A DNA stretch of 64,000 bases from positions 1-64,000 of the forward strand of contig CACFPS010000003.1 in NCBI GenBank assembly GCA_902568235.1. Direction: 5' to 3'. The notes beneath the pieces are model-generated. The model worked only from the letters and a program-made list of their open reading frames with translations, was not told the origin of the DNA and searched no databases. Position 1 is the stretch's first letter, and each line of letters begins with the position of its first letter. A program made the position numbers and the translations under genes. The DNA is from an uncultured Pelagibacteraceae bacterium (GTDB lineage Bacteria; Pseudomonadota; Alphaproteobacteria; Pelagibacterales; Pelagibacteraceae). Shown one piece after another: positions 1 to 64,000 of the stretch.

Positions 1-485
1 CAAACACTTTCGGTTTTAATTATAGGATTTAGAATATTTAAGAGTTCATTTTCACTTGCAAAATCCGAATTATAAAGTCCCTTTTTAAAGATAGTTAACT
101 CTTTGATTTCTTTATCTAACCTCACATCATTAATAATGATGTCAAAGAAACTATTAATCTCTTCTCTTGAACTAATTAATTCTTTATCTAACAAGAAGAA
201 AAAAGCTAAAGGTGAATATGTCTTATCTTTAGCTTTAATTATTTCTTTCATTGAAAGTACAACGTCATCCTTGCCATCAGTTTCAAACTTAATTGTTGCT
301 AAATTGTATTGATTTGCCAATTTATCCTTTTGTCCTGAATTATATTCTTGATAAAAGAAAAAACCAAATAAAATTAGAATTATTATTATTATTAATGAAA
401 TTAAAGATTTTTTATTCTTTACTAAAAAATTTTTAATTTTTTCGTTTCTTGTATTTGCTGTAATAATTTTTATATCTTCTTCCAT
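1..485 (-). CDS. TPR-like single-pass membrane protein (YfgM-like), C-terminus off the window
   Basis: The reverse strand is open from an ATG at 485 to the window edge, about 161 residues, so it is missing from the ORF track only because it lacks a stop. A charged N-terminus is followed by one hydrophobic, isoleucine-rich membrane segment at about residues 28-46, then a helical, charged periplasmic part. This matches the layout of YfgM-like ancillary SecYEG/TPR_21 proteins, but I see no diagnostic motif and the similarity is weak. Its ATG overlaps the acnA stop by one base (TAATG), so it is probably translationally coupled to acnA. In many proteobacteria such a gene precedes bamB and der; those would lie outside this window. 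Confidence 0.6.
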   Translation of the reverse strand, partial: MEEDIKIITANTRNEKIKNFLVKNKKSLISLIIIIILILFGFFFYQEYNSGQKDKLANQYNLATIKFETDGKDDVVLSMKEIIKAKDKTYSPLAFFFLLDKELISSREEINSFFDIIINDVRLDKEIKELTIFKKGLYNSDFASENELLNILNPIIKTESV

Positions 486-3154
486 TATATCATATTTCTT
501 AACACATATTGGAGAATGCCTCCATTTTTAAAATATTCCAATTCATTCTTAGTGTCTATTCTGCATAGCATTTTAATTTTTTTTATTTCGCCTGAATTAT
601 ATTTTATTTCAACAGTTAAATGGTCGCCAGGGCTGATGCCCTTATCCATATCAATAATGCTTATTAATTCGGGGCCTGTTAAACTTAAATTTTTTCTATT
701 TACACCATCTATAAATTGTAATGGTAAAATGCCCATGCCAATTAAATTTGATCTATGTATTCTTTCAAAACTCTCTGCTATTACTGTTTTTACTCCTAAA
801 AGCTTTGTTCCTTTAGCTGCCCAATCCCTTGATGATCCGGTGCCATATTCTTTTCCACCGATAATAACTAAATCGGTTCCTCTTTTTTTATATTCAACAA
901 CAGCATCATAAACTGACATAATTTTTTCTTCAGGATAAAGTTTTGTAAAACCTCCTTCGGTGCCTGGTGCCATTTCATTTTTTATTCTAATATTAGCAAA
1001 TGTTCCTCTCTTCATTACTTCGTGATTTCCTCTTCTTGAGCCATAAGAATTATAATCTTTAGGTAAAATTTGATGATTCATAAAGTATTCTCCTGCTGGG
1101 CTGTCTTTTTGAATAGAGCCTGCTGGAGAAATATGATCTGTCGTTATCATATCCCCTAAAATTAATAATGGTCTAGCTTCTTTTATTTCTTTAAATCCCT
1201 CTGGTTCATCAGGCAAATTGTTAAAGAAAGGAGGTTTTTTTACATAAGTGGAAGTTTCATCCCAATTGTAGATGCTGCTTGGTTCAGTTTTAATTTTTTT
1301 CCATTGCTCTGGTCCTTCTAAAACATTTAAATATCTTTTTACAAACATTTCTGCGTTCAAAGAATTTTTTAATGTATCTTCTATTTCTGTATTACTTGGC
1401 CATATATCTTTCAAATAGACATCTTTTCCTTCAGAATCTTTTCCTAAAGAATCATTGTACAAATCAACCCTCATAGATCCAGCAATTGCGTATGCGACTA
1501 CTAGAGGTGGTGAAGCTAAGTAATTAGCTTTAATCAAAGGTGAAATTCTACCTTCAAAATTTCTATTTCCAGATAAAACTGAAACTGCATAAATATTATT
1601 TTTTTTAACTGCTTCTGAAATATTTTCGGTTAATGGTCCAGAATTACCAATGCAAGTTGTGCAACCATATCCAACAAGATTAAAACCTAATTGATCTAAA
1701 TAATAACTTAAGCCAGCTTTTTCTAAATAGTCAGTAACTACTTGCGATCCTGGCGCTAAAGAAGTTTTTACCCAAGGTTTTGATTTTAAGCCTTTTTTAA
1801 CTGCTTTTTTTGCAAGCAAGCCTGCTCCTATTAAAACATTTGGATTTGATGTATTGGTACAAGAAGTTATTGCTGCAATTAAAATATCCCCATCTTTAAT
1901 TGAAAACTTTTCATTTTCGACTTTCGAAACGGTTAGACTATTTTTTTTTGAAGATTCCTCAAATACTTTTTTAAAATTTTTTGCAGCCGCTGTTAGTAGA
2001 ACCTTATCTTGGGGTCTCTTAGGTCCAGATATTGTTGGGACAACTGTTGACATATCTAATGATAAACTATCAGTAAATATAATATCTCTACTTTCCCAAA
2101 GACCTTGCTCTTTTGCATAAGTTTCAACAATATCTATTATTTGGCTATCTCTTCCTGAGAACTTTAAATATTTTAAAGTTTCGTTATCGATTGGAAAAAA
2201 ACCACAAGTGGCGCCATATTCGGGAGCCATGTTGGCTATTGTTGCTCTATCTGCTAATGTTAAATTTTTTAAACCTTTCCCATAAAACTCTACAAATTTT
2301 CCAACAACTCCTTTATCTCTCAACATTTTCACAACTGTTAAAACTAAATCGGTAGCTGTAGTTCCTTCAGGAAGTTTATTTGTTATCTCAAATCCCATTA
2401 CTTCTGGAATTAACATTGAAATAGGTTGTCCCAACATTCCTGCTTCAGCTTCAATTCCACCAACTCCCCATCCCAAAACAGATAAACCGTTAACCATAGT
2501 AGTGTGGCTGTCTGTCCCAACTAGCGTATCTGGAAAAATATAATTTTCATTTTCATATTTTTCTGTCCAAACAACTTTTGACAAATATTCTAAATTTACT
2601 TGATGGCATATGCCTGTTCCAGGAGGCACAATCCTAAAATTGTCAAATGCTTGTTGTCCCCATTTTAAAAATGAATATCTTTCAGAATTTCTTTGAAATT
2701 CTATATCAACATTTTCTTTTAGAGAATTTTTGTTAGCATATTTATCTACTTGAACAGAATGGTCTATTACTAAATCAACTGGTGATAATGGATTTATAGT
2801 TGTTGGATCTTTATTTTTTTCTTTAACAGCCTCTCTCATTGCCGCTAAATCTGCAACGGCTGGAATTCCTGTATAATCTTGCAACAAAACTCTAGCTGGT
2901 CTATAGGCTATTTCAGTTTTTGATTTTTTATCTATTAACCATTCTTTGATTGCTGTAATTTGAGATTTGTTAACAGTTAGATCATCTTCATATCTTAAAA
3001 GGTTTTCTAATAAAATTTTTATTGATTTTGGAAGTTTTGATATTCCATCTAATCCGTTCTTTTCAGCTTCTTTTAATGAATAATATTTATAATCTTTATT
3101 GTTAATTGTAATCTTGCTTAGCGATTTAAAACTGTTTTTTGATCCTGGTTTCAT
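485..3154 (-). CDS. acnA: Aconitate hydratase AcnA
   Basis: Cytosolic [4Fe-4S] enzyme of the TCA cycle that interconverts citrate and isocitrate. The 889-residue length is normal for AcnA/IRP-type aconitases. Iron-sulfur ligand motifs are visible (SCTNTSNP and GCTTCIGNSG), as are the substrate-loop segment GTDSHTTM near residue 210 and the C-terminal swivel-domain motif YGTGSSRDWAAKG. It lies 8 bases downstream of the lysE-like gene and overlaps the following TPR-like gene by one base, so csaA, lysE, acnA and the TPR gene look like one minus-strand unit. Nothing unusual was seen. Confidence 0.97.
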   Translation of the reverse strand: MKPGSKNSFKSLSKITINNKDYKYYSLKEAEKNGLDGISKLPKSIKILLENLLRYEDDLTVNKSQITAIKEWLIDKKSKTEIAYRPARVLLQDYTGIPAVADLAAMREAVKEKNKDPTTINPLSPVDLVIDHSVQVDKYANKNSLKENVDIEFQRNSERYSFLKWGQQAFDNFRIVPPGTGICHQVNLEYLSKVVWTEKYENENYIFPDTLVGTDSHTTMVNGLSVLGWGVGGIEAEAGMLGQPISMLIPEVMGFEITNKLPEGTTATDLVLTVVKMLRDKGVVGKFVEFYGKGLKNLTLADRATIANMAPEYGATCGFFPIDNETLKYLKFSGRDSQIIDIVETYAKEQGLWESRDIIFTDSLSLDMSTVVPTISGPKRPQDKVLLTAAAKNFKKVFEESSKKNSLTVSKVENEKFSIKDGDILIAAITSCTNTSNPNVLIGAGLLAKKAVKKGLKSKPWVKTSLAPGSQVVTDYLEKAGLSYYLDQLGFNLVGYGCTTCIGNSGPLTENISEAVKKNNIYAVSVLSGNRNFEGRISPLIKANYLASPPLVVAYAIAGSMRVDLYNDSLGKDSEGKDVYLKDIWPSNTEIEDTLKNSLNAEMFVKRYLNVLEGPEQWKKIKTEPSSIYNWDETSTYVKKPPFFNNLPDEPEGFKEIKEARPLLILGDMITTDHISPAGSIQKDSPAGEYFMNHQILPKDYNSYGSRRGNHEVMKRGTFANIRIKNEMAPGTEGGFTKLYPEEKIMSVYDAVVEYKKRGTDLVIIGGKEYGTGSSRDWAAKGTKLLGVKTVIAESFERIHRSNLIGMGILPLQFIDGVNRKNLSLTGPELISIIDMDKGISPGDHLTVEIKYNSGEIKKIKMLCRIDTKNELEYFKNGGILQYVLRNMI

Positions 3155-3162
3155 AATTTAGT

Positions 3163-3795
3163 TTATAAATAAAGAATTATTATGGTTAAAATAAGCATGC
3201 CTGACATTAAATAATTAAAATTTTTTGCTATATGTTTTAACGGTACAGATAAAAAATTTGGTAAAGTTGACAACTTTTTTTCACTTTCTCCTATAGTCAT
3301 GTATTGACCCAATAAACTCCAAGTTACAATACTTAAAAAACTTATTATAATTGCTAATGTTATAACGATTATTGAGTCTTTAACAAAACTTTCCTGACTT
3401 ATAAATGTAGAAGTTATAAATGCTGCGCAAAGAACAGCTTTAGGATTAATAAACTGAAACAAGACTATATTAATAAAAGTTGCTGGATTTTTTACTTCGT
3501 TATTCTCTGAATTTCTAGTTGTTGCAATCTTATATGCCATATAAATAAGAAAAATTGTTCCAGCTATTGTAATTATCTTTTGAATGTCAGGATATTTTTT
3601 AAAAACAATTGATAAACCAAAATTAATACAAATTATTAATAATGGAAAACCGAAAGTCACACCATATATTATTGGTAAGGTTTTTTTTATACCAAAATTA
3701 AATGCAGAATATGAGGCCATAAAATTATTAGGCCCAGGAGAAAAGGCTGCTGCTGAGCAAAATAATACAAAAGCTATTAAATCTGAAAGTAACAT
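3163..3795 (-). CDS. LysE/RhtB-family amino-acid exporter
   Basis: Inner-membrane exporter of the LysE/RhtB superfamily, 210 residues, the usual length, with about six hydrophobic segments. The N-terminal family signature SPGPNN is present near residue 20, and FINPKA occurs mid-protein as in RhtB-type members. The substrate cannot be read from the sequence; family members export basic or neutral amino acids and related metabolites. It sits between csaA (6 bases upstream) and acnA (8 bases downstream) on the same strand. Confidence 0.88.
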   Translation of the reverse strand: MLLSDLIAFVLFCSAAAFSPGPNNFMASYSAFNFGIKKTLPIIYGVTFGFPLLIICINFGLSIVFKKYPDIQKIITIAGTIFLIYMAYKIATTRNSENNEVKNPATFINIVLFQFINPKAVLCAAFITSTFISQESFVKDSIIVITLAIIISFLSIVTWSLLGQYMTIGESEKKLSTLPNFLSVPLKHIAKNFNYLMSGMLILTIIILYL

Positions 3796-3801
3796 TTAGA
3801 G

Positions 3802-4143
3802 TTATGCAATTTTTAAACCATTTTTTGTTGGTTGCGAAGGATGTAACAAAACAACCTTACCGTCTTCTTCGATGGCACCTAGTACTAAAAATTGAGATTT
3901 AATTCCTGCTATATTTTTTTCTGGAAAATTACAAACTCCAATAACTTGTTTTCCTTTTAAATCATCTTCATTGTAATAATGGGTTATCTGTGCAGACGAT
4001 TGCTTAATTCCAATTTCTTTTCCAAAGTCTACTTCTATTACTAAAGAAGGTTTTCTTGCTTTTTCATTTTTTTTTACCGATATCACTGTTCCAATTCGAA
4101 TATCTATTTTATCAAATATGTCGTAGGTTATTTGTTCTTTCAT
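3802..4143 (-). CDS. csaA: CsaA-type tRNA-binding-fold protein
   Basis: Small cytosolic protein of 113 residues made up of a single OB-fold tRNA-binding domain like the C-terminal domain of MetRS/Arc1p. Family features include the N-terminal FDKIDIRIGTV segment and the IGVCNFPEKNIAG region. CsaA has been described as a secretion-associated chaperone in Bacillus and as a tRNA-binding protein by structure; its role here is not evident from context. It is the first gene of the minus-strand unit leading to acnA and is divergent from argE across only 25 AT-rich bases, which must hold both promoters. Confidence 0.88.
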   Translation of the reverse strand: MKEQITYDIFDKIDIRIGTVISVKKNEKARKPSLVIEVDFGKEIGIKQSSAQITHYYNEDDLKGKQVIGVCNFPEKNIAGIKSQFLVLGAIEEDGKVVLLHPSQPTKNGLKIA

Positions 4144-4168
4144 GAAATTAATATATAATTAAATATAT

Positions 4169-5356
4169 ATGAGTACAGAAAATAATTTGCAAACAATATA
4201 TGAAAACTCAATCAAAATACTTACTGATTTAATTGCTTTCAAAACTATATCTGGTGAAAATAATTCACCCTTAATTGATTATTGTGACAATATATTAAAT
4301 TCTTTAGGAGCTGAATCTTTTAGAACATATGATGATGAAAAAAAAAGAGTGAATCTATTCTCAACTATAAAATCAAAAAATGAAAGTGAAAAAAAGCCAA
4401 TAATACTTTCTGGACATACAGATGTTGTGCCTGTTTCAAAAGGTTGGTCTTCAGATCCATTCACCGCAACAATTAAAAATGATAAACTATATGGTAGAGG
4501 ATCGTGTGATATGAAAGGATTCATTGCTTGTGCATTAGCATACGCACCAATTCTTTCAAATTCAAATTTAGATAGAGATATTCATTTTTCTTTTACATTT
4601 GATGAAGAAACTGCGTGTAAAGGAGCGCCTATTTTAATAAAAGAATTAAAAAAAAGGGGAATCATAAATGGTATTTGTGTCGTAGGAGAACCAACAAATA
4701 TGAAAATTATTGATTCTCACAAAGGTTGCTATGAATATACTACATATTTTGAAGGTTTGGCTGGACATAGTTCCCAACCTCATAAAGGTGTAAGTGCAGT
4801 TGAATATGCAGCAAGATATGTAAATAAACTTGTTGAGCTAAGACAAAAATTAAAAAAAAGACAACCTAAAAACTCTATATTTGATCCTCCTTATTCAACT
4901 CTTCAAGTGGGAGGTATATTTGGAGGCATAGCTCACAATGTAATAGCAGATAAATGTTATGTTAATTGGGAAACTCGACCAGTTGTTAAAGAAGATGCAA
5001 TTTTTTTAAATTCTGAAATAGATAAATTCACAAATGAAACTTTACTTCCAGAAATGAAAAAAATTCACCCATCCTCATCGATAAAAAAAGAAATAATTGG
5101 TGAAATTATAGGTTTTAACAGATTGGAAAAGTCAGAAGCTTGTGAGTTTGTTTCGAGTATTACAGGAGATAATTCGAGAGAAGTTGTTTCTTTTGGAACT
5201 GAAGCGGGTCTATTTCAAGAAATTGGAATTAGCACGGTAGTATGTGGACCTGGATCTATAGAACAAGCTCACAAAATAGACGAATTTATAAAATTAGATG
5301 AATTAAAAAAATGTCTGGAATTTTTAGAAGGAGTTAAAAATAAATCTATAAATTAA
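4169..5356 (+). CDS. argE: Acetylornithine deacetylase (M20 family)
   Basis: Cytosolic M20 metallohydrolase of 395 residues expected to remove the acetyl group from N2-acetylornithine in arginine synthesis. The two-metal site motifs are intact: GHTDVVPV, then GRGSCDMKG, the DEET catalytic glutamate region and the GEPTNMK ligand segment, with the dimerisation/lid domain in between and a late HKIDEF histidine motif. Other M20 deacylases share these motifs, so a different N-acyl substrate is possible. In particular a deacetylase for N-acetyl-diaminobutyrate is missing near the ectoine genes at 29-31 kb. It ends four bases inside the convergent aldehyde dehydrogenase. Confidence 0.85.
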   Translation: MSTENNLQTIYENSIKILTDLIAFKTISGENNSPLIDYCDNILNSLGAESFRTYDDEKKRVNLFSTIKSKNESEKKPIILSGHTDVVPVSKGWSSDPFTATIKNDKLYGRGSCDMKGFIACALAYAPILSNSNLDRDIHFSFTFDEETACKGAPILIKELKKRGIINGICVVGEPTNMKIIDSHKGCYEYTTYFEGLAGHSSQPHKGVSAVEYAARYVNKLVELRQKLKKRQPKNSIFDPPYSTLQVGGIFGGIAHNVIADKCYVNWETRPVVKEDAIFLNSEIDKFTNETLLPEMKKIHPSSSIKKEIIGEIIGFNRLEKSEACEFVSSITGDNSREVVSFGTEAGLFQEIGISTVVCGPGSIEQAHKIDEFIKLDELKKCLEFLEGVKNKSIN

Positions 5357-6786
5357 TTCCAACCACCAACTGATTTTACTTCTAAAAATTCAATTAAACC
5401 TTCTTTACCTGCTTCTCTACCAATTCCTGAATGTTTGTAGCCACCAAAAGGAGCATCCACTGCAATACCTGCACCATTAACATCAACCATTCCTGATCTT
5501 AATTTTCTTGCTACTCTTTGAACTTTTTCATTGTCCTGAGTTTGGATATAATTTGTTAAACCATAATCAGTATCATTTGCAATTTCAATTGCCTCTTCTT
5601 CTGTCTCAAAAGGAATTACCGATAAAACTGGTCCAAATATTTCTGTTCTAGCAATTTCCATATTATTATTTACATCTGCAAATACTGTCGGTTTTATATA
5701 ATAACCATCCTTAATCCCATCAGGCTTACCAGGACCTCCTGCAACTAATTTTGCACCTTCGTCAATTCCTTTTTGAATTAAATTTTGAATTTTATTAAAT
5801 TGTGTTTCAGAAATTACAGGACCAATATGATCTCCTTCTTTATTAGGATCATCAACTTTAAAATCGTTGGCATATTTTTTTAATCTTTCAACTGCTTCGT
5901 CATATATAGGTTTTTCAACTAACATTCTTGTTGGCGCATTACAAGATTGACCTGAATTTCTAAAACATCTTAAAGCACCTCTTTCGATTGCCTCAGCATC
6001 AGCATCTTTGAATATAATATTTGCGCCCTTTCCACCTAATTCTAAGCTTATTCTTTTAAAATCTTTTGCAGCATTTTGAGATATTAATGCTCCAGCTCTT
6101 GTAGAACCTGTAAATGAAATCATATTAACATCCGGATGGCTTGTTAAAGCTTCTCCCGTTGTTGCTCCATCACCATTAACTAGATTAAACACACCTTTTG
6201 GAAATTTAGCTTCATCAATTAGCTCTGCAAGAACCATTGATGAAAGTGGAGCTAATTCAGATGGTTTTAAAATCATAGTACATCCCGCAGCCAATGCTGG
6301 AATAACTTTTAAACAAACTTGATTCATTGGCCAGTTCCAAGGAGTAATTAATGCACAAACACCTTTTGGCTCATATAAAATTCTTTGATTTTTTTCATGA
6401 TCTCCAAGAGGTTTTTCAAACTCAAATTCTTTTAAATATCTTATAAAAGATTTTGTGTGACTTGCTCCAGTCCCTGTTTGAAGTTTTGAAGCAAAATCCT
6501 TCGGTGCGCCCATTTCTAAAATTATTGCGTCAGTTATATCATTCCATCTTTTTTTGTATAATTCGTAAAAATTTTCTAATAAAGCAATTCTCTCTTCTTT
6601 AGTTGAGAAACCCCAAGTTTTAAAAGCTTGTTTAGCGACTAAGACTGCATCGTTTATATCGTCTTTACCTCCTAAAGAAATAACTGCGCAGCTTTTCTCG
6701 GTAGCTGGATTTATAACTTCAATATCTTTTTGTTTTTTGGGTTTAACCCATGATCCATTAATATAAAAATTTCTTTTTTCTAACAT
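5353..6786 (-). CDS. NAD(P)-dependent aldehyde dehydrogenase
   Basis: Cytosolic aldehyde dehydrogenase of 477 residues. The oxyanion-hole segment TPWNWPMNQ, the general-base glutamate in LELGGKG and the catalytic cysteine in NSGQSCNAPTR are all present. It lies 20 bases downstream of an agmatinase-family ureohydrolase on the same strand, so a plausible job is oxidising an amino- or guanidino-aldehyde from polyamine, agmatine or guanidino-acid catabolism; this is context inference only. It is clearly a paralogue of the equally long aldehyde dehydrogenase at 32949-34382, sharing the FYING start and the same TEMGAP/LEMGAP region. Confidence 0.92.
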   Translation of the reverse strand: MLEKRNFYINGSWVKPKKQKDIEVINPATEKSCAVISLGGKDDINDAVLVAKQAFKTWGFSTKEERIALLENFYELYKKRWNDITDAIILEMGAPKDFASKLQTGTGASHTKSFIRYLKEFEFEKPLGDHEKNQRILYEPKGVCALITPWNWPMNQVCLKVIPALAAGCTMILKPSELAPLSSMVLAELIDEAKFPKGVFNLVNGDGATTGEALTSHPDVNMISFTGSTRAGALISQNAAKDFKRISLELGGKGANIIFKDADAEAIERGALRCFRNSGQSCNAPTRMLVEKPIYDEAVERLKKYANDFKVDDPNKEGDHIGPVISETQFNKIQNLIQKGIDEGAKLVAGGPGKPDGIKDGYYIKPTVFADVNNNMEIARTEIFGPVLSVIPFETEEEAIEIANDTDYGLTNYIQTQDNEKVQRVARKLRSGMVDVNGAGIAVDAPFGGYKHSGIGREAGKEGLIEFLEVKSVGGWN

Positions 6787-6806
6787 TTTGGCAAAATATC
6801 CCTTCT

Positions 6807-7760
6807 TTATGATTTTGCAAATAAATTAGTTAATTCATAAACTATCGTTGCGGCTGCAAGAGAAGTGACTTCAGCATGATCATAGGCAGGAGCAACCTCT
6901 ACTACATCAGCTGAAATTAAATTTAATCCAGACAAACCTCTAATTACATTTACCATTTCTCTTGTGCTCATGCCTGCTATTTCTGGTGTTCCGGTTCCTG
7001 GAGCAAAAGCTGGATCTAGCACATCTATATCAATTGATAAGTATAGTGGATTGTCTCTTACTCTTTTTCTTATTCTTTCGGCTATTTTATCTGTACCTTC
7101 TGTTTGAAACTCATCACAATGAATGATTTTAAATCCAAAACTTTCATCATTTTTTATATCATCTCTACTGTATAAAGGTCCTCTTATTCCAACATGCATA
7201 GAAGCATCATCTAGAAATAAATTTTCCTCTCGTGCCCTTCTAAAAGGAGTTCCGTGTGTATAGGGTGCTCCAAAATACGTATCCCAAGTATCGAGATGAG
7301 CATCAAAATGAACTAGAGAAACTGGGCCATTATTTTTTTTGTTTATAGCTCTTAGTAACGGGACAGCTATTGTATGATCACCTCCTAAACTTATAATTCC
7401 TCCAACTTTCTTTAATAGATCTGTTGCTCCTACTTCAATTTGCTTGATCGCTTCATCAATATTAAATGGATTACAGGCAATATCACCAGCATCAGCCACT
7501 TGCTGAACTTTAAATGGTTCCACATCATAGTTGGGATGATAATTTGTTCTTAAATGTCTTGAGGCTTGTCTTATACTTTGAGGGCCAAATCTAGCACCTG
7601 GTCTATAACTGGTGCCAGAGTCAAATGGCACTCCAACAATTGCTACATCACATTGTTCAACATCTCTTAATTCTGGAAGTCTTGCAAAAGTATTGGGGCC
7701 CGCATATCTAGGTACTTTAGTTCCACTAACTGGTTGAATTGTATTTTTATTTTTTTTCAT
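6807..7760 (-). CDS. Agmatinase/arginase-family ureohydrolase
   Basis: Binuclear manganese (or nickel) ureohydrolase that releases urea from a guanidino substrate. All metal-binding motifs are visible: GGDHTIAVP, HFDAHLDTW and SIDIDVLDPAFAPGTGTPE. The ORF track begins at a TTG at 7793, but I prefer the ATG at 7760, which removes an 11-residue extension with no family counterpart and gives 317 residues, typical for SpeB-like enzymes. Agmatine, guanidinobutyrate, guanidinopropionate or free guanidine are all possible substrates for this subfamily. The downstream aldehyde dehydrogenase suggests catabolism. An amidinotransferase that could make a guanidino compound is encoded at 55.2 kb. Confidence 0.85.
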   Translation of the reverse strand: MKKNKNTIQPVSGTKVPRYAGPNTFARLPELRDVEQCDVAIVGVPFDSGTSYRPGARFGPQSIRQASRHLRTNYHPNYDVEPFKVQQVADAGDIACNPFNIDEAIKQIEVGATDLLKKVGGIISLGGDHTIAVPLLRAINKKNNGPVSLVHFDAHLDTWDTYFGAPYTHGTPFRRAREENLFLDDASMHVGIRGPLYSRDDIKNDESFGFKIIHCDEFQTEGTDKIAERIRKRVRDNPLYLSIDIDVLDPAFAPGTGTPEIAGMSTREMVNVIRGLSGLNLISADVVEVAPAYDHAEVTSLAAATIVYELTNLFAKS

Positions 7761-7885
7761 TTTAAAATTAAGTAAATAATTAATAAGATCCAAAAAAAAG
7801 TATAATATAAGTATATATATTTTTTAGCAAACATGCTTGGAATAGTTTCTGTATTTTTTTTTTTCTTTTTCATTTTATAATAATC

Positions 7886-7903
7886 TAAGATAATATTATC
7901 TTA
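7886..7903. promoter_or_regulatory. 18-bp perfect palindrome in a divergent promoter region
   Basis: TAAGATAATATTATCTTA reads identically on both strands and lies 23 bases before the start of the zincin-like gene, in the 166-base divergent region shared with the ureohydrolase. It could be a dimeric-regulator operator or simply AT-rich chance structure. The halves loosely recall a GATAAT Fur-type half site, but I would not name a regulator. The rest of this intergenic region is a long T-rich tract. Confidence 0.35.
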
Positions 7904-7926
7904 ACCTATTAGTCTATATTTATTTA

Positions 7927-8655
7927 ATGAGATTATTATTAATTTTATTTTTTGTGCTGCATTTAACTTCATTAAAGGCAGATGAAATTTATAACTTATT
8001 GGGAATCCCCAACTTGGAAGTATATAAATTAAATAATTCTAATGGAATAAAGTATTTAAATGCAAAAAAAAATTTCAGAATAGGTATTAAAGACAACATA
8101 ACGTGCAATAAATCAAATAAAAAAAAATTAGATAATCAATTTTCCTTAGTTTCAAAAAACTTGGATAGATATAATGCTGAATTTTTAAAAAAAATAAATT
8201 TACGATTTATAGTTTTGTGTGAAAATCTATATATATCAAAAATAAATACAGCGGGAATACCTGATCATGAAAAAAGAATATTAATTTTAGATTTAAACTT
8301 TAATAAAATATATTTTGAAAGAGTTATACATCATGAAATATTTCATATAATTCATAATAGTTTTAAAGAAATTTTTGATGAATCTGTTTGGTCAAAATTC
8401 AATGATAAATCTTTTAAATATGCCGAATGTTCAACATGTTCTGACAGACTTAACTTGGATCTTTATGATAAAACAAATGGATTTCTTACTGAATATTCTA
8501 AATCTATAGCTTCAGAAGATATGGCGGAAGTCTACTCATTTTTAATTACTGATAAAACGATTATTGAAAAAAAAGCCACTGAGGATCCAATATTATTTAA
8601 TAAAATTGAATATATAAAATCTAGAATAAACAAAATCATAAAATTTAATGATTAA
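7927..8655 (+). CDS. Secreted putative zinc metallopeptidase (HExxH), unrecognised family
   Basis: A 242-residue protein with a clear cleavable signal peptide at residues 1-18, so probably periplasmic. The stretch HHEIFH at residues 135-140 contains an HExxH zincin motif (H136, E137, H140). A downstream SEDMAEVY segment with E197/E201 could supply the third, glutamate ligand seen in gluzincins. Two cysteines in a CSTC motif near residue 170 may form a disulfide. I do not recognise a named family; some putative zinc-binding peptidase families have a similar HExxH plus D/E-x-AE layout. It overlaps the cyclophilin-like gene by eight bases, so the two are probably co-translated. Confidence 0.72.
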   Translation: MRLLLILFFVLHLTSLKADEIYNLLGIPNLEVYKLNNSNGIKYLNAKKNFRIGIKDNITCNKSNKKKLDNQFSLVSKNLDRYNAEFLKKINLRFIVLCENLYISKINTAGIPDHEKRILILDLNFNKIYFERVIHHEIFHIIHNSFKEIFDESVWSKFNDKSFKYAECSTCSDRLNLDLYDKTNGFLTEYSKSIASEDMAEVYSFLITDKTIIEKKATEDPILFNKIEYIKSRINKIIKFND

Positions 8656-9292
8656 TAAAATAAAAGCATCTCTGTCAGAAAAAATATTATTTATTTTCTT
8701 AATTTCTTTGGCAACTTTTAGTTTTAGTTTTTTTTTTATCACTAAAAATAAATGTTTTTTTATAAAAGAAATTAATCCTGAAAAAATTCAGTTTGATAAT
8801 CCAGAAAATATTGCAATCATGAATGTTGAATGTGGTAATGTCATAATTGAACTTTATCCAAATTTTTCACCAAAAGCAGTGGAAAGATTTAAATATCTAA
8901 TAAAAAAAGGATCTTATAACAAATCAAGTTTCTATAAAGTGATCAAAGATACATTGGTACAAGCTGGTGATTTAGAATTTGGAAATATTGATAATATCAA
9001 TTATTTTAAAGTTGGTAGCGGACAATCTGGTCTTGGTGCTTTAAATTCAGAATTAAATGATGTTTTTAAATTTGACGAAGGAAGTGTCGCTTTTGCAAGA
9101 GGGACTGAATTAAACACTGAAGATAGTGAATTCTTTATTATTTTAAAAAAAATTGATTTATATAATGGTGAATATACTCCTATAGGAAAAGTTATTCATG
9201 GTTTAGAAGCTCTAAAAAAAATCAAATCAGCAAGCAAATCAGCATATGTTTTGAGACCTGATTTTATAAACTACATTAAGTTACTTGATTAG
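8648..9292 (+). CDS. Membrane-anchored cyclophilin-type peptidyl-prolyl isomerase, degenerate active site
   Basis: A 214-residue protein with one N-terminal membrane anchor (about residues 12-32) and a cyclophilin domain facing the periplasm. Family landmarks are readable: YPNFSPKAVERF, the VQAGD strand, the FARG segment and SEFFI. The catalytic segment normally reading FHRVI is FYKVI here, so the active-site arginine is replaced by lysine, and SQFF has become SEFF. Isomerase activity may be weak or lost, leaving a binding or chaperone role. Tight coupling to the upstream HExxH protein suggests shared work in envelope protein folding or turnover. It is convergent with the beta-oxidation gene, with 4 bases between them. 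Confidence 0.85.
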   Translation: MINKIKASLSEKILFIFLISLATFSFSFFFITKNKCFFIKEINPEKIQFDNPENIAIMNVECGNVIIELYPNFSPKAVERFKYLIKKGSYNKSSFYKVIKDTLVQAGDLEFGNIDNINYFKVGSGQSGLGALNSELNDVFKFDEGSVAFARGTELNTEDSEFFIILKKIDLYNGEYTPIGKVIHGLEALKKIKSASKSAYVLRPDFINYIKLLD

Positions 9293-9296
9293 GATT

Positions 9297-11519
9297 TTAA
9301 TTAACAAGTGGTTTTCCTGTTGCTAAGGTGTGTTTAATTCTATCTTGAGTTTTTTGTGTTTCAATTAACCTCATAAAAGCATCTAGTTCTAATTTATAAA
9401 CATCATCTTCGGTCAATTTAACTTCAGGAGTTGTGTCCCCGCCACTTAAAACATAAGCCAATTCTTTTCCTACCTGCATTCCATGGTCTAATATAATTTT
9501 ATCATTATATAATTTTTCTAACATTTTGATCATTTTTTCATAAACCGCTTTTCCTGATAATTTGAAATTAGCTTCTTCAGGAGGATTAAAATTATTATTA
9601 TTTTCAATAATTTCTTTTGATGCAGATAACAAGCTATTTCTACTCATGATTTTTTTATCTTCGGGTTTTAAATATTTTAATGGCTCAGCTTCTATTGGAG
9701 ATGTTGCGGTTTTAGCATACCCTATAATATCAAATACTTTTAATGGGGCATAATCAGGATCTTTTTTTGCTTCTTCGGTTTGTGACCATCTCCACAACAT
9801 TTCTTTGCAGCCACCTCCTGCTGGGATTAAGCCAACAATTGTTTCTACAAGCCCAACAACAATATTCGTATGTGATACAACAAAATTGCTTTGACAAAGA
9901 ACTTCAAAACCTCCTCCTAATGCTAATCCAGATGGAGCTGATACAACGGGGAATTTAGAATATTTTAAATGTTTGCAAGTTTCTTGAAAATATTTTACAA
10001 ATTTTTCTATTGATTTAAAATCTCCTTTATCGGCAAAATCCATTGTATAAGATAAATTCACACCCGCAGAAAATTGCATTGCTTCATTAATAATTATTAA
10101 AGGCTTATCAGTAGCATTTTTTAGGCTATCCATTGAGTCATAATCTAAAGCATTAGCTTTTGTTGTAAATTCAACGATATTGAAATCATTAAACCTATAA
10201 ATTTCAGCTGAATTATTCTTATCTAGCTTTTTTGCTTTTGGTTTAATTTTGCCCAAAGTTTCTAATTCGGTATATAATTGTCTTTCACCGTAAAAATTTT
10301 CATCTTTAGTTTTGGATAGATTTTCCAAAAATTTATTATTTTCAAAAGATTCAATTTTTTCAAAGAAATTTTTTACTCCTATTTCTTTTAACATTTCAAA
10401 AGGTCCTTTTGTCCAATTAAAGCCTAACCTCATCGCTTCATCGATATCATTAAATTTGTCAGTAATTTCTGGAACTAATGAAGACGCATACTTAATTATT
10501 TTAGATATAACAGACCACGCATATTCTCCATATTTATCTTTTCTATTTATTAAATTTACGATGTCCATTTTCTCTGAACCTAAATTAAATTTTTTTGATA
10601 TAGAATATTTTCCAGTTTCTAAATTAATTCCTTCTAAAATTTTTTTATTATCAGTTTTATTCATCCTATAAAAGCCACCCTTGCCTTTTCTTCCTGTGTA
10701 ACCAGTTTCTATAAGCTTTTTTACTAAAGGTATTTCTTTTGCAACTTCTTGAAATTGATCATTTTCTGGTAACTCTTTTATAAAACTTTTTAAAACATCA
10801 GCCATCAAATCTATTCCGATTAAGTCATATAAACCAAAAACTCCTGTTTTTGGTATTCCCATCGGTCTACCGAATACAGCATCTGCCTCTTCTATTGTAA
10901 GTTTCATTTTAAATGCTTCTGTCATCGCAACTTGCATTGCAAAAACACCTATTCTGTTTCCTAAAAAACCAGGTGTATCATTGCAAATAATTGTTCCTTT
11001 TCCTAAATCTTTCTCACAAAATTCTTTTAATGACTTTATTTTCTCTAGATCATTATTTTCACTTTTAACTATTTCTAAAAGATCCATGTATCTAACTGGA
11101 TTAAAAAAATGAGTAATACAAAAATCTTTTTTTTCTTCATCGCTTAAATTTTCTGACAATACTTTTATAGGAATTGATGAAGTATTAGATGAAACTATTG
11201 AACCATTTTTTCTTGTTTTAAATATTTTTTCATAAATATTATGTTTAATATCAATTCTTTCTACAACTGCTTCCACAATCCAATCTGCTTGGCTAACTAA
11301 ATTAAAATTATCATTGATATTGCCAATGCTTATGTTTTCAATTTTTGATTTATCAATTAATAATGGAGGTCTTGATTTATAAATTCTCTCTTTAGCTTTT
11401 TCTGTTATCTCTGTAGTTAAATCTAATAATGTTACTGAAATATTTGCATTACATAGTTGTGCGGCTATTCCACATCCCATTGTTCCCGACCCTATTACAA
11501 CTACTTTTTTAATTTTCAT
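9297..11519 (-). CDS. 3-hydroxyacyl-CoA dehydrogenase / enoyl-CoA hydratase fusion (FadN-like order)
   Basis: Bifunctional beta-oxidation enzyme of 740 residues. The NAD-binding Rossmann motif GSGTMGCGIAAQL is at the extreme N-terminus, followed by the dehydrogenase motifs THFFNPVRYMDLLEIV and a C-terminal helical domain. A crotonase domain with the oxyanion-hole segment GLALGGGFEVLC and ETIVGLIPAGGG occupies about residues 440-660. The dehydrogenase-first order is that of Bacillus FadN rather than E. coli FadB/FadJ. Its start overlaps the end of the ABC ATPase by four bases, so it is the last gene of the peptide-type transporter operon. A thiolase is encoded at 23461. Confidence 0.92.
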   Translation of the reverse strand: MKIKKVVVIGSGTMGCGIAAQLCNANISVTLLDLTTEITEKAKERIYKSRPPLLIDKSKIENISIGNINDNFNLVSQADWIVEAVVERIDIKHNIYEKIFKTRKNGSIVSSNTSSIPIKVLSENLSDEEKKDFCITHFFNPVRYMDLLEIVKSENNDLEKIKSLKEFCEKDLGKGTIICNDTPGFLGNRIGVFAMQVAMTEAFKMKLTIEEADAVFGRPMGIPKTGVFGLYDLIGIDLMADVLKSFIKELPENDQFQEVAKEIPLVKKLIETGYTGRKGKGGFYRMNKTDNKKILEGINLETGKYSISKKFNLGSEKMDIVNLINRKDKYGEYAWSVISKIIKYASSLVPEITDKFNDIDEAMRLGFNWTKGPFEMLKEIGVKNFFEKIESFENNKFLENLSKTKDENFYGERQLYTELETLGKIKPKAKKLDKNNSAEIYRFNDFNIVEFTTKANALDYDSMDSLKNATDKPLIIINEAMQFSAGVNLSYTMDFADKGDFKSIEKFVKYFQETCKHLKYSKFPVVSAPSGLALGGGFEVLCQSNFVVSHTNIVVGLVETIVGLIPAGGGCKEMLWRWSQTEEAKKDPDYAPLKVFDIIGYAKTATSPIEAEPLKYLKPEDKKIMSRNSLLSASKEIIENNNNFNPPEEANFKLSGKAVYEKMIKMLEKLYNDKIILDHGMQVGKELAYVLSGGDTTPEVKLTEDDVYKLELDAFMRLIETQKTQDRIKHTLATGKPLVN

Positions 11520-13549
11520 TTTTTAATTTGGTTTTTTTTTAAATCTTCTACACTTATATGACATCTAATTGCATTGCCATCATCGCCAATTTGCCACGGT
11601 GGAGTTTCATTTTTGCATTTGTCTCCCAAAATTCTTGGGCAACGACCTTGAAAACAACAACCTTTTTCTGGTGGTTTTTCTTCTACTATATCTTTAGCAA
11701 CTAATTTTGGTTTAATATCTGGATCAGGTTCAAGAACTGCACCCAATAATACTTCGGTATATGGATGTGAAGGGAATTGATAAACATTTTTTGAAGGTCC
11801 AATCTCACACAATCTTCCTTGATATAAGACAGCAACCCTGTCACTTATCGCCCTAACAACAGCAAGATCATGAGAAACAAAAATATAAGTTGTTCCAAAG
11901 TCTTCTTTTAAAGTTTGCAATAAATTTAAAACTGCCGCTTGTACTGAAACATCTAATGCTGATGTAACCTCGTCACATAAAATTATATCAGGTTTTGCAG
12001 CAAAAGCTCTTGCAACAGCAACTCTTTGTTTTTCACCGCCAGAAAGTTGTCTCGGATATCTGGTCATATAAAATTCTCCAAGTCTTACTTTATTCAATAA
12101 TTCTGCAACTTTTTTTTTTAATTCATTTCCTGTAAGGCTAAAATATAATTTTAATGGCTGAGATAGTATTTGCTCAACTGTATGATTTGGATTTAGTGAC
12201 TCGTCTGGATTTTGAAAAATTAATTGTATAGCTCTTAAATCATTTGAATCTCTTTTCTTAAGATCGCTAGATAACACTCTATCATTTTCAAATTTAATCT
12301 TTCCATCTTTAATCTTTAACAATCCTGCTATTGATTTTAAAATTGTAGATTTTCCACTTCCAGACTCACCTACTAATGCAATTGTTTCTCCTTTTTTTAT
12401 TTCAATATTAATATCTTTTACTGTTGGATTGGTATCAGTAATTTTATTCAAAATTTGGTCTAAAATTTTTTGTTTAGCATAACTAATAGATACGTCTGTC
12501 AAATTTAATATTTCATTAACGCCTTTGCTAATATTTTTTTTTTGGGTTATTGAATTAATTTTATCATTAAACTTTTTTAAATTTTTATAATTAAAACATC
12601 TCACGCTAGTTTGTAATTCTAAAATATGCTCCAAACTTGGAGAATTTTTTTTGCACTTATCTTCTGCAATTTTACATCGATCATAAAAACTACAGCCTAT
12701 TCCTATATTTCCGGGTTGTGGTTGACTACCCGGCATAGAGTCAGGCAATCCTGATAGAGATAGTTTAGGAATAGATTTTAGCAAACCATAAGTATAAGGG
12801 TGAATAGGACTTTTTAATATACTTCTTGCTGGTCCTTCTAAAACAATTTCACCAGCATACATGACTATTATCCTATCACTTACTTGTGCTATTGCTCCTA
12901 GATCGTGACTTACATAAACCATGGATGTTCCTGTATCTTTGGCTATAAACTTTAAAAGTTCTAAAACATGAGCTTGAGTTGTTACATCTAGACCTGTAGT
13001 CGGTTCATCTAACAATAGTAAGTCTGGTTTTCCCGCAAGAGCCATTGCAACTGCCACTCTTTGTTGTTGTCCTCCCGAAAGTTCGTGTGGATATCTAAAA
13101 GCCATTGTTTCTGGCGAAGGTAATCTGACTTTATTAAGTAATTCTGATATTTTTTTATCTCTTTCATTTTTATTAAATTTTGTATGCAATCTTAGAGCTT
13201 CATCTATTTGATAACCTATTTTTAAATTTGGAGTTAAAGATTGGCCAGCATTCTGAGGGATCATGGCTATTTTTCTTCCCCTAATCTGTTCTAAATCTTT
13301 ATTCTTCATCTTTAAAAGGTTAGATGATTCAAACAAGCATTCACCTTCAATTGTATATAATCCTTGTTTAACATAACCCATCATCGCAAGTGCAAGAGTG
13401 CTTTTTCCAGACCCAGATTCTCCTACAATGCCGACAGTTTCACCTTTTTTTATATTAGTTGTTACATTTCTAAGAATTGATATTTCATCATTTTTTTTGC
13501 TTCTAAATCCAATTGAGAGGTTTTTTACTGAATGAATAATATTTTCCAT
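11516..13549 (-). CDS. Peptide-type ABC transporter ATPase, two fused ATP-binding domains (DppD-DppF-like)
   Basis: A 677-residue cytoplasmic protein with two complete ABC cassettes. Each has a Walker A GESGSGKST, and the signatures are LSGGQQQRVAVAMAL and LSGGEKQRVAVARAF with DEPTTGLD and DEVTSALD. Each cassette carries the cysteine-containing C-terminal extension (CSFYDRC and CCFQGRC) typical of oligopeptide/nickel ATPases. It replaces the separate DppD and DppF subunits. It lies five bases downstream of the DppC-like permease and overlaps the beta-oxidation gene. The substrate is unknown: members import di/oligopeptides, opines, glutathione or nickel complexes. Confidence 0.94.
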   Translation of the reverse strand: MENIIHSVKNLSIGFRSKKNDEISILRNVTTNIKKGETVGIVGESGSGKSTLALAMMGYVKQGLYTIEGECLFESSNLLKMKNKDLEQIRGRKIAMIPQNAGQSLTPNLKIGYQIDEALRLHTKFNKNERDKKISELLNKVRLPSPETMAFRYPHELSGGQQQRVAVAMALAGKPDLLLLDEPTTGLDVTTQAHVLELLKFIAKDTGTSMVYVSHDLGAIAQVSDRIIVMYAGEIVLEGPARSILKSPIHPYTYGLLKSIPKLSLSGLPDSMPGSQPQPGNIGIGCSFYDRCKIAEDKCKKNSPSLEHILELQTSVRCFNYKNLKKFNDKINSITQKKNISKGVNEILNLTDVSISYAKQKILDQILNKITDTNPTVKDINIEIKKGETIALVGESGSGKSTILKSIAGLLKIKDGKIKFENDRVLSSDLKKRDSNDLRAIQLIFQNPDESLNPNHTVEQILSQPLKLYFSLTGNELKKKVAELLNKVRLGEFYMTRYPRQLSGGEKQRVAVARAFAAKPDIILCDEVTSALDVSVQAAVLNLLQTLKEDFGTTYIFVSHDLAVVRAISDRVAVLYQGRLCEIGPSKNVYQFPSHPYTEVLLGAVLEPDPDIKPKLVAKDIVEEKPPEKGCCFQGRCPRILGDKCKNETPPWQIGDDGNAIRCHISVEDLKKNQIKK

Positions 13550-13553
13550 AAAT

Positions 13554-14447
13554 TTAAACCGGCGCCTTTGTAGATCTATCTATGCCTAATGCTTTAGCAA
13601 ATGCATCTGCTGTCAAATTAATTCCAATTATCAAACTGCTCAATCCAACTATTGGTGCAATAACTGACCAATAAGCAAATGACATTAAACCTCTTGCATT
13701 TGAAATCATTAATCCCCAATCAGGAGTAGGCGGACTCACTCCAAATCCTAAAAACGACAATGAACTAAATCCTAACAACATCCATGACCATCTCATTGCC
13801 CCCTCAACCAATATAGCATCTCTTACATTTGGTATAATTTCATTCCATATAATTGAAAAGTTACTATGACCTCTTGCACGAGCTGAAACAATAAAATCTT
13901 TTGCAATTACATCGTGAGTAGCTGCTCTGGCAACTCTTACTATTCCCTTGCCATAGAAAAAACCAAGTGCTGGAATTAACACTTCTGTTGAAGTGCCTAA
14001 AAGAGAAACTATTAATAGCATTGCTAAGATCCAAGGTATGGATAAAAAAGCATCTACTATTCTCATGACTACATCATCAATTTTTCCTCCTACTAATCCA
14101 CAAAAAATTCCCAATAATCCTCCCCAAAGTAAAGCGATTATAGAACCAAAAAAAGTTATAGTAAGCGCAGTTCTTCCTCCCATAATTGTTCTTGTAAAAA
14201 CATCTCTACCTAAACTATCAGTTCCAAACCAATATTCAGATGATGGCGCTTGAAGCATGAGCGAAGGATCAATTGCCTTGTAATCATAAGGTGCTAAATA
14301 TGGACTCAAAAATGCTAAAAGAATATGAAAAGCCAAAATACTTAAACCAATAAAACCGGAAGGCCTGGAAGCCATTGTTTTTAATACCTCTAAAACTTTT
14401 GAAAGTAAATTTTTTTGTTTTTCTTCAGAAATTTTACTTATCTCCAT
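13554..14447 (-). CDS. Peptide-type ABC transporter permease (DppC-like)
   Basis: Inner-membrane permease of 297 residues with about six membrane segments. It has the N-terminal leader helix region and the FGTDSLGRDVFTR motif characteristic of DppC/OppC subunits, and an EAA-type loop (ARARGHSNFSIIWNEIIPN) that couples to the ATPase. It is separated by one base from the DppB-like gene and four bases from the fused ATPase, so it is part of a four-gene transporter operon on the minus strand. Confidence 0.93.
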   Translation of the reverse strand: MEISKISEEKQKNLLSKVLEVLKTMASRPSGFIGLSILAFHILLAFLSPYLAPYDYKAIDPSLMLQAPSSEYWFGTDSLGRDVFTRTIMGGRTALTITFFGSIIALLWGGLLGIFCGLVGGKIDDVVMRIVDAFLSIPWILAMLLIVSLLGTSTEVLIPALGFFYGKGIVRVARAATHDVIAKDFIVSARARGHSNFSIIWNEIIPNVRDAILVEGAMRWSWMLLGFSSLSFLGFGVSPPTPDWGLMISNARGLMSFAYWSVIAPIVGLSSLIIGINLTADAFAKALGIDRSTKAPV

Positions 14448-14448
14448 A

Positions 14449-15405
14449 TTATTTTCTTATTTGTAAACTTTTTAATCTTGGGTTTAACATTAAGGTCATT
14501 AAATCTGCTATTAGGTTGATACTCACATAAATTGAAGCAAGGATAATAGCTAAAGCTTGAACAGTTGGTAAATCTCTATTAGATATCGACTCAATTACTA
14601 AACGACCAAGACCTGGATAATTAAATACTACTTCTGTAACCACAACTCCTCCTAAAAGCCAGGCAATAGTTAAAGCTACAACGTTTATTGCTGGCAATAA
14701 AGCGTTTGGTAAAACGTGTTTAAATACCATTTGCCAATATGGCACTCCTTTTAAAATTGCCATTTGGACATAATCAGTTGCCATTACTTGGATAACACTT
14801 GAACGGACCATTCTAGCCATATGAGCAGTCATTATCATCGCAATTGCTATCACAGGTAAAATTATATTTGGAAGTAATTCAAAAAATGTAACATCTGTGG
14901 GCACTATTACAATGCCAGGTAGCCATTGGAGCCAAATAGCTACAATTAAAATTAACAAAGTAGCACTAATAAATTCAGGAATAGTCATTGCAAAAATTGT
15001 TATTGTTGAAATAGTTATGTCTGGCAGTTTATCTCTCCAAAGAGCAGTGATGATACCTAGTATTAAAGCTAAAGGAATACCAATAATTATAGCAGCAGAA
15101 GCTAAAACCATTGAATTTTTTATTCTTGGTCCTAAAACTTCATTAATTGGCATCTGGCCACTTAAAGAATATCCAAAATCTCCTTGAATAACATTATATG
15201 CCCAAGATAAATATCTTTCATAAGCAGGAATATCTAACCCTAATCTTTTATAACATGCTTCTAATGCTGCTCCATAAGCTTCTCTCTCAAGATAAGTTGT
15301 ACAAGCATCTCCCGGCAAAACCTCCGTTCCAATAAAAGTGATTAATGAAACAATGAATAAGGTTATTAAACCTAAAAAAATTCTTTTAATAATTAAAAAC
15401 AACAT
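14449..15405 (-). CDS. Peptide-type ABC transporter permease (DppB-like)
   Basis: Inner-membrane permease of 318 residues. The N-terminus has the DppB/OppB pattern: a first membrane helix, then a periplasmic part with EVLPGDACTTYLEREAYG, followed by GDFGYSL, five more helices and the EAA loop near KGVPYWQMVFKHVLPN. The FNYPGLGRLV segment near the C-terminus is also typical. It is the first gene after the binding-protein gene and is separated from it by a hairpin. Confidence 0.93.
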   Translation of the reverse strand: MLFLIIKRIFLGLITLFIVSLITFIGTEVLPGDACTTYLEREAYGAALEACYKRLGLDIPAYERYLSWAYNVIQGDFGYSLSGQMPINEVLGPRIKNSMVLASAAIIIGIPLALILGIITALWRDKLPDITISTITIFAMTIPEFISATLLILIVAIWLQWLPGIVIVPTDVTFFELLPNIILPVIAIAMIMTAHMARMVRSSVIQVMATDYVQMAILKGVPYWQMVFKHVLPNALLPAINVVALTIAWLLGGVVVTEVVFNYPGLGRLVIESISNRDLPTVQALAIILASIYVSINLIADLMTLMLNPRLKSLQIRK

Positions 15406-15458
15406 AATTAAGATTACCGCTCTTGATTTTAAAATTAATTATTAATAAATGAAACAAA

Positions 15459-15488
15459 TTTTACAGGCCTAATTAAAGGCCTGTAAAA
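15459..15488 (-). terminator. Hairpin between binding-protein and permease genes
   Basis: A perfect 12-bp stem (TTTTACAGGCCT / AGGCCTGTAAAA) with a six-base AATTAA loop lies between the frameshifted binding-protein gene and dppB on the minus strand. No clean T-run follows in the transcript, so it may act as an mRNA 3'-end stabiliser or partial attenuator rather than a full terminator. Placement matches three other transporter operons in this window. Confidence 0.75.
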
Positions 15489-15500
15489 CAATATTTTATA

Positions 15501-16989
15501 TTAATCTACTGATAATGTGTGCCACCTAATTGAGAAAAACTCTATTTCATCAAGATTTTTCACTCTTGAAGAAGTTACAACTAGTTTGGATACATGGTAT
15601 GGAATCATAGTTCCAGCTTCTTCCCATAAAGTTTTTTGAGCATTTTGATAAGCTTTTTTTCGTTTATTAAAATTAAGCTCTCCTCTAGCATCAGCTAAAT
15701 TCTTGTCAAATGATGCACTTTTATAAAAAGACTCATTCCATTTTGCTCCACTATGATAAGCTTCATGTAAAATACTATCAGCTGGTCTTTCGTTCCAACG
15801 TGTCATTGATACTGCTTTTTTCATCCAAGTTTCTTTCCAGTAACTTTTTGATGGAGTCATTTTAACTTCAGCTTTAATTCCTGCTTTTGCTAATTGTTGT
15901 TGTAGCACTTCACCAATTGTTGGCCACGTAGGTTCTTTGGTTGAAACATGAATAACCATTTCTATTCCATTTGGATATCCAGCTTCTTTAAGAAGTTTTT
16001 TAGCTTTTTTAATATCCTGAGGACATTTCATATTTAGACGATATTGATCAGATGGTGCTACAGGTGTATCGCAAGCTACTGTTGCAGCTCCACCCATAAC
16101 AAGATCAACGAGTTCTTGCCTATCTACAGCTAAACGTACAGCTTTTCTAACTTTTGGATTGTCAAAAGGAGCAGTATCTGTTCTCATAACCATGCCTCTC
16201 CAATTTCCTGTAGGTATTACAGAAACATTAAATTTAGAATTGCCATCAAATATTTTTTTCTGGGCAAACGGAACATATCTATTCATGTCAATCTGGCCTG
16301 TAAGAAGAGCTTGTACTCTTGCTTCACCATCAGGTATAGCAATTACATGGACTTCAGCAACTTTTGGAGCACCTTCCCAGTAATTTGGATTTGCTTTAAG
16401 AATAGTTGTTCCTTCTGCATCAAATTTTTCAACTATAAAAGGACCAGTTCCAATTCCTGTTTTTCCAATAGTATCTCCGGATCCTGAAGGTATCATTCTT
16501 AATCTATAATCGGTTAATAGTAGCGGAAAGTCAGCAAATGAAGTATTTAACTTCATTTTAACAGTATGAGAGTCAACCACCTCTATATCTGTTACCGAAC
16601 TCATGCTTTTTTTTTGCTGGTGAACCAATGTCAGGATCTTTAACTCTCATTAAAGAATATTTTACATCTTCTGCGTCAAAATCAGATCCATCATGAAATT
16701 TAACTCCCTTACGAAGTTTAAAAGTCCACTCAGTTGCATCTGCATTTCCAGACCAATCCGTAGCCAATTCAGCTGAAGTAACGCCTTTTAAGTTCTTTCT
16801 TACTAAACGGTTTTGTGTCATTATTACAACTTGAAACAAACGTCCTTTAGTAATCGCGTCTAAGTTTGTATCTTTTCCAAATCCAAGATCATGTGATAAT
16901 TTAAAAACACCACTAGATGCATTGGCAGCAGAAAATGATACTATTACAGATATCAATGAAACTGATATCAATTTTATAATGTTTTTCAT
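15501..16989 (-). pseudogene. Family-5 (peptide/nickel-type) ABC substrate-binding protein, frameshifted
   Basis: Two ORFs in different frames together make one periplasmic binding protein of about 495 residues. The N-terminal part starts at the ATG at 16989, which has a GAGGGA ribosome site and a signal peptide ending in ANA; the upstream start in the track adds 20 spurious residues. It runs through the SBP_bac_5 segment WTFKLRKGVKFHDGSDF. The C-terminal part continues with SFADFP through the family landmarks to 15501. The frame changes at a run of nine A (minus strand, 16607-16615); eight A would restore one frame as AKKSMSSV. It may be a sequencing or assembly error, a real recent inactivation, or a slippage site. 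The intact remainder and intact operon argue against old decay. Confidence 0.85.
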
Positions 16990-17109
16990 ATTTTCCCTCT
17001 CTTTAAAAAAAAGGAAGTTAACATTTAATAATGTTATAGCAACAGTCAAAATTGTTACGTTTTTATTGAATGTATTAAATAGTTAATTTAATTTACAAAA
17101 AATTATTAA

Positions 17110-18342
17110 ATGAGCAAAAATTTAAAAAATATTAGATTTTCAGTAAAACCAATCGCACCTGAAAACGATGAACGTCCACTAGAATTGGCAAGAACTATAG
17201 GTGTACATCCACTAACTTATCAAGAGTTACCTTTTGATCCAGAATATTCAATTTATGCTGGACGTCTTACTCCTGAAAAACTTACTAATGCAACTGCAGA
17301 AGAAATGTATTGGAAAATAAGAAAAGAATTAATTTTTCGACATACTGGGGAACATCCTTATGAAATATCAGGACCTGATGCTCTTAAACTTTTACAAAAG
17401 ATTTTTCCTAGAGACATTTCAAAAGTTAAGAAAGGAAGATGCTCTTATCAATTTGCTTGTTATCATGACGGTGGAATGATTACTGATGGATTGTTATTAA
17501 GAATAGATGATGATCGATATTGGTTTGCACAAGCAGAAGGAGATATGTTTTCATGGTACAAGGCTCAAGCGGAAGGTCTTAATGTAAAAATTACCGATCC
17601 TGATGTATGGATAAGTCAAATACAAGGACCTTTATCAATGCAACTTCTTGAAAACTTAATTGATTCAAAATTAGCTGAACAATGGAAATATTTTGATTGG
17701 AAAGAAGTTAATATAGTGGATGAAAAAGTTATAATTAGTCGGACAGGATTTAGCAATGAACTTGGTTGGGAAATATATTTTCGTCCGGAAAATAATATTA
17801 AAAAATTAGGAGATTTAATACTTAAAGAAGGCAGCAAATTAGGAATGATAATTACTGCTACCCCTGTTTTTAGATGTAGACGAATAGAGGCAGGACTTTT
17901 ATCAGCAGGACAAGATTTCACAAATCATACAACACCATTCTCTGTGGGATTGGGTAAATTTGTTGATCTTGAAAAAGATTTTATAGGACGAGATGCTTTA
18001 AAAAAAGCAAGTAAAGAAATTAGAACATGGGGTATTCGAATAGAAAATAGTGTTGGTATCAAAGGAAATACTATAAAGCTTGAAGGAAAAAATATTGGAC
18101 AATTAACTTCTAGCACATGGTCTCCATTTCAAGTTTGTGGAGTTGGCATTGTACATTTAATTAATTCTAGTATTGGCCCTGGTGCAGTAGTTGATGTTGA
18201 ATGCACAGATGGAAAAAGTCATAAAGGTGAGATTTGTAAATTACCAATGTATGATCCTAAAGGTGAAATTGTACGTGGAATAAATAAAACCATACCTTCG
18301 AAACCTGAGCCTTGGATTGGAATAAGTACGAAAAATAAATAA
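17110..18342 (+). CDS. GcvT-fold aminomethyltransferase/THF-dependent demethylase family protein
   Basis: A 410-residue cytosolic protein of the glycine-cleavage T-protein/DmdA superfamily, which transfers methyl or methylene groups to tetrahydrofolate. The folate-binding domain and the C-terminal barrel are recognisable from IQGPLSMQLLENL, the SRTGFSNELGWEIYF strand, CRRIEAGLLSAGQDF and VGLGKFVDLEKDFIGRDAL. The long N-terminal segment with AGRLTPEKL differs from plain GcvT, and no gcvP or gcvH is nearby, so a glycine-cleavage role is unlikely. It opens the plus-strand cluster and is divergent from the peptide-type transporter. Substrate unknown; demethylation of an N- or S-methylated compound is the best guess. 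Confidence 0.8.
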   Translation: MSKNLKNIRFSVKPIAPENDERPLELARTIGVHPLTYQELPFDPEYSIYAGRLTPEKLTNATAEEMYWKIRKELIFRHTGEHPYEISGPDALKLLQKIFPRDISKVKKGRCSYQFACYHDGGMITDGLLLRIDDDRYWFAQAEGDMFSWYKAQAEGLNVKITDPDVWISQIQGPLSMQLLENLIDSKLAEQWKYFDWKEVNIVDEKVIISRTGFSNELGWEIYFRPENNIKKLGDLILKEGSKLGMIITATPVFRCRRIEAGLLSAGQDFTNHTTPFSVGLGKFVDLEKDFIGRDALKKASKEIRTWGIRIENSVGIKGNTIKLEGKNIGQLTSSTWSPFQVCGVGIVHLINSSIGPGAVVDVECTDGKSHKGEICKLPMYDPKGEIVRGINKTIPSKPEPWIGISTKNK

Positions 18343-18361
18343 TAAAAGTATAACTTGTCTC

Positions 18362-19060
18362 GTGAATAAAATTCAAAAAAAAATCATTTCAATAGGGGGC
18401 GGAGGATTTACTCATCAGTCAGACAAAAATTTAGATGAATTTGTTTTAAGTCAATGTGAATCAAAAGATATTAAAATTGGTTTTTTAGCAACTGCAAGCA
18501 AAGATGATAAAAAAAAAATTAATTTTTTTTATAATAGATTTGAAAAATTAAATTTACAATTATCACACTATAATCTTTGTACAGAAGTTAAAAACTTCTC
18601 AGAATGGATATTAAATAAAGACATTATCTATATTGGTGGTGGAAATACATCTTACATGTTGAATGTATGGAGGGAAAATAATTTATCTAGATATTTTAAG
18701 AGAGCCTATGAAAAAGGTATTATTTTATCAGGAGTAAGTGCGGGGGCAGTATGTTGGTTTGATTGGATTTTGTCTGACTCTTTAGGTTCAATTTTAAAAC
18801 CAATTAAAGGTATAAATTTAATTTCAGGAAGCTGCACACCTCACTCTTCCATTGCTGAAAGAATAAATCAATTTGAATTAAATATTAAAAATAATAAATT
18901 GCCTCCTGGAATAGCTATTGATGATGGGGTTGCTGTCCTTTTTATTGACGGAAAACCCTCTCAGGTCTATTCTTCAAGAAAAAATCATGATGCTTATTTT
19001 ATTGATAAAAATAAAAAAATTAGTCTAAAAGAATATATTAAGAAAAAAGATTATGAGTAA
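18362..19060 (+). CDS. Peptidase E / S51-family hydrolase
   Basis: A 232-residue cytosolic protein of the S51 (peptidase E/cyanophycinase) family with a class I glutamine-amidotransferase-like fold. The nucleophile elbow GVSAGAVCW carries the catalytic serine, and the YIGGGNTSYML strand and the GSCTPHSS histidine segment match PepE-like proteins. PepE cleaves Asp-X dipeptides; an isoaspartyl or amide substrate is possible here. It starts at GTG with no obvious ribosome site, 19 bases after the GcvT-fold gene, and overlaps the next gene by eight bases. It suggests that the imported substrate may be a dipeptide-like conjugate. Confidence 0.85.
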   Translation: MNKIQKKIISIGGGGFTHQSDKNLDEFVLSQCESKDIKIGFLATASKDDKKKINFFYNRFEKLNLQLSHYNLCTEVKNFSEWILNKDIIYIGGGNTSYMLNVWRENNLSRYFKRAYEKGIILSGVSAGAVCWFDWILSDSLGSILKPIKGINLISGSCTPHSSIAERINQFELNIKNNKLPPGIAIDDGVAVLFIDGKPSQVYSSRKNHDAYFIDKNKKISLKEYIKKKDYE

Positions 19061-20213
19061 AAATATAACTCCAAGTAAAAAAATTCATAGTATTGAAGAT
19101 GCAAGAAAATTGGCAAAAAAAAGAGTTCCTAGATTAATGTTTGATTTTGTTGATGGTGCTTCTGGAGATGAAAGGCTTTGTGAAATAAATAGTACTGCTT
19201 TAGATCAAATAAGATTAGAACCCAAAGTTCTTAGAAATATAGAAAAGAGAAATTTAAAAAAAAACTTTCTTGGTAATGATTTTAACTATCCTTTTGGTTT
19301 TGCTCCTATGGGAATGTGTAATTTAACATGGCCTGGAGCAGATAAAATGTTAGCTGAAGAGAGTATTGAAAATAATATTCCTATTTGTGTATCAATGGCA
19401 TCCTCCACTTCTTTGGAAAAAATGTATAAATTGTCCCAAGGTCATTCTTGGCTTCAATTGTATATATATCAGGACGAAAGTTTTGTGATGGAGCTTTTAG
19501 AAAGAGCGCAAAATACTGGTTACAAAGTAGCAATACTTACGGTAGATGTTCCAATACAGTTTAGGAGAGCAAAAGATGAAAAAAATGGTTTCACTGTTCC
19601 TTTTAAAATTGGCCCAAAACAATTTTTTGACTTTGCAACTCATCCTAGATGGTCTTTAACAACTTTATTAAATGGTATTCCAAAACCAATGAATTTTATA
19701 ACTTCAAAAAGGGGAAATAAATTTGTAAGAAGTGAAAGTAGAGGTGCTACAGATTGGGAAACTTTAAAAAGAGTTAGAGATGCTTGGAAAGGTAAATTAA
19801 TTGTAAAAGGAGTTATGTCACCAGAGGATGCTGTTAAAATCAAAGATACAGGCGCTGATGCAATTCAAGTTTCTAATCATGGTGGTAGACAACTGGAAAG
19901 TGCCACTTCTTCTATTAATGCCCTACCTTTAATAAGAAAAATTTTAGGAAAAGAATTTCCAATAATTTTTGACAGTGGTATTAGAAGTGGAAGTGATATC
20001 GTTAGATCGCTTGCATTCGGTGCAGATTATGCCATGATTGGTAGACCTTTGATGTATGGTATGGGCGCTGATGGGGCAAAAGGATTAAGGAGAGTTTTAA
20101 ATATAATTAAAGAAGAATTAAGTACAACTTTGGGATTAGTTGGTTTAAATGATATAAACGATATTTCTTCGGAAATTATTGCAGAAAAGTTTTTTAAGGA
20201 TATGAAATATTAA
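19053..20213 (+). CDS. FMN-dependent 2-hydroxyacid oxidase/dehydrogenase (LldD/glycolate-oxidase family)
   Basis: A 386-residue flavoenzyme of the alpha-hydroxyacid oxidase family that oxidises an (S)-2-hydroxyacid to the 2-oxoacid. Family signatures are present: the N-terminal FDFVDGASGDE, the FMN-binding GFAPMGMCNLTWP region, and SNHGGRQLES with the catalytic histidine and arginine. The phosphate-binding FDSGIRSGSDI is followed by GADYAMIGRPLMYG. The substrate could be lactate, glycolate, mandelate-like or a larger hydroxyacid. Overlap with the PepE-like gene and a 3-base gap to the ThDP enzyme gene suggest that its 2-oxoacid product feeds that enzyme. Confidence 0.92.
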   Translation: MSKNITPSKKIHSIEDARKLAKKRVPRLMFDFVDGASGDERLCEINSTALDQIRLEPKVLRNIEKRNLKKNFLGNDFNYPFGFAPMGMCNLTWPGADKMLAEESIENNIPICVSMASSTSLEKMYKLSQGHSWLQLYIYQDESFVMELLERAQNTGYKVAILTVDVPIQFRRAKDEKNGFTVPFKIGPKQFFDFATHPRWSLTTLLNGIPKPMNFITSKRGNKFVRSESRGATDWETLKRVRDAWKGKLIVKGVMSPEDAVKIKDTGADAIQVSNHGGRQLESATSSINALPLIRKILGKEFPIIFDSGIRSGSDIVRSLAFGADYAMIGRPLMYGMGADGAKGLRRVLNIIKEELSTTLGLVGLNDINDISSEIIAEKFFKDMKY

Positions 20214-20216
20214 TTT

Positions 20217-21959
20217 ATGGCAAACAAAAAAATTAGAGGCGGTTCATTAATAGCTAGAGCAATTCGAGATAAAGGAATTGAAAAAGTATTTACTTTATCT
20301 GGAGGTTTTTGCAACCCAGCTTTAGAAGGTTTTATGGAATGTCAAATGGAAGTAATAAATTGTCCTCATGAGCAGATAGCAGGGCATTTAGCTGACGGTC
20401 ATACTAGAATTACTCGTAAACCTTCTGTTTGTTTGGTTGGTCCTGAAGGTTTTGCTAATGCGGTGCCTTCTATGATGGAAGCATGGGGTGAAAGATCGCC
20501 AGTTATTTTTATAACAGGCTCCAGTAGTTTAAAAAGACAAGGATCAGGAGGTTTTAAAGAAATTGATGATGTTTCAATAGCCGCGCCATTAACAAAATAT
20601 AGTGCAAGTATAACCGATGGAACGCGTATTAGAGAATTTGTAGACAAAGCATATAGAATTGCAACCAATGGATACCCTGGGGCTGTTCACTTAAGTGTCC
20701 CTGTTGATATTATGTTTTCTTCATTTGCTGAAGATGCAGGACTTGAGGAAAGGCCTTTTTCTCATCAAAAAAAACCAATAGCAAAAGCATGGCCAGACCC
20801 AAATCATATTACAGAAATATTAGAACTAAGTTGTAATTCAAAAAAACCAGTTTTAATTGGTGGACATGGAATATGGTGGTCAGGATCTGAAAAAAAATTA
20901 GAAGAAGCTGGTAACAGTTTAAATATTCCAATTTTTAATATTCCTTATCATCAAAAATTACTTGGCGAAGAAGCAGAAGCTTATATGGGACTGGCTGATA
21001 TCCATCAATATCCTCCATCTAAATTTGCAATTGATGAGTCTGATTTAATTTTAATGGTAGGGGCAAGATTAGATAATCAAATGAATTTTGGTAATCCTCC
21101 TCTTTTTCCAAAAAGTACTAAACTTGTTTGTATTAATGGTTCACATGAAGAAATTGAGCTTAATAGAGCAGCAGATATAAATCTTTTATGTGACACTGGT
21201 GTTTTCTTAGATACTTTATCAAAACTTAAAAAAAATAATAAATGGAACTTAGATAGAAAATGGTTTGATCAAAATAAAACTAAAAAGAAAGAATGGGTTG
21301 ATAAATCATTGAAAGACTTAAGCATTGAGACAAAAGAAGCAGAAATAAATGGAGGTAAAATTCATCCTCTTCAATTAGCTCTGGATGTTCAAGATGCGAT
21401 GGGAGAAAAAGATTGGTTGGTTATAGATGGTGGCAATACTCATTTTTGGTCAGAGATAGCTATTAATATTGCCGGAGCTAATGGAAAAAAACTTGGAGGA
21501 ATATTGCACCCCGGAACCTTTAGTATGTTAGGAGTTGGTGTTCCTTTCGCTATATCTGCAAAAAATGTTCATCCAAAATCAAATGTTGTCCTGATAAGTG
21601 GTGATGGAGCTTTTCTTTCTGGCGGTTTATCAATAGAGGCGGCTTTTCAAGAAAAAAAACCAATTGTTGTTGTCATAGATAACAATGGTGGTTTGGATTG
21701 TATATCTCAACAACAAGAACGTTTGTTTGAAAGTGGAAAACATTTTGCAACAGACTTTAGAGATATACCATTTCATAAAATCTTTGAAGGATTTGGAGGT
21801 CATGGAGAACTTGTTACAAAAAGAGAACAGCTTGCCCCTGCACTAAAAAGAGCTATAGAGAGTGGTAAAACAGCGTGTGTAAATGTAAAAGCAAAAGGAG
21901 TAATTAGCCCTATAGTTGCTGCAGTGAGCGATAAAAGAGATAAGGCTTCAATAGAATAA
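20217..21959 (+). CDS. Thiamine-diphosphate-dependent enzyme (acetolactate-synthase-like large subunit)
   Basis: A 580-residue ThDP enzyme with Pyr, central and PP domains in order. The activating glutamate is E52 in PHEQ, and the diphosphate/magnesium motif begins SGDGAF and ends about 30 residues on at DNNGG. The Pyr domain ends with a typical HLSVPVD. Family members include acetolactate synthase, glyoxylate carboligase, 2-hydroxyacyl-CoA lyase, oxalyl-CoA decarboxylase and benzoylformate decarboxylase; I cannot choose among them by eye. No small regulatory subunit is adjacent, which argues against branched-chain amino-acid synthesis. Downstream of a 2-hydroxyacid oxidase, 2-oxoacid decarboxylation or 2-hydroxyacyl-CoA cleavage is the likely role. 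Confidence 0.88.
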   Translation: MANKKIRGGSLIARAIRDKGIEKVFTLSGGFCNPALEGFMECQMEVINCPHEQIAGHLADGHTRITRKPSVCLVGPEGFANAVPSMMEAWGERSPVIFITGSSSLKRQGSGGFKEIDDVSIAAPLTKYSASITDGTRIREFVDKAYRIATNGYPGAVHLSVPVDIMFSSFAEDAGLEERPFSHQKKPIAKAWPDPNHITEILELSCNSKKPVLIGGHGIWWSGSEKKLEEAGNSLNIPIFNIPYHQKLLGEEAEAYMGLADIHQYPPSKFAIDESDLILMVGARLDNQMNFGNPPLFPKSTKLVCINGSHEEIELNRAADINLLCDTGVFLDTLSKLKKNNKWNLDRKWFDQNKTKKKEWVDKSLKDLSIETKEAEINGGKIHPLQLALDVQDAMGEKDWLVIDGGNTHFWSEIAINIAGANGKKLGGILHPGTFSMLGVGVPFAISAKNVHPKSNVVLISGDGAFLSGGLSIEAAFQEKKPIVVVIDNNGGLDCISQQQERLFESGKHFATDFRDIPFHKIFEGFGGHGELVTKREQLAPALKRAIESGKTACVNVKAKGVISPIVAAVSDKRDKASIE

Positions 21960-21962
21960 TTT

Positions 21963-22298
21963 ATGGTAACTTTTTCATCACATCTTTTAAATTCAATAAA
22001 TGGAACTCATGCAAGTGGTGTAAAAGTAATAATTTATCAAATAAATGCAAATGGAGATAAAAAAAAATATTTTGAATCAGAAACTGATGATGGTGGTAGA
22101 ATTTTTCAAGAATTTAATCTTACTAAAGAAGACTGTCTTTGTAATTACGAAATGTTATGCAAAACAGGAAATTATTTTTTAGAAGAAAGAATTGTTTCTG
22201 AAATTGTAGTAAAATTTAAAATGTCAGATCCTAATAAAAAATATCATTTGCCAATTATAATTTCCCCGAACGGTTATTCTATTTGGTGGTCAAAATAA
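21963..22298 (+). CDS. Transthyretin-like protein (HIUase family) with altered C-terminal signature
   Basis: A 111-residue protein of the 5-hydroxyisourate hydrolase/transthyretin family. The HIUase catalytic histidine (H7 in SSHLL), arginine (R46 in DGGR) and second histidine (H95 in YHLP) have counterparts, and the GYS strand near the C-terminus aligns. The terminal YRGS tetrapeptide that defines HIUases is WWSK here, so hydroxyisourate hydrolysis is doubtful. No other urate-pathway gene is visible nearby. It lies four bases after the ThDP enzyme and ten before the DmdA-like gene, so it is a structural part of this catabolic operon. A lactone- or imide-type ring hydrolysis is a reasonable alternative. 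Confidence 0.82.
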   Translation: MVTFSSHLLNSINGTHASGVKVIIYQINANGDKKKYFESETDDGGRIFQEFNLTKEDCLCNYEMLCKTGNYFLEERIVSEIVVKFKMSDPNKKYHLPIIISPNGYSIWWSK

Positions 22299-22308
22299 GA
22301 TTAGAATA

Positions 22309-23427
22309 ATGAGCTCTCACGATTTGAGCTTGTCTAGACGAATTAGACAAACTCCTTTTACAAATAAAGCAGAAGAACATGGTGTTTCTGGTTTTACCGT
22401 TGTAAATCGAATGCTTTTACCCAAGGCTTTTAAAAAATCAATTGAAGAAGATTATTGGCACCTTAATTCTAATGTTCAAATATGGGATGTGTCTTGTCAA
22501 AGACAAGTCCAAATTACAGGGCCAGATGCTGAAAAATTAGTTCAATTAATGACACCTCGTTCAATTAAAAATATGAAAGTGGGTAAATGTCTATATGTTC
22601 CATTAATAGATGAAAACGCAGGTATGATTAACGATCCTGTTTTACTTAAAATTGAAAATAATAAATTTTGGATATCTATTGCAGATTCAGATGTTCTGTT
22701 GTGGACTAAAGGAGTTGCAATTAGTTACAATTTTAAAGTTAATATAATTGAACCTGAAGTTTACCCATTGGCAGTTCAAGGACCTAAATCAGAAGAATTA
22801 ATGGTATCAATTTTTGGAGAAAAAATTAGATCTATTAAATTTTTTAACTTTGGTTTATTTAATTTTCTAGAAAAAAAACAAGTTATTGCTCGATCAGGTT
22901 ATAGTAAGCAAGATGGTTTTGAAATTTATTTTGAAGGATATGAAGCGGGAGAAAAACTTTGGGATACAATTTGGAAAGCTGGAAAAAAATTTAATATTTC
23001 TGCAGGTTGTCCTAATTTAATTGATAGAATAGAAGCAGGATTAATGTCGTATGGAAACGACTTTACTATAGAAAATAATCCGTATGAATGTAATTTAGGA
23101 AAATATCTTAACGAAACATCTCATAATTTTATAGGAAAGTCTGCACTAGAAAAAATCAAAATAGACAATATTAATAAACAAATGAGAGGTATTATTTTTG
23201 ATGAGAATCCTTGCCCCACATGTTCCCATCCTTTTCCAGTTTATTCGGAAAATAATGAAAAAATAGGACAAGTTACTTCAGCTATTTATTCGCCTAGAAT
23301 AAAGAAAAACATAGGTCTTTCAATGATTTCAAAAAAATACTGGAATAAAGGAAATAAATTAATAATTGAAACTCCTGAAGGGAAAAGAAGAAATGGCGTT
23401 ATAACATCTTTACCATTTCCAGAATAA
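22309..23427 (+). CDS. DmdA-like THF-dependent demethylase (GcvT superfamily)
   Basis: A 372-residue protein of the GcvT/DmdA superfamily that strongly resembles DMSP demethylase from SAR11: the N-terminal SRRIRQTPFT, the MLLP segment, WDV..QRQVQI, the NDPV strand, FWISIADSDV and GYSKQDGFEIYF all fit the DmdA pattern as I remember it. DmdA moves a methyl group from dimethylsulfoniopropionate to tetrahydrofolate, giving methylmercaptopropionate. However, no dmdB/C/D or acuI genes are adjacent and a second GcvT-fold gene lies in the same operon, so it could be a DmdA relative acting on another methylated substrate. Length matches DmdA. Confidence 0.72.
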   Translation: MSSHDLSLSRRIRQTPFTNKAEEHGVSGFTVVNRMLLPKAFKKSIEEDYWHLNSNVQIWDVSCQRQVQITGPDAEKLVQLMTPRSIKNMKVGKCLYVPLIDENAGMINDPVLLKIENNKFWISIADSDVLLWTKGVAISYNFKVNIIEPEVYPLAVQGPKSEELMVSIFGEKIRSIKFFNFGLFNFLEKKQVIARSGYSKQDGFEIYFEGYEAGEKLWDTIWKAGKKFNISAGCPNLIDRIEAGLMSYGNDFTIENNPYECNLGKYLNETSHNFIGKSALEKIKIDNINKQMRGIIFDENPCPTCSHPFPVYSENNEKIGQVTSAIYSPRIKKNIGLSMISKKYWNKGNKLIIETPEGKRRNGVITSLPFPE

Positions 23428-23460
23428 ACATATATAAAGAATAAAATTATAAATTAAAAA

Positions 23461-24585
23461 ATGTATAAAGCAGTTATAGCAGGGTATGCAAGATCTCCAT
23501 TTACTATGGCCAAAAAAGGAGAGTTAATTGATATTAAGCCAGTTAACTTATTATCAGAGGTTATCAAAAACCTAGTTTCAAAATCAAAAGTTAACTCAAA
23601 AGATATTGAAGACATTATTATTGGATGCGCATTTCAAGTAGGTGAACAATGTTTTAATATTGGCAAACTAGTTTCTTTTTTATCTGAAATGGACATTAAA
23701 ACTTCAGGTATGACAGTAGATAGATGGTGCGGATCTTCAATGGAAGCTATTCATATTGCTGGTGGAAAAATTGCAATGGGATCAGGTAAAGTTTTTGTTT
23801 GCGGAGGAGTAGAAAGCATGACTCGTGTAACAACAGGATTTGAGCCTATGCCTTATCCTTATACAGAAACAGAAAATCCTAACGTTTATTTTTCAATGGG
23901 CATAACAGCTGAAAATGTTGCAAAAAAGTATGGCATAACAAGAAAAGAGCAGCAGGGATTTGCAATATCTAGTCATCAAAAAGCTTCAGAAGCTCAGTCA
24001 AAAGGAAATTTTAGTGATGAAATTACTATTGTAGGTAATTGTTCTAAAGATGGAAATATTAGACCAAATAGTAACCAAGAAGTTTTAGATGGTTTAAAAT
24101 TAGCTTTTGATCAAAACGGTACTGTTACTGCTGCTACCTCATCTCCTTTAACCGATGGTGCTGCTGCAACATTAATATGTGAAGAACAATATGCTAAAGA
24201 TAATAACTTAGAAATTTTAGGAAGAATTGTTTCTACTTCTGTACAAGGTTGTGCTCCTGAATTAATGGGATTAGGCCCTATTGGAGCATCAATAAAAGCA
24301 TTAAAAAGAGCTAAACTATCTATTAAAGATATGGATATAGTTGAAATTAATGAAGCTTTTGCTTCTCAATCTTTGGCTTGTATTAAAGATTTAGAAATAG
24401 ACAATAAAAGAGTTAATTTAGATGGTGGAGCGTTAGCTCTAGGACACCCTCTTGGAGCTACAGGAGCAAGAATAACAGGAAAAGCTGCAGCTTTATTAAA
24501 AAGAGAAAATAAAAAATATGCTTTAGCAACTCAATGTATAGGTTTGGGAATGGGTATTGCTACTATAATAGAGTCAGTAAATTAA
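23461..24585 (+). CDS. Thiolase (acetyl-CoA C-acyltransferase)
   Basis: A 374-residue cytosolic thiolase. The nucleophilic cysteine is C90 in DRWCGSSMEA, the NEAFASQ motif is present, the histidine lies in ALGHPLGATGAR and the second cysteine in ATQCIGLGMG, so the active site is complete. It cleaves 3-oxoacyl-CoA or condenses two acetyl-CoA. It lies 33 bases after the DmdA-like gene and ends one base before the convergent permease. It could serve the catabolic cluster by thiolytic release of acetyl-CoA, or complete the FadN-like enzyme at 9297, which has no thiolase beside it. Confidence 0.93.
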   Translation: MYKAVIAGYARSPFTMAKKGELIDIKPVNLLSEVIKNLVSKSKVNSKDIEDIIIGCAFQVGEQCFNIGKLVSFLSEMDIKTSGMTVDRWCGSSMEAIHIAGGKIAMGSGKVFVCGGVESMTRVTTGFEPMPYPYTETENPNVYFSMGITAENVAKKYGITRKEQQGFAISSHQKASEAQSKGNFSDEITIVGNCSKDGNIRPNSNQEVLDGLKLAFDQNGTVTAATSSPLTDGAAATLICEEQYAKDNNLEILGRIVSTSVQGCAPELMGLGPIGASIKALKRAKLSIKDMDIVEINEAFASQSLACIKDLEIDNKRVNLDGGALALGHPLGATGARITGKAAALLKRENKKYALATQCIGLGMGIATIIESVN

Positions 24586-25440
24586 CTATCTATTAATTCC
24601 TCTTAGTCTTTCTGATCGTCTTCTAATAAGTTCTGCGGTGACAAGAATTAATACTGATAAAACTATTAAACATGTTGCAACAGCTAAAATTGTTGGACTT
24701 AATTGTTCTCTTAAACCGGTCCACATTTGAATAGGGATAGTTGTATTTTCTAATCCTGCTAAAAACAAAACAACCACCACTTCATCAAAAGATGTAACAA
24801 ATGCAAATAATCCTCCGGATATTACGCCAGGCAAAATAAGTGGAAGAGTTATTTTCATGAATGTGTTAACTGGATTACTTCCTAAACTTGCTGCTGCTCT
24901 AGTAACACTGTGATCAAAACCTGATAAAGTAGCAGTTACAGTAATTACAACAAATGGAGTTCCAAGAATAATATGTGCAAGTATAATTCCTAAATGAGTT
25001 GCGGCCAAACCTACTTTTGCCATAAAAAAGAAAATAGCAACACCAGAAATAATTAATGGAACAATCATTGGAGAAATTAAAGTTGCCATTATTAAACCTT
25101 TGTAAGGCATGTGCCTACTGCTTAAACCTAACGCAGCAACTGTACCAAGAACAATAGAACCAAGTGTTGCAAAAATAGCAATAATAAAACTATTTTTTGC
25201 TGCTGCACCCCAAGGGTTTTTTGTTCCATAGATCATATCTTCATACCATCTTAAAGAAAATGCATCTGGATCAAGTCTTTTCATTCCTTCAGAAAAAACT
25301 AAAAATTCTTCTGCATTAAATGATAATGGAAATATTACAAATAATGGAGCTATCAAAAAGAAAAATACACTTCCACAAATAAATAGATAAGTATAATGCC
25401 AAACTCTATAATGTGGTTCTGTATATTTTGGTAAAGCCAT
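24586..25440 (-). CDS. Pot-type ABC transporter permease (PotC-like)
   Basis: Inner-membrane permease of 284 residues with six membrane segments and the EAA loop (ASLGSNPVNTFMKITLPLILPG) typical of PotC/spermidine-putrescine-type subunits. It is the last gene of the minus-strand operon that runs from the EutA-like gene through potA-, potD- and potB-like genes. Context suggests an ectoine-type substrate rather than polyamines; the family resemblance alone cannot decide. Gap to the PotB-like gene: five bases. Confidence 0.92.
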   Translation of the reverse strand: MALPKYTEPHYRVWHYTYLFICGSVFFFLIAPLFVIFPLSFNAEEFLVFSEGMKRLDPDAFSLRWYEDMIYGTKNPWGAAAKNSFIIAIFATLGSIVLGTVAALGLSSRHMPYKGLIMATLISPMIVPLIISGVAIFFFMAKVGLAATHLGIILAHIILGTPFVVITVTATLSGFDHSVTRAAASLGSNPVNTFMKITLPLILPGVISGGLFAFVTSFDEVVVVLFLAGLENTTIPIQMWTGLREQLSPTILAVATCLIVLSVLILVTAELIRRRSERLRGINR

Positions 25441-25445
25441 AATAT

Positions 25446-26699
25446 TTATCCTAATTTAATATTATCAATTCCTACAAGCTTATTATAAATCCAGTAAACA
25501 ACTAAAACTCCTGTTAACAACATTAGCCCCATAGCTGAAGCAAAGCTCCAATCTAAAGTAGCTTTCATATGGTAGGCTATTTGATTACTAATTAGTGTAC
25601 CGGATGCTCCTCCAACTAACGCTGGTGTAATATAATATCCAATTGCAAGTATAAAAACTAACAAGCATCCCGCTCCAATTCCAGGTATTGTTAATGGAAA
25701 ATAAATTTTCCAAAAAGTAACAAATGGTGTGCCACCTAAAGATTTTCCAGCTCTCATTAGACTTGGGGAAATAGTTTTCATAACACTATAAAGAGGTAGA
25801 ACCATAAAAGGTAATAAAATTTGAGTCATAGCAACATAGGTACCAGTTTTGTTGTACATCATTTCTGGTCTATTATCGTCTGCTACCAAACCTATAAAGA
25901 CAAAAAAGTCATTCACAATTCCTTGCTGCTGCAACAAAATCATCCAACTTGCGGTTCTTACTAATAATGAAGTCCAAAAGGGTAATAAAACACAAATCAT
26001 AAGTAAATTACTGTATTTCATTGGTAAAGTCGCAAGCAAATGTGCAATGGGATAACCCATTAAAAAACAAAAAAGTGTAACAAAAAATGCAACTTCTAAA
26101 GTTCTCAACCAAAGAATTCTATGTATTCTTCTATCTTCTTCTACTTGTACAACATTACCATCTTCATCATAATACATGTCCATTCCTTTTAGATATTTTG
26201 CCATTGTATATGGAGGAGCTGTTCTTTTTATTGCTTGCCAATATTTTACATCTCTAAATCTTTTATGAATTTCCATTATTTGTTCTTTGGCGTTGCCTTC
26301 CTCGAACTTTTTCATTTTTCTCCATAACTTTTTGAGAATTGTATTAAACCCATTTTTTTCTTTATTTAATCTCTGGCCTAATTTTCCATGCTCTTTATTT
26401 TCTGCAAGAACTCTAAAATCTGCTAAAAAGCTTGCAAAAACTTCTTCCGGAGGTAACTCTTTTCCGTCCCAAGTTTCCATTGCCTTAAAAGTTTTAGGCA
26501 ACATGTTTGTAATCATTCTATCATCTATACTTCTTGAAAACATTTCTCCTATTGGAAAAATATAAGTAATAATAATAAAAAGTAATAATGGACAAACTAA
26601 AAGAAAAGCTTTGATTTTATTCTTTTTCTCAGCTTTTTTTAGACTTACCTCTAGAGGAATGCCATCTGTTGTTAAAATTTTTTGTGTTTCACTGCTCAT
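25446..26699 (-). CDS. Pot-type ABC transporter permease (PotB-like) with a long soluble insertion
   Basis: A 417-residue inner-membrane permease, over 100 residues longer than E. coli PotB. The extra length is a hydrophilic, charged block of about 140 residues after the first membrane helix (about residues 55-195), ahead of the five remaining helices and the EAA loop near KSLGGTPFVTFWKIYFPLTIPG. Extended PotB-like permeases of this kind occur in alphaproteobacteria; the block would face the periplasm and may contact the binding protein. The ATG follows a terminator-like hairpin and its T-run by only a few bases and I see no ribosome binding site. Confidence 0.9.
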   Translation of the reverse strand: MSSETQKILTTDGIPLEVSLKKAEKKNKIKAFLLVCPLLLFIIITYIFPIGEMFSRSIDDRMITNMLPKTFKAMETWDGKELPPEEVFASFLADFRVLAENKEHGKLGQRLNKEKNGFNTILKKLWRKMKKFEEGNAKEQIMEIHKRFRDVKYWQAIKRTAPPYTMAKYLKGMDMYYDEDGNVVQVEEDRRIHRILWLRTLEVAFFVTLFCFLMGYPIAHLLATLPMKYSNLLMICVLLPFWTSLLVRTASWMILLQQQGIVNDFFVFIGLVADDNRPEMMYNKTGTYVAMTQILLPFMVLPLYSVMKTISPSLMRAGKSLGGTPFVTFWKIYFPLTIPGIGAGCLLVFILAIGYYITPALVGGASGTLISNQIAYHMKATLDWSFASAMGLMLLTGVLVVYWIYNKLVGIDNIKLG

Positions 26700-26708
26700 A
26701 AATAAAAA

Positions 26709-26731
26709 GGGCGGTTATTAAATAACCGCCC
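26709..26731 (-). terminator. Terminator-like hairpin between potD-like and potB-like genes
   Basis: GGGCGGTTATT and AATAACCGCCC form an 11-bp perfect inverted repeat around a single A (in practice a 9-10 bp stem with a small loop). In the minus-strand transcript it is followed at once by TTTTTATTT and then the ATG of the PotB-like permease. This is the form of an intrinsic terminator placed inside the operon, expected to favour binding-protein mRNA over permease mRNA. Confidence 0.88.
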
Positions 26732-26768
26732 TAAATATAATATATAATTATAGTCTTTAAAACTTAAA

Positions 26769-27884
26769 TTATAGACCAGCTTTCATTGCTTCCCATTTTT
26801 CACCAAGTTCAGTGCCGTTATCAGCCCAAAACCAAGGATCAACTAGGAAATAATTTTTAGTGTTTTGCGGTGCAGTTGGCATGTGTGGTACCATGTTAGT
26901 CTTACCATCTTTATACCAAGGCTCACCTGCTTCCATAACTGCTATAGAAGATTTTCTCCAAGGAGCGTAAGCAATATACTTGGCGCTTCCAGCTAGCATC
27001 TCTGTGTTAGTCATCATTGCTAGAGCTTTTTTAGCATTTGCTTCATCTGGACCACCTTTAACTAGTGCAAAATATTCATAGTCAAGACCTTGTCCGTCCC
27101 ATACTTGAACGATCGGAGCACCTTCTCCAACTGTAGCGTTAAAGAATCTGCCATTCCAACCAGTTGCCATAACTACTTCTCCACTCATTAACAATTCTGG
27201 TGGTTGAGCACCTGCAGACCAAAATACACATCCGCCTTTAGGATCTGTACAAAGTTTTTTGATCTTATCCATAGCTCTTTGAACACCTTTTTCAGTATTT
27301 AAAGCTTCGTAGATATTTGCTCCACCTTGTTTAGGTTTGATTCCATCTGCTGCCAAAGCCATTTCCAAGTTTGTTAGAGCAGACTTATAGATTGCTCTTT
27401 TTCCAGGAAATTTCTTAGTGTTAAAAAAATCTTTTATAGTTTTTGGAGTACCTTTAACATTTTCACTGTTATAAGCGTAGTTCCAAGAATATAAAATATT
27501 TCCTACTGCACATTTGCTAGGCATTGCAGTGAAGAAATCTTCACTAGCAGGCGTTCCATCTGGAGCTGGTGGGAAGTCTTTGTCAAAATCAAATTCAACA
27601 AATATACCTTCATCACATCCATTGATAGTATCAAAAGCAAATACGTCGATTATATCCCAAGTAATTGCTCCTGCTTCTTTTTGTGCTTTAATTTCAGATA
27701 ATCCACCTGAGTAATCTACCCAGTTAATCTCTATGCCTAATGCTTTGGCAGTTGGATCACCATAACCTAACTTTTGTGACTCTGTATAAGCCCCACCCCA
27801 AGATGCAACAGTAACTGCAAATGAAGATGTTGTTATACTAAGAGCAAAAGTAAGGGCTAAAAATAATTTAGCTAATTTTCTCAT
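26769..27884 (-). CDS. Pot-type ABC transporter periplasmic substrate-binding protein (PotD-like)
   Basis: A 371-residue periplasmic binding protein of the PotD/PotF (SBP_bac_8-like) family with a signal peptide at residues 1-23 ending SFA, followed by VASWGGAYTES, the usual first strand of this family. Several tryptophans and acidic residues could form an aromatic cage for a cationic or zwitterionic ligand. Encoded with potA-, potB- and potC-like genes and, upstream on the same strand, DoeA- and EutA-like genes, so ectoine or hydroxyectoine is a plausible ligand alongside polyamines. A strong GGAGGA ribosome site precedes the ATG. Confidence 0.92.
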   Translation of the reverse strand: MRKLAKLFLALTFALSITTSSFAVTVASWGGAYTESQKLGYGDPTAKALGIEINWVDYSGGLSEIKAQKEAGAITWDIIDVFAFDTINGCDEGIFVEFDFDKDFPPAPDGTPASEDFFTAMPSKCAVGNILYSWNYAYNSENVKGTPKTIKDFFNTKKFPGKRAIYKSALTNLEMALAADGIKPKQGGANIYEALNTEKGVQRAMDKIKKLCTDPKGGCVFWSAGAQPPELLMSGEVVMATGWNGRFFNATVGEGAPIVQVWDGQGLDYEYFALVKGGPDEANAKKALAMMTNTEMLAGSAKYIAYAPWRKSSIAVMEAGEPWYKDGKTNMVPHMPTAPQNTKNYFLVDPWFWADNGTELGEKWEAMKAGL

Positions 27885-27890
27885 TTATCC

Positions 27891-27919
27891 TCCGTTTAAA
27901 CGTTTTTTTAAAAAACGGA
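27891..27919 (-). promoter_or_regulatory. Inverted repeat touching the potD-like ribosome binding site
   Basis: On the minus strand TCCGTTT...AAACGGA can pair across a 15-base loop, and the right arm runs directly into the GGAGGA ribosome site seven bases before the ATG. A second, mutually exclusive pairing (CGTTTTTT with AAAAAACG) lies in the loop. This could tune translation of the binding protein or be the trace of a potA terminator; the evidence is the sequence symmetry alone. The rest of the 119-base gap holds no other signal I can see. Confidence 0.4.
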
Positions 27920-28003
27920 TTACAACAATAACGGTATTGAGAGTCAACTGCTCAATTCCTCTAATTAAGCTTTATTTTGCTATATAATTTAATGAAGAAT
28001 TAA

Positions 28004-29092
28004 TTATTTAGGATCTAACGCCCTAGCGTCAAAACTGTTCCAGCCTATTTTAATTTCATTACCCAGCTTTATATCCATTCTTGCTGAACTATTGGGTACT
28101 TTTAATATAAATTCCTTGTTTCCTAACAAGTCTAATCTTACCCTTGTATGGTCACCATGGTAAATTACTTCTTCTATTTTGCCTTTAAATTTATTGTCCA
28201 TTTTTTCATCAGGATCAATGATTGCTCTTTCTGGTCTTAACGAAACAATACTTTTTTCACCTTTTGATTTTACTCTTATAGGATTTGCTAATATTTCATT
28301 TCCAGAATCTAATTTAATTTTGCATTTATCTTGCGAAATATCTACTACTTCACCTTGGAAAGTATTATTTTCACCAATAAATTCTGCAACAAAAGAATTT
28401 ACTGGTTCTTCATAAAGTTTATCAGGGCTAGATAATTGTTGTACTTTTCCATCATTAAAAACTGCAATTCTATTTGACATTGTTAAAGCTTCACTTTGAT
28501 CATGAGTAACATAAACAACGGTAACACCAATGCTTTCGTGAATATGTTTAATTTCATATTGCATGCTTTCTCTTAAATTTTTATCTAACGCACCCAGAGG
28601 TTCATCCATTAAAACTACTGCAGGATCAAATACCAAGGCTCTTGCCACAGCAACTCTTTGTTGTTGACCTCCTGATAATTGAGCTGGCATTCGGCTTCCA
28701 AAATCTGACAAAGAAACCATCGATAAAGCTTTTTCAACTTTTTTATCTGTTTCGTCTTTTGAAAATTTTCTAACTTTTAAAGGAAATGCCAAATTTTCAT
28801 AAACTGTCATGTGAGGAAACAATGCATAGTTTTGAAAAACCATTCCAATACCTCTTTTATGAGGAGGTATATTTGAAATTGGATTTCCATCTAAATAAAT
28901 TTCTCCATTAGTTGGAGTTTCAAATCCTGCCAACATCATTAAGCATGTAGTTTTTCCCGAACCAGATGGTCCCAACATAGTTATGAATTCACCTTCAGCG
29001 ATATCTAAATTAAGATCTTTAACAACCAAGACTTTTCCATCATAACTTTTGTCAACTTTATCAAATTTTACAAATTCGTTATTTTTTGCCAT
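28004..29092 (-). CDS. Pot-type ABC transporter ATPase (PotA-like)
   Basis: A 362-residue cytoplasmic ATPase with Walker A GPSGSGKTT, signature LSGGQQQRVAVARAL, Walker B VLMDEPLGALD and the switch histidine in YVTHDQSEALTMS. A C-terminal TOBE domain occupies about residues 250-355, as in PotA/FbpC-type subunits. It powers the permeases encoded downstream and lies 45 bases after the DoeA-like gene on the same strand, placing catabolic and transport genes in one operon. Confidence 0.94.
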   Translation of the reverse strand: MAKNNEFVKFDKVDKSYDGKVLVVKDLNLDIAEGEFITMLGPSGSGKTTCLMMLAGFETPTNGEIYLDGNPISNIPPHKRGIGMVFQNYALFPHMTVYENLAFPLKVRKFSKDETDKKVEKALSMVSLSDFGSRMPAQLSGGQQQRVAVARALVFDPAVVLMDEPLGALDKNLRESMQYEIKHIHESIGVTVVYVTHDQSEALTMSNRIAVFNDGKVQQLSSPDKLYEEPVNSFVAEFIGENNTFQGEVVDISQDKCKIKLDSGNEILANPIRVKSKGEKSIVSLRPERAIIDPDEKMDNKFKGKIEEVIYHGDHTRVRLDLLGNKEFILKVPNSSARMDIKLGNEIKIGWNSFDARALDPK

Positions 29093-29137
29093 AGAGAAGT
29101 TTATAAAACATTTGTTTAAAATTTTTGCAATAGTTAA

Positions 29138-30307
29138 TTAGCTTTTAATATGCAGTTCTTTTGAGAAATCACAAAATAATTCACTTCCATTCTCAGTAAC
29201 TCTAATTGCTTCTGAAGCTTCAACGCCCCAATCACCAAATTGCATTACTGCAATCATGTGAAAACATACATTTTTCTCAAGAACTGTCATATCTCCTTTA
29301 TATATATTTAAAGTATGCTCTCCCCAATCTGGAGGATAACCAATACCAATAGAATAGCCAGTTCTAGATTTTTTTTCTATTCCATATTTGTCTAAAACTT
29401 TCCAAAAAGCTTGCGCAACATCATCGGCTGTATTGCCGGGTTTAGTTTGGTCAATACCTGCTTGTAATGCTTCGATAGTTTTATTCATTGTATCTATTTT
29501 TAATTGATCTGGTTTTCCAAGTAGAACTGTACGAGCCATTGGAGCATGATATCTATTATAAACTCCTGACAATTCAATAATTGTAGCTTCACCGGTTACA
29601 AATTTATCTTGTGTTGCTGTTAAATGAGAAGCTGAAGTTCCTTTTCCTGTTGGTAACAATGTAGCTATACTTGAATATTCTCCTCCAAATTCAGGAGTTC
29701 CATAAAATAATGATTTTTGTATTTCTCCAACAGCATCACATTGTCTAACTCCAGGATTGATAACTTCCATTGCAGTTTTCATTCCTTTTTGAGAAATGAT
29801 AGCTGCAGATTTCATAAAACCTATTTCAACATCTGATTTTACTAAACGTGCCCAGTTAACTAATCTTTCTGAGTCTTTAATTTTTGCATTAGGTAAACCT
29901 TTTTTTATTTTTTCATAACAAAATGCAGTGAAGTAATGCGCATCCATTTCAAGTCCAATAGATAATTTATCCCATTTTCTTTCTTTAATAATTTCAACAA
30001 GATAATCATAAGGATGTTTTGGCCATGTATGTATATAATTTTCATCATATACAATTACATTTTCATTTTTTAAATAAGTTTTAATATAAGCTCCGCCAGC
30101 ATCCTGAGCTCTAACAAAACATAAAGGTTCCTCGGCGTTAACATGTACTATTGCGCATTGAGCATAATAAAATGACCAAGCATCATATCCTGTTAAATAA
30201 TTCATATTATTTGTGTCATGAGAAATTAAAAGTTCAATGCCTTTTTCTTGCATTGAAGTTTGAACTTTTTTTAATCTTTGTTTGTATTCTTCTTTAGTAA
30301 AAAGCAT
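29138..30307 (-). CDS. doeA: M24-family hydrolase, probable ectoine hydrolase (DoeA/EutD-like)
   Basis: A 389-residue protein with the creatinase N-terminal domain and the pita-bread M24 domain. The GYDAWSFY segment, the AQDAGGA segment and the HPYDYL region fit the DoeA/EutD ectoine-hydrolase pattern as I remember it, more than Xaa-Pro aminopeptidases. DoeA opens the ectoine ring to N-acetyl-2,4-diaminobutyrate. The metal-ligand positions of true aminopeptidases are partly replaced, as in creatinase-type members. It is immediately downstream of an EutA-like gene, which supports the call, but creatinase or another amidine/amide hydrolase remains possible. doeB, doeC and doeD are not seen next to it. 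Confidence 0.72.
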   Translation of the reverse strand: MLFTKEEYKQRLKKVQTSMQEKGIELLISHDTNNMNYLTGYDAWSFYYAQCAIVHVNAEEPLCFVRAQDAGGAYIKTYLKNENVIVYDENYIHTWPKHPYDYLVEIIKERKWDKLSIGLEMDAHYFTAFCYEKIKKGLPNAKIKDSERLVNWARLVKSDVEIGFMKSAAIISQKGMKTAMEVINPGVRQCDAVGEIQKSLFYGTPEFGGEYSSIATLLPTGKGTSASHLTATQDKFVTGEATIIELSGVYNRYHAPMARTVLLGKPDQLKIDTMNKTIEALQAGIDQTKPGNTADDVAQAFWKVLDKYGIEKKSRTGYSIGIGYPPDWGEHTLNIYKGDMTVLEKNVCFHMIAVMQFGDWGVEASEAIRVTENGSELFCDFSKELHIKS

Positions 30308-31054
30308 TTAGTTTTCTTGGAATAATTTCCCAAATCCTTCTACTGAATTATTTTTATTTATTTTTACAAGGGTATCCCAAATTAATGCCTGATTACTAGA
30401 CAAAACTACTGTATTTAATTTTTTTTCTAGTTTATCTATAATTGGCAATACTGGTAAAGCAGTACAAGAAACAAATAATGCTTCAGCTCCATTTAAATCA
30501 ATCTTTGATAGAACGTCATACAAATAATTTTGATCAACTTTTCCAATATCGTAATCTGCTTCAATATCAAAATAAGAATTTGAAGTAATTTCAAAACCTT
30601 CGTTTTTAAAATAATCTAACACTTCATCATTCAATTTTTTACTATAAGGCGTAAATAAATATATTTTTTTAATATTTAATTTTTTTAAAGCTTTTATTGC
30701 AGCACTACTTGGTGTGGTAACATCTGCCATAGGCTTTGCTGCTTTTACTTTCTGTTCGATTGAATTATATCCAGCAGCAATTGTTCCAGATGTACAGCCA
30801 TAAACAACGCAATCAATATCTTGATCAGGCAAAATATCTTTTGTAACCTCGGTTACTTTATTAGACATTTTAATTAGATTTTCTTTTGTTAGAGGGTTGT
30901 AGCATTCTATTCTATTAACAAAGAAATCAATATCTTTATCTTTGATCACATTTATAAAGTCTTTTTCAATCATAAAGTCACTTGCCAAAGCAATTAGGCC
31001 AACTCTAGGATTTGATTTACTGATATATTTGGGTTCTATTTTTGTTGAATTCAT
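30308..31054 (-). CDS. Asp/Glu racemase-superfamily protein (EutA/arylmalonate-decarboxylase-like)
   Basis: A 248-residue cytosolic protein of the aspartate/glutamate racemase superfamily, in the arylmalonate decarboxylase/maleate isomerase branch. Both catalytic cysteine positions are present, in YGCTSGT and SCTALP. EutA of ectoine-utilisation clusters belongs to this branch, and here the gene abuts the DoeA/EutD-like gene, so an ectoine or hydroxyectoine isomerase/auxiliary role is likely. It is the first gene of the transporter operon, divergent from an EamA exporter across 60 bases that must hold both promoters. Confidence 0.78.
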   Translation of the reverse strand: MNSTKIEPKYISKSNPRVGLIALASDFMIEKDFINVIKDKDIDFFVNRIECYNPLTKENLIKMSNKVTEVTKDILPDQDIDCVVYGCTSGTIAAGYNSIEQKVKAAKPMADVTTPSSAAIKALKKLNIKKIYLFTPYSKKLNDEVLDYFKNEGFEITSNSYFDIEADYDIGKVDQNYLYDVLSKIDLNGAEALFVSCTALPVLPIIDKLEKKLNTVVLSSNQALIWDTLVKINKNNSVEGFGKLFQEN

Positions 31055-31114
31055 ATTTTAAAAAGTGAATATATCACAAGTTCTTTAATAATCATTAATA
31101 TTAAAAATAACTTT

Positions 31115-31987
31115 ATGAATATAAAAGATACCTTAATAGCTTCTCTGGTTCCTATCTTTTTAGGTTTTGGTTTTGTTATTGCAAAACCTGCATTTGAATC
31201 TTTTCCACCAATACTTTTAATGGGCATAAGGTTTACTTTTGCAGCATCAATTTTGATTTGGTGGTTTCCAATACCAAAAGGATATTTAAAAAAAATATTT
31301 ATTGCCTCGTTTATAGCTAATACTTTGCAGTACAGTATCACTTATACAGGTTTAAATTATATAGACGCTTCAGCTGCTGTATTGCTAGTGCAAACAGAAG
31401 TTCCTTTTGGAGTCATTTTTGCTTACTTTATGCTTAAAGAAAAACCAACTATAAGATCATTAATAGGTATCACTGTTGCCTTTATTGGAGTTTATATTTT
31501 AACCGGATCTCCTAACTTAGATGGAAAATTTTTTGGTATAGCTTTAACTATTTTAGGATCTGCTATTTGGGCTCTTGGACAAGTTATTGTTAAGCCTCTA
31601 AGTAAAGAAATAAATCCAATAGCACTTGTAGCTTGGTTAGCATTATTTTCTGGCCCAATATTAATTTGTTTATCTGCAGTAATAGATGGAAACACTATAA
31701 ATTATTTAACAGAAGCAAGTTTTGATCATTGGATAATTGCAATTTATATTGGGTTTATTATGCAACCTATAACATACGGTTGTTTCTATTATGTTTTAAA
31801 AAATAATCCGTTATATAAAGTACTGCCCATAGTTACTATGGGCATTCCTCCAACGGGTTTATTAGCCGCGATATTTCTTTTGGGAGAAAAACCTACTCAA
31901 GAGTTATTTTTAGGTGGATTTATAATTATTGTTGGAGTGATTATGATAATATTTAAAAATACAAAAAAAGAAGAGGTTGTAAAATGA
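31115..31987 (+). CDS. EamA/DMT-family transporter
   Basis: A 290-residue inner-membrane protein with about ten hydrophobic segments in two EamA repeats. The repeat signature appears as LLMGIRFTFA in the first half, and a second repeat is present. DMT proteins mostly export metabolites such as amino acids or nucleobases; the substrate is not readable. Its stop overlaps the start of the next dehydrogenase (ATGA), so the two are co-translated. Confidence 0.9.
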   Translation: MNIKDTLIASLVPIFLGFGFVIAKPAFESFPPILLMGIRFTFAASILIWWFPIPKGYLKKIFIASFIANTLQYSITYTGLNYIDASAAVLLVQTEVPFGVIFAYFMLKEKPTIRSLIGITVAFIGVYILTGSPNLDGKFFGIALTILGSAIWALGQVIVKPLSKEINPIALVAWLALFSGPILICLSAVIDGNTINYLTEASFDHWIIAIYIGFIMQPITYGCFYYVLKNNPLYKVLPIVTMGIPPTGLLAAIFLLGEKPTQELFLGGFIIIVGVIMIIFKNTKKEEVVK

Positions 31988-32925
31988 AAATAGGTTTTAT
32001 TGGTTTGGGTAATGTTGGCGGCAAGCTTGCAAAAAGTTTGTTAAGAAATAATTTTGAACTGACTGTAAGAGATTTAGATCAAAATTTGACAGAAAATTTT
32101 AGAGATTTGGGAGCTAAAGTTGCAAATTCTCCAAAAGAATTAACTGAACAAGCAGAACTAATAATAACTTGTCTTCCTTCACCAGATATTTGTGCAGAAG
32201 TAATGGAAGGTGATCAAGGAGTGTTAAAAGGACTTTCTGAAAATAAAATTTGGTTAGAAATGAGCACAACAGATGAAGCGGAAGTGAAAAGAATTGGTCA
32301 AAAGGTTATTTCTAAAAAGGCTACACCTTTAGATGGTCCCGTAAGCGGTGGTTGTCACAGAGCCACAACAGGTAATATCGCAATTTTTGTTGGTGGTGAA
32401 AGAAAAGCATTTGATAAGATTTTGCCAGCTTTAACTGTAATGGGAAGAAAAGTATTGCATACTGGTGGGTTAGGAACCGCATCAGTATTAAAAGTAATTA
32501 CTAATTATCTCGCTTCAGTTCATTTGGTTGCTCTTGGTGAAGCTTGGACGATTGCAAAAAAATCTAAACTTGATCTTGCCAAAACCTATAAAGGTATTGC
32601 AGTTTCTTCTGGAAATTCTTTTGTTCACGAAACAGAAAGCCAAGTAATTTTAAACGGCTCATATAATATAAATTTTACAATGGATTTAGTATTAAAAGAT
32701 ACAGGTCTTTTTGATGATCTTGCAAATAAATTAAACGCGCCTTTAGAAATTTCTCCTAAAATTGTTGAAATATTTAAAGATGCTGAAAAAAAATTTGGTT
32801 CTAGAGCTTGGTCTTCTATGGTTGTCAAAAGAATGGAAGATTTAAATAATATTAATTTTAGATCGAATGGTTTTCCAGAAGAACTTGTGGACAGTGAACC
32901 AGAACAAAGAGGTTATGAAATTTAA
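31984..32925 (+). CDS. Beta-hydroxyacid dehydrogenase (3-hydroxyisobutyrate dehydrogenase family)
   Basis: A 313-residue NAD(P)-dependent oxidoreductase. The Rossmann motif IGFIGLGNVGGKLA is at the N-terminus, the substrate-binding DGPVSGGCHRATTGNI follows near residue 115, and the catalytic-lysine helix motif VLKVITNYLAS is present near residue 170. Typical substrates are 3-hydroxyisobutyrate, tartronate semialdehyde, or GABA-related semialdehydes. Sandwiched between an EamA gene (4-base overlap) and an aldehyde dehydrogenase, it may share a small aldehyde or hydroxyacid with the latter. Confidence 0.9.
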   Translation: MKIGFIGLGNVGGKLAKSLLRNNFELTVRDLDQNLTENFRDLGAKVANSPKELTEQAELIITCLPSPDICAEVMEGDQGVLKGLSENKIWLEMSTTDEAEVKRIGQKVISKKATPLDGPVSGGCHRATTGNIAIFVGGERKAFDKILPALTVMGRKVLHTGGLGTASVLKVITNYLASVHLVALGEAWTIAKKSKLDLAKTYKGIAVSSGNSFVHETESQVILNGSYNINFTMDLVLKDTGLFDDLANKLNAPLEISPKIVEIFKDAEKKFGSRAWSSMVVKRMEDLNNINFRSNGFPEELVDSEPEQRGYEI

Positions 32926-32948
32926 ATATTGTGATACAATAATATATA

Positions 32949-34382
32949 ATGATTGAGAAAAAAAATTTTTATATAAATGGTAAGTGGGTTTCTCCTTCAA
33001 AGCCAAACGATTTTGAAGTTATCGATCCATCAACCGAAGAACCTTTTGCAATAATTTCATTGGGATCCACGCAGGACACGGATGATGCAATTGATGCTGC
33101 TAAAATAGCTTTTGAGACTTGGAAAGAAACTACAAAAGAAGAAAGGTTAAAACTATTACAAAAATTTGATGAAATTTATAATAGAAGATGGGATGAAATG
33201 GTTAAAGCACAGTCTACTGAAATGGGGGCTCCATTGGACTTTGCGTCAGAAACTCACACAAAAATGGGTGCTGATATTTCAAAAAATACAATAGAAATTT
33301 TAAAAGATTTTAATTTTGAGCATCAATTTGATCCTAGTTCTAATAATTACATTAGATATGAGCCTATAGGAGTATGTGGATTAATAACTCCTTGGAATTT
33401 TCCAATGAACCAAATTGTATTAAAAGTTATTCCTGCTTTAGCCGCTGGCTGCACAATGATATTAAAGCCTTCTGAGATTGCTCCAATATCAGGAATTTTA
33501 TTTGCAGAAATGATTGACGAGGCTGGTTTTCCTCCGGGTGTTTTTAACTTAGTGAATGGCAACGGAGAAGTTGTAGGAAATCATATTTCTGGTCACCCTG
33601 ACATAGATATGGTTTCGTTTACTGGTTCAACAAGGGCTGGAAAATTAATTCAAAAAAATGCAGCTGACACAATAAAAAAAGTTACTCTTGAATTAGGTGG
33701 CAAAGGTGGGAATATCGTTTTTGCAGATTCATATCCTAATGCAGTAAGAGATGGAGTAAGAAATATAATGAGTAATTCAGGACAGTCTTGTGATGCTCCT
33801 ACAAGAATGCTGGTTCAAAAACCGATTTACGAAAGAGCAGTTAAGGAAGCTGTAGACGAAGCAAATAAAATTAAAGTAGATTTAGCGTCAAAAAAAGGTG
33901 ATCACATAGGACCACTAGTTTCAAAAGTTCAGTATGACAAAGTAATAAATCTTATAAATGCTGGAATAAAAGAAGGTGCAACATTAGCTGCGGGTGGACC
34001 TGATCTGCCTAATGGTCTTAATAAAGGATATTTTGTAAAACCAACAATTTTCACTGATGTAAATAATGACATGAGAATTGCAAGAGAAGAAATATTTGGA
34101 CCTGTGCTTTCTATTATTCCATTTGAAACTGAGGAAGAAGCTATTGCTATAGTAAATGACACTTCTTATGGATTGGGAAATTATTTACAAACTGAAGATA
34201 AAGAAAAAGCTCAAAGAGTTGCAAGAAAAGTTAGGGCTGGAACAGTTTATATCAATGGTCAAGGAACAGATGTTGGGGCTCCGTTTGGAGGTTATAAACA
34301 ATCAGGAAACGGTCGAGAAGGTGGTGTTTGGGGTTTTAATGAATTTTTAGAAATAAAAGCTATTACTGGTTGGAAGCATTAA
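32949..34382 (+). CDS. NAD(P)-dependent aldehyde dehydrogenase
   Basis: A 477-residue aldehyde dehydrogenase with TPWNFPMNQ, the general-base glutamate in LELGGKGGN and the catalytic cysteine in NSGQSCDAPTR. It is a close paralogue of the enzyme at 5353-6786, with the same length and the same N-terminal FYING pattern. In ectoine breakdown the last step is aspartate-semialdehyde oxidation (DoeC); proximity to DoeA/EutA-like genes makes that one option, but other semialdehydes are equally possible. Its 3' end overlaps the convergent 2H-phosphoesterase gene by 20 bases. Confidence 0.92.
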   Translation: MIEKKNFYINGKWVSPSKPNDFEVIDPSTEEPFAIISLGSTQDTDDAIDAAKIAFETWKETTKEERLKLLQKFDEIYNRRWDEMVKAQSTEMGAPLDFASETHTKMGADISKNTIEILKDFNFEHQFDPSSNNYIRYEPIGVCGLITPWNFPMNQIVLKVIPALAAGCTMILKPSEIAPISGILFAEMIDEAGFPPGVFNLVNGNGEVVGNHISGHPDIDMVSFTGSTRAGKLIQKNAADTIKKVTLELGGKGGNIVFADSYPNAVRDGVRNIMSNSGQSCDAPTRMLVQKPIYERAVKEAVDEANKIKVDLASKKGDHIGPLVSKVQYDKVINLINAGIKEGATLAAGGPDLPNGLNKGYFVKPTIFTDVNNDMRIAREEIFGPVLSIIPFETEEEAIAIVNDTSYGLGNYLQTEDKEKAQRVARKVRAGTVYINGQGTDVGAPFGGYKQSGNGREGGVWGFNEFLEIKAITGWKH

Positions 34383-35082
34383 TACTTTTAAATTCAAGCA
34401 TATTTTCAAAAGTAGACATTTCTGGTTTGCTTAAAATAATTTTAGGAAATTTTTTGTTAAATTCTAAAAATAATTCTTTATTAAATTCCAATAACTTTTT
34501 AATTTCATATTGCTCAAGTTCCCTTAAAATGTATGCCAATGTAATGTGGAAGGTATATCTTTGATGATTTTCAAATTTTATTTTCAATAATTTACTTAAT
34601 TCATTTCTGCAATCTCTAAGAATTAATTCATCTTTGTCAGAAAAAGGTTCTAAAACAATACTATAACCACCATAAAACATTTTTAATTTCATATTTAATT
34701 CTGAAGGAAAAACAAAATTTTCAAGTCTTTTATTTAGTTCAATGGCTATTTGATTATAATTTAAATTTTGATCGATATTTTTTGGCCAATAGTTAGTATT
34801 TTCTGTGTTTACATTGCAACAGTCAAACAAAGTCATATGAAAACTTGATGGAGGTAAATAAAAATAAGTTTCTTTAGGATTAAAATTTTTTATTTTTTTT
34901 TGGAAATTGCTTATTTCATTTGACAAATCAGTATTTAAAGAAATATTAGAAATAATAGTACATCCTGGAAAAGGTAATGGTTTTCCTTTGTTGTCAAATT
35001 TATTTTCTTCACCTTTTAAAGAGTATCCGTCCAATTTACCTGCTAAAAATTCTTTTTCATTATTAATTATATTTATATCCAT
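34363..35082 (-). CDS. 2H phosphoesterase-superfamily protein (DUF1868-like)
   Basis: A 239-residue cytosolic protein with the two HxT motifs that define the 2H phosphoesterase superfamily: H82-T84 in SFHMTLFD and H179-T181 in YTFHITLAY. The overall pattern, including FPGCTI near the N-terminus, resembles the DUF1868 branch. 2H enzymes act on cyclic phosphodiesters or 2',5'-linked ends. It lies 10 bases downstream of a glycerophosphodiester phosphodiesterase at the end of the Ugp-type transporter operon, so it could handle a cyclic phosphodiester such as a glycerol cyclic phosphate; that is inference. Confidence 0.8.
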   Translation of the reverse strand: MDINIINNEKEFLAGKLDGYSLKGEENKFDNKGKPLPFPGCTIISNISLNTDLSNEISNFQKKIKNFNPKETYFYLPPSSFHMTLFDCCNVNTENTNYWPKNIDQNLNYNQIAIELNKRLENFVFPSELNMKLKMFYGGYSIVLEPFSDKDELILRDCRNELSKLLKIKFENHQRYTFHITLAYILRELEQYEIKKLLEFNKELFLEFNKKFPKIILSKPEMSTFENMLEFKSINASNQ

Positions 35083-35092
35083 TTAAACTTAA

Positions 35093-36016
35093 CTAAAACC
35101 AGTTTATATTCTTTTTCTCACAAAGCTCTTTCAACCTCAAAGGATAGTCTGTAATTATACCATCTACTCCATATTCAATCATCCGCATCATGTCACTTTC
35201 TTTATTTACAGTCCAAACATTTGCTACCAAACCTTTAATGTGTGCTTCTTCAATATCTTTTTTTTGAATATCTCTATAAAAAGGACACCAAACTTTACCA
35301 CCAAGTTTTTTAATTAATCCTGGAAGATCATATTCATCAAATTCAAGTGTCAAGTTCATCCAGGGTGAATTTTTATAAATTGTTTTCTCTATTTTGACTC
35401 CAGTTTTTTGTTGAAATGATAAATATCCCCTCGATATATTTGGCATTTGTAAACTGAATTCTTTTAATACTCTCCAATCAAATGATGAAATTAAAATTTT
35501 TTCTTCTAATTTTGATTTTTCAATTACTTTCTTAACAATCCTAACAATTTCTTTTGGAGGTGGTGTTAAATTATCTTCAACTGGTGTTGATTTTATTTCT
35601 AAATTTAAAACCACATTTTTAATGTCATTTAAATTAATTAATTCAAAAATATCACTCAATTTAGGTATTTTTTGATTGGGCAAACTTTTTTGATTTAAAA
35701 ATCTCCTTCCATATCTAGATAGCTTATTTATAGAACCAACATCATAATTTAGTATTTCTTTATATGTTAAATCGTAAATTTTAATGTTTTCGTTTTTTAT
35801 CCAATTTCCTTCCAAATCTTTTGTCATATTTATATCAAGACGGAAATCATGCGTAATTACAGGTATTAAGTCTTTTGAAATTAATATATCTGTTTCAAAT
35901 GCATTGATTTTGTTTTCAAAAAGAAAACTGAAACTTTGTAGAGTGTTTTCAGGCAAATTACCTCTAGCGCCTCTATGCCCATATATTTTTATATGATTAG
36001 GTTTAGATAATATCAA
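35093..36016 (-). CDS. ugpQ: Glycerophosphodiester phosphodiesterase
   Basis: A 307-residue GDPD-family TIM-barrel hydrolase that releases glycerol 3-phosphate and an alcohol from glycerophosphodiesters. The signature GHRGARGNLPENTLQSF is at the N-terminus, followed by FETDILISKD and VITHDF with the catalytic histidine, and it ends with VNVWTVNKE and GVDGIITDYP. No signal peptide is visible, so it is cytosolic like UgpQ, acting on diesters brought in by the adjacent transporter. The start is a TTG two bases after the ATPase stop; no upstream in-frame ATG exists. Confidence 0.92.
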   Translation of the reverse strand: MILSKPNHIKIYGHRGARGNLPENTLQSFSFLFENKINAFETDILISKDLIPVITHDFRLDINMTKDLEGNWIKNENIKIYDLTYKEILNYDVGSINKLSRYGRRFLNQKSLPNQKIPKLSDIFELINLNDIKNVVLNLEIKSTPVEDNLTPPPKEIVRIVKKVIEKSKLEEKILISSFDWRVLKEFSLQMPNISRGYLSFQQKTGVKIEKTIYKNSPWMNLTLEFDEYDLPGLIKKLGGKVWCPFYRDIQKKDIEEAHIKGLVANVWTVNKESDMMRMIEYGVDGIITDYPLRLKELCEKKNINWF

Positions 36017-36018
36017 AT

Positions 36019-37074
36019 TTAAATTATTCTTTTGCCAGTTTTTTTATTAAATATATATAATTTATTTTCTTGAATATTTAATGCCAATTTAGAACCTGAA
36101 TTTATTTTCTCATTTCCTGGTGTTCGATAGCATAATAAATCTTTTTTACCCTTAATTTCTCCATATACAAGATTATCAGAACCTAGCTTTTCAACTAAAT
36201 CAACATTAAATTTAATTAAACCATTGTAGGCTTGCACTAAATGTTCAGGTCTAATTCCCAAAATAACTTTACCGTTAAAATCACTTTTAATGCCGGCAAT
36301 TTCAAATGCTTGGGTTTTTAATTTTTTATTTTTTAGTTCACCTTCAACAAAATTCATTTGAGGCGATCCTATAAATCCAGCTACAAAAACAGATGTTGGA
36401 TTATTATAGATTTCTATTGGTGTTCCTAATTGCTCAATTATTCCATCATTAATTACCGCCAGTCTATCTGCTAATGTCATTGCTTCTACTTGATCGTGAG
36501 TCACAAAAATACTTGTTACTCCAACTTTTCTTTGAAGTTTTTTAATCTCTAACCTCATTTGAATACGTAGTTTTGCATCTAAGTTAGATAATGGTTCATC
36601 AAATAAAAAAATTTTAGGACTCCTTACGATTGCTCTACCCATTGCCACTCTCTGTCTTTGACCTCCTGATAGCAATGATGGTTTTCTCTCTAAATAATCT
36701 GATATCTGCAATAGTTTTGCTGCAGCCTTTACTTTTTTTTCTATTAGATCTTTTGCTAATCCTCTATTTTTTAATCCATAAGCTAAATTATTATAAACAT
36801 TCATATGCGGATATAATGCGTAGTTTTGAAATACCATCGCCACATCTCTTTCTGATGGATCAATTTTATTTATAATTTTTTTATCAAGTTTAATATCTCC
36901 TGTTGTTATATCTTCAAGTCCAGCTACCATTCTTAACAAGGTGGATTTTCCACAACCTGATGGTCCAACAAAAACCATAAATTCTCCCTTTTCTATTTTA
37001 AGAGACGTTGGTTGCACAGCTTTTGTGCCGTTTGGATAAACTTTTGTAACTTTTTTTAATTCTAAAAAACTCAT
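36019..37074 (-). CDS. ugpC: Ugp/Mal-type ABC transporter ATPase (UgpC-like)
   Basis: A 351-residue ATPase of the CUT1 (MalK/UgpC) family. It has Walker A GPSGCGKST, signature LSGGQRQRVAMGRAI, Walker B FLFDEPLSNLD and a C-terminal TOBE regulatory region from about residue 240. It abuts the second UgpE-like permease and precedes the glycerophosphodiester phosphodiesterase, supporting glycerol-3-phosphate or glycerophosphodiester import. Confidence 0.92.
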   Translation of the reverse strand: MSFLELKKVTKVYPNGTKAVQPTSLKIEKGEFMVFVGPSGCGKSTLLRMVAGLEDITTGDIKLDKKIINKIDPSERDVAMVFQNYALYPHMNVYNNLAYGLKNRGLAKDLIEKKVKAAAKLLQISDYLERKPSLLSGGQRQRVAMGRAIVRSPKIFLFDEPLSNLDAKLRIQMRLEIKKLQRKVGVTSIFVTHDQVEAMTLADRLAVINDGIIEQLGTPIEIYNNPTSVFVAGFIGSPQMNFVEGELKNKKLKTQAFEIAGIKSDFNGKVILGIRPEHLVQAYNGLIKFNVDLVEKLGSDNLVYGEIKGKKDLLCYRTPGNEKINSGSKLALNIQENKLYIFNKKTGKRII

Positions 37075-37926
37075 TTATTTTTCCGTTTGAATTAATCCTT
37101 TTATGAACCATTTTTGTAAAAATACCACCACTAAAACAGGAGGTATCATTGATAAAATAATATAAGCAAATCTTTCTGCAGTTCTTGGAAGAGCAACACC
37201 TTCGTAGCTCTCTGTGTATATAATTTTCATCCCCATAACAACAGTCCAGTATTCCTCAGCAGTAGTCATGATTAATGGCCATAAATATTGACTATATCCA
37301 TAAACAAACATGAATATAAACATAGCAGCAATCATAGTTTTAGATAACGGAATTAAAAAATCAATAAAAAATCTCCAAGTACTTGCACCATCTAGTTTTG
37401 CTGACTCCAAAAGTTCATCTGGGATTGTCTTATAAAATTGTCTGAAGAAAAATGTTGCAGTTGCAGAAGCAACTAATGGAAGAATAAGACCTGTGTAAGA
37501 ATTTGTTAAACCTAAATCTGATACAACTTTATAACTAGGGAAAATTCTTACCTCTAGCGGCACAAGCAAAGTAATAAAAATTAACCAAAAAATAGGCACA
37601 GCTAATTTAAATCTATAATAAACTAAAGCATATGCAGACATTGCGGAAATAACCACTTTAAGAGTTGCAATTCCTAATGCCATTATAAAACTATTTATAA
37701 ACATTTTAGCTGCTGTAACTTCTTCTGACCAACCACCTTTCTCATTTAGAACTTCGTTATAATTTCTTGCAAGTTGATCACCTAAATGAAATTTCATACC
37801 TTCGGTAAGTATCGTTACCGATTCATGTGAAGAACTAGCAAAAGATATCCAGATAGGAACAACCATTAACAAGACTCCTAGTATAAGAATTATGTGAGCT
37901 ATTATTTGAAGTGGTTTAATTTTCAT
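37075..37926 (-). CDS. ugpE: Ugp-type ABC transporter permease (UgpE-like), copy 2
   Basis: A 283-residue inner-membrane permease with six membrane segments and the EAA loop in ESAKLDGASTWRFFIDFLIPLSK. It is clearly duplicated from the adjacent gene at 37923: the region around FRQFYKTIPDELLESAKLDGA is shared word for word. E. coli uses one UgpA and one UgpE, so one copy is in excess. It overlaps copy 1 by four bases and ends directly at the ATPase start. Which copy pairs with UgpA is not visible. Confidence 0.9.
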   Translation of the reverse strand: MKIKPLQIIAHIILILGVLLMVVPIWISFASSSHESVTILTEGMKFHLGDQLARNYNEVLNEKGGWSEEVTAAKMFINSFIMALGIATLKVVISAMSAYALVYYRFKLAVPIFWLIFITLLVPLEVRIFPSYKVVSDLGLTNSYTGLILPLVASATATFFFRQFYKTIPDELLESAKLDGASTWRFFIDFLIPLSKTMIAAMFIFMFVYGYSQYLWPLIMTTAEEYWTVVMGMKIIYTESYEGVALPRTAERFAYIILSMIPPVLVVVFLQKWFIKGLIQTEK

Positions 37927-38744
37927 TTATCTTGAAAAACTCCTTTAATAAAATGTTTTTGTAAAAGAATTATAATTAAAATTGGCGGCACCATAGACAT
38001 CATTACAAAAGCAAATCGATGTACAATTGATCCTGACATCATCTTTAATCCCATAACTACTGTCCAATATTGTTCAGAGGATGTCACTAATAATGGCCAT
38101 AGATATTGGTTATAACCAAATACAAACATAAATATTAGCATAGCTACAATCATTGTTTTTGATAGAGGAATTAAAAAATCAATAAAAAATCTCCAAGTAT
38201 TTGCGCCATCAAGTTTTGCAGACTCAAGCAATTCATCTGGAATAGTTTTATAAAATTGTCTAAAAAATAAAGTTGCTATAGCTGAAGCTGAAATGGGAAC
38301 TATTAATCCAAAATAGGAATTTACTAAATTAAGTTCAGCCATAACTGAATATGTAGGAAAAATTCTTAATTCTAATGGAACCAAAATAGTAATAAAGATT
38401 ATCCAAAACAATAATGTTGCATGTTTTATTCTATAATAAACTAAAGCATATGCAGCCATAAGAGAAGTTACAACTGATAATAAAGCTACTCCTGTTGCCA
38501 TTATGAAACTGTTAAAAAACATTTTTAAAGCAGTTATTTCTTTAAAAAAACCTCCCTTATATAATAAAACTCTATTGTAGTTTTCATAAAAACTATCGCC
38601 TAAAAATAACTGCAGACCATGCATATTGATAATTGAACTTGTATGCGTTGAGCTTGCAAAAATCATCCACACAGGAGCTATCATGATAAATATTCCTATG
38701 AATAAAATTAAATGTGAAAAACTTGATGTAAAAAATCTAGTCAT
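37923..38744 (-). CDS. ugpE: Ugp-type ABC transporter permease (UgpE-like), copy 1
   Basis: A 273-residue inner-membrane permease with six membrane segments and the same EAA loop as its neighbour. Both copies keep the periplasmic loop after helix 1 (FASSTHTSSI here), but the copies differ most in that loop and near the C-terminus, where copy 2 has about ten extra residues. That pattern suggests divergence in binding-protein or partner contacts rather than decay. It overlaps the UgpA-like gene by one base and copy 2 by four. Confidence 0.9.
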   Translation of the reverse strand: MTRFFTSSFSHLILFIGIFIMIAPVWMIFASSTHTSSIINMHGLQLFLGDSFYENYNRVLLYKGGFFKEITALKMFFNSFIMATGVALLSVVTSLMAAYALVYYRIKHATLLFWIIFITILVPLELRIFPTYSVMAELNLVNSYFGLIVPISASAIATLFFRQFYKTIPDELLESAKLDGANTWRFFIDFLIPLSKTMIVAMLIFMFVFGYNQYLWPLLVTSSEQYWTVVMGLKMMSGSIVHRFAFVMMSMVPPILIIILLQKHFIKGVFQDK

Positions 38745-39622
38745 TAATTATAATGTATTTTCCCTTCAATGTATCTAAATTGAAAAATTGTAATTACTAA
38801 AACAATCAACATCATCATTATTGATTGGGCGCCAGCACTTCCTAAATCTAATCCTCTAAATCCATCCATGTAAGCTTTATAAACAAGGGTTCTTGTTTCA
38901 CCTGATGGAGCGCCTATTGTTGTAGTATCAATAATTCCAAATGTGTCAAAAAAAGCATAAGTTATATTAATTATAATTAAGAAAAATGTAGTGGGCATTA
39001 ATAAAGGAAATGTAATAGTCCAAAATCTTCTAAAACTATTTTTGCAGTCAATCATGGATGCCTCTATTACAGATTTTTGTATTGCCTGAAGTCCAGCTAA
39101 GAAAAAAATAAAATTAGCACTTATCTGTTTCCAGGCACCTGCTATAATCACATAAATATAAGCGTCAAAAACACTTTCGTACCAATTAAAGCCCCATAAA
39201 TTATTAAATAAATGATAGAGAAGTCCAAATCTTTCGCTAAAAAAGTAATTTGCCATAACTCCCACTACAGCAGGTGCAATAGCATAAGGCCAAATTAGAA
39301 GTGTTTTATATGAACTTTTGCCATGCATTACGTTATTTGCTTGAACAGCAAGCAACAAACCAATAGATCCAGTAATAAGTGTTATTACAAAGCTATAAAT
39401 AATAGTAAATTTCAAAGCTATGAAATAAGCTGGATCATCAAAAATAAATAAAAAATTATCAAATCCTGCAAACTGAACACTAATTCCAAATGCATCTTGC
39501 ATTGTAAATGCATCTTTAAAAGTTTGTATTATTGGCCAATATAAAAATACTAATAAAATTGCTAGCTGTGGTGCTAAAAATAAATATTGCGAATAACTAG
39601 ATTTAAATTGAACTTTTTTCAT
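38744..39622 (-). CDS. ugpA: Ugp-type ABC transporter permease (UgpA-like)
   Basis: A 292-residue inner-membrane permease of the CUT1 family with six membrane segments. The N-terminal LFLAPQLAILLVFLYWPIIQTF helix and the EAA loop near MIDCKNSFRRFWTITFPLLMPT are typical of UgpA. It follows the binding-protein gene across a strong hairpin and overlaps the first UgpE-like gene by one base. Confidence 0.92.
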   Translation of the reverse strand: MKKVQFKSSYSQYLFLAPQLAILLVFLYWPIIQTFKDAFTMQDAFGISVQFAGFDNFLFIFDDPAYFIALKFTIIYSFVITLITGSIGLLLAVQANNVMHGKSSYKTLLIWPYAIAPAVVGVMANYFFSERFGLLYHLFNNLWGFNWYESVFDAYIYVIIAGAWKQISANFIFFLAGLQAIQKSVIEASMIDCKNSFRRFWTITFPLLMPTTFFLIIINITYAFFDTFGIIDTTTIGAPSGETRTLVYKAYMDGFRGLDLGSAGAQSIMMMLIVLVITIFQFRYIEGKIHYN

Positions 39623-39631
39623 ACATATAAA

Positions 39632-39663
39632 AATAAGGAGGGTACTTTAATACCCTCCTTATT
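39632..39663 (-). terminator. Hairpin between ugpB-like and ugpA-like genes
   Basis: A perfect 13-bp stem (AATAAGGAGGGTA / TACCCTCCTTATT) with a six-base CTTTAA loop, placed 11 bases after the UgpB stop and 9 before the UgpA ATG. In the minus transcript it is followed by TTTTATATG, a weak T-tract. One strand of the stem contains AGGAGGG-like sequence, but that is on the plus strand and is not a ribosome site for this operon. Confidence 0.85.
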
Positions 39664-39674
39664 AAAATTGTTCT

Positions 39675-40982
39675 TTATAGAGTTTTAGCAAATTGTTTTA
39701 ATAATTTAGCCGCACCCTTATCCATGTTCTGCAGTCCTTTTTCGATAGATATCTTGCCGTTTAACATAGGCTCAACATTTTCATAAATTACTTCACGAAT
39801 TTGTGGCCAGTTACCAGCTCTATATCCACCAGGGATAGTCGATCCTTCTAAGCTTAGTTGTTCACCAACAGCTTTGTGGTAGGGAGAAGCTCTGTAAAAG
39901 TTAATAGTTTCAGCTAAAGCTATACCACCTTTAGTAACAGCAGAATAACCTGTCATGTTGTGATAATACAGATCCATTTCTGGAGAACCCATAAATGCGA
40001 TAAATTTAGCAAGTCCTTTGTATTCTTCTTCTGTATGACCATTTAAGATCCAGTTAGCAGCACCACCAATAAATGTTGGATATTCTTTACCGTTAGTAAC
40101 AGAATCCCAATAAGGAATATGATTAACTGTAAAGTTAGGCACTACACCTTTCATTCCACCAAATGATGCAGCAGAACCAAACCAAAAAGCAGCTTCGCCA
40201 GCTATAAAAGGAGCTTGATTATCTCCCCATGCTCTACCCTTATAACCATATAAACCTTTTTCATACCATTCTTTAACTTTTTTCCAATGCATTACAAATG
40301 CATCTGTTTCAGCAAATAAAGTTTTAGTAGGAACAGCGTCGTAACCATTATTTCCATCAGTCATTAGTAAGTTGTGTCTTGAAAAGAAATTTTCTGTCCA
40401 AATCCATGGGAAGTGACTTTGAACCAAAGGAATGTATCCAGCAGCTTTAATTTTTGGAGCCATTGCCTCAAATTCTTCATAAGTTTTTGGAACAGATTCA
40501 ATTCCTACTTTTTTTAAGATGTCCATGTTAGCATACATTAAACATGTCGAACTATTGAAAGGTACACCAATCATTTTTCCATCAGAATCTGCATAGAAAT
40601 TTTTAATACCTGGAATATAGTTATCGGCATCTACTTTAATTCCATATTTTGCTGCCATATCTTCAAAACCGATAACAACACCATTTTTTACTTGTGCTAC
40701 CATAATTGCAGCTCCGGCATCATAAACTTGTGAATAGTGTGGCTGGTCTCCTGCTCTAAAAGCAGCAATTGTTGCGGCCATGTTATCTTCGTAACTTCCT
40801 TTACCTGTAGGTATTACTGTATATTCGTCTTGAGAAGCATTAAATCTATTTGCAATTTCAATAATAACATCACCTAGGAAACCACTGTTACCGTACCACC
40901 AGTGAATTTCAGTTTTTGAGTAACTAGTTGATGAGAATGAAAAAGAAAACAACAATGCTAAAATAGTAATTATTTTTTTCAT
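39675..40982 (-). CDS. ugpB: Ugp-type ABC transporter periplasmic substrate-binding protein (UgpB-like)
   Basis: A 435-residue periplasmic binding protein of the SBP_bac_1 family with a signal peptide at about residues 1-22. The start of the mature protein, TEIHWWYGNSG, and the PKTYEEFEAMAPKIKAAGYIPL hinge region are typical of UgpB. It binds sn-glycerol 3-phosphate or glycerophosphodiesters in the family. An AAGGGAG ribosome site precedes the ATG. The 145 bases upstream are extremely AT-rich; I looked for a Pho-box-like repeat and could not recognise one. Confidence 0.92.
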   Translation of the reverse strand: MKKIITILALLFSFSFSSTSYSKTEIHWWYGNSGFLGDVIIEIANRFNASQDEYTVIPTGKGSYEDNMAATIAAFRAGDQPHYSQVYDAGAAIMVAQVKNGVVIGFEDMAAKYGIKVDADNYIPGIKNFYADSDGKMIGVPFNSSTCLMYANMDILKKVGIESVPKTYEEFEAMAPKIKAAGYIPLVQSHFPWIWTENFFSRHNLLMTDGNNGYDAVPTKTLFAETDAFVMHWKKVKEWYEKGLYGYKGRAWGDNQAPFIAGEAAFWFGSAASFGGMKGVVPNFTVNHIPYWDSVTNGKEYPTFIGGAANWILNGHTEEEYKGLAKFIAFMGSPEMDLYYHNMTGYSAVTKGGIALAETINFYRASPYHKAVGEQLSLEGSTIPGGYRAGNWPQIREVIYENVEPMLNGKISIEKGLQNMDKGAAKLLKQFAKTL

Positions 40983-41127
40983 TATTTCTCCCTTAATTTA
41001 TTTTTTTAAAAAATGTAGCTTATAAAATTAAGATTAAATTTAAATTAAAAATAAATTTATAAATGGATAAATATTATATAAATTTTTAAAAAAAAAATAA
41101 AATTTCAATTTACGGTTGAAAGAAAAA

Positions 41128-42255
41128 TTATTTTTTTAAGTAATTTAATCTACCTATAATTTCATCTCTATCCATATAATAACCTTGCAAATGTCTATGA
41201 CCTGAACTTGGATCAAATGCGGTTCTCCCGTGTAAAAGTCTTCTGTTATTAAATGAAAATATATCACCAGGTTCTAATCGAAATTTAACTACAAATTTAT
41301 CATCGTGTAAAAGATTCCCAAATCTATGATGTGCTTTATAAACCTTTTCCATAACATCTGGATGACAATCTAATGCGTCCATTGTGGCAACGCTAAATCT
41401 TATATCATTATAGTCTCCATCTTTAGTTAAACTGATTGCTGGAGCGTGAAAACTCCTGTGAGACTCTTGAGTATAATCTTTATCTCTAAATTTAAGAGGT
41501 ATGTTTACTAAAGTTTCAAAAATTTCTTTTTCATTATTTTTTAAATAATCAGCTACTGCAAATCCATCTACTGTAGAAGAGTCTCCTCCTTTTGCTGCAT
41601 TAATTAAACAATGAAGAAACTGATAACCAGGTGGTAACTCAAACCAAGGTAAATCCATGTGATTTCTTAGACCATGTGCTGTATAAGCAGAATTATTTGG
41701 TTTTGGTATATTTACAACTTCAAAAGGAGTTTTGAAAAAAGTTTCTCTAGTATGGCTTATTCTATTTAATACTGGAAATGCTGAATTCTTTTCTATAGGT
41801 GCATTTTTTACTATTGCAATTCCTTTGTTATGTAAAAGATCTAACCATTTTATTAATCCTTCATCGGAAGAAATAATTTCATCATGTTCTATATGAATTG
41901 ATTTAATGCTATTTTGTAAGGAGCTATCCCATAGATGGTAAGGTGAAATATATTTATTTTTATTTTTTATTGTGTAGCAATTTTCTCTCAACCATTTGGG
42001 GTCGTAATAACTTGTATGATTACCTTCGCTCCACTCTATTTCTAGTTTACCCTCTTTATTAACATTATAATTTTTAGGATTAATATCTTGAGAAAATTCT
42101 AAAATATTAAACATTCTATGCCTTGAATCTTTATCGTGTGCAGTTGGGCAGTTATCTCTTAACCACATATAGTTAAAACTACTAATCTCTCCATCACTCC
42201 ATTCAACATTCAATGATGAGCCATTTTTCGAAACTTTAGAAATTGCTATTGTCAT
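41128..42255 (-). CDS. Gamma-butyrobetaine-hydroxylase-like 2-oxoglutarate/Fe(II) dioxygenase
   Basis: A 375-residue oxygenase with an N-terminal DUF971-type domain (about 1-95) and a TauD-type catalytic domain. Iron ligands H199, D201 (HMDLPW) and H342 (LHGRTAF) are present, and the ELPPGYQFLHC and RHLQGYYMD segments match gamma-butyrobetaine dioxygenase. The family's N-terminal zinc site of clustered cysteines is changed: after WLRDNC the usual CxxC pair reads PTAHD. The expected reaction is hydroxylation of gamma-butyrobetaine to carnitine; trimethyllysine or 2-trimethylaminoethylphosphonate (TmpA-type) are alternatives. It is divergent from a ProXWV-type transporter and precedes carnitine-degradation genes. 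Confidence 0.85.
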   Translation of the reverse strand: MTIAISKVSKNGSSLNVEWSDGEISSFNYMWLRDNCPTAHDKDSRHRMFNILEFSQDINPKNYNVNKEGKLEIEWSEGNHTSYYDPKWLRENCYTIKNKNKYISPYHLWDSSLQNSIKSIHIEHDEIISSDEGLIKWLDLLHNKGIAIVKNAPIEKNSAFPVLNRISHTRETFFKTPFEVVNIPKPNNSAYTAHGLRNHMDLPWFELPPGYQFLHCLINAAKGGDSSTVDGFAVADYLKNNEKEIFETLVNIPLKFRDKDYTQESHRSFHAPAISLTKDGDYNDIRFSVATMDALDCHPDVMEKVYKAHHRFGNLLHDDKFVVKFRLEPGDIFSFNNRRLLHGRTAFDPSSGHRHLQGYYMDRDEIIGRLNYLKK

Positions 42256-42340
42256 AAAACAATTGTTATTTTATTTCATTTTATTTTCAATTCAATTTAT
42301 AATTGAATTTAAATATTTTACTTCGCTTTTTCTTGATTTT

Positions 42341-42356
42341 ATTGATCTAGATCAAT
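42341..42356. promoter_or_regulatory. FNR/CRP-type palindrome in the divergent promoter region
   Basis: ATTGATCTAGATCAAT is a perfect 16-bp palindrome whose core TTGATCTAGATCAA matches the TTGAT-N4-ATCAA consensus of FNR/FixK-type regulators. It lies 79 bases before the proX-like ATG and 86 before the dioxygenase gene, in their shared 179-base divergent region. The match is seen directly; which regulator binds, if any, is unknown, and none is encoded in this window. Confidence 0.55.
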
Positions 42357-42434
42357 TTTATTAAAGGTTGTTTTTTTTTCCTTATCAAGTTTTAATGCAC
42401 ACAGTTTAAACTAAAAATAACGGAGGGAAATTTG

Positions 42435-43457
42435 ATGAAATTTCTAAGAAACTTAATTCTTTCTTTTGTATTTGCTGGAGCAGTGTCTATGACTACAAGT
42501 GCTAATGCTGCATGCAAAGTACATTTGGGAGATTTTGACTGGGATAGTGCTAACGTTCATACTGCAATCGTTGGTTATATTCTTGAAAAAGGATATGGAT
42601 GCAATGTTGAGGTAACTAAAGGAAGTACTTCTCCAATAATGGCTGCTCACTATGATCAACAGCTTGATATTATAACTGAGGTTTGGAGAGATAATATTGT
42701 TCAAATGCATGAAGAAGCTGTTTCAAAAGGACAAATAGTCGAACTAGGAGTTAATACTCCTTCTTCTACTCAAGGTTTTTATGTAGATAAACCAACGGCA
42801 GACAAATATGGTTTGGTATCTGTTGAAGATATGATGAAGCCTGAAATTGCAAAACTTTTTGCTGATCCAGAATCTCCTGGAAAAGGAAGAATGACAAGCT
42901 GTATCTCGGGATGGACTTGTTACACTATTAACTTAGTGAAACACAAAGTTTATGGTCTAGACAAATATTACACCAATTTTGATCCCGGCTCTGGTGGAGC
43001 ATTAGATGCTGCTATTGCTGGAGCTTTTAAAAAAGGTAAACCAGTATTTTCATATTATTGGACACCTACAGGTTTAATGGGAAAAGTTGATCTAGTTCAG
43101 CTTAAAGAGCCAGCGTACGATAATGCTTGTTGGACAAAAATGATGAAAGTTGTAGAAAAAATTAAAGCTGACGGTCCTGATGCTTACACAGATACATGTG
43201 CAAGTGCTTATGTGGATATGGCTTTAACAAAATCTGCATCAACTACTTTTGCTAATAAACCAGAAAACAAACCTATTATTGACTTTGTAAAAGCATATAC
43301 TTTGCCTACTGCTGAAGTAAATAAATCACTTGCTTTTTACATGGATGAATCAGGTGGAGATATGGAAGCAACTGCTATTAACTTTTTAAAAGGATCTGAC
43401 ACTTGGACTAAATGGGTTCCTGCAGATGTTGCTAAAAAAGTTAAAGCATCGCTTTAA
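42435..43457 (+). CDS. Betaine/choline-type ABC transporter substrate-binding protein (ProX/OpuAC-like)
   Basis: A 340-residue periplasmic binding protein of the OpuAC family. The true start is the ATG at 42435, eight bases after a GGAGG site; the track adds a TTG codon. The signal peptide ends SANA near residue 24. The mature protein begins with a KVHLGDFDWDSANVH strand usual for glycine-betaine/carnitine/choline receptors, and tryptophans in EVWRDN, SGWTCYT and YYWTPTG could form the aromatic cage for a trimethylammonium group. Neighbouring genes point to carnitine, gamma-butyrobetaine, choline or glycine betaine as ligand. Confidence 0.92.
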   Translation: MKFLRNLILSFVFAGAVSMTTSANAACKVHLGDFDWDSANVHTAIVGYILEKGYGCNVEVTKGSTSPIMAAHYDQQLDIITEVWRDNIVQMHEEAVSKGQIVELGVNTPSSTQGFYVDKPTADKYGLVSVEDMMKPEIAKLFADPESPGKGRMTSCISGWTCYTINLVKHKVYGLDKYYTNFDPGSGGALDAAIAGAFKKGKPVFSYYWTPTGLMGKVDLVQLKEPAYDNACWTKMMKVVEKIKADGPDAYTDTCASAYVDMALTKSASTTFANKPENKPIIDFVKAYTLPTAEVNKSLAFYMDESGGDMEATAINFLKGSDTWTKWVPADVAKKVKASL

Positions 43458-43477
43458 TTTTTAAAACTGTTCTTAAT

Positions 43478-43509
43478 ACTAAGAGCCCATAAGGGCTCTT
43501 AGTTTTTTT
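43478..43509 (+). terminator. Intrinsic terminator/attenuator between proX-like and proW-like genes
   Basis: An 11-bp perfect stem (ACTAAGAGCCC / GGGCTCTTAGT) with an ATAA loop is followed by seven T. It begins 20 bases after the binding-protein stop and ends 13 bases before the permease ATG. It has the full form of an intrinsic terminator inside the operon, so downstream expression must depend on readthrough. Confidence 0.92.
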
Positions 43510-43522
43510 GAAGAAAGTATAG

Positions 43523-44542
43523 ATGGGAAAATATAAGAAACACATTTTATATTCATTATATTTGATTGCTTTTGTTGCAATGGTAGTTGTTGCATACACG
43601 AGTTCAAAGTATAGACCAGAGAGCATTTCAGTATTATTTACAGATCTTTCTTGGTTAGGGAATTGGCCTAAATGGTTAGATCTTCCTTTAATGCCATTCT
43701 TGAACGAAGGGTTTGATAAACTTATAAAAGAATATGGAATGTTTTTTGAAGGAATTAATAATTTTCTTCTTGGTCTTTATACGCAGATGAAAAATTTTAT
43801 GGTTGGTCTTCCTTGGCCATTATTAATGATTGGAGTGATTGCACTTTGTTATTTCGCCAGTGGAAGAAATATGGGAACAACCATTATGGTTGCTTTTTGT
43901 GTTTTTTTTCTCGGTTTCCTTAGCCCTAGATATTGGGATAAATGTATTATGACAACATGTATAGTTGTCATTGGAATGTTGCTTTGTTTAATAATTGGTA
44001 TTCCAGTAGGAATAATGATGGCAAGAAACAAAAAAGTAAGAAATGCACTATTGCCTATTTTAGATTTAATGCAGACTATTCCAAGCTTTTGTTACTTAAT
44101 CCCAGGAATATTATTATTTGGTCTAGGAGCTGTACCTGCAATATTTGCAATTTTTGTTTATGCTGTACCTCCTTTAATAAGATTAACAGATCTTGGAATT
44201 AGATTAGTTGATAAAGAAGTAGTTGAAGCTGCAGAAGCATTTGGTGCAAATAAAAAACAAAAACTATTAGGTGTTCAATTACCTTTGGCTTTGCCCAATA
44301 TAATGCAAGGTATAAACCAATGTACTATGATGGCACTGGCAATGGTGGTAATAGCATCAATGATAGGAACTAGAGGAATTGGTGATGAAGTATTACTTGG
44401 ATTACAACAATTAAATGTTGGTATGGCTACAGAAGCAGGTATTGCAATTGTATTGCTAGCAATTATATTCGATCGAATTACACAATCTTATGGAGAAAAA
44501 ATTCAAGAAAGAACACATCATAAAAAAAAATTAAAAATTTAA
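43523..44542 (+). CDS. Betaine/choline-type ABC transporter permease (ProW-like)
   Basis: A 339-residue inner-membrane permease. After an N-terminal extension with one hydrophobic segment it has the ProW/OpuAB core with the LDLMQTIPSFCYLIPGILLFG motif and the EAA loop near EAAEAFGANKKQKLLGVQLPLALPN. The C-terminal part carries IASMIGTRGIGDEVLLGLQ as in ProW. It follows the binding-protein gene across the terminator-like hairpin and precedes the ATPase by four bases. Confidence 0.93.
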   Translation: MGKYKKHILYSLYLIAFVAMVVVAYTSSKYRPESISVLFTDLSWLGNWPKWLDLPLMPFLNEGFDKLIKEYGMFFEGINNFLLGLYTQMKNFMVGLPWPLLMIGVIALCYFASGRNMGTTIMVAFCVFFLGFLSPRYWDKCIMTTCIVVIGMLLCLIIGIPVGIMMARNKKVRNALLPILDLMQTIPSFCYLIPGILLFGLGAVPAIFAIFVYAVPPLIRLTDLGIRLVDKEVVEAAEAFGANKKQKLLGVQLPLALPNIMQGINQCTMMALAMVVIASMIGTRGIGDEVLLGLQQLNVGMATEAGIAIVLLAIIFDRITQSYGEKIQERTHHKKKLKI

Positions 44543-44546
44543 AGAT

Positions 44547-45572
44547 ATGAGCAAAATTGAAATTAGAAATGTATATAAAATATTTGGAGATAGTCCTTCC
44601 AAGGTTCTTCCAATGGTTCAGGAAGGAGCAAGCAAAGAAGAAGTTTTAGAAAAAACTGGACATACGGTTGGTCTTGATAATGTCTCATTATCTATTGAAG
44701 AAGGAGAAACTTTTGTATGCATGGGTTTATCGGGTTCAGGAAAATCTACTTTAATTAGACATATTAATCGTCTAATCGATCCAACTTCAGGGGAAGTGCT
44801 GGTTGAAGGTACAAATGTAATGGATTTAGATCAAAAAAGCTTAATTGAATTTAGAAGACACAAGATGAGCATGGTTTTTCAAAGATTTGGTTTATTCCCA
44901 CATAAGACTGTAATTGAAAATGTGGGCTATGGTCTAGAAGTTCAAGGAAAAACACTTGAAGAAAGAAATAAAATTGCAATGGAAAAAATTGAATCAGTTG
45001 GTCTTAATGGATTTGAACACCAATATCCAAATCAACTATCTGGAGGAATGCAACAAAGGGTGGGTCTTGCAAGAGCTTTAGCTACAAATACAAATGTAAT
45101 GTTAATGGATGAAGCTTTCTCAGCATTAGATCCTTTAATTAGAAGTGACATGCAAAAACAACTACTAGATTTACAAAGTGAATTAAAAAAGACAATCGTA
45201 TTCATTACGCATGATCTTGATGAGTCATTAAAATTAGGCGATCATATCGGAATATTAAATGGTGGAAGACTAGTGCAAGTTGGAACTCCAGTTGAAATTA
45301 TAATGAGTCCAGCAGATGATTATGTGAAAGCATTTGTTAAAGATGTAAACAGAGCAAAAGTACTTAAAGCTAAAGTTATTATGAGTTCAGCAAACGAAGC
45401 TAATGGAATTGATAAAAGCAATTTAATAAAAGTTAACGAAGATCAATTTATTGAAGAGTTTTTACCACAGGTGGTTTGCACAAATGCAAATTGTGAAGTA
45501 GTTGACAAAGAAGGAAACACAAAAGGATATATAACAAATAAAGAATTACAAAAATCTTTATCAAAATCATAA
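44547..45572 (+). CDS. Betaine/choline-type ABC transporter ATPase (ProV-like)
   Basis: A 341-residue ATPase with the ProV-type N-terminus (IEIRNVYKIFGD), Walker A GLSGSGKST, signature LSGGMQQRVGLARAL, Walker B VMLMDEAFSALDP and switch motif FITHDLDESLKLGD. The C-terminal region after residue 260 is shorter than in E. coli ProV and holds at most a degenerate CBS region, so osmotic gating by CBS domains may be reduced. This fits a scavenging role more than stress-only uptake. Confidence 0.93.
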   Translation: MSKIEIRNVYKIFGDSPSKVLPMVQEGASKEEVLEKTGHTVGLDNVSLSIEEGETFVCMGLSGSGKSTLIRHINRLIDPTSGEVLVEGTNVMDLDQKSLIEFRRHKMSMVFQRFGLFPHKTVIENVGYGLEVQGKTLEERNKIAMEKIESVGLNGFEHQYPNQLSGGMQQRVGLARALATNTNVMLMDEAFSALDPLIRSDMQKQLLDLQSELKKTIVFITHDLDESLKLGDHIGILNGGRLVQVGTPVEIIMSPADDYVKAFVKDVNRAKVLKAKVIMSSANEANGIDKSNLIKVNEDQFIEEFLPQVVCTNANCEVVDKEGNTKGYITNKELQKSLSKS

Positions 45573-45587
45573 TTACATCCAATAATT

Positions 45588-46439
45588 ATGGAAAAAAATT
45601 TACGGAATATTGTAGATATTGAAAAATACCCTATTAACGATTTAAACTCTCCAAAAATAAAAGATCTAATAAAAAAATGCAAAGAAGATTTAGATCAATA
45701 TAGCTGTTCTACTATTCCTAACTTCATTCTACCAAAATCATTAAAAATCATGAATGAAGAGTTAGAAAAACAACTTGATGATGTTTATATGTCAAAAGAA
45801 AGCATAAATGCATACTTATATTCTAAAGATGACCCAACTCTTCCAAAAGATCATCCCAAAAGATTGTTTATGAAACGGTACAATGGTTATTTAAATTCAG
45901 ATTGTTTTCCTAGAGACTCTGAAATGAAATTTTTATATGAAACACAAGAACTTTTAAATTTTGTTTCAGCTTGTTTGGGAATATCTCCAATTTATAGGTG
46001 GGCCGATCCATTGGCATGTCACGCTTATAATGTTATGAAGCCTGAAGGTATTCTTCCTTGGCATTTCGATAGTTGTGAATTTACTTTAAGTTTAATGATA
46101 CAAAAACCAGATAAGGGTGGAATATTTGAATATTGTCCAAATATCAGAAGTCCAGGAAATGAAAATTTTGAAGAAGTTAAAAAAGTACTTAATGGAGACC
46201 GTACAAGAGTTCGACAATTAAAATTAGAACCAGGTGATTTACAAATATTTAAAGGGCGTTTTACACTTCATCGTGTAACTAAAATAGAAGGAAACCGTTC
46301 AAGATATCTATGTATACCGGCTTATGTTCTAGACCCTTGGAGAGTAAATACCCCTGAACATTCAAAGGCAATATATGGAAAAGTATTGCCTATTCATATA
46401 GAGAGAAATAAAGCTAGATCAGATGGTTTGGCTGATTAA
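45588..46439 (+). CDS. 2-oxoglutarate/Fe(II) oxygenase (HalD/BesD-like, with HxD)
   Basis: A 283-residue cytosolic oxygenase. H159 and D161 in WHFDSCEFT and H228 in TLHRVTK form a canonical facial triad, and R238 could bind 2-oxoglutarate. The overall layout and triad spacing resemble the HalD/BesD amino-acid halogenase/hydroxylase family, but an aspartate is kept where halogenases have glycine, so hydroxylation or demethylation is expected rather than halogenation. Placed between the betaine-type transporter and the carnitine-dehydrogenase-like gene, it probably acts on an imported quaternary amine or amino acid. It is one of four 2-oxoglutarate oxygenases in 17 kb. Confidence 0.78.
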   Translation: MEKNLRNIVDIEKYPINDLNSPKIKDLIKKCKEDLDQYSCSTIPNFILPKSLKIMNEELEKQLDDVYMSKESINAYLYSKDDPTLPKDHPKRLFMKRYNGYLNSDCFPRDSEMKFLYETQELLNFVSACLGISPIYRWADPLACHAYNVMKPEGILPWHFDSCEFTLSLMIQKPDKGGIFEYCPNIRSPGNENFEEVKKVLNGDRTRVRQLKLEPGDLQIFKGRFTLHRVTKIEGNRSRYLCIPAYVLDPWRVNTPEHSKAIYGKVLPIHIERNKARSDGLAD

Positions 46440-47378
46440 ATGATTAAAAAAATTGCCGTAATAGGAACGGGAGTTATTGGCGTTGGTTGGATTGTGAGAT
46501 TTTTAGCTCATAATATGAAAGTAATAGCTTACGACAAAAATTTAAAATTAAAAAAAAAAATAATAAAAGAAATAAAAAAATCTCTTCCACATATTAAAAA
46601 ACTGTTTAATAAAAAAAAAATTAATCTAAGTAACTTTGAATACGTCACATCAATAAAAGAAGCAGTTAAATCAGCAGATTTTATTCAAGAAAATGTAATA
46701 GAAAATTATAAAATAAAAACTCAATTAATGAACACAATTGGAAAATATTCAAAACCTAACGCTATTATTTCATCAAGTTCATCTGGTTTGCTTCCAACAA
46801 AAATATATTCTAAATGTAAATTCCCAGGTCGAACAATGATTGGACATCCATTTAATCCTGTTTATTTGTGTCCTGGAGTAGAGATTGTTCCTGGAAAAAA
46901 ATCTCATAAAAAATTTCTCAATAAAGCTAACAAATTTTATAAATCAATCTCAATGAGTCCAATCATGGTTAAAAAAGAATTACCTGGTTATTTAGCGGAT
47001 AGATTGCAAGAAGCTTTATGGAGAGAAGCTCTACATATAATTAATGAAGGGTATGCATCAACTAAAGATTTGGATAGAGCAATAGAAGGTGGACCGGGAT
47101 TAAGATGGTCGCTAATGGGAACATTTTTAACATTTCATTTAGCCGGAGGTAAAGAAGGAATGAGACATATGTTAAAACAATTTGGTCCTGCTCTTAAATT
47201 GCCATGGACAAAATTAAAAGCACCTAAACTTTCTAAAAGATTATCATCAAAAGTTATAGAAGGAACTAAACAGCAAGCAAAAGGCAAATCGGTTAAAAAG
47301 ATATCTAGTATAAGAGACGAATATTTAGTCAAACTTCTAAAACTAAGAAAAAAATATGAGAATAAATTAAAAAAATAA
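46440..47378 (+). CDS. lcdH: L-carnitine 3-dehydrogenase-like protein (3-hydroxyacyl-CoA dehydrogenase family)
   Basis: A 312-residue NAD-dependent dehydrogenase. The N-terminus IGTGVIGVGWIVRFLAHN is the Rossmann motif of this family, SSSSGLLPTK and the GHPFNPVYLCPGVEIVPG segment are characteristic of carnitine dehydrogenases, and the GGPGLRWS segment follows later. It should oxidise L-carnitine to 3-dehydrocarnitine. In rhizobial homologues a hotdog betainyl-CoA thioesterase is fused at the C-terminus; here the protein ends without it and a separate thioesterase is encoded at 51718. A BKACE for the next step is at 50065. Its start abuts the upstream oxygenase stop. Confidence 0.82.
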   Translation: MIKKIAVIGTGVIGVGWIVRFLAHNMKVIAYDKNLKLKKKIIKEIKKSLPHIKKLFNKKKINLSNFEYVTSIKEAVKSADFIQENVIENYKIKTQLMNTIGKYSKPNAIISSSSSGLLPTKIYSKCKFPGRTMIGHPFNPVYLCPGVEIVPGKKSHKKFLNKANKFYKSISMSPIMVKKELPGYLADRLQEALWREALHIINEGYASTKDLDRAIEGGPGLRWSLMGTFLTFHLAGGKEGMRHMLKQFGPALKLPWTKLKAPKLSKRLSSKVIEGTKQQAKGKSVKKISSIRDEYLVKLLKLRKKYENKLKK

Positions 47379-47402
47379 AATAAAGTAGTATTAAAAAATT
47401 AA

Positions 47403-48188
47403 ATGTTTGGCATTTTAAAAAATAAAAAAATTATTATTTCTGCAGGAGCTTCGGGTATTGGCTGGGCTACAGCTAAAGTGTGTCTTTCTAAAGGAGCAAC
47501 GGTTTTTATAAGCGATATAGACAAAAAATTTCTAAAAAAAGTTAAAAAAAATCCTTTAAATAATAAAAGACTATTTTCATATGAGTGTGATGCTTCAAAT
47601 GAAAATGATGTAAAAAATTTATTTAAACAAATATCAAAAAAAACTAAAAAAATAGACGCATTAATTAACAACGTTGGTATCGCAGGCCCTACAGGTACAA
47701 TTGAAAAACTTAAATCAAAAGATTGGGAAGAAACATTAAAAGTAAATGTAATTAGTCATTTTTATTACTCAAAACTTGCGATTCCTATGCTTAAAAAAAA
47801 TAAAGGCGGTTCAATAATAAATTTATCTTCCGGAGCGGGTATTATGGGATTCCCTTTAAGATCGCCCTATGCTGCTAGTAAATGGGCTGTAGTTGGAGTA
47901 ACAAAAACTTTGGCTCTTGAATTAGGTAAGTTTAAAATTCGAGTCAATGCTATATGTCCAGGAACAATTAAAGGCGACAGAATGGTAAGAGTTATAAGAG
48001 ATAAGGCAAAGTTCTTAAAAATTTCAAAAAAAACAATAGAAAAAGAATTTTTATCAATGGCTTCTATGGGTAATTGGATATACGAAGATGATATTGGAAA
48101 GATGTGTAGCTTTTTGATTTCAGATGATAGCGCAAGAATATCTGGTCAAATTATTGGAGTAGATGGGAACGCAATCAGACTAGATTAA
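47403..48188 (+). CDS. Short-chain dehydrogenase/reductase
   Basis: A 261-residue classical SDR. The cofactor motif SAGASGIGWATA is near residue 15, NNVGIAGPTG follows, the catalytic serine lies in NLSSGAGIMG and the tyrosine-lysine pair in YAASKWA, and the C-terminus reads ISGQIIGVDGNA. An acidic residue (SDIDKK) after the second strand suggests NAD preference. Substrate unknown; it follows the carnitine-dehydrogenase-like gene by 24 bases and could act on a related hydroxyacid. It is convergent with an alpha/beta hydrolase. Confidence 0.9.
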   Translation: MFGILKNKKIIISAGASGIGWATAKVCLSKGATVFISDIDKKFLKKVKKNPLNNKRLFSYECDASNENDVKNLFKQISKKTKKIDALINNVGIAGPTGTIEKLKSKDWEETLKVNVISHFYYSKLAIPMLKKNKGGSIINLSSGAGIMGFPLRSPYAASKWAVVGVTKTLALELGKFKIRVNAICPGTIKGDRMVRVIRDKAKFLKISKKTIEKEFLSMASMGNWIYEDDIGKMCSFLISDDSARISGQIIGVDGNAIRLD

Positions 48189-48197
48189 ATCATTGTT

Positions 48198-48971
48198 TTA
48201 ATTATTTATGAAATTAATTATATTATCTATGATTTGATCAGGACCTTCTATTAAAAAAGAATGTTTTAGTTTTGGTAATATTACTAGTTTTGAATTTTTA
48301 ATTTCATTGGCCATTTTTTCATTATGTTTAGGAGTGCATCCTCCATCATTTTCACCTGTCATTAATAGGCAAGGTTTTGTTAATTCTTTTAGCCAAGAAA
48401 TCATTTCTGTTTTTGCATAAATTCTAAATACATTTAAAAAAACATCTGGATCAGTATCAACTACTTGTTTTAATCTTCTTTTTACTAATTCAGATTTGTT
48501 TGTAATAAATTCATCAGTAAACCATCTGGTTGTCAATTTTTCCAAAGTTTTTTCTACACCATTTTCTTCCATTTCTTTAATTACACTCCAAACTTTTTTC
48601 GCGTCATCTTCAGATCTGCCTGCTACAGTTGATAACATTCCTACAGATAAAACTTTATCAGAATATTTTTTTGCGTAAGCGGGTGCAATCATTCCTCCTA
48701 GTGAGTGTCCAATAAAATGTCCTTTATCAATATTTGTTTTTTCCCTTATTCTCTCCAAGTCTAAAACTAATTCTTCTAAACCAAAATTTTTGTGAGTAAC
48801 GGGTGATTTTCCATGTCCACGCAAATCATATGTTATTACTGTAAAATTTTCTGATAGTTTTGGAGTTATAAACCTCCAAGCATCTTCTGCTGCACCTATG
48901 CCATGTGTTAAAAAAATTGCAGGTCCTGATCCAGTAATTGAATAATGACAATCTACTGCTTCGATTGACAT
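48198..48971 (-). CDS. Alpha/beta hydrolase
   Basis: A 257-residue hydrolase with the oxyanion segment THGIGAAEDAW, the nucleophile elbow GHSLGG, an acid residue in TGENDGGCTP and a late histidine in LKHSFLIEGP. The pattern resembles enol-lactone hydrolases and haloperoxidase-like hydrolases. It is paralogous to the hydrolase at 60088, sharing RWFTDE and the TGxND..TP segment, and like that one it sits next to an LLM flavoenzyme gene, only three bases away. A ring-opened ester, lactone or amide is a plausible substrate. Confidence 0.88.
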   Translation of the reverse strand: MSIEAVDCHYSITGSGPAIFLTHGIGAAEDAWRFITPKLSENFTVITYDLRGHGKSPVTHKNFGLEELVLDLERIREKTNIDKGHFIGHSLGGMIAPAYAKKYSDKVLSVGMLSTVAGRSEDDAKKVWSVIKEMEENGVEKTLEKLTTRWFTDEFITNKSELVKRRLKQVVDTDPDVFLNVFRIYAKTEMISWLKELTKPCLLMTGENDGGCTPKHNEKMANEIKNSKLVILPKLKHSFLIEGPDQIIDNIINFINN

Positions 48972-48974
48972 TTT

Positions 48975-50009
48975 TTAAGCGACTTGTACGTTGGTTTTTT
49001 TAAAGTAAGGTATTATTTCTTCGCTTATCCTGTGCATAGAATCGATTAAATCTTTTTGGTTTTGCCCAAAGCTAGAGCTAACAATTATTTCATCAACACC
49101 TGCTTCTGCATAAACACTAAGTTTGTCTATCATTTCATTTAAAGGGCATATTAATAAGTTTTTCTTCATTTCCTCATATGTTTGATTTCTAGGTAAAGGT
49201 TCAACCTCCCCCTTTTTAACTTTTCCAGGTCCAGTAAACATATTATCAAATCTCTTATAATATTCGTATGCCAATTTATTTTTTTCTTCTGCGTCTTTTT
49301 CATCTTTTGCTAAGTAAGCCATTCTTTGCATAGATAATTTAAGCAATTTTCCTTGCTCTCCTAAAATGTCACAACCTTCTTTAAATGCATTTACTCTTTG
49401 TATTAAAAGATCTTTTGATCCAGACAAGACTGTGGATTGTACATGAAATCCTCTAGAGGCTGCATCCTTAATGCTATTTAAATCCATCGCAGCAATCATC
49501 ATTTGAATAGGATTGCTAATTGGTCTTGGCATTATAGTAATAGATTCAAAGTTATAAAATTTTCCTTTATAAGATACTTCTTTGTCTTTTAATAATAATT
49601 GCAAAACTTCTAAGGACTCTACAAATTTTTCTTTTGATGTTTCTATAGGGGTTCCTAAACTTTTCATTTCCCATGCAAAAGCACCTCGGCCAACTCCTAA
49701 AATTAATCTGCCTTCAGTTAAAATATCGGCTGTTACAACTTCACCTGCATAAGTTCTCATATCATGCAAAGGAAGTACTGAGATCCCAGTGGTTATTTTT
49801 ATTTCTTTTGTTAATGAAGCTATTTTAACTGCCATCTGTAATGGCGAAGGCATCATTAAAATATTTACTAAATGATGTTCAGGTATTGAAATAGTTGAGT
49901 ACCCAAGTTCTTCTGCCAAAATTGCCTGATCTAACATATTATCAAAATGCGTTTTTGATCCAATTTTAGGATCAGGCATATAACTGGTTAAAAAATGATT
50001 AAAATCCAT
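48975..50009 (-). CDS. LLM-class (luciferase-like) flavin-dependent oxidoreductase
   Basis: A 344-residue TIM-barrel flavoenzyme of the bacterial luciferase-like family. The N-terminal DFNHFLTSYMPDP, the EELGYSTISIPEHH segment, GRLILGVGRGAF and the LEVLQLLLKDKEVSYKGKFY block are typical of LLM monooxygenases. These enzymes use reduced FMN or F420; in this background FMNH2 from a separate reductase is likely. No reductase is adjacent. It is coupled to the hydrolase gene three bases downstream, forming a monooxygenase-hydrolase pair. Confidence 0.9.
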   Translation of the reverse strand: MDFNHFLTSYMPDPKIGSKTHFDNMLDQAILAEELGYSTISIPEHHLVNILMMPSPLQMAVKIASLTKEIKITTGISVLPLHDMRTYAGEVVTADILTEGRLILGVGRGAFAWEMKSLGTPIETSKEKFVESLEVLQLLLKDKEVSYKGKFYNFESITIMPRPISNPIQMMIAAMDLNSIKDAASRGFHVQSTVLSGSKDLLIQRVNAFKEGCDILGEQGKLLKLSMQRMAYLAKDEKDAEEKNKLAYEYYKRFDNMFTGPGKVKKGEVEPLPRNQTYEEMKKNLLICPLNEMIDKLSVYAEAGVDEIIVSSSFGQNQKDLIDSMHRISEEIIPYFKKTNVQVA

Positions 50010-50064
50010 ATTCCATTTTTAACATTTGAGATTTTTATTTTATTATTAGCTTTAATATTTGTCA

Positions 50065-50949
50065 TTACTTGTGTTTAACAAGTTTAAGCTTTTCTCTTGT
50101 TTCCGCAGGTGTCATTGTTGAAACACCAAGATCATTAACTATCCTTATTGCCTTTTCAACTAACTGTGCATTCGTTGCAAGTTTTCCTTTGGACAAATAT
50201 AAGTTATCTTCTAATCCTACTCTTGGATTTCCTCCCATGATTACTGTTTGAGCAACAAAAGGCATTTCATTTCTTGAAATTGCAAAACCAGACCAAACTC
50301 CTTCTTTAGGCATAATATCTTTCATTGCTTGCATTGCTAAAGGAGTTGCTGGAGCGCCCCATGGAATTCCTAAACACATTTGAAACATAGGAGGATCATC
50401 AAGCAATCCCTCTTTATATAATTGTGCGCCAAACCACATATTTCCTAAATCAAAAGCTTCTATTTCTGGTTTAACTTTAATTTCTTGTAATCTTTTTGCA
50501 GCTTTTCTTAAATCATTTGGTGTGTTTACTGTAATTACAGAACTGTCACCAAAGTTTAAAGTTCCACAATCTAGTGTACAAATTTCAGGTAAAAATTGTT
50601 CTGCATTTGCAATTCTTTCCATTACATTCGCCATGTCGGTCATAGGACCAAATTCAAGTGGATTCTTACCTTGTCCAATATCCAAATCTCCCCCCATGCC
50701 TGTTGTTAAATTTAAAATTACATCTGTTTCACTAGATCTAACTTTATCAACAACTTCTTTGTATAACTCAAGTCTTCTACTAGGTGTTCCGTCTTCTTCT
50801 CTAACATGAATATGGGCTATTGCCGCTCCTGCTTTAGCCGCTTCTATAGCCGCTGTTGCAATTTGTTCTGGCGTTTTAGGTAAATCTGGATGCTTCCCAG
50901 CTGTATCACCCGATCCAGTAACTGCACACGATATAAAAACTTTGCTCAT
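50065..50949 (-). CDS. Beta-keto acid cleavage enzyme (BKACE), probable dehydrocarnitine:acetyl-CoA cleavage
   Basis: A 294-residue zinc enzyme of the BKACE (DUF849) family, which condenses a beta-keto acid with acetyl-CoA and splits it into acetoacetate and a new acyl-CoA. The zinc pair H46/H48 lies in AHIHVREEDG, TPSRR follows, and the family EAFDLGNMWF and GIPWGAPATP segments are intact. With a carnitine-dehydrogenase-like gene at 46440 and a hotdog thioesterase at 51718, the expected reaction is 3-dehydrocarnitine plus acetyl-CoA to betainyl-CoA plus acetoacetate. It is divergent from the aldolase-family gene across 35 bases. Confidence 0.87.
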   Translation of the reverse strand: MSKVFISCAVTGSGDTAGKHPDLPKTPEQIATAAIEAAKAGAAIAHIHVREEDGTPSRRLELYKEVVDKVRSSETDVILNLTTGMGGDLDIGQGKNPLEFGPMTDMANVMERIANAEQFLPEICTLDCGTLNFGDSSVITVNTPNDLRKAAKRLQEIKVKPEIEAFDLGNMWFGAQLYKEGLLDDPPMFQMCLGIPWGAPATPLAMQAMKDIMPKEGVWSGFAISRNEMPFVAQTVIMGGNPRVGLEDNLYLSKGKLATNAQLVEKAIRIVNDLGVSTMTPAETREKLKLVKHK

Positions 50950-50984
50950 TTATTTTTAAATTAAAGTATATTATCTTAATAAAT

Positions 50985-51713
50985 ATGGAAAGATCAGAAA
51001 TATTAAATGATTTAGCTGCTGTTTTTAGATGGACGGCTAAATTGAATATGCATGAAGGAATAGCTAACCATTTCAGCGTATGTCTACCAGATAGCGATGG
51101 GAGCTTTTATGTCAATGGTACCGGTACGCATTTTAGCAATATTAAAGCTAGTGATTTGGTATTGATTGAGAATAAAAATTTTGAAGAAATGAAAAAAAAA
51201 CCTGAAATTGTTGATCCTACGGCAATAAATATTCATGGAGCCATTCATAAAAAAGTTCCAAATGCAAAATGCATACTTCATGTACACTCAAAATATGCAA
51301 CAGCATTATCATGTTTGAAAGACCCCACTCTTCCTCCTATAGATCAAAACACTATGAGATTCTATAGCCGTGTAGCAGTTTATGGAGATTTTGGAGGATT
51401 AGGTTTTGAAGAAGAATCAGAAAAAATGGCTAACAGTATTGGGAATCGTAATATTCTTTTGCTAGCCAATCATGGAATTTTAACAGCCGGCCCTACAATT
51501 GCTCGGGCATTTGATGATTTATTTTATTTTGAAAAAGCGTGTGAAACGTACATAACCGCATTATCTACTGGAAAAGAATTAAATATAGCAAGTCCAGAAG
51601 TTGCAGAAAAAACTGCTCAAGACTGGGAAAATTATTCTACGGATATGGCAGAACTTCACTTGAAAGCTATAAGATCAATCTTGGATTCTGAAGATCCAAG
51701 TTATAAGAATTAA
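50985..51713 (+). CDS. Class II aldolase/adducin-family protein
   Basis: A 242-residue protein of the class II aldolase (fuculose-phosphate aldolase/adducin) fold. Zinc-binding histidines are visible in LHVHSKYATALS, and a third in NHGILTAGP. The NHFSVCLPD segment near the N-terminus is typical of the non-sugar branch. The reaction is unknown; in context it may retro-aldol cleave or decarboxylate a hydroxylated intermediate of betaine/carnitine breakdown. It heads a tight plus-strand operon in which the next gene starts four bases after its stop. Confidence 0.88.
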   Translation: MERSEILNDLAAVFRWTAKLNMHEGIANHFSVCLPDSDGSFYVNGTGTHFSNIKASDLVLIENKNFEEMKKKPEIVDPTAINIHGAIHKKVPNAKCILHVHSKYATALSCLKDPTLPPIDQNTMRFYSRVAVYGDFGGLGFEEESEKMANSIGNRNILLLANHGILTAGPTIARAFDDLFYFEKACETYITALSTGKELNIASPEVAEKTAQDWENYSTDMAELHLKAIRSILDSEDPSYKN

Positions 51714-51717
51714 ATTT

Positions 51718-52185
51718 ATGTCAGTCCATCTTGCTACAAGAAAAATAAAAAAAGAATGGACAGATTATAATGAACATATGAACATGGCTTACTATGTGTT
51801 AATTTTTGATGAAGCATGGGAGATAATTTTAAACAAATTCAAAATGGGTGGTTCAAATGCACAAATTACAAAAAGAAGTACTATGGTTGTAGAGACTCGA
51901 ACAACATATAATAATGAAGTTAAAGAAAATGATGAAGTAGAGGTTATTTTAACTCACTTTGATCATGACAAAAAAAGATTGCACTTAAAATGTGAAATGT
52001 ATGAAAAAAAAACAAATACATTGGCAGCAACCTTGGAAAGTATATCTCTGTATATTGATCTAAATAAAAGAAAAGTAACAGAATTTGAAAAAGATAAATT
52101 AAAAATTATGGATGAATTTATAAATAATCATAGAAATAATTTTAATTCAGAAAACTTGATTTTATCTGGTAAATTAAAAAAATAA
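51718..52185 (+). CDS. Hotdog-fold thioesterase, probable betainyl-CoA thioesterase
   Basis: A 155-residue single hotdog domain of the 4-hydroxybenzoyl-CoA-thioesterase type. The catalytic region reads DYNEHMNMAYY, with D16, H20 and N22 in family positions. In bacterial carnitine degradation a domain of this type, often fused to carnitine dehydrogenase, hydrolyses betainyl-CoA to glycine betaine; the dehydrogenase at 46440 lacks that domain and this free-standing protein could supply it. It is followed three bases later by the TauD-type oxygenase gene. Confidence 0.82.
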   Translation: MSVHLATRKIKKEWTDYNEHMNMAYYVLIFDEAWEIILNKFKMGGSNAQITKRSTMVVETRTTYNNEVKENDEVEVILTHFDHDKKRLHLKCEMYEKKTNTLAATLESISLYIDLNKRKVTEFEKDKLKIMDEFINNHRNNFNSENLILSGKLKK

Positions 52186-52188
52186 ATT

Positions 52189-53022
52189 ATGGAAATAAAG
52201 TTATTATCAGGAGCTCTTGGAGCTGAAATAAAAGGAATAGATCTTACTGATATTTCTGATGAAAATTTTAAAAAAATTAATGATTTATTATTAGAACATA
52301 AAGTTATTTTTTTTAGAGATCAACTATTAACAGAAGAGCAACATATTGCTCTAGCAGAAAAGTTTGGGCCTTTAGAAACTCATGCATATGTAAAAGGTTT
52401 AGAAAATTATCCTGAAATTGTAAGAATTATAAAAGCTGAAGATGAAAAAAACCAGTGGGGTGAAAACTGGCACAGTGATGTAAGTTATAATTTTAAACCA
52501 ACTAAAGCTGTAATTTTAAAATCTATAAAAATTCCACCTGTTGGAGGTGACACATGTTTTTCTAACATGGAGCTTGCTTGGGAAACTTTAGATAAAAAAA
52601 TAAAGGATAAAATAAAAGATAAAAAAGCAGTACATAGTTCTTTAGGTGCTGAGTTTTTCTTAGAAAATTATAAGAAAATGGAAGGAAACAATAAAAAAAA
52701 CTATGATGAATATTCCAATGATCACCCAATAGTCAGAACTCACCCTGAAACAGGAAAAAAAATACTATTTGTGAATTGGACTTACACGAAAAAAATAATT
52801 GGTCTAGATCAAAATGAAAGTGATGAGATATTAAAAAAAATATTTGAACATCAAGCTAGGCTGGAATTAACCTGTAGATTTTCTTGGACAGAAAATACTG
52901 TTTGTATTTGGGACAATAGAAGCGTTATTCATTTTGCAATAGCAGATTTTTACCCTGGAAAAGGTCTGGGTTTTGAAAGAATAATGGATAGGATAGCTAT
53001 TGAAGGAGATCATCCACAATAA
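52189..53022 (+). CDS. TauD/TfdA-family 2-oxoglutarate/Fe(II) dioxygenase
   Basis: A 277-residue oxygenase with the full TauD layout: H95 and D97 in WHSDVSY, H248 in SVIHFAIADF and a 2-oxoglutarate-binding arginine at R264 or R268 in ERIMDR. TauD relatives hydroxylate taurine, alkylsulfates, phosphonates or carnitine-like compounds. Its start lies three bases after the thioesterase and the next gene, three bases on, encodes a PhnZ/TmpB-type HD oxygenase. In known two-enzyme systems the 2-oxoglutarate enzyme hydroxylates carbon 1 of a phosphonate and the HD partner cleaves the C-P bond, so this may be the first enzyme of such a pair. No DUF971-type N-terminal domain as in TmpA is present. Confidence 0.9.
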   Translation: MEIKLLSGALGAEIKGIDLTDISDENFKKINDLLLEHKVIFFRDQLLTEEQHIALAEKFGPLETHAYVKGLENYPEIVRIIKAEDEKNQWGENWHSDVSYNFKPTKAVILKSIKIPPVGGDTCFSNMELAWETLDKKIKDKIKDKKAVHSSLGAEFFLENYKKMEGNNKKNYDEYSNDHPIVRTHPETGKKILFVNWTYTKKIIGLDQNESDEILKKIFEHQARLELTCRFSWTENTVCIWDNRSVIHFAIADFYPGKGLGFERIMDRIAIEGDHPQ

Positions 53023-53025
53023 ACA

Positions 53026-53562
53026 ATGCACATATTAGACAAAATTATTTCTAACTTTAAAAATAACAAATCTCTCTATATTGGTGAAAAAATAACAATG
53101 GCAGAACATATGATCCAATCTGCAATGTTGGCTGAAAAAGCAAAATCAAATAATGACATTGTTTGCTCCTGTTTACTTCATGATTATGGTCATTTTATTA
53201 TTGAAGACCCAGATAAGTTAGTAAAAAATAAAAAAGATGGTGAACATGAAAGAATCGGCTACGAATATCTTAAAAAATTTTTCAATAAAGAAATTGTTGA
53301 GCCAATAAAATATCACGTAATAGCAAAAAGATATTTGGCCAGAGAGATAAAATATTTTAACTTTTTATCTGAAGCATCAAAAACAAGTTTAAAACTGCAA
53401 GGTGGGCCGCTAAATAATAAAAAAAGTAAAGAATTTGAAAAAAAAGACTATTTTAATAACTCTATTTTAGTTCGAAAATTTGATGAAGCTGCAAAAAAAA
53501 CAGATATGAAAATGAAATCAATAGATGATTATAAATCTTTATTAAAATCAAAATTAATATGA
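53026..53562 (+). CDS. HD-domain mixed-valent diiron oxygenase (PhnZ/TmpB-like)
   Basis: A 178-residue HD-fold protein. H28, H52-D53, H74, H97 and D153 fit the six metal ligands of PhnZ at nearly identical spacing, and Y18 and E21 (YIGE) sit where PhnZ has its gating tyrosine and glutamate. Two further hallmarks of the phosphonate HD oxygenases are present: HVIAKRYL and the SLKLQGGP segment. PhnZ and TmpB cleave 1-hydroxy-2-aminoethyl- and 1-hydroxy-2-(trimethylamino)ethyl-phosphonate to glycine or glycine betaine plus phosphate. A similar oxidative cleavage is likely here, with a substrate that need not be a known one. Its stop overlaps the next start (ATGA). Confidence 0.85.
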   Translation: MHILDKIISNFKNNKSLYIGEKITMAEHMIQSAMLAEKAKSNNDIVCSCLLHDYGHFIIEDPDKLVKNKKDGEHERIGYEYLKKFFNKEIVEPIKYHVIAKRYLAREIKYFNFLSEASKTSLKLQGGPLNNKKSKEFEKKDYFNNSILVRKFDEAAKKTDMKMKSIDDYKSLLKSKLI

Positions 53563-55139
53563 AATTTGACTACATAATTATTGGAGCAGGAACTGCCGGC
53601 TGCGTTCTTGCTAATAGATTAACTGAAAATGGTCAAAACAATGTGGCAATTTTTGAAGCTGGTAAACCAAGTGATATATGGAAAGTAAACATGCCACTTG
53701 CAATATTATATACAATGCATGATCCGAAATATAATTATAAATATTATTCTGAACCAGAGCCTCATTTACAAAATAGAAAATTATTCTGTCCGAGAGGTAA
53801 AATGATTGGCGGATGTTCGGCTCACAATGGAATGGTGTTTGTAAGAGGGAACCCTAATGATTATGAAAGATGGGCTTCTTTTGGATTAAAAGATTGGTCT
53901 TATGAAAAAGTTTTACCTTATTTTAAAAAAATAGAAACATGGTCAGAAGGAGAAAATGAATATAGAGGCGGCAATGGAATACTTCCAGTTAATCAATCAA
54001 AAAATGACAATCCCTTATTCAAAGCTTTCATAGACTCAGCTGGAGAAGCTGGATACAAAATTAATAACGATATGAATGGTAAAGAACAAGAAGGATTTGG
54101 AATGTATGATGTAACTATTCATAAAGGAGAAAGAGCTAGTGTTTCTAGATATTATTTAAATCCAGCTAAAAAAAGAAAAAATTTAAAAGTATTTAGTGAG
54201 TCTTATGTGGAAAGAATAATTTTCGATGGAAAAAAAGCTATTGGAATTGAAGTTAAAATTAAAAACAAAGTAGAAAAAATTTATTCAAATAAAGAAGTAA
54301 TATTAAGTGGAGGTTCAATTAATTCTCCACAATTACTTATGCTTTCAGGTGTTGGACCAGTAGAGCATTTAAAAGAAAAAGGAATAAAGATAGTGCACGC
54401 TTTAGAGGGAGTTGGTAAAAATTTACAAGATCATTTGGAAACTTATGTTCAACAAGAATGTAAAACATCTGATACTTTGTATTCTTATATTAACAAATTG
54501 AATATGTTGAGGGTTGGAATTCAATGGTTTTTAACAAAAAGAGGGCCCTGCTCTGCTTCATTTTTAGAGGCAGGGGGTTTTTGTAAATCTTCTGCTGAAA
54601 GAGAATATCCAAATATTCAATTTCATTTTTTTCCAGCATTTGTAATTGATCATGGATTGGTTGATCCTGATAGACACGGATACCAACTGCATGCAAGTCC
54701 TAATCATCCTAAAAGTAGAGGTTATGTTGCGTTAAATAGTTCAAATCCATATGATTATCCCAAAATTCAATTTAATTATTTAGAGCATGAGGATGATCTT
54801 AAACAAACAATTGAATGCATTCATGTTGCAAGAAAAATACTAAGTCAAAATTCATTAAAACCTTATGCGGGAAAAGAAATTGGACCAGGAGAGGATGTGC
54901 AAACTAATGAATTATTTGAAGAATACATTAGATCAAAAGCAGAAACTGCTTACCATCCTTCTTGTACTTTAAAAATGGGAGTAGATGAAATGGCAGTAGT
55001 AGATGAAAAATTAAATATACATGGGTTACAAAATATTAGGATAGTTGATGCCTCTGTCATGCCTGAAATTACAAGTGGAAATTTAAATGCTCCAACTTTG
55101 ATGATTGCAGAAAGAGCTGCTGATTTTATTTTAAATTAA
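53559..55139 (+). CDS. GMC-family alcohol oxidoreductase (choline-dehydrogenase-like)
   Basis: A 526-residue FAD enzyme of the GMC family. The dinucleotide motif GAGTAGCVLANRL is at residues 8-20, the GMC signatures appear as RGKMIGGCSAHNGMVFVRG and SGGSINSPQLLMLSGVGP, and the catalytic histidine lies in TAYHPSCTLKMG near the C-terminus. Choline dehydrogenase is the nearest well-known relative, and a betaine-aldehyde-type dehydrogenase is encoded at 60857. Other primary alcohols are possible. It is the last gene of the operon that begins at 50985. Confidence 0.88.
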   Translation: MKFDYIIIGAGTAGCVLANRLTENGQNNVAIFEAGKPSDIWKVNMPLAILYTMHDPKYNYKYYSEPEPHLQNRKLFCPRGKMIGGCSAHNGMVFVRGNPNDYERWASFGLKDWSYEKVLPYFKKIETWSEGENEYRGGNGILPVNQSKNDNPLFKAFIDSAGEAGYKINNDMNGKEQEGFGMYDVTIHKGERASVSRYYLNPAKKRKNLKVFSESYVERIIFDGKKAIGIEVKIKNKVEKIYSNKEVILSGGSINSPQLLMLSGVGPVEHLKEKGIKIVHALEGVGKNLQDHLETYVQQECKTSDTLYSYINKLNMLRVGIQWFLTKRGPCSASFLEAGGFCKSSAEREYPNIQFHFFPAFVIDHGLVDPDRHGYQLHASPNHPKSRGYVALNSSNPYDYPKIQFNYLEHEDDLKQTIECIHVARKILSQNSLKPYAGKEIGPGEDVQTNELFEEYIRSKAETAYHPSCTLKMGVDEMAVVDEKLNIHGLQNIRIVDASVMPEITSGNLNAPTLMIAERAADFILN

Positions 55140-55200
55140 AATTAAAACTAAATTATAATTATTGAAAATATATATTAATTAAATTATTTATTTTGAATAT

Positions 55201-56310
55201 ATGAAAAAAACCATTGTTAGCAGTTGGAATGAGTGGGACCCTCTAAAACATGTAATTGTTGGTAGAGCGGATAATTGCTGTATACCGGCACCAGAGCCTG
55301 CAGTAGATGTAAAAATTCCCCCTGACTCTGTCATGAAAGGGAAACACGGAAGAAGAACTCAAGACTCTATAGATAGAGCAAACGAACTTTTAGATAAATT
55401 TGTAAAAACTTTAGAAAATAGAGGGATAAGAGTTGATAGACCAACTCCTTTAAAATTTGATGAAAAAATTGCTACACCAGATTGGAAAGCGGAACACATG
55501 TTTGGATGTATGCCTTCCAGAGATGTAATTATTACTGTTGGAAAAGAAATGCTGGAAGCAACTATGAGCTTTCGATGTCGATGGTTTGAATATTTAGCTT
55601 ATAGACCATTGATACAAAAATACTTTATGGAAGATCCAGGCATGAAACATGAGTCTGCTCCAAAACCAAGATTAACAGATAAAGATTATCATAAAAATTA
55701 TTTGTCCGATGAAGTAAGCATTGAACAAAGACTAGAGTGGGCTGAAAAAAAATATTTTGTTACAACTGAAGAAGAGCCTCTTTTTGATGCTGCGGATATT
55801 TTAAGATTTGGTAAAGACTTAATTGTACAACATGGTTTTACAACAAATTTAAAAGGTATAGACTGGTTGAAAAGACATTTTCCCGATCATCGAGTTCATA
55901 CTGTAAATTTTCCTGGAGACCCTTACCCTATTCATATAGATGCAACTTTTACCCCCATCAAACCTGGTCTAATATTAAATAACCCTGTAAGAAAACTTCC
56001 TAAAGAGCAAAGAAAAATTTTTGAGAATAACGGGTGGGAAATTATTGAAGCAGCACAACCAGCACATAACTCTCCCCCTCCTCTAACTTATTATTCAATA
56101 TGGTTATCAATGAATATTTTGGTTTTAGATCCAAAAACAGTATGTGTAGAAAAAAGTGAAGTATATCAAGCTGAACAACTGGATAAACTAGGCATGGAAG
56201 TTTTACCTATAGATTTTAGAGAAGCTTATGGCTTTGGTGGAAGTTTACATTGCAGCACAACAGATGTTTACAGAGAAGGAGACTTGCAAGATTATTTTCC
56301 TAAACAATAG
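55201..56310 (+). CDS. Amidinotransferase (glycine-amidinotransferase-like)
   Basis: A 369-residue enzyme of the AGAT/inosamine amidinotransferase family, which moves the amidino group of arginine to an acceptor amine. The catalytic triad has clear counterparts: D199 in FDAADILRFG, H245 in PIHIDATF and C351 in GGSLHCSTTD. The metazoan-type FRCRWFE and NILVLDP segments are also present. The acceptor is unknown: glycine would give guanidinoacetate. The agmatinase-family enzyme at 6.8 kb could in principle recycle a guanidino product. It is preceded by 61 AT-rich bases without a clear ribosome site and is followed by an EamA exporter gene, suggesting a made-and-exported or made-and-modified product. 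Confidence 0.88.
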   Translation: MKKTIVSSWNEWDPLKHVIVGRADNCCIPAPEPAVDVKIPPDSVMKGKHGRRTQDSIDRANELLDKFVKTLENRGIRVDRPTPLKFDEKIATPDWKAEHMFGCMPSRDVIITVGKEMLEATMSFRCRWFEYLAYRPLIQKYFMEDPGMKHESAPKPRLTDKDYHKNYLSDEVSIEQRLEWAEKKYFVTTEEEPLFDAADILRFGKDLIVQHGFTTNLKGIDWLKRHFPDHRVHTVNFPGDPYPIHIDATFTPIKPGLILNNPVRKLPKEQRKIFENNGWEIIEAAQPAHNSPPPLTYYSIWLSMNILVLDPKTVCVEKSEVYQAEQLDKLGMEVLPIDFREAYGFGGSLHCSTTDVYREGDLQDYFPKQ

Positions 56311-56331
56311 AGTTTGTGATATTAGGAGCAA

Positions 56332-57282
56332 GTGTCTAAAAAAAATAATAATCCCAAAGGAATAATCCTTATTCTGATAGCAATGATGGTTTTTTCGGTA
56401 CAGGACGGGATTATGAAACACATTTTTAATTTTGTTTCACTTTATGAAGTATACTTAATAAGAACCGTAGTAAGTTTTATTCTTATTTTAATATTTTTAA
56501 TTTTAACCAAAAAACCAATTGTATTTAAAAGCCAATATCCAATTTTAACACTTTTTCGTGTAATACTTTTTTTCTTTGGTTTTAGTTCGTTTTATATATC
56601 GCTAACAGTATTACCTTTGGGAACGGCTACAGCTTTATTTTTCGTTACTCCCTTTTTAATTACAATATTTGCTTATTTTTTTTTAAAAGAAGAAATAGGT
56701 CCAAGAAGATGGTCTGCCATAGCTGTAGGATTTGTTGGGGTATACATAACCCTAAATCCAGATTTTAGTAATTTTAATTATTTAAGTTTATTGCCGATTT
56801 TATGTGCCTTTTGTTATTCATTATCAATGATAATCATAAAAAAAACTTCAGACAAAGATAGTGTTTATACTCAGACTTTTACTTTTTATATTGGTGCAAT
56901 AATTTTTAGTATAATTTTCTATTTTGTTATTGGAGATGGTAAATTTAATACAACTGAACACCCTGCTGCTCAATTTATATTCAGAGAATGGTTTGTAGAT
57001 ATAGAAAATAGTATTTTATTTATGGTTGCCACTGGTGTTACAGCGACTGTTGCATTTCTTCTATTGTTTTCAGCTTATAGCATAGCGTCACCTGCTGTGG
57101 TTTCGCCTTTTGAATATTCAATTTTATTATGGTCACCTTTGATAGGCTGGATATACTTTAATGAAGTGCCAAGTTTAAGTACAATTATTGGAATACTAAT
57201 AATTGTAAGTAGCGGTGTATATATTTTTTTACGTGAAAAAGCTCAAGATCAATCTATTGTTACCGATAAACCTTTAAGATAA
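56332..57282 (+). CDS. EamA/DMT-family transporter
   Basis: A 316-residue inner-membrane protein with about ten hydrophobic segments and two EamA repeats, beginning GIILILIAMMVFSVQDGIMK. The start is GTG with an AGGAGC ribosome site seven bases before it. It is encoded between the amidinotransferase and an IPNS-like oxygenase whose ATG follows its stop directly, so it may export or import the compound those enzymes handle. Confidence 0.9.
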   Translation: MSKKNNNPKGIILILIAMMVFSVQDGIMKHIFNFVSLYEVYLIRTVVSFILILIFLILTKKPIVFKSQYPILTLFRVILFFFGFSSFYISLTVLPLGTATALFFVTPFLITIFAYFFLKEEIGPRRWSAIAVGFVGVYITLNPDFSNFNYLSLLPILCAFCYSLSMIIIKKTSDKDSVYTQTFTFYIGAIIFSIIFYFVIGDGKFNTTEHPAAQFIFREWFVDIENSILFMVATGVTATVAFLLLFSAYSIASPAVVSPFEYSILLWSPLIGWIYFNEVPSLSTIIGILIIVSSGVYIFLREKAQDQSIVTDKPLR

Positions 57283-58248
57283 ATGGAAAATTTAATTCCT
57301 ACCATTAATATTACTTCAATTTTAAAAGAAGGTTTTCATTCTAAAAAATCAATTCAAACTATTAATAAAATTAAAAAAGCTTGTATGAATATAGGTTTTT
57401 TTCAAATTACAGGTCATGGAATAAGTCAAAAAAATATTAAAAATACTTGTGAAGTTGGTAACAAATTTTTTAATTCATCTGAAAAAAATAAAAAAAAGCT
57501 CTCACCTAAAAAATGGAATTCTAAAAATAAAAATATTTATAGAGGATATTTTCCTAATGATGTGAATGGAAAAGAAGGATTAGACATCGGAGATTTAAAA
57601 GTTTCTCAAAAATACGCTCAAAAAATAAGAAGCCAATATATTGAGTATTTGGATTTAAATAAATCTATAGATAAAAAATCAATTAAAATTTTGTCAGATT
57701 ATTTTGATAATATTTTTATTTTAGGAGAGTTTCTTTTTAAAAGTATAATTAAACTCTATAAAAATGATACCAGTATTTCAAAAAAAATATTTTCTAGATT
57801 AAAAACTCTTAGCACTCTAAGATTTAATTATTATCGCAATCAATCAAAGCCTGTTGAAATTTCAAAACAAGACGGGATAGCTCTAGGATGTGAAACGCAC
57901 GTTGATAGTGGAATATTTACAATTCTCTATCAGGACCAAAAAGGAGGCTTGCAAGTTCAAAATAGAAAAACAAAAAAATGGCTCAATGTTCCTTTTAATA
58001 AAAATGCATTAGTTGTTAATACAGGTAGAGCGCTTGAATTTTTAAGCAATGGTAAATTCAAAGCAACAAACCATAGAGTTCTGTGGAATAAAAAAAATAG
58101 GATGTCTATTCCATTCTTTTTTGAACCTTCTTACGATTTTAAAATGAATAAGTATTTTTTAAATAGATCCAAAATAAATAATAGTGGGTTAATTTACGAA
58201 AAATTTCTTAAACGATCTTTAAAAAAATTCGTTGAATATCAAAGATAA
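57283..58248 (+). CDS. Isopenicillin-N-synthase-like 2-oxoglutarate/Fe(II) oxygenase
   Basis: A 321-residue oxygenase of the IPNS/DIOX family. The DIOX N-terminal segment has IGFFQITGHGI; the iron ligands are H206, D208 (ETHVDSG) and H264 (TNHRV), and R273 with serine (RMSIPFF) binds 2-oxoglutarate. Typical members hydroxylate amino acids, hormones or peptides. It is very lysine- and asparagine-rich outside the core, as AT pressure would give. Together with the upstream amidinotransferase and EamA genes it may tailor a guanidino compound. Confidence 0.88.
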   Translation: MENLIPTINITSILKEGFHSKKSIQTINKIKKACMNIGFFQITGHGISQKNIKNTCEVGNKFFNSSEKNKKKLSPKKWNSKNKNIYRGYFPNDVNGKEGLDIGDLKVSQKYAQKIRSQYIEYLDLNKSIDKKSIKILSDYFDNIFILGEFLFKSIIKLYKNDTSISKKIFSRLKTLSTLRFNYYRNQSKPVEISKQDGIALGCETHVDSGIFTILYQDQKGGLQVQNRKTKKWLNVPFNKNALVVNTGRALEFLSNGKFKATNHRVLWNKKNRMSIPFFFEPSYDFKMNKYFLNRSKINNSGLIYEKFLKRSLKKFVEYQR

Positions 58249-58260
58249 GAATAATAGTAT

Positions 58261-58342
58261 TAAGCTATAAAGCGATACATAACTCGTCGTTATTTCTGAT
58301 ACGAAAGTGGGATAGGTCCTTTTAAATTTTGTTATTAAGGAG
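58261..58342 (+). promoter_or_regulatory. Structured leader before the LLM operon, possible translational switch
   Basis: The 99-base gap before the LLM gene is less AT-rich than other gaps here. It holds a small hairpin ATAAC-TCGTC-GTTAT (58279-58293 region), a GC-richer block ending GGGATAGGTCC, and then TCCTT (58317-58321), which is complementary to AAGGA in the ribosome site (58337-58341). An anti-ribosome-site pairing downstream of a compact conserved-looking block is the layout of a small riboswitch. I could not match it to a known class by eye. Confidence 0.4.
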
Positions 58343-58347
58343 CGTGT

Positions 58348-59514
58348 GTGAAATTTGGATACTTTTGTAATACAACGAACTGGAATAAAAAATCTTATTC
58401 AAAAATTTTAGAAGAGGCTAGAGAAATAACAGTTTATTGTGACCATCATAATTGGAATTCTATTTGGTATACTGAACACCATTTTAACCATGAGGGAATG
58501 GAATCTTGTCCAAATCCATTATTAATGTGTACTGATGCTGCTGCAAGAACAAAACAAATAAGAATTGGTCAAGCTTGTAATGTTATAACTTTTCACAATC
58601 CAATAAAACTAGCTGAAGATGTTGCTATGTTAGATCAAATGTCCAAAGGAAGAGTTGAGTTTGGAATTGGTAGAGGTGTGTATGGTAGAGAGGCCATAAA
58701 CATGAATATAGAAGCTGACCTAAAAGACCAAGCAAAAAATTTTAGATTATTTGAAGAAACATTAACAATAATAAAAAAAGCTTGGACTAAAGATTTTTTT
58801 AATCATACTGGAGAATTCTATACTTATCCAACACCAAATTTTATTTGGCAACATGATATGAGCCCACCAAATGAAAATTTTTTGGATTTAAAAACAAATG
58901 AAATAAAAAAAATTAGCGTTATTCCAAAACCTTTTCAAAAACCTCATCCTCCAATTTGGCAAGTTGTTGATGGAGAAAGGTCTATACAGTGGGCAGCAAC
59001 AAATGGATTAAATACTATAATGTGGATTCCTACGGTTAAAGCTTTAAAAAAACGTTTTGACATTTATAAAGACGCAAAATCAAAAGCCGAAGATAGAGAT
59101 GTTCCGTTAGGTGAAGGAATTTCTCTTGTTAGAGATATGTTTGTTGCAGAAACTATGAAAGATGCTGAAAAACTTGCAGGAGATCACATTATAAATTACA
59201 TGAGATGGGTTTGTCATTGGAGAGGTTTGGGTAATCATATGGATCCAGGTGAAGATTTGCCAGAAACCAAAAGTAAATTAGATCTTTTAAATTATGATTT
59301 TTTACACAAAAGAAATTTACTTTTTGGTACTCCTGATTATGTTGTAGAAAAAATAAAAGAACTTCAGTCAGAATTAAATCTACAAAATCTTCAAGTTTGG
59401 TCAAACTTTCCGGGTATTGATCACGAAGCTTGTATGAGAAGTATTAAATTATTTAATGATGAAGTAATTCCAAAAATTAATAATAAAAAATCAAATATTC
59501 AGAAAGCAAGCTAA
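58348..59514 (+). CDS. LLM-class (luciferase-like) flavin-dependent monooxygenase
   Basis: A 388-residue LLM flavoenzyme. WYTEHHFNHEGM, CNVITFHNPIKLAEDVAMLDQMSKGRVEFGIGRG and the FRLFEETLTIIKKAW block match the long-chain monooxygenase branch of the family. It starts at GTG with an AAGGAG site five bases before it. It heads an operon with an AA_synth-family protein, an alpha/beta hydrolase and an aldehyde dehydrogenase, a set that resembles oxidative ring-opening pathways such as trigonelline breakdown. No flavin reductase is adjacent. Confidence 0.9.
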   Translation: MKFGYFCNTTNWNKKSYSKILEEAREITVYCDHHNWNSIWYTEHHFNHEGMESCPNPLLMCTDAAARTKQIRIGQACNVITFHNPIKLAEDVAMLDQMSKGRVEFGIGRGVYGREAINMNIEADLKDQAKNFRLFEETLTIIKKAWTKDFFNHTGEFYTYPTPNFIWQHDMSPPNENFLDLKTNEIKKISVIPKPFQKPHPPIWQVVDGERSIQWAATNGLNTIMWIPTVKALKKRFDIYKDAKSKAEDRDVPLGEGISLVRDMFVAETMKDAEKLAGDHIINYMRWVCHWRGLGNHMDPGEDLPETKSKLDLLNYDFLHKRNLLFGTPDYVVEKIKELQSELNLQNLQVWSNFPGIDHEACMRSIKLFNDEVIPKINNKKSNIQKAS

Positions 59515-60101
59515 TGGAATTAAAATTAAGAAAATTTGTTAAATTTGTAGATAAAACTTTTATTGAAGGAGGAAAAAAAGCAAAGGAACCTGTTTTATTA
59601 GTTTCTGTTGCCGCGGTAATTCAAAATCCTTGGACAGGAAAAGGTTTTGTTGAAGATTTAAAACCGGAAATATTAGATTTAGCTCCGAAACTTGGAGACA
59701 TTTTAGTTCCGGAACTTATAAAAGAAATTGGATCAGGTGATAAAATTTTAGCTTACGGAAAAGCTGCCATGGTAGGTCTAAATGGAGAAATAGAGCATGC
59801 GTCAGCTTTTATACACACTTTAAGATTTGGTAATAAATTTAGAGATGCAGTTGGTGGAACTGCTTATCTAAGCTTTACAAATACTAGAGGTCCAGCGGGT
59901 TCGAAGATTTCGCTACCAATGATGCATAAAACTGATGCAGGACTTAGACCTTATTATCTAACTCATGAATTTACAATTCAAGATGCGCCTAACGAAGATG
60001 AAATAGTTGTTGCTATAGGTGGTGCTCCGGCAGGAAGAGCCCATGCTAGAACGGGTGACAGATATCAAGACATGAAAGAGATGGGTATTGAGCCTAAATA
60101 A
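59514..60101 (+). CDS. AA_synth (DUF1185)-family protein
   Basis: A 195-residue cytosolic protein that I recognise as the so-called amino acid synthesis family (PF06684-type). Typical features are the NPWTGKGFVEDL segment near residue 38, YGKAAMVGLNGEIEHA mid-protein and the late AIGGAPAGRAHAR. The biochemical function is not established. Such genes commonly sit beside LLM monooxygenases and hydrolases in catabolic operons, and here the start overlaps the LLM stop by one base (TAATG). Confidence 0.87.
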   Translation: MELKLRKFVKFVDKTFIEGGKKAKEPVLLVSVAAVIQNPWTGKGFVEDLKPEILDLAPKLGDILVPELIKEIGSGDKILAYGKAAMVGLNGEIEHASAFIHTLRFGNKFRDAVGGTAYLSFTNTRGPAGSKISLPMMHKTDAGLRPYYLTHEFTIQDAPNEDEIVVAIGGAPAGRAHARTGDRYQDMKEMGIEPK

Positions 60102-60864
60102 TAAAACTTACTATAATTATATTGATAAAAAAACTATACCAATAGTTTTTATTCATGGAGTTGGTTTAGATCACAAAATGTGGTCTCCGCAGATAAATTA
60201 TTTTAAAAACTTTTCTACTATAACTTATGATCTTCTTGGACACGGAAGAACTCCTTTAAAAAAAGAAGAAATTAAATTCAATGACTATGTGGAGCAATTA
60301 TTAGCTATAATTGAATTTTTAAAATTAGAAAAAATTAATTTAGTAGGTTTTTCTATTGGATCTTTAATTGCTTTAAATTTTGCATCAGATTTTCAAAACA
60401 AATTAAATTCTTTAACTTTAATAGCAACAACTTACAAAAGAACTTCTGAACAAAGGCAAGCAGTTATTGATAGAGTAAATTTAGCAAAATTAAATAAACC
60501 AATTTCTCAACTAGCTATGAAAAGATGGTTTACAGATGAATATCTAAAAAAAAATCCAATTATTTATGAAGAATTCACAAAAATTTTAACTAAGGATGGC
60601 GAGGATCAAAAAAATTTTATTAAAGCTTATGAATTATTTGCCCATTATAAAGATGATTTAGAAAAAATTAAAAAAATAAATACAAAAACTCTTGTTATGA
60701 CCGGATCTAATGATCCAGGATCTACCCCTGAAATGTCGAAAAAACTATCAAATGATTTGAATAATTCTTTATACACTGAAATAAATAATGGCAAACATCT
60801 CTGTAGTATTGAATGCGCAGATGATGTTAATATTAATATTAAAAAATTTATAGAAAATGGCTGA
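60088..60864 (+). CDS. Alpha/beta hydrolase
   Basis: A 258-residue hydrolase with HGVGLDHKMW, the nucleophile elbow GFSIGS, an acid residue in TGSNDPGSTP and a late histidine in GKHLCSIEC. It is paralogous to the hydrolase at 48198. The best start is a TTG at 60088 inside the preceding gene (14-base overlap), because no ATG occurs before the first core strand. Its 3' end overlaps the aldehyde dehydrogenase by eight bases. Likely substrate: an ester, enol-lactone or amide formed after the LLM monooxygenase. Confidence 0.87.
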   Translation: MSLNNKTYYNYIDKKTIPIVFIHGVGLDHKMWSPQINYFKNFSTITYDLLGHGRTPLKKEEIKFNDYVEQLLAIIEFLKLEKINLVGFSIGSLIALNFASDFQNKLNSLTLIATTYKRTSEQRQAVIDRVNLAKLNKPISQLAMKRWFTDEYLKKNPIIYEEFTKILTKDGEDQKNFIKAYELFAHYKDDLEKIKKINTKTLVMTGSNDPGSTPEMSKKLSNDLNNSLYTEINNGKHLCSIECADDVNINIKKFIENG

Positions 60865-62338
60865 AATAAAAAAATATAAAATGTTTATAGACGGTGAATG
60901 GGCAGACTCTGAAAGTAAAAAAACTTTTCAATCCTTAAATCCAGAAAATAATGAACCTTGGGTAGAAGTTCCTGAGGCTAGTGAAAAGGATGTGGATAGA
61001 GCCGTAAATGCTGCACAAAAAGCTTTTGAAGGAACATGGTCAAAATTATTTCCAAGAGAAAGAGCTAAATACTTAAAATTCATTGCAGAAGAACTTAGAC
61101 AAAATGCTGAACTTCTGGGAAAAATCGAAACTATTGATACTGGAAAACTATTTAAAGAAACAAAAACTCAAGCAAATTATATTGCTGAATATTATGATTA
61201 CTACGCAGGCCTTGCTGATAAAGTAGAAGGAACTGTTTTACCAATTGATAAACCTAATATGCAAGTAATAACTACTAGAGTACCAATTGGAGTTGTTGCA
61301 GCAATTATCCCTTGGAACTCTCAAATGCTACTAACAGCAGTAAAGTTAGCTCCTGCGCTTGCAATGGGAAATGCAGTAGTTATTAAATCTTCTGAGCTTG
61401 CACCTGCAACACTATTTGAATTTGCAAAATTAATTGAAAAAGTTGGAATACCAAGAGGAGTCGTAAATATAATTTCTGGTTTTGGAGAACCATGTGGAAG
61501 AGCTTTAACGTCTCACAAATTAGTAGAAAGAGTTGCTTTCACTGGAGGACCTGAAACAGCGAGACATATAATAAGAAATTCAGCTGATAATTTATCTCAA
61601 GTAAGTCTTGAGCTAGGAGGCAAGAGTCCTGTTGCTGTATTTGAAGATGCTGATCAAGAAAATGCTTTAAATGGAATTACTGCTGGTATTTTTGGTGCAA
61701 GTGGACAAAGTTGTATAGCTGGATCAAGACTTTATATACAAAATAGCATTTATGATAATTTTTTAGAAAAAATTGTAAATAAAGCAAACAAAATAAAATT
61801 GGGCTCCCCAATGGACTCTGAAACTCAAATGGGACCTTTAAGTAGCTTGAAACAATTAGAGATTATTGAAAAAAATATTAAACTTACTTTAGACCAAGGC
61901 GGAAAGCTTAGATGTGGAGGCAAAAGACATGCTATGTCAAATAAAGGATATTATTTTCCTCCTACAGTAATTGAATGTGATAATCATAATTTACCAACAG
62001 CTGAAAATGAATTATTTGGACCTGTTCTATCTGTGATGAAGTTTAATGATGAAAACGAAGTAATCAGTAAAATGAATGATAATCAGTATGGTTTATCATC
62101 TGGAATTTATACTAAAGATATAAATAGAGGGTTAAGAGTATCAAATGCAATACGTGCAGGAATTACATTTGTAAATACTTATAGATTAATTTCTCCTTCT
62201 GCTCCTTTTGGTGGAATGAAAGATAGTGGTTATGGAAAAGAAGCAGGAATTGAATCAATTAAAGACTATACAAGAATTAAAACAACTTGGTTTAATACAT
62301 CTGACAAACCTATGGATGACCCATTCACAATGGGATAA
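60857..62338 (+). CDS. Aldehyde dehydrogenase (betaine-aldehyde-dehydrogenase-like)
   Basis: A 493-residue aldehyde dehydrogenase with IPWNSQMLL, the general base in LELGGKSP and the catalytic cysteine in ASGQSCIAGSR. The N-terminal FIDGEWADSES and the C-terminal TFVNTYRLISPSAPFGGMKDSG place it nearer the betaine-aldehyde/hydroxymuconic-semialdehyde group than the two 477-residue paralogues in this window. It may oxidise the aldehyde from the LLM pathway, or betaine aldehyde from the GMC enzyme at 53559. Confidence 0.92.
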   Translation: MAEIKKYKMFIDGEWADSESKKTFQSLNPENNEPWVEVPEASEKDVDRAVNAAQKAFEGTWSKLFPRERAKYLKFIAEELRQNAELLGKIETIDTGKLFKETKTQANYIAEYYDYYAGLADKVEGTVLPIDKPNMQVITTRVPIGVVAAIIPWNSQMLLTAVKLAPALAMGNAVVIKSSELAPATLFEFAKLIEKVGIPRGVVNIISGFGEPCGRALTSHKLVERVAFTGGPETARHIIRNSADNLSQVSLELGGKSPVAVFEDADQENALNGITAGIFGASGQSCIAGSRLYIQNSIYDNFLEKIVNKANKIKLGSPMDSETQMGPLSSLKQLEIIEKNIKLTLDQGGKLRCGGKRHAMSNKGYYFPPTVIECDNHNLPTAENELFGPVLSVMKFNDENEVISKMNDNQYGLSSGIYTKDINRGLRVSNAIRAGITFVNTYRLISPSAPFGGMKDSGYGKEAGIESIKDYTRIKTTWFNTSDKPMDDPFTMG

Positions 62339-62346
62339 ATAAATAA

Positions 62347-63204
62347 TTGACTAAAAATCATACATTATTAATTTTATTTGTTATGTTTTTGCTTGGGAGT
62401 GCTTATCCTACAGGAAAACTTGGTGTTAATGCATCAGTACCACCAATTTTGTTTGGTGCTTTAAGAATGGGAATTGTTTTTATTTGTTTAATTCCTTTTT
62501 GCAAATTTATCATACCAAATAAAAAGTATATTTTGCCTTTAATCGCTTTTTCATTGTCGATGGGTGTAGGTGTAAACTTATTTTTATATTTAGGAATAAA
62601 TGCTTCTAGTATAATGTCGCCACTAGTTATAGCTGCCCAACTATCAATTCCTATTGCAATTATTTTAAGTTCCATATTTATTGGTGAGTCAATAAATTAC
62701 AAACAATGGATTTTAATAATTACAGCTTTTTTTGGAATTGTATTAATAGGATTTGATCCAAAAATTGCAGATGAAATAATAGGATTTCTACTGATATGTG
62801 GTATGGCTTTTTTTTATGGATCTTCACAAGTTTTTTCAAGATATCTTAAAGATTTAGACATTAAATTTACAAATGCTGCAATGGGTTTTATTGCGTTTGT
62901 TATTTTATTAATTGCTTCTATCTTTTTTGAAGGAAATACAATTTCTAATCTGAAAAATTTAAATCTTCAAGCATGGGTAATGGTATTCCATGCTGGAATT
63001 CTTTGTTCTTTATTTGGACATATGTTGATGTTTTATCTTTATAAATTTTATCCAGTAGGACAAGTTCTTCCCTTTTATGCTTTGTTTCCCGTATTTGGAA
63101 TGTCATTAAGTTTTTTCATATTTGGTGAAATTCCAACACTCATTATGGTAATTGGTGGAGTTATAGTGATAACTTCAGTCTATTTACTCCAAAAAACTAG
63201 GTAA
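62347..63204 (+). CDS. EamA/DMT-family transporter
   Basis: A 285-residue inner-membrane protein with about ten hydrophobic segments and two EamA repeats (FGALRMGIVFICL in the first). The start is a TTG eight bases after the aldehyde dehydrogenase stop, giving a start just before the first helix. It ends the LLM operon and is the third EamA exporter in the window. Substrate unknown. Confidence 0.88.
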   Translation: MTKNHTLLILFVMFLLGSAYPTGKLGVNASVPPILFGALRMGIVFICLIPFCKFIIPNKKYILPLIAFSLSMGVGVNLFLYLGINASSIMSPLVIAAQLSIPIAIILSSIFIGESINYKQWILIITAFFGIVLIGFDPKIADEIIGFLLICGMAFFYGSSQVFSRYLKDLDIKFTNAAMGFIAFVILLIASIFFEGNTISNLKNLNLQAWVMVFHAGILCSLFGHMLMFYLYKFYPVGQVLPFYALFPVFGMSLSFFIFGEIPTLIMVIGGVIVITSVYLLQKTR

Positions 63205-63251
63205 TTTTCTCATTGAAAAAATATTCCAATAAGATTTAATTTTGTTTTTAT

Positions 63252-63265
63252 AAATTGTTAACAAT
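63252..63265. promoter_or_regulatory. 14-bp palindrome before the LivJ-type gene
   Basis: AATTGTTAACAATT is a perfect palindrome directly upstream of the AAAGGGAA ribosome site of the next gene. It could be an operator or a small 5' hairpin; in DNA this AT-rich a chance occurrence is also possible. The rest of the 73-base gap is AT-rich without other visible signals. Confidence 0.3.
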
Positions 63266-63277
63266 TAAAGGGAATAA

Positions 63278-64000
63278 TATGAAAAAATTAGTTTTAGCTG
63301 CTTTTATATTTGTATCGACAATTTCAACAAATGTATTAGCAGATATTAAAATGGGAGTCATTTTAGGATTTACAGGTCCTATTGAATCTCTAACTCCTGC
63401 AATGGCTGCATCTGCGGAACTTGCTTTTAAAGAAGCTTCAGATTCAGGTTCGTTGTTAGGAGGACAAAAAATATCAGTGGAAAGAGCTGACTCAACTTGT
63501 GTGGACTCTGCTGCTGCAACTGCAGCTGCCGAAGGTTTAGTTTCGGGCGGTGTTGTAGCAATCATGGGTGCTGACTGTTCTGGTGTTACTGGTGCGATAG
63601 CAACTAACGTTGCTGTTCCAAATGGAGTAGTAATGATATCTCCATCTGCAACTTCTCCAGGATTAACAGATTTGAATGATAATGGTTACTTCTTCAGAAC
63701 CGCTCCATCAGATGCTAGAGGTGGTCAAATTTTAGCAGATATTACAAAAGACAGAAAAGTTAAATCACTTGCTGTGACTCATACAAACAATGACTACGGA
63801 AAAGGATTGGCTGATGTTTATGTTGCCGCTGTAAAAGCTCATGGTATTAATGTAACTGTAGTAACTGCTCACGAAGAAGGTAAAGGTGATTATGGTGCTG
63901 AAGTTGCAACTTTAGCTGCTGCTGGCGGAGATGCTTTGGCAGTTTTAGGTTACTTAGACCAAGCAGGTGGAAGTATAATCCAAGGATCATTGGACTCGGG
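63278..64000 (+). CDS. Branched-chain-amino-acid-type ABC substrate-binding protein (LivJ-like), 3' end off the window
   Basis: An open frame from the ATG at 63278 to the window edge, about 241 residues, absent from the ORF track because it has no stop here. It has a signal peptide ending VLA near residue 21, then IKMGVILGFTGPIESL and GVVAIMGADCSG, the usual first strands of the Peripla_BP_6/LivJ family, and VVMISPSATSPGLT, the conserved hinge motif. Members bind branched-chain amino acids, amides, urea or aromatic compounds. It probably opens another ABC operon continuing beyond the window. Confidence 0.93.

Follow-up and report, generated by a model that had tools for sequence, protein, structure and literature searches.

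A conserved, previously undescribed catabolic gene block of SAR11 with two GcvT-fold methyltransferases

Seven co-directional genes (g1 to g7) in a SAR11 genome form a real, conserved and previously undescribed catabolic unit. They lie within the window, the 64,000-nucleotide stretch of DNA analysed here, which comes from an uncultured Pelagibacteraceae bacterium. We found no earlier description of this gene set in the open-licence papers searched. On balance, we favour a role in which the operon imports and dismantles a small compound built on a 2-hydroxy- or 2-amino-acid skeleton, which bears two or more activated (onium) methyl groups and probably an amide or cyclic-amide bond.

Surface-ocean heterotrophy is dominated by SAR11 and SAR116, and the compounds on which these groups grow are only partly known. 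About one in six of the genomes sampled carries the conserved operon, which points to a methylated substrate not yet on any list and gives direct access to dark dissolved organic matter.

Layout and spread of the gene block

All seven open reading frames are on the plus strand, divergent from a peptide-type ABC transporter (Table 1). They are separated, from g1 to g7, by 19, -8, 3, 3, 10 and 33 bp, in agreement with the tight spacing originally predicted. Their Pfam domains are, in order, GCV_T with GCV_T_C; Peptidase_S51; FMN_dh; TPP_enzyme N, M and C; Transthyretin; GCV_T with GCV_T_C; and Thiolase N and C.

Table 1. Genes of the block and of the divergent transporter, with positions in the window.
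Feature	Position	Strand	Properties
Fused peptide-type ABC transporter ATPase (oppDF/dppDF-like)	11516..13549	-	677 aa; blastp 39-45% to oppDF of relatives; order conserved
Peptide-type ABC permease dppC	13554..14447	-	ORF; order conserved in relatives, 87-94%
Peptide-type ABC permease dppB	14449..15405	-	ORF; order conserved; 86-97% in SAR11, 61% in SAR116-like/f24
Peptide-type solute-binding protein dppA, split in two frames	15501..17049	-	ORFs 15501-16628 and 16573-17049
g1, GcvT-fold methyltransferase	17110..18342	+	410 aa; PF01571/PF08669; predicted fold; folate residues
g2, peptidase S51 / PepE-cyanophycinase-like hydrolase (accessory)	18362..19060	+	232 aa, GTG start; PF03575
g3, FMN-dependent 2-hydroxyacid dehydrogenase, (S)-mandelate/L-lactate dehydrogenase type	19053..20213	+	386 aa; PF01070
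g4, ThDP-dependent lyase/decarboxylase	20217..21959	+	580 aa; PF02776/00205/02775
g5, HIUase/transthyretin-fold hydrolase	21963..22298	+	111 aa; PF00576; C-terminal WWSK for YRGS
g6, DmdA-related GcvT-fold methyltransferase	22309..23427	+	372 aa; own operon clade; Tyr at Trp position
g7, acetyl-CoA acyltransferase-type thiolase (SAR11-specific accessory)	23461..24585	+	374 aa; TIGR01930 403.7 bits, over cut-off

The block is conserved well beyond the window. Among 197 genomes from the order, g4 turned up in 34, always as a single copy and always in one genus. The order g2-g3-g4-g5-g6 is identical in all 30 of these loci that were retrieved (the window's own and 29 others), and in 20 wider regions every contig of sufficient length holds the whole of g1-g7 together with the dpp transporter that diverges from it. 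Essentially all of the best 80 GTDB loci also keep the block. The core g3-g4-g5-g6 recurs in f142, SAR116-like and f24 genomes, which include another small-genome alphaproteobacterial family and one family more. This synteny rules out chance adjacency of the seven genes and bears out the original prediction of a single undescribed catabolic unit.

The divergent transporter, which had been proposed to carry the substrate, belongs to the unit, as it is conserved in SAR11, SAR116-like and f24 genomes. Its dppA is split at an A9 run in this assembly, while relatives are intact at 494-508 aa. The nearest solved relatives of dppA are HbpA, YliB/GsiB and AgaA. Compared with the PDB, the TRAP and dppA binding proteins have distant relatives only, and the ligand hint is limited to a glutathione/opine-type subgroup. 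Most lineages have a transporter beside the block, and its type varies (peptide ABC, TRAP or family-3 binding protein). Larger genomes add a LysR regulator, and SAR116-like and f24 versions an extra Ldh_2 protein. Downstream of g7, the pot transporter, DoeA-like and EutA-like genes (24586-31054) were left out of the unit because they are neighbours in SAR11 only; other genes stand there in L098, L100 and L157.

The two GcvT-fold proteins

Both g1 and g6 are GcvT-fold proteins of the methyltransferase type, as had been predicted. By sequence and phylogeny, g6 is not the DMSP demethylase DmdA. It resembles DmdA of Pelagibacter ubique (PDB 3tfh) in fold, in 47% sequence identity and in the retained folate pair Glu204/Tyr206, and it scores 536 bits on the NCBIfam DMSP demethylase equivalog, above the cut-off of 410. 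However, the DMSP-specific Trp (W171 in the alignment of PMC7487153, W197 in 3tfh numbering) is Tyr in 74 of 76 g6 sequences, the motif not being found in the other two. The operon copies of g6 alone form a clade (support 93/95), with a single origin in 99% of bootstrap trees, and canonical DmdAs group separately with support of 100/100. The same genome also encodes a canonical DmdA elsewhere, 76% identical to that of HTCC1062 and with its Trp kept. By its own criterion, the original prediction would have shrunk to chance adjacency had 22309 grouped firmly with authentic DmdA sequences whose neighbours elsewhere are unrelated; the tree gives the opposite, a clade linked to the operon. Despite the equivalog score, it is therefore extremely unlikely that g6 is an authentic DmdA in a DMSP locus with unrelated neighbours, since its neighbours are conserved across families; we rejected such a locus on the strength of the tree, the change at Trp197 and the canonical DmdA encoded elsewhere. 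As g6 nevertheless passes a curated DMSP-demethylase model, metagenomic dmdA counts may be inflated by a protein that probably has a different function.

The structure model of the other GcvT-fold protein, g1, aligns with T-protein, DmdA and DMGO at TM 0.75-0.79, and the folate-contacting Glu/Tyr pair is present. The DMSP-specific Trp position is Phe in all 67 g1 sequences, and g1 scores 199 bits on the DmdA equivalog model, below the cut-off of 410. Distant relatives of g1 adjoin choline/betaine-type transporters, TMAO demethylase and sarcosine oxidase.

We find that g1 is interchangeable with other methyltransferases at its slot. A homocysteine methyltransferase (HcyMT) occupies this position in L157, a SAR11 single-cell genome of about 1.0 Mb and the one case of this replacement; that partial genome has no g1 orthologue elsewhere. 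An MTTB-family protein (PF06253) adjoins g2 in SAR116-like genomes and the operon in f24, again where there is no g1 orthologue. MTTB-family proteins together with MtgC-sized corrinoid proteins occur in four of four genomes with the MTTB version (SAR116-like and f24) and in none of six SAR11 and f142 genomes tested. Both g1 and HcyMT are present in L100 and in each of the 33 f142 loci whose upstream sequence extends far enough. Occupation of one slot by g1, HcyMT and MTTB does not prove that they catalyse the same reaction. Because an HcyMT or a corrinoid-type MTTB can stand in the g1 slot, our preferred reading of g1 is a cobalamin-free demethylase that acts on an onium compound, probably a quaternary ammonium. 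Replacement by MTTB and a BHMT-like protein makes a quaternary ammonium donor more likely than originally stated, although the closeness of g6 to a sulfonium demethylase sits awkwardly with it.

This taxonomic split parallels glycine betaine demethylation, in which SAR116 and roseobacters use corrinoid MTTB-type MtgBCD, and SAR11 has a cobalamin-free Bhmt without MtgC (PMC12478193). The usual SAR11 solution here is instead a GcvT-fold protein, and the operon has additional oxidative and hydrolytic genes. HTCC1062 also encodes GcvT-fold paralogues of unknown function, SAR11_1265 and SAR11_1303 (PMC3160333). In the expected stretch of G011, which was taken as HTCC1062, the GcvT-fold proteins share no more than 32% identity with g1 or g6, and on this ground we rejected the idea that either is SAR11_1265 or SAR11_1303; g4 is absent from G011.

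Oxidative and hydrolytic genes and the proposed pathway

The g3 and g4 proteins follow the logic of the (S)-mandelate pathway, in which an FMN dehydrogenase and the ThDP enzyme benzoylformate decarboxylase take a 2-hydroxy acid to a 2-oxo acid and then cleave it. The g3 protein aligns with mandelate dehydrogenase over its whole length, and the catalytic SNHGGR (SNHGxR motif) is present in all 73 sequences, yet the equivalent of the substrate-binding Tyr24 (GOX numbering) is Phe in the operon set. The most conserved gene of the set is g4, with 67-93% identity across five families and invariant ThDP motifs (GDG...NN and HEQ). It is nearer to 2-hydroxyacyl-CoA lyase, acetolactate synthase and benzaldehyde lyase than to the mandelate-pathway enzyme, but falls below the equivalog cut-offs of the first two (best 265.7 against 587 and 246.1 against 600 bits); its predicted structure is poor (pLDDT 67).

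The accessory genes vary among lineages. SAR11, SAR116-like genomes and G864 keep g2, which is absent from f142 operons. The thiolase g7 is present in 34 of 35 SAR11-type loci and none of 42 f142-type loci; it thus lies outside the conserved core, and the thiolase step originally assigned to the pathway does not hold for the unit as a whole. With the thiolase restricted to SAR11 and the S51 peptidase missing in one lineage, the proposed end products, a 2-oxoacid and an acyl-CoA, do not apply to all lineages.

The description of g5 as an altered transthyretin-like protein is correct for its C-terminus, where YRGS has become WWSK, WWSQ or similar in all 79 sequences. It does not extend to the catalytic His/Arg/His stretches of HIUase, which are kept (SxHxL in 79/79, the GR motif in 73/79, YHxP in 79/79). 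Thus g5 shares fold and catalytic stretches with the 5-hydroxyisourate hydrolase of the SAR11 purine operon (PMC11698098), but differs from it in the WWSK ending, in a TIGR02962 score of 66.8 bits (cut-off 87.45) and in its surroundings, as no purine-catabolism neighbours were recognised among the loci examined. It is probably the "second hydroxyisourate lyase" of Braakman et al. 2025, a homologue excluded there as having a different function and found in genomes without other purine genes (PMC11698098). This orphan of SAR11 and SAR116 thereby gains a genomic context.

From the observed gene content and its conservation, we infer the reactions, their order and the substrate. Uptake would be through the peptide-type ABC transporter, or a TRAP transporter in other lineages. 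The g1 protein would then move one methyl group to tetrahydrofolate; in relatives, HcyMT with homocysteine as acceptor, or an MTTB-family enzyme with a corrinoid, may do so. A second methyl group would be taken by g6, as a DmdA-like enzyme of different specificity. The amide or ring may be opened by g5, with the S51 hydrolase g2 assisting in most lineages. Oxidation of the 2-hydroxy acid by g3, a quinone-type FMN dehydrogenase, would yield a 2-oxo acid, which g4 would cleave or decarboxylate. Products would be handled in SAR11 by the thiolase and, in a subset, also by an IlvE-type aminotransferase.

More specifically, it is possible, and we propose it tentatively, that g1 is the first cobalamin-free folate-dependent quaternary-ammonium demethylase, replacing corrinoid MTTB in streamlined SAR11, within an undescribed pathway for an abundant, unrecognised marine methylated solute, and that g5 is a new transthyretin-fold hydrolase. 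If true, the exchange of a corrinoid enzyme for non-orthologous ones that use folate or homocysteine would show clearly how streamlined, cobalamin-poor cells rebuild a pathway.

Alternative readings of the operon

It is rather unlikely that the substrate is a methionine-derived sulfonium 2-hydroxy acid. An example is 4-dimethylsulfonio-2-hydroxybutyrate (DMSHB), an intermediate of DMSP synthesis. Here, g6, g1 or both would demethylate DMSHB to 4-methylthio-2-hydroxybutyrate and g3 would oxidise this to 4-methylthio-2-oxobutyrate, from which the IlvE-type aminotransferase would form methionine, unless g4 decarboxylated it. Such a route fits the kinship of g6 with a sulfonium demethylase, the 2-hydroxyacid dehydrogenase g3, the aminotransferase that follows g7 in 20 of 35 SAR11-type loci, and the need of SAR11 for methyl sources, as it lacks MetE and MetH (PMC12478193). 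It would, however, leave the HIUase-like gene, the S51 gene and the peptide-type transporter without a role, and the DMSP-specific Trp is absent from both GcvT proteins. Furthermore, MTTB-family enzymes are known to act on amines, not on sulfoniums.

A methylated purine or ureide pathway is quite improbable. In it, g5 would open a methylated hydroxyisourate- or hydantoin-like ring, Ldh_2 and FMN dehydrogenases would take a ureidoglycolate-like 2-hydroxy acid as their substrate, and methyltransferases would strip the N-methyl groups. The HIUase catalytic stretches of g5 and the added Ldh_2 protein, a member of the family of ureidoglycolate dehydrogenase, are consistent with this. Yet no urate oxidase, OHCU decarboxylase, allantoinase or purine transporter was recognised in any version of the operon, and the sub-cut-off score of g5, its lost YRGS and the finding in PMC11698098 that the second homologue occurs where a genome has no further purine genes also argue against it. 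The purine/HIUase pathway as such was rejected because no purine genes were recognised and the motif is lost. Less probable again is a reading in which the GcvT-fold pair and its flanking enzymes serve to detoxify internal metabolites or to recycle their C1 units. Every enzyme comes from a generic family and two have a folate-linked fold, but the adjoining transporter of changing type, the LysR regulator and the patchy presence typical of niche catabolism point to use of an external compound.

Several known compounds were considered as the substrate. The homarine pathway is described as using Mgd (PMC13390433), which the operon does not contain, and it was set aside. Evidence was too scant to adopt gonyol, pantothenate, ergothioneine, betaine-lipid head groups, mycosporine-like amino acids or arsenobetaine. 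One point against the favoured reading is that in f82 genomes g4 and g5 alone stay together, which suggests that this pair may have an independent life.

Layout and conserved core of the operon

Seven plus-strand ORFs, with intergenic gaps of 19, -8, 3, 3, 10 and 33 bp, lie exactly where the original prediction had placed them. Their Pfam assignments, from g1 to g7, are GCV_T, Peptidase_S51, FMN_dh, a ThDP enzyme, Transthyretin, GCV_T and Thiolase. The genome (1.12 Mb, 80% complete; relatives in Pelagibacteraceae) contains the window as its contig C3.

Features of the window and of compared loci (L, compared locus; f, family-level group)
Feature	Location	Strand	Observation
g1-g7	Window 17110-24585	+	Proposed catabolic operon
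dpp transporter	Window 11516-17049	-	Divergent, peptide-type
dppA	Window 15501-17049		Reading frame interrupted at an A9 run (~16606-16615), leaving two ORFs; single intact gene of 494-508 aa in relatives
740-aa ORF	Window 9297-11519		Just past the dpp transporter; start resembles 3-hydroxyacyl-CoA dehydrogenase (FadB type)
pot-type ABC transporter, then DoeA-like and EutA-like genes	Window 24586-31054		Ectoine-like, under curated cut-offs (444 bits vs 613; 199 vs 318); adjoins the operon in many SAR11 genomes
Partial second g4 and g1 copies	L101:7063-8146		Single-cell genome; rearranged, ahead of the operon
Operon amid carnitine-type genes	L157:245-21711		AG-414-J16; gamma-butyrobetaine dioxygenase-like, BKACE-like, thioesterase-like ORF, betaine-type transporter
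Asparaginase-type gene (f82)	L206:11559-12629; L215:10865-11860		Directly before g4-g5; remaining operon not nearby
Distant g1 relative (f32)	L088:8583-15022; L092		Adjoins BisC-type S/N-oxide reductase, choline-type fused ABC permease, SDR

The frame split in dppA probably reflects an indel in this strain or its assembly. The ORF with the FadB-type start could be a partner of the thiolase g7. The true substrate of the ectoine-like set may be something other than ectoine.

The gene order is strongly conserved. Within the order, g4 is present in 34 of 197 genomes, as a single copy, and every carrier belongs to the same genus. The arrangement g2-g3-g4-g5-g6 is kept in all 30 fetched loci (the window's own and 29 others), and in 20 wider regions each contig of sufficient length carries g1-g7 with the divergent dpp transporter.

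A scan of GTDB genomes at a loose threshold gave 540 stretches with a g4 relative; the best 80, on which our comparison drew, comprise two blocs and three short contigs. The SAR11-type bloc (35 loci among the best 80) carries g1 to g7; 20 of these loci have an IlvE-type aminotransferase 3' of g7, and in 11 a gene for a family-3 binding protein separates g1 from g2. The second bloc (42 loci among the best 80) is family f142, possibly the AEGEAN-169/SAR11-V group, deposited mostly as “uncultured Alphaproteobacteria”. Its order is opp transporter, homocysteine methyltransferase, g1, g3, g4, g5, g6, OsmC and enoyl-CoA hydratase; neither g2 nor g7 was found in these 42 loci.

More distant versions delimit the core. 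Two SAR116-like (f110) genomes, G407 and G573, have g2, an MTTB-family protein and a LysR regulator, then g3-g4-g5-g6, together with a dpp transporter in G407 and with Ldh_2 and a TRAP transporter in G573. Within f24, g6-g5-g4-g3 of G1003 is adjoined by MTTB, ketopantoate-reductase-like, FAH-family and Ldh_2 genes and a TRAP transporter, while G864 has g2, a dpp transporter, g3-g6 and LysR, with no MTTB gene found in the stretch read. In f82, g4-g5 alone stay together. These versions define a core of g3-g4-g5-g6, a transporter and an additional methyltransferase, to which g2 is frequently added; g7 is confined to SAR11. The f82 asparaginase-type gene may stand in for the S51 hydrolase. The partial duplicates in L101 look like an amplification chimera.

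Enzymes of the core and the distinction of g6 from DmdA

The g3 protein aligns full length with (S)-mandelate dehydrogenase and is probably quinone-linked, because it includes a segment that soluble oxidases lack. SNHGGR is retained, and the Tyr24 equivalent is Phe. The nearest relatives of g4 are 2-hydroxyacyl-CoA lyase, acetolactate synthase and benzaldehyde lyase, all under their cut-offs; its identity of 67-93% is far above the conservation of neighbouring genes. The catalytic stretches of HIUase are retained in g5, but all 79 copies have WWSK or a similar motif in place of the C-terminal YRGS. By taxa and context, g5 fits the second hydroxyisourate lyase that Braakman et al. (PMC11698098) excluded as serving another function, a likeness drawn from their description.

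Operon copies of g6 are phylogenetically distinct from DmdA. The protein scores 536 bits in the NCBI DMSP demethylase equivalog (cut-off 410) and shares 47% identity with the P. ubique DmdA of known structure; a second protein of the same genome, on contig C2, is 76% identical to P. ubique DmdA. A 43-sequence tree groups the operon copies together (93/95, with a single origin in 99% of bootstrap trees), separate from canonical DmdAs (100/100). In DmdA, specificity for DMSP is assigned to one Trp, and folate is contacted by a Glu and a Tyr (PMC7487153); the spacing there (171, 178, 180) matches W197, E204 and Y206 of 3tfh. In 74 of 76 g6 copies the Trp is replaced by Tyr, and in all 67 g1 copies by Phe, whereas the Glu and Tyr are retained in both. 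By sequence and phylogeny, g6 is not DmdA: it has its own tree group and the Trp-to-Tyr change, and the genome carries a separate DmdA on C2. Tyr at position 197 does not by itself identify an operon copy, because a DmdA-like clade of f24 genomes outside the operon (L226, L228) also has Tyr; that clade is likely another over-annotation as DMSP demethylase.

We found no description of this gene set in the open literature searched. The individual parts are known families. What appears to be new is how they are combined, together with the subfamilies of g5 and g6 and the series of replacements at g1.

The g1 position and the proposed pathway

In the single cell AG-414-J16 (L157), a homocysteine S-methyltransferase (PF02574) occupies the exact g1 position; no g1 orthologue was found in this partial genome, where the best other match (36%) is g6. 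SAR116-like and f24 genomes have an MTTB-family protein (PF06253) in place of g1, and no g1 orthologues were found in genomes with this version. In alignment, the pyrrolysine position of one such protein (L205) is Ala. This is expected of the non-Pyl MTTB class, whose characterised members act on quaternary amines. Each of the four SAR116-like/f24 genomes tested encodes MTTB and corrinoid proteins of MtgC size; neither kind was found in the six SAR11/f142 genomes tested. The same taxonomic split is reported for glycine betaine, for which SAR11 has Bhmt and no MtgC (PMC12478193). In the f142 genome G356, PF02574 matches only the homocysteine methyltransferase of the operon.

Distant g1 relatives adjoin choline/betaine-type permeases, TMAO demethylase and sarcosine oxidase, and others a BisC-type S/N-oxide reductase. 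A structure model of g1 with a pLDDT of 80 matches T-protein, DmdA and dimethylglycine oxidase. From the slot replacements, the MTTB/corrinoid split and the neighbours of distant relatives, we infer that g1 is an onium demethylase, which probably acts on a quaternary ammonium compound.

The pathway would run from import through two methyl transfers, amide or ring hydrolysis, 2-hydroxy acid oxidation and ThDP cleavage to disposal, the methyls leaving activated groups for folate (or homocysteine, or corrinoid). Thermodynamics favour onium donors for direct methyl transfer to folate. Beside a quaternary ammonium substrate, we keep two rivals: a hydroxy acid with a sulfonium group, of which DMSHB is an example, and a methylated ureide. 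The BisC-type neighbourhood in f32 may form a reductive pathway for an oxidised onium compound, for example DMSOP.
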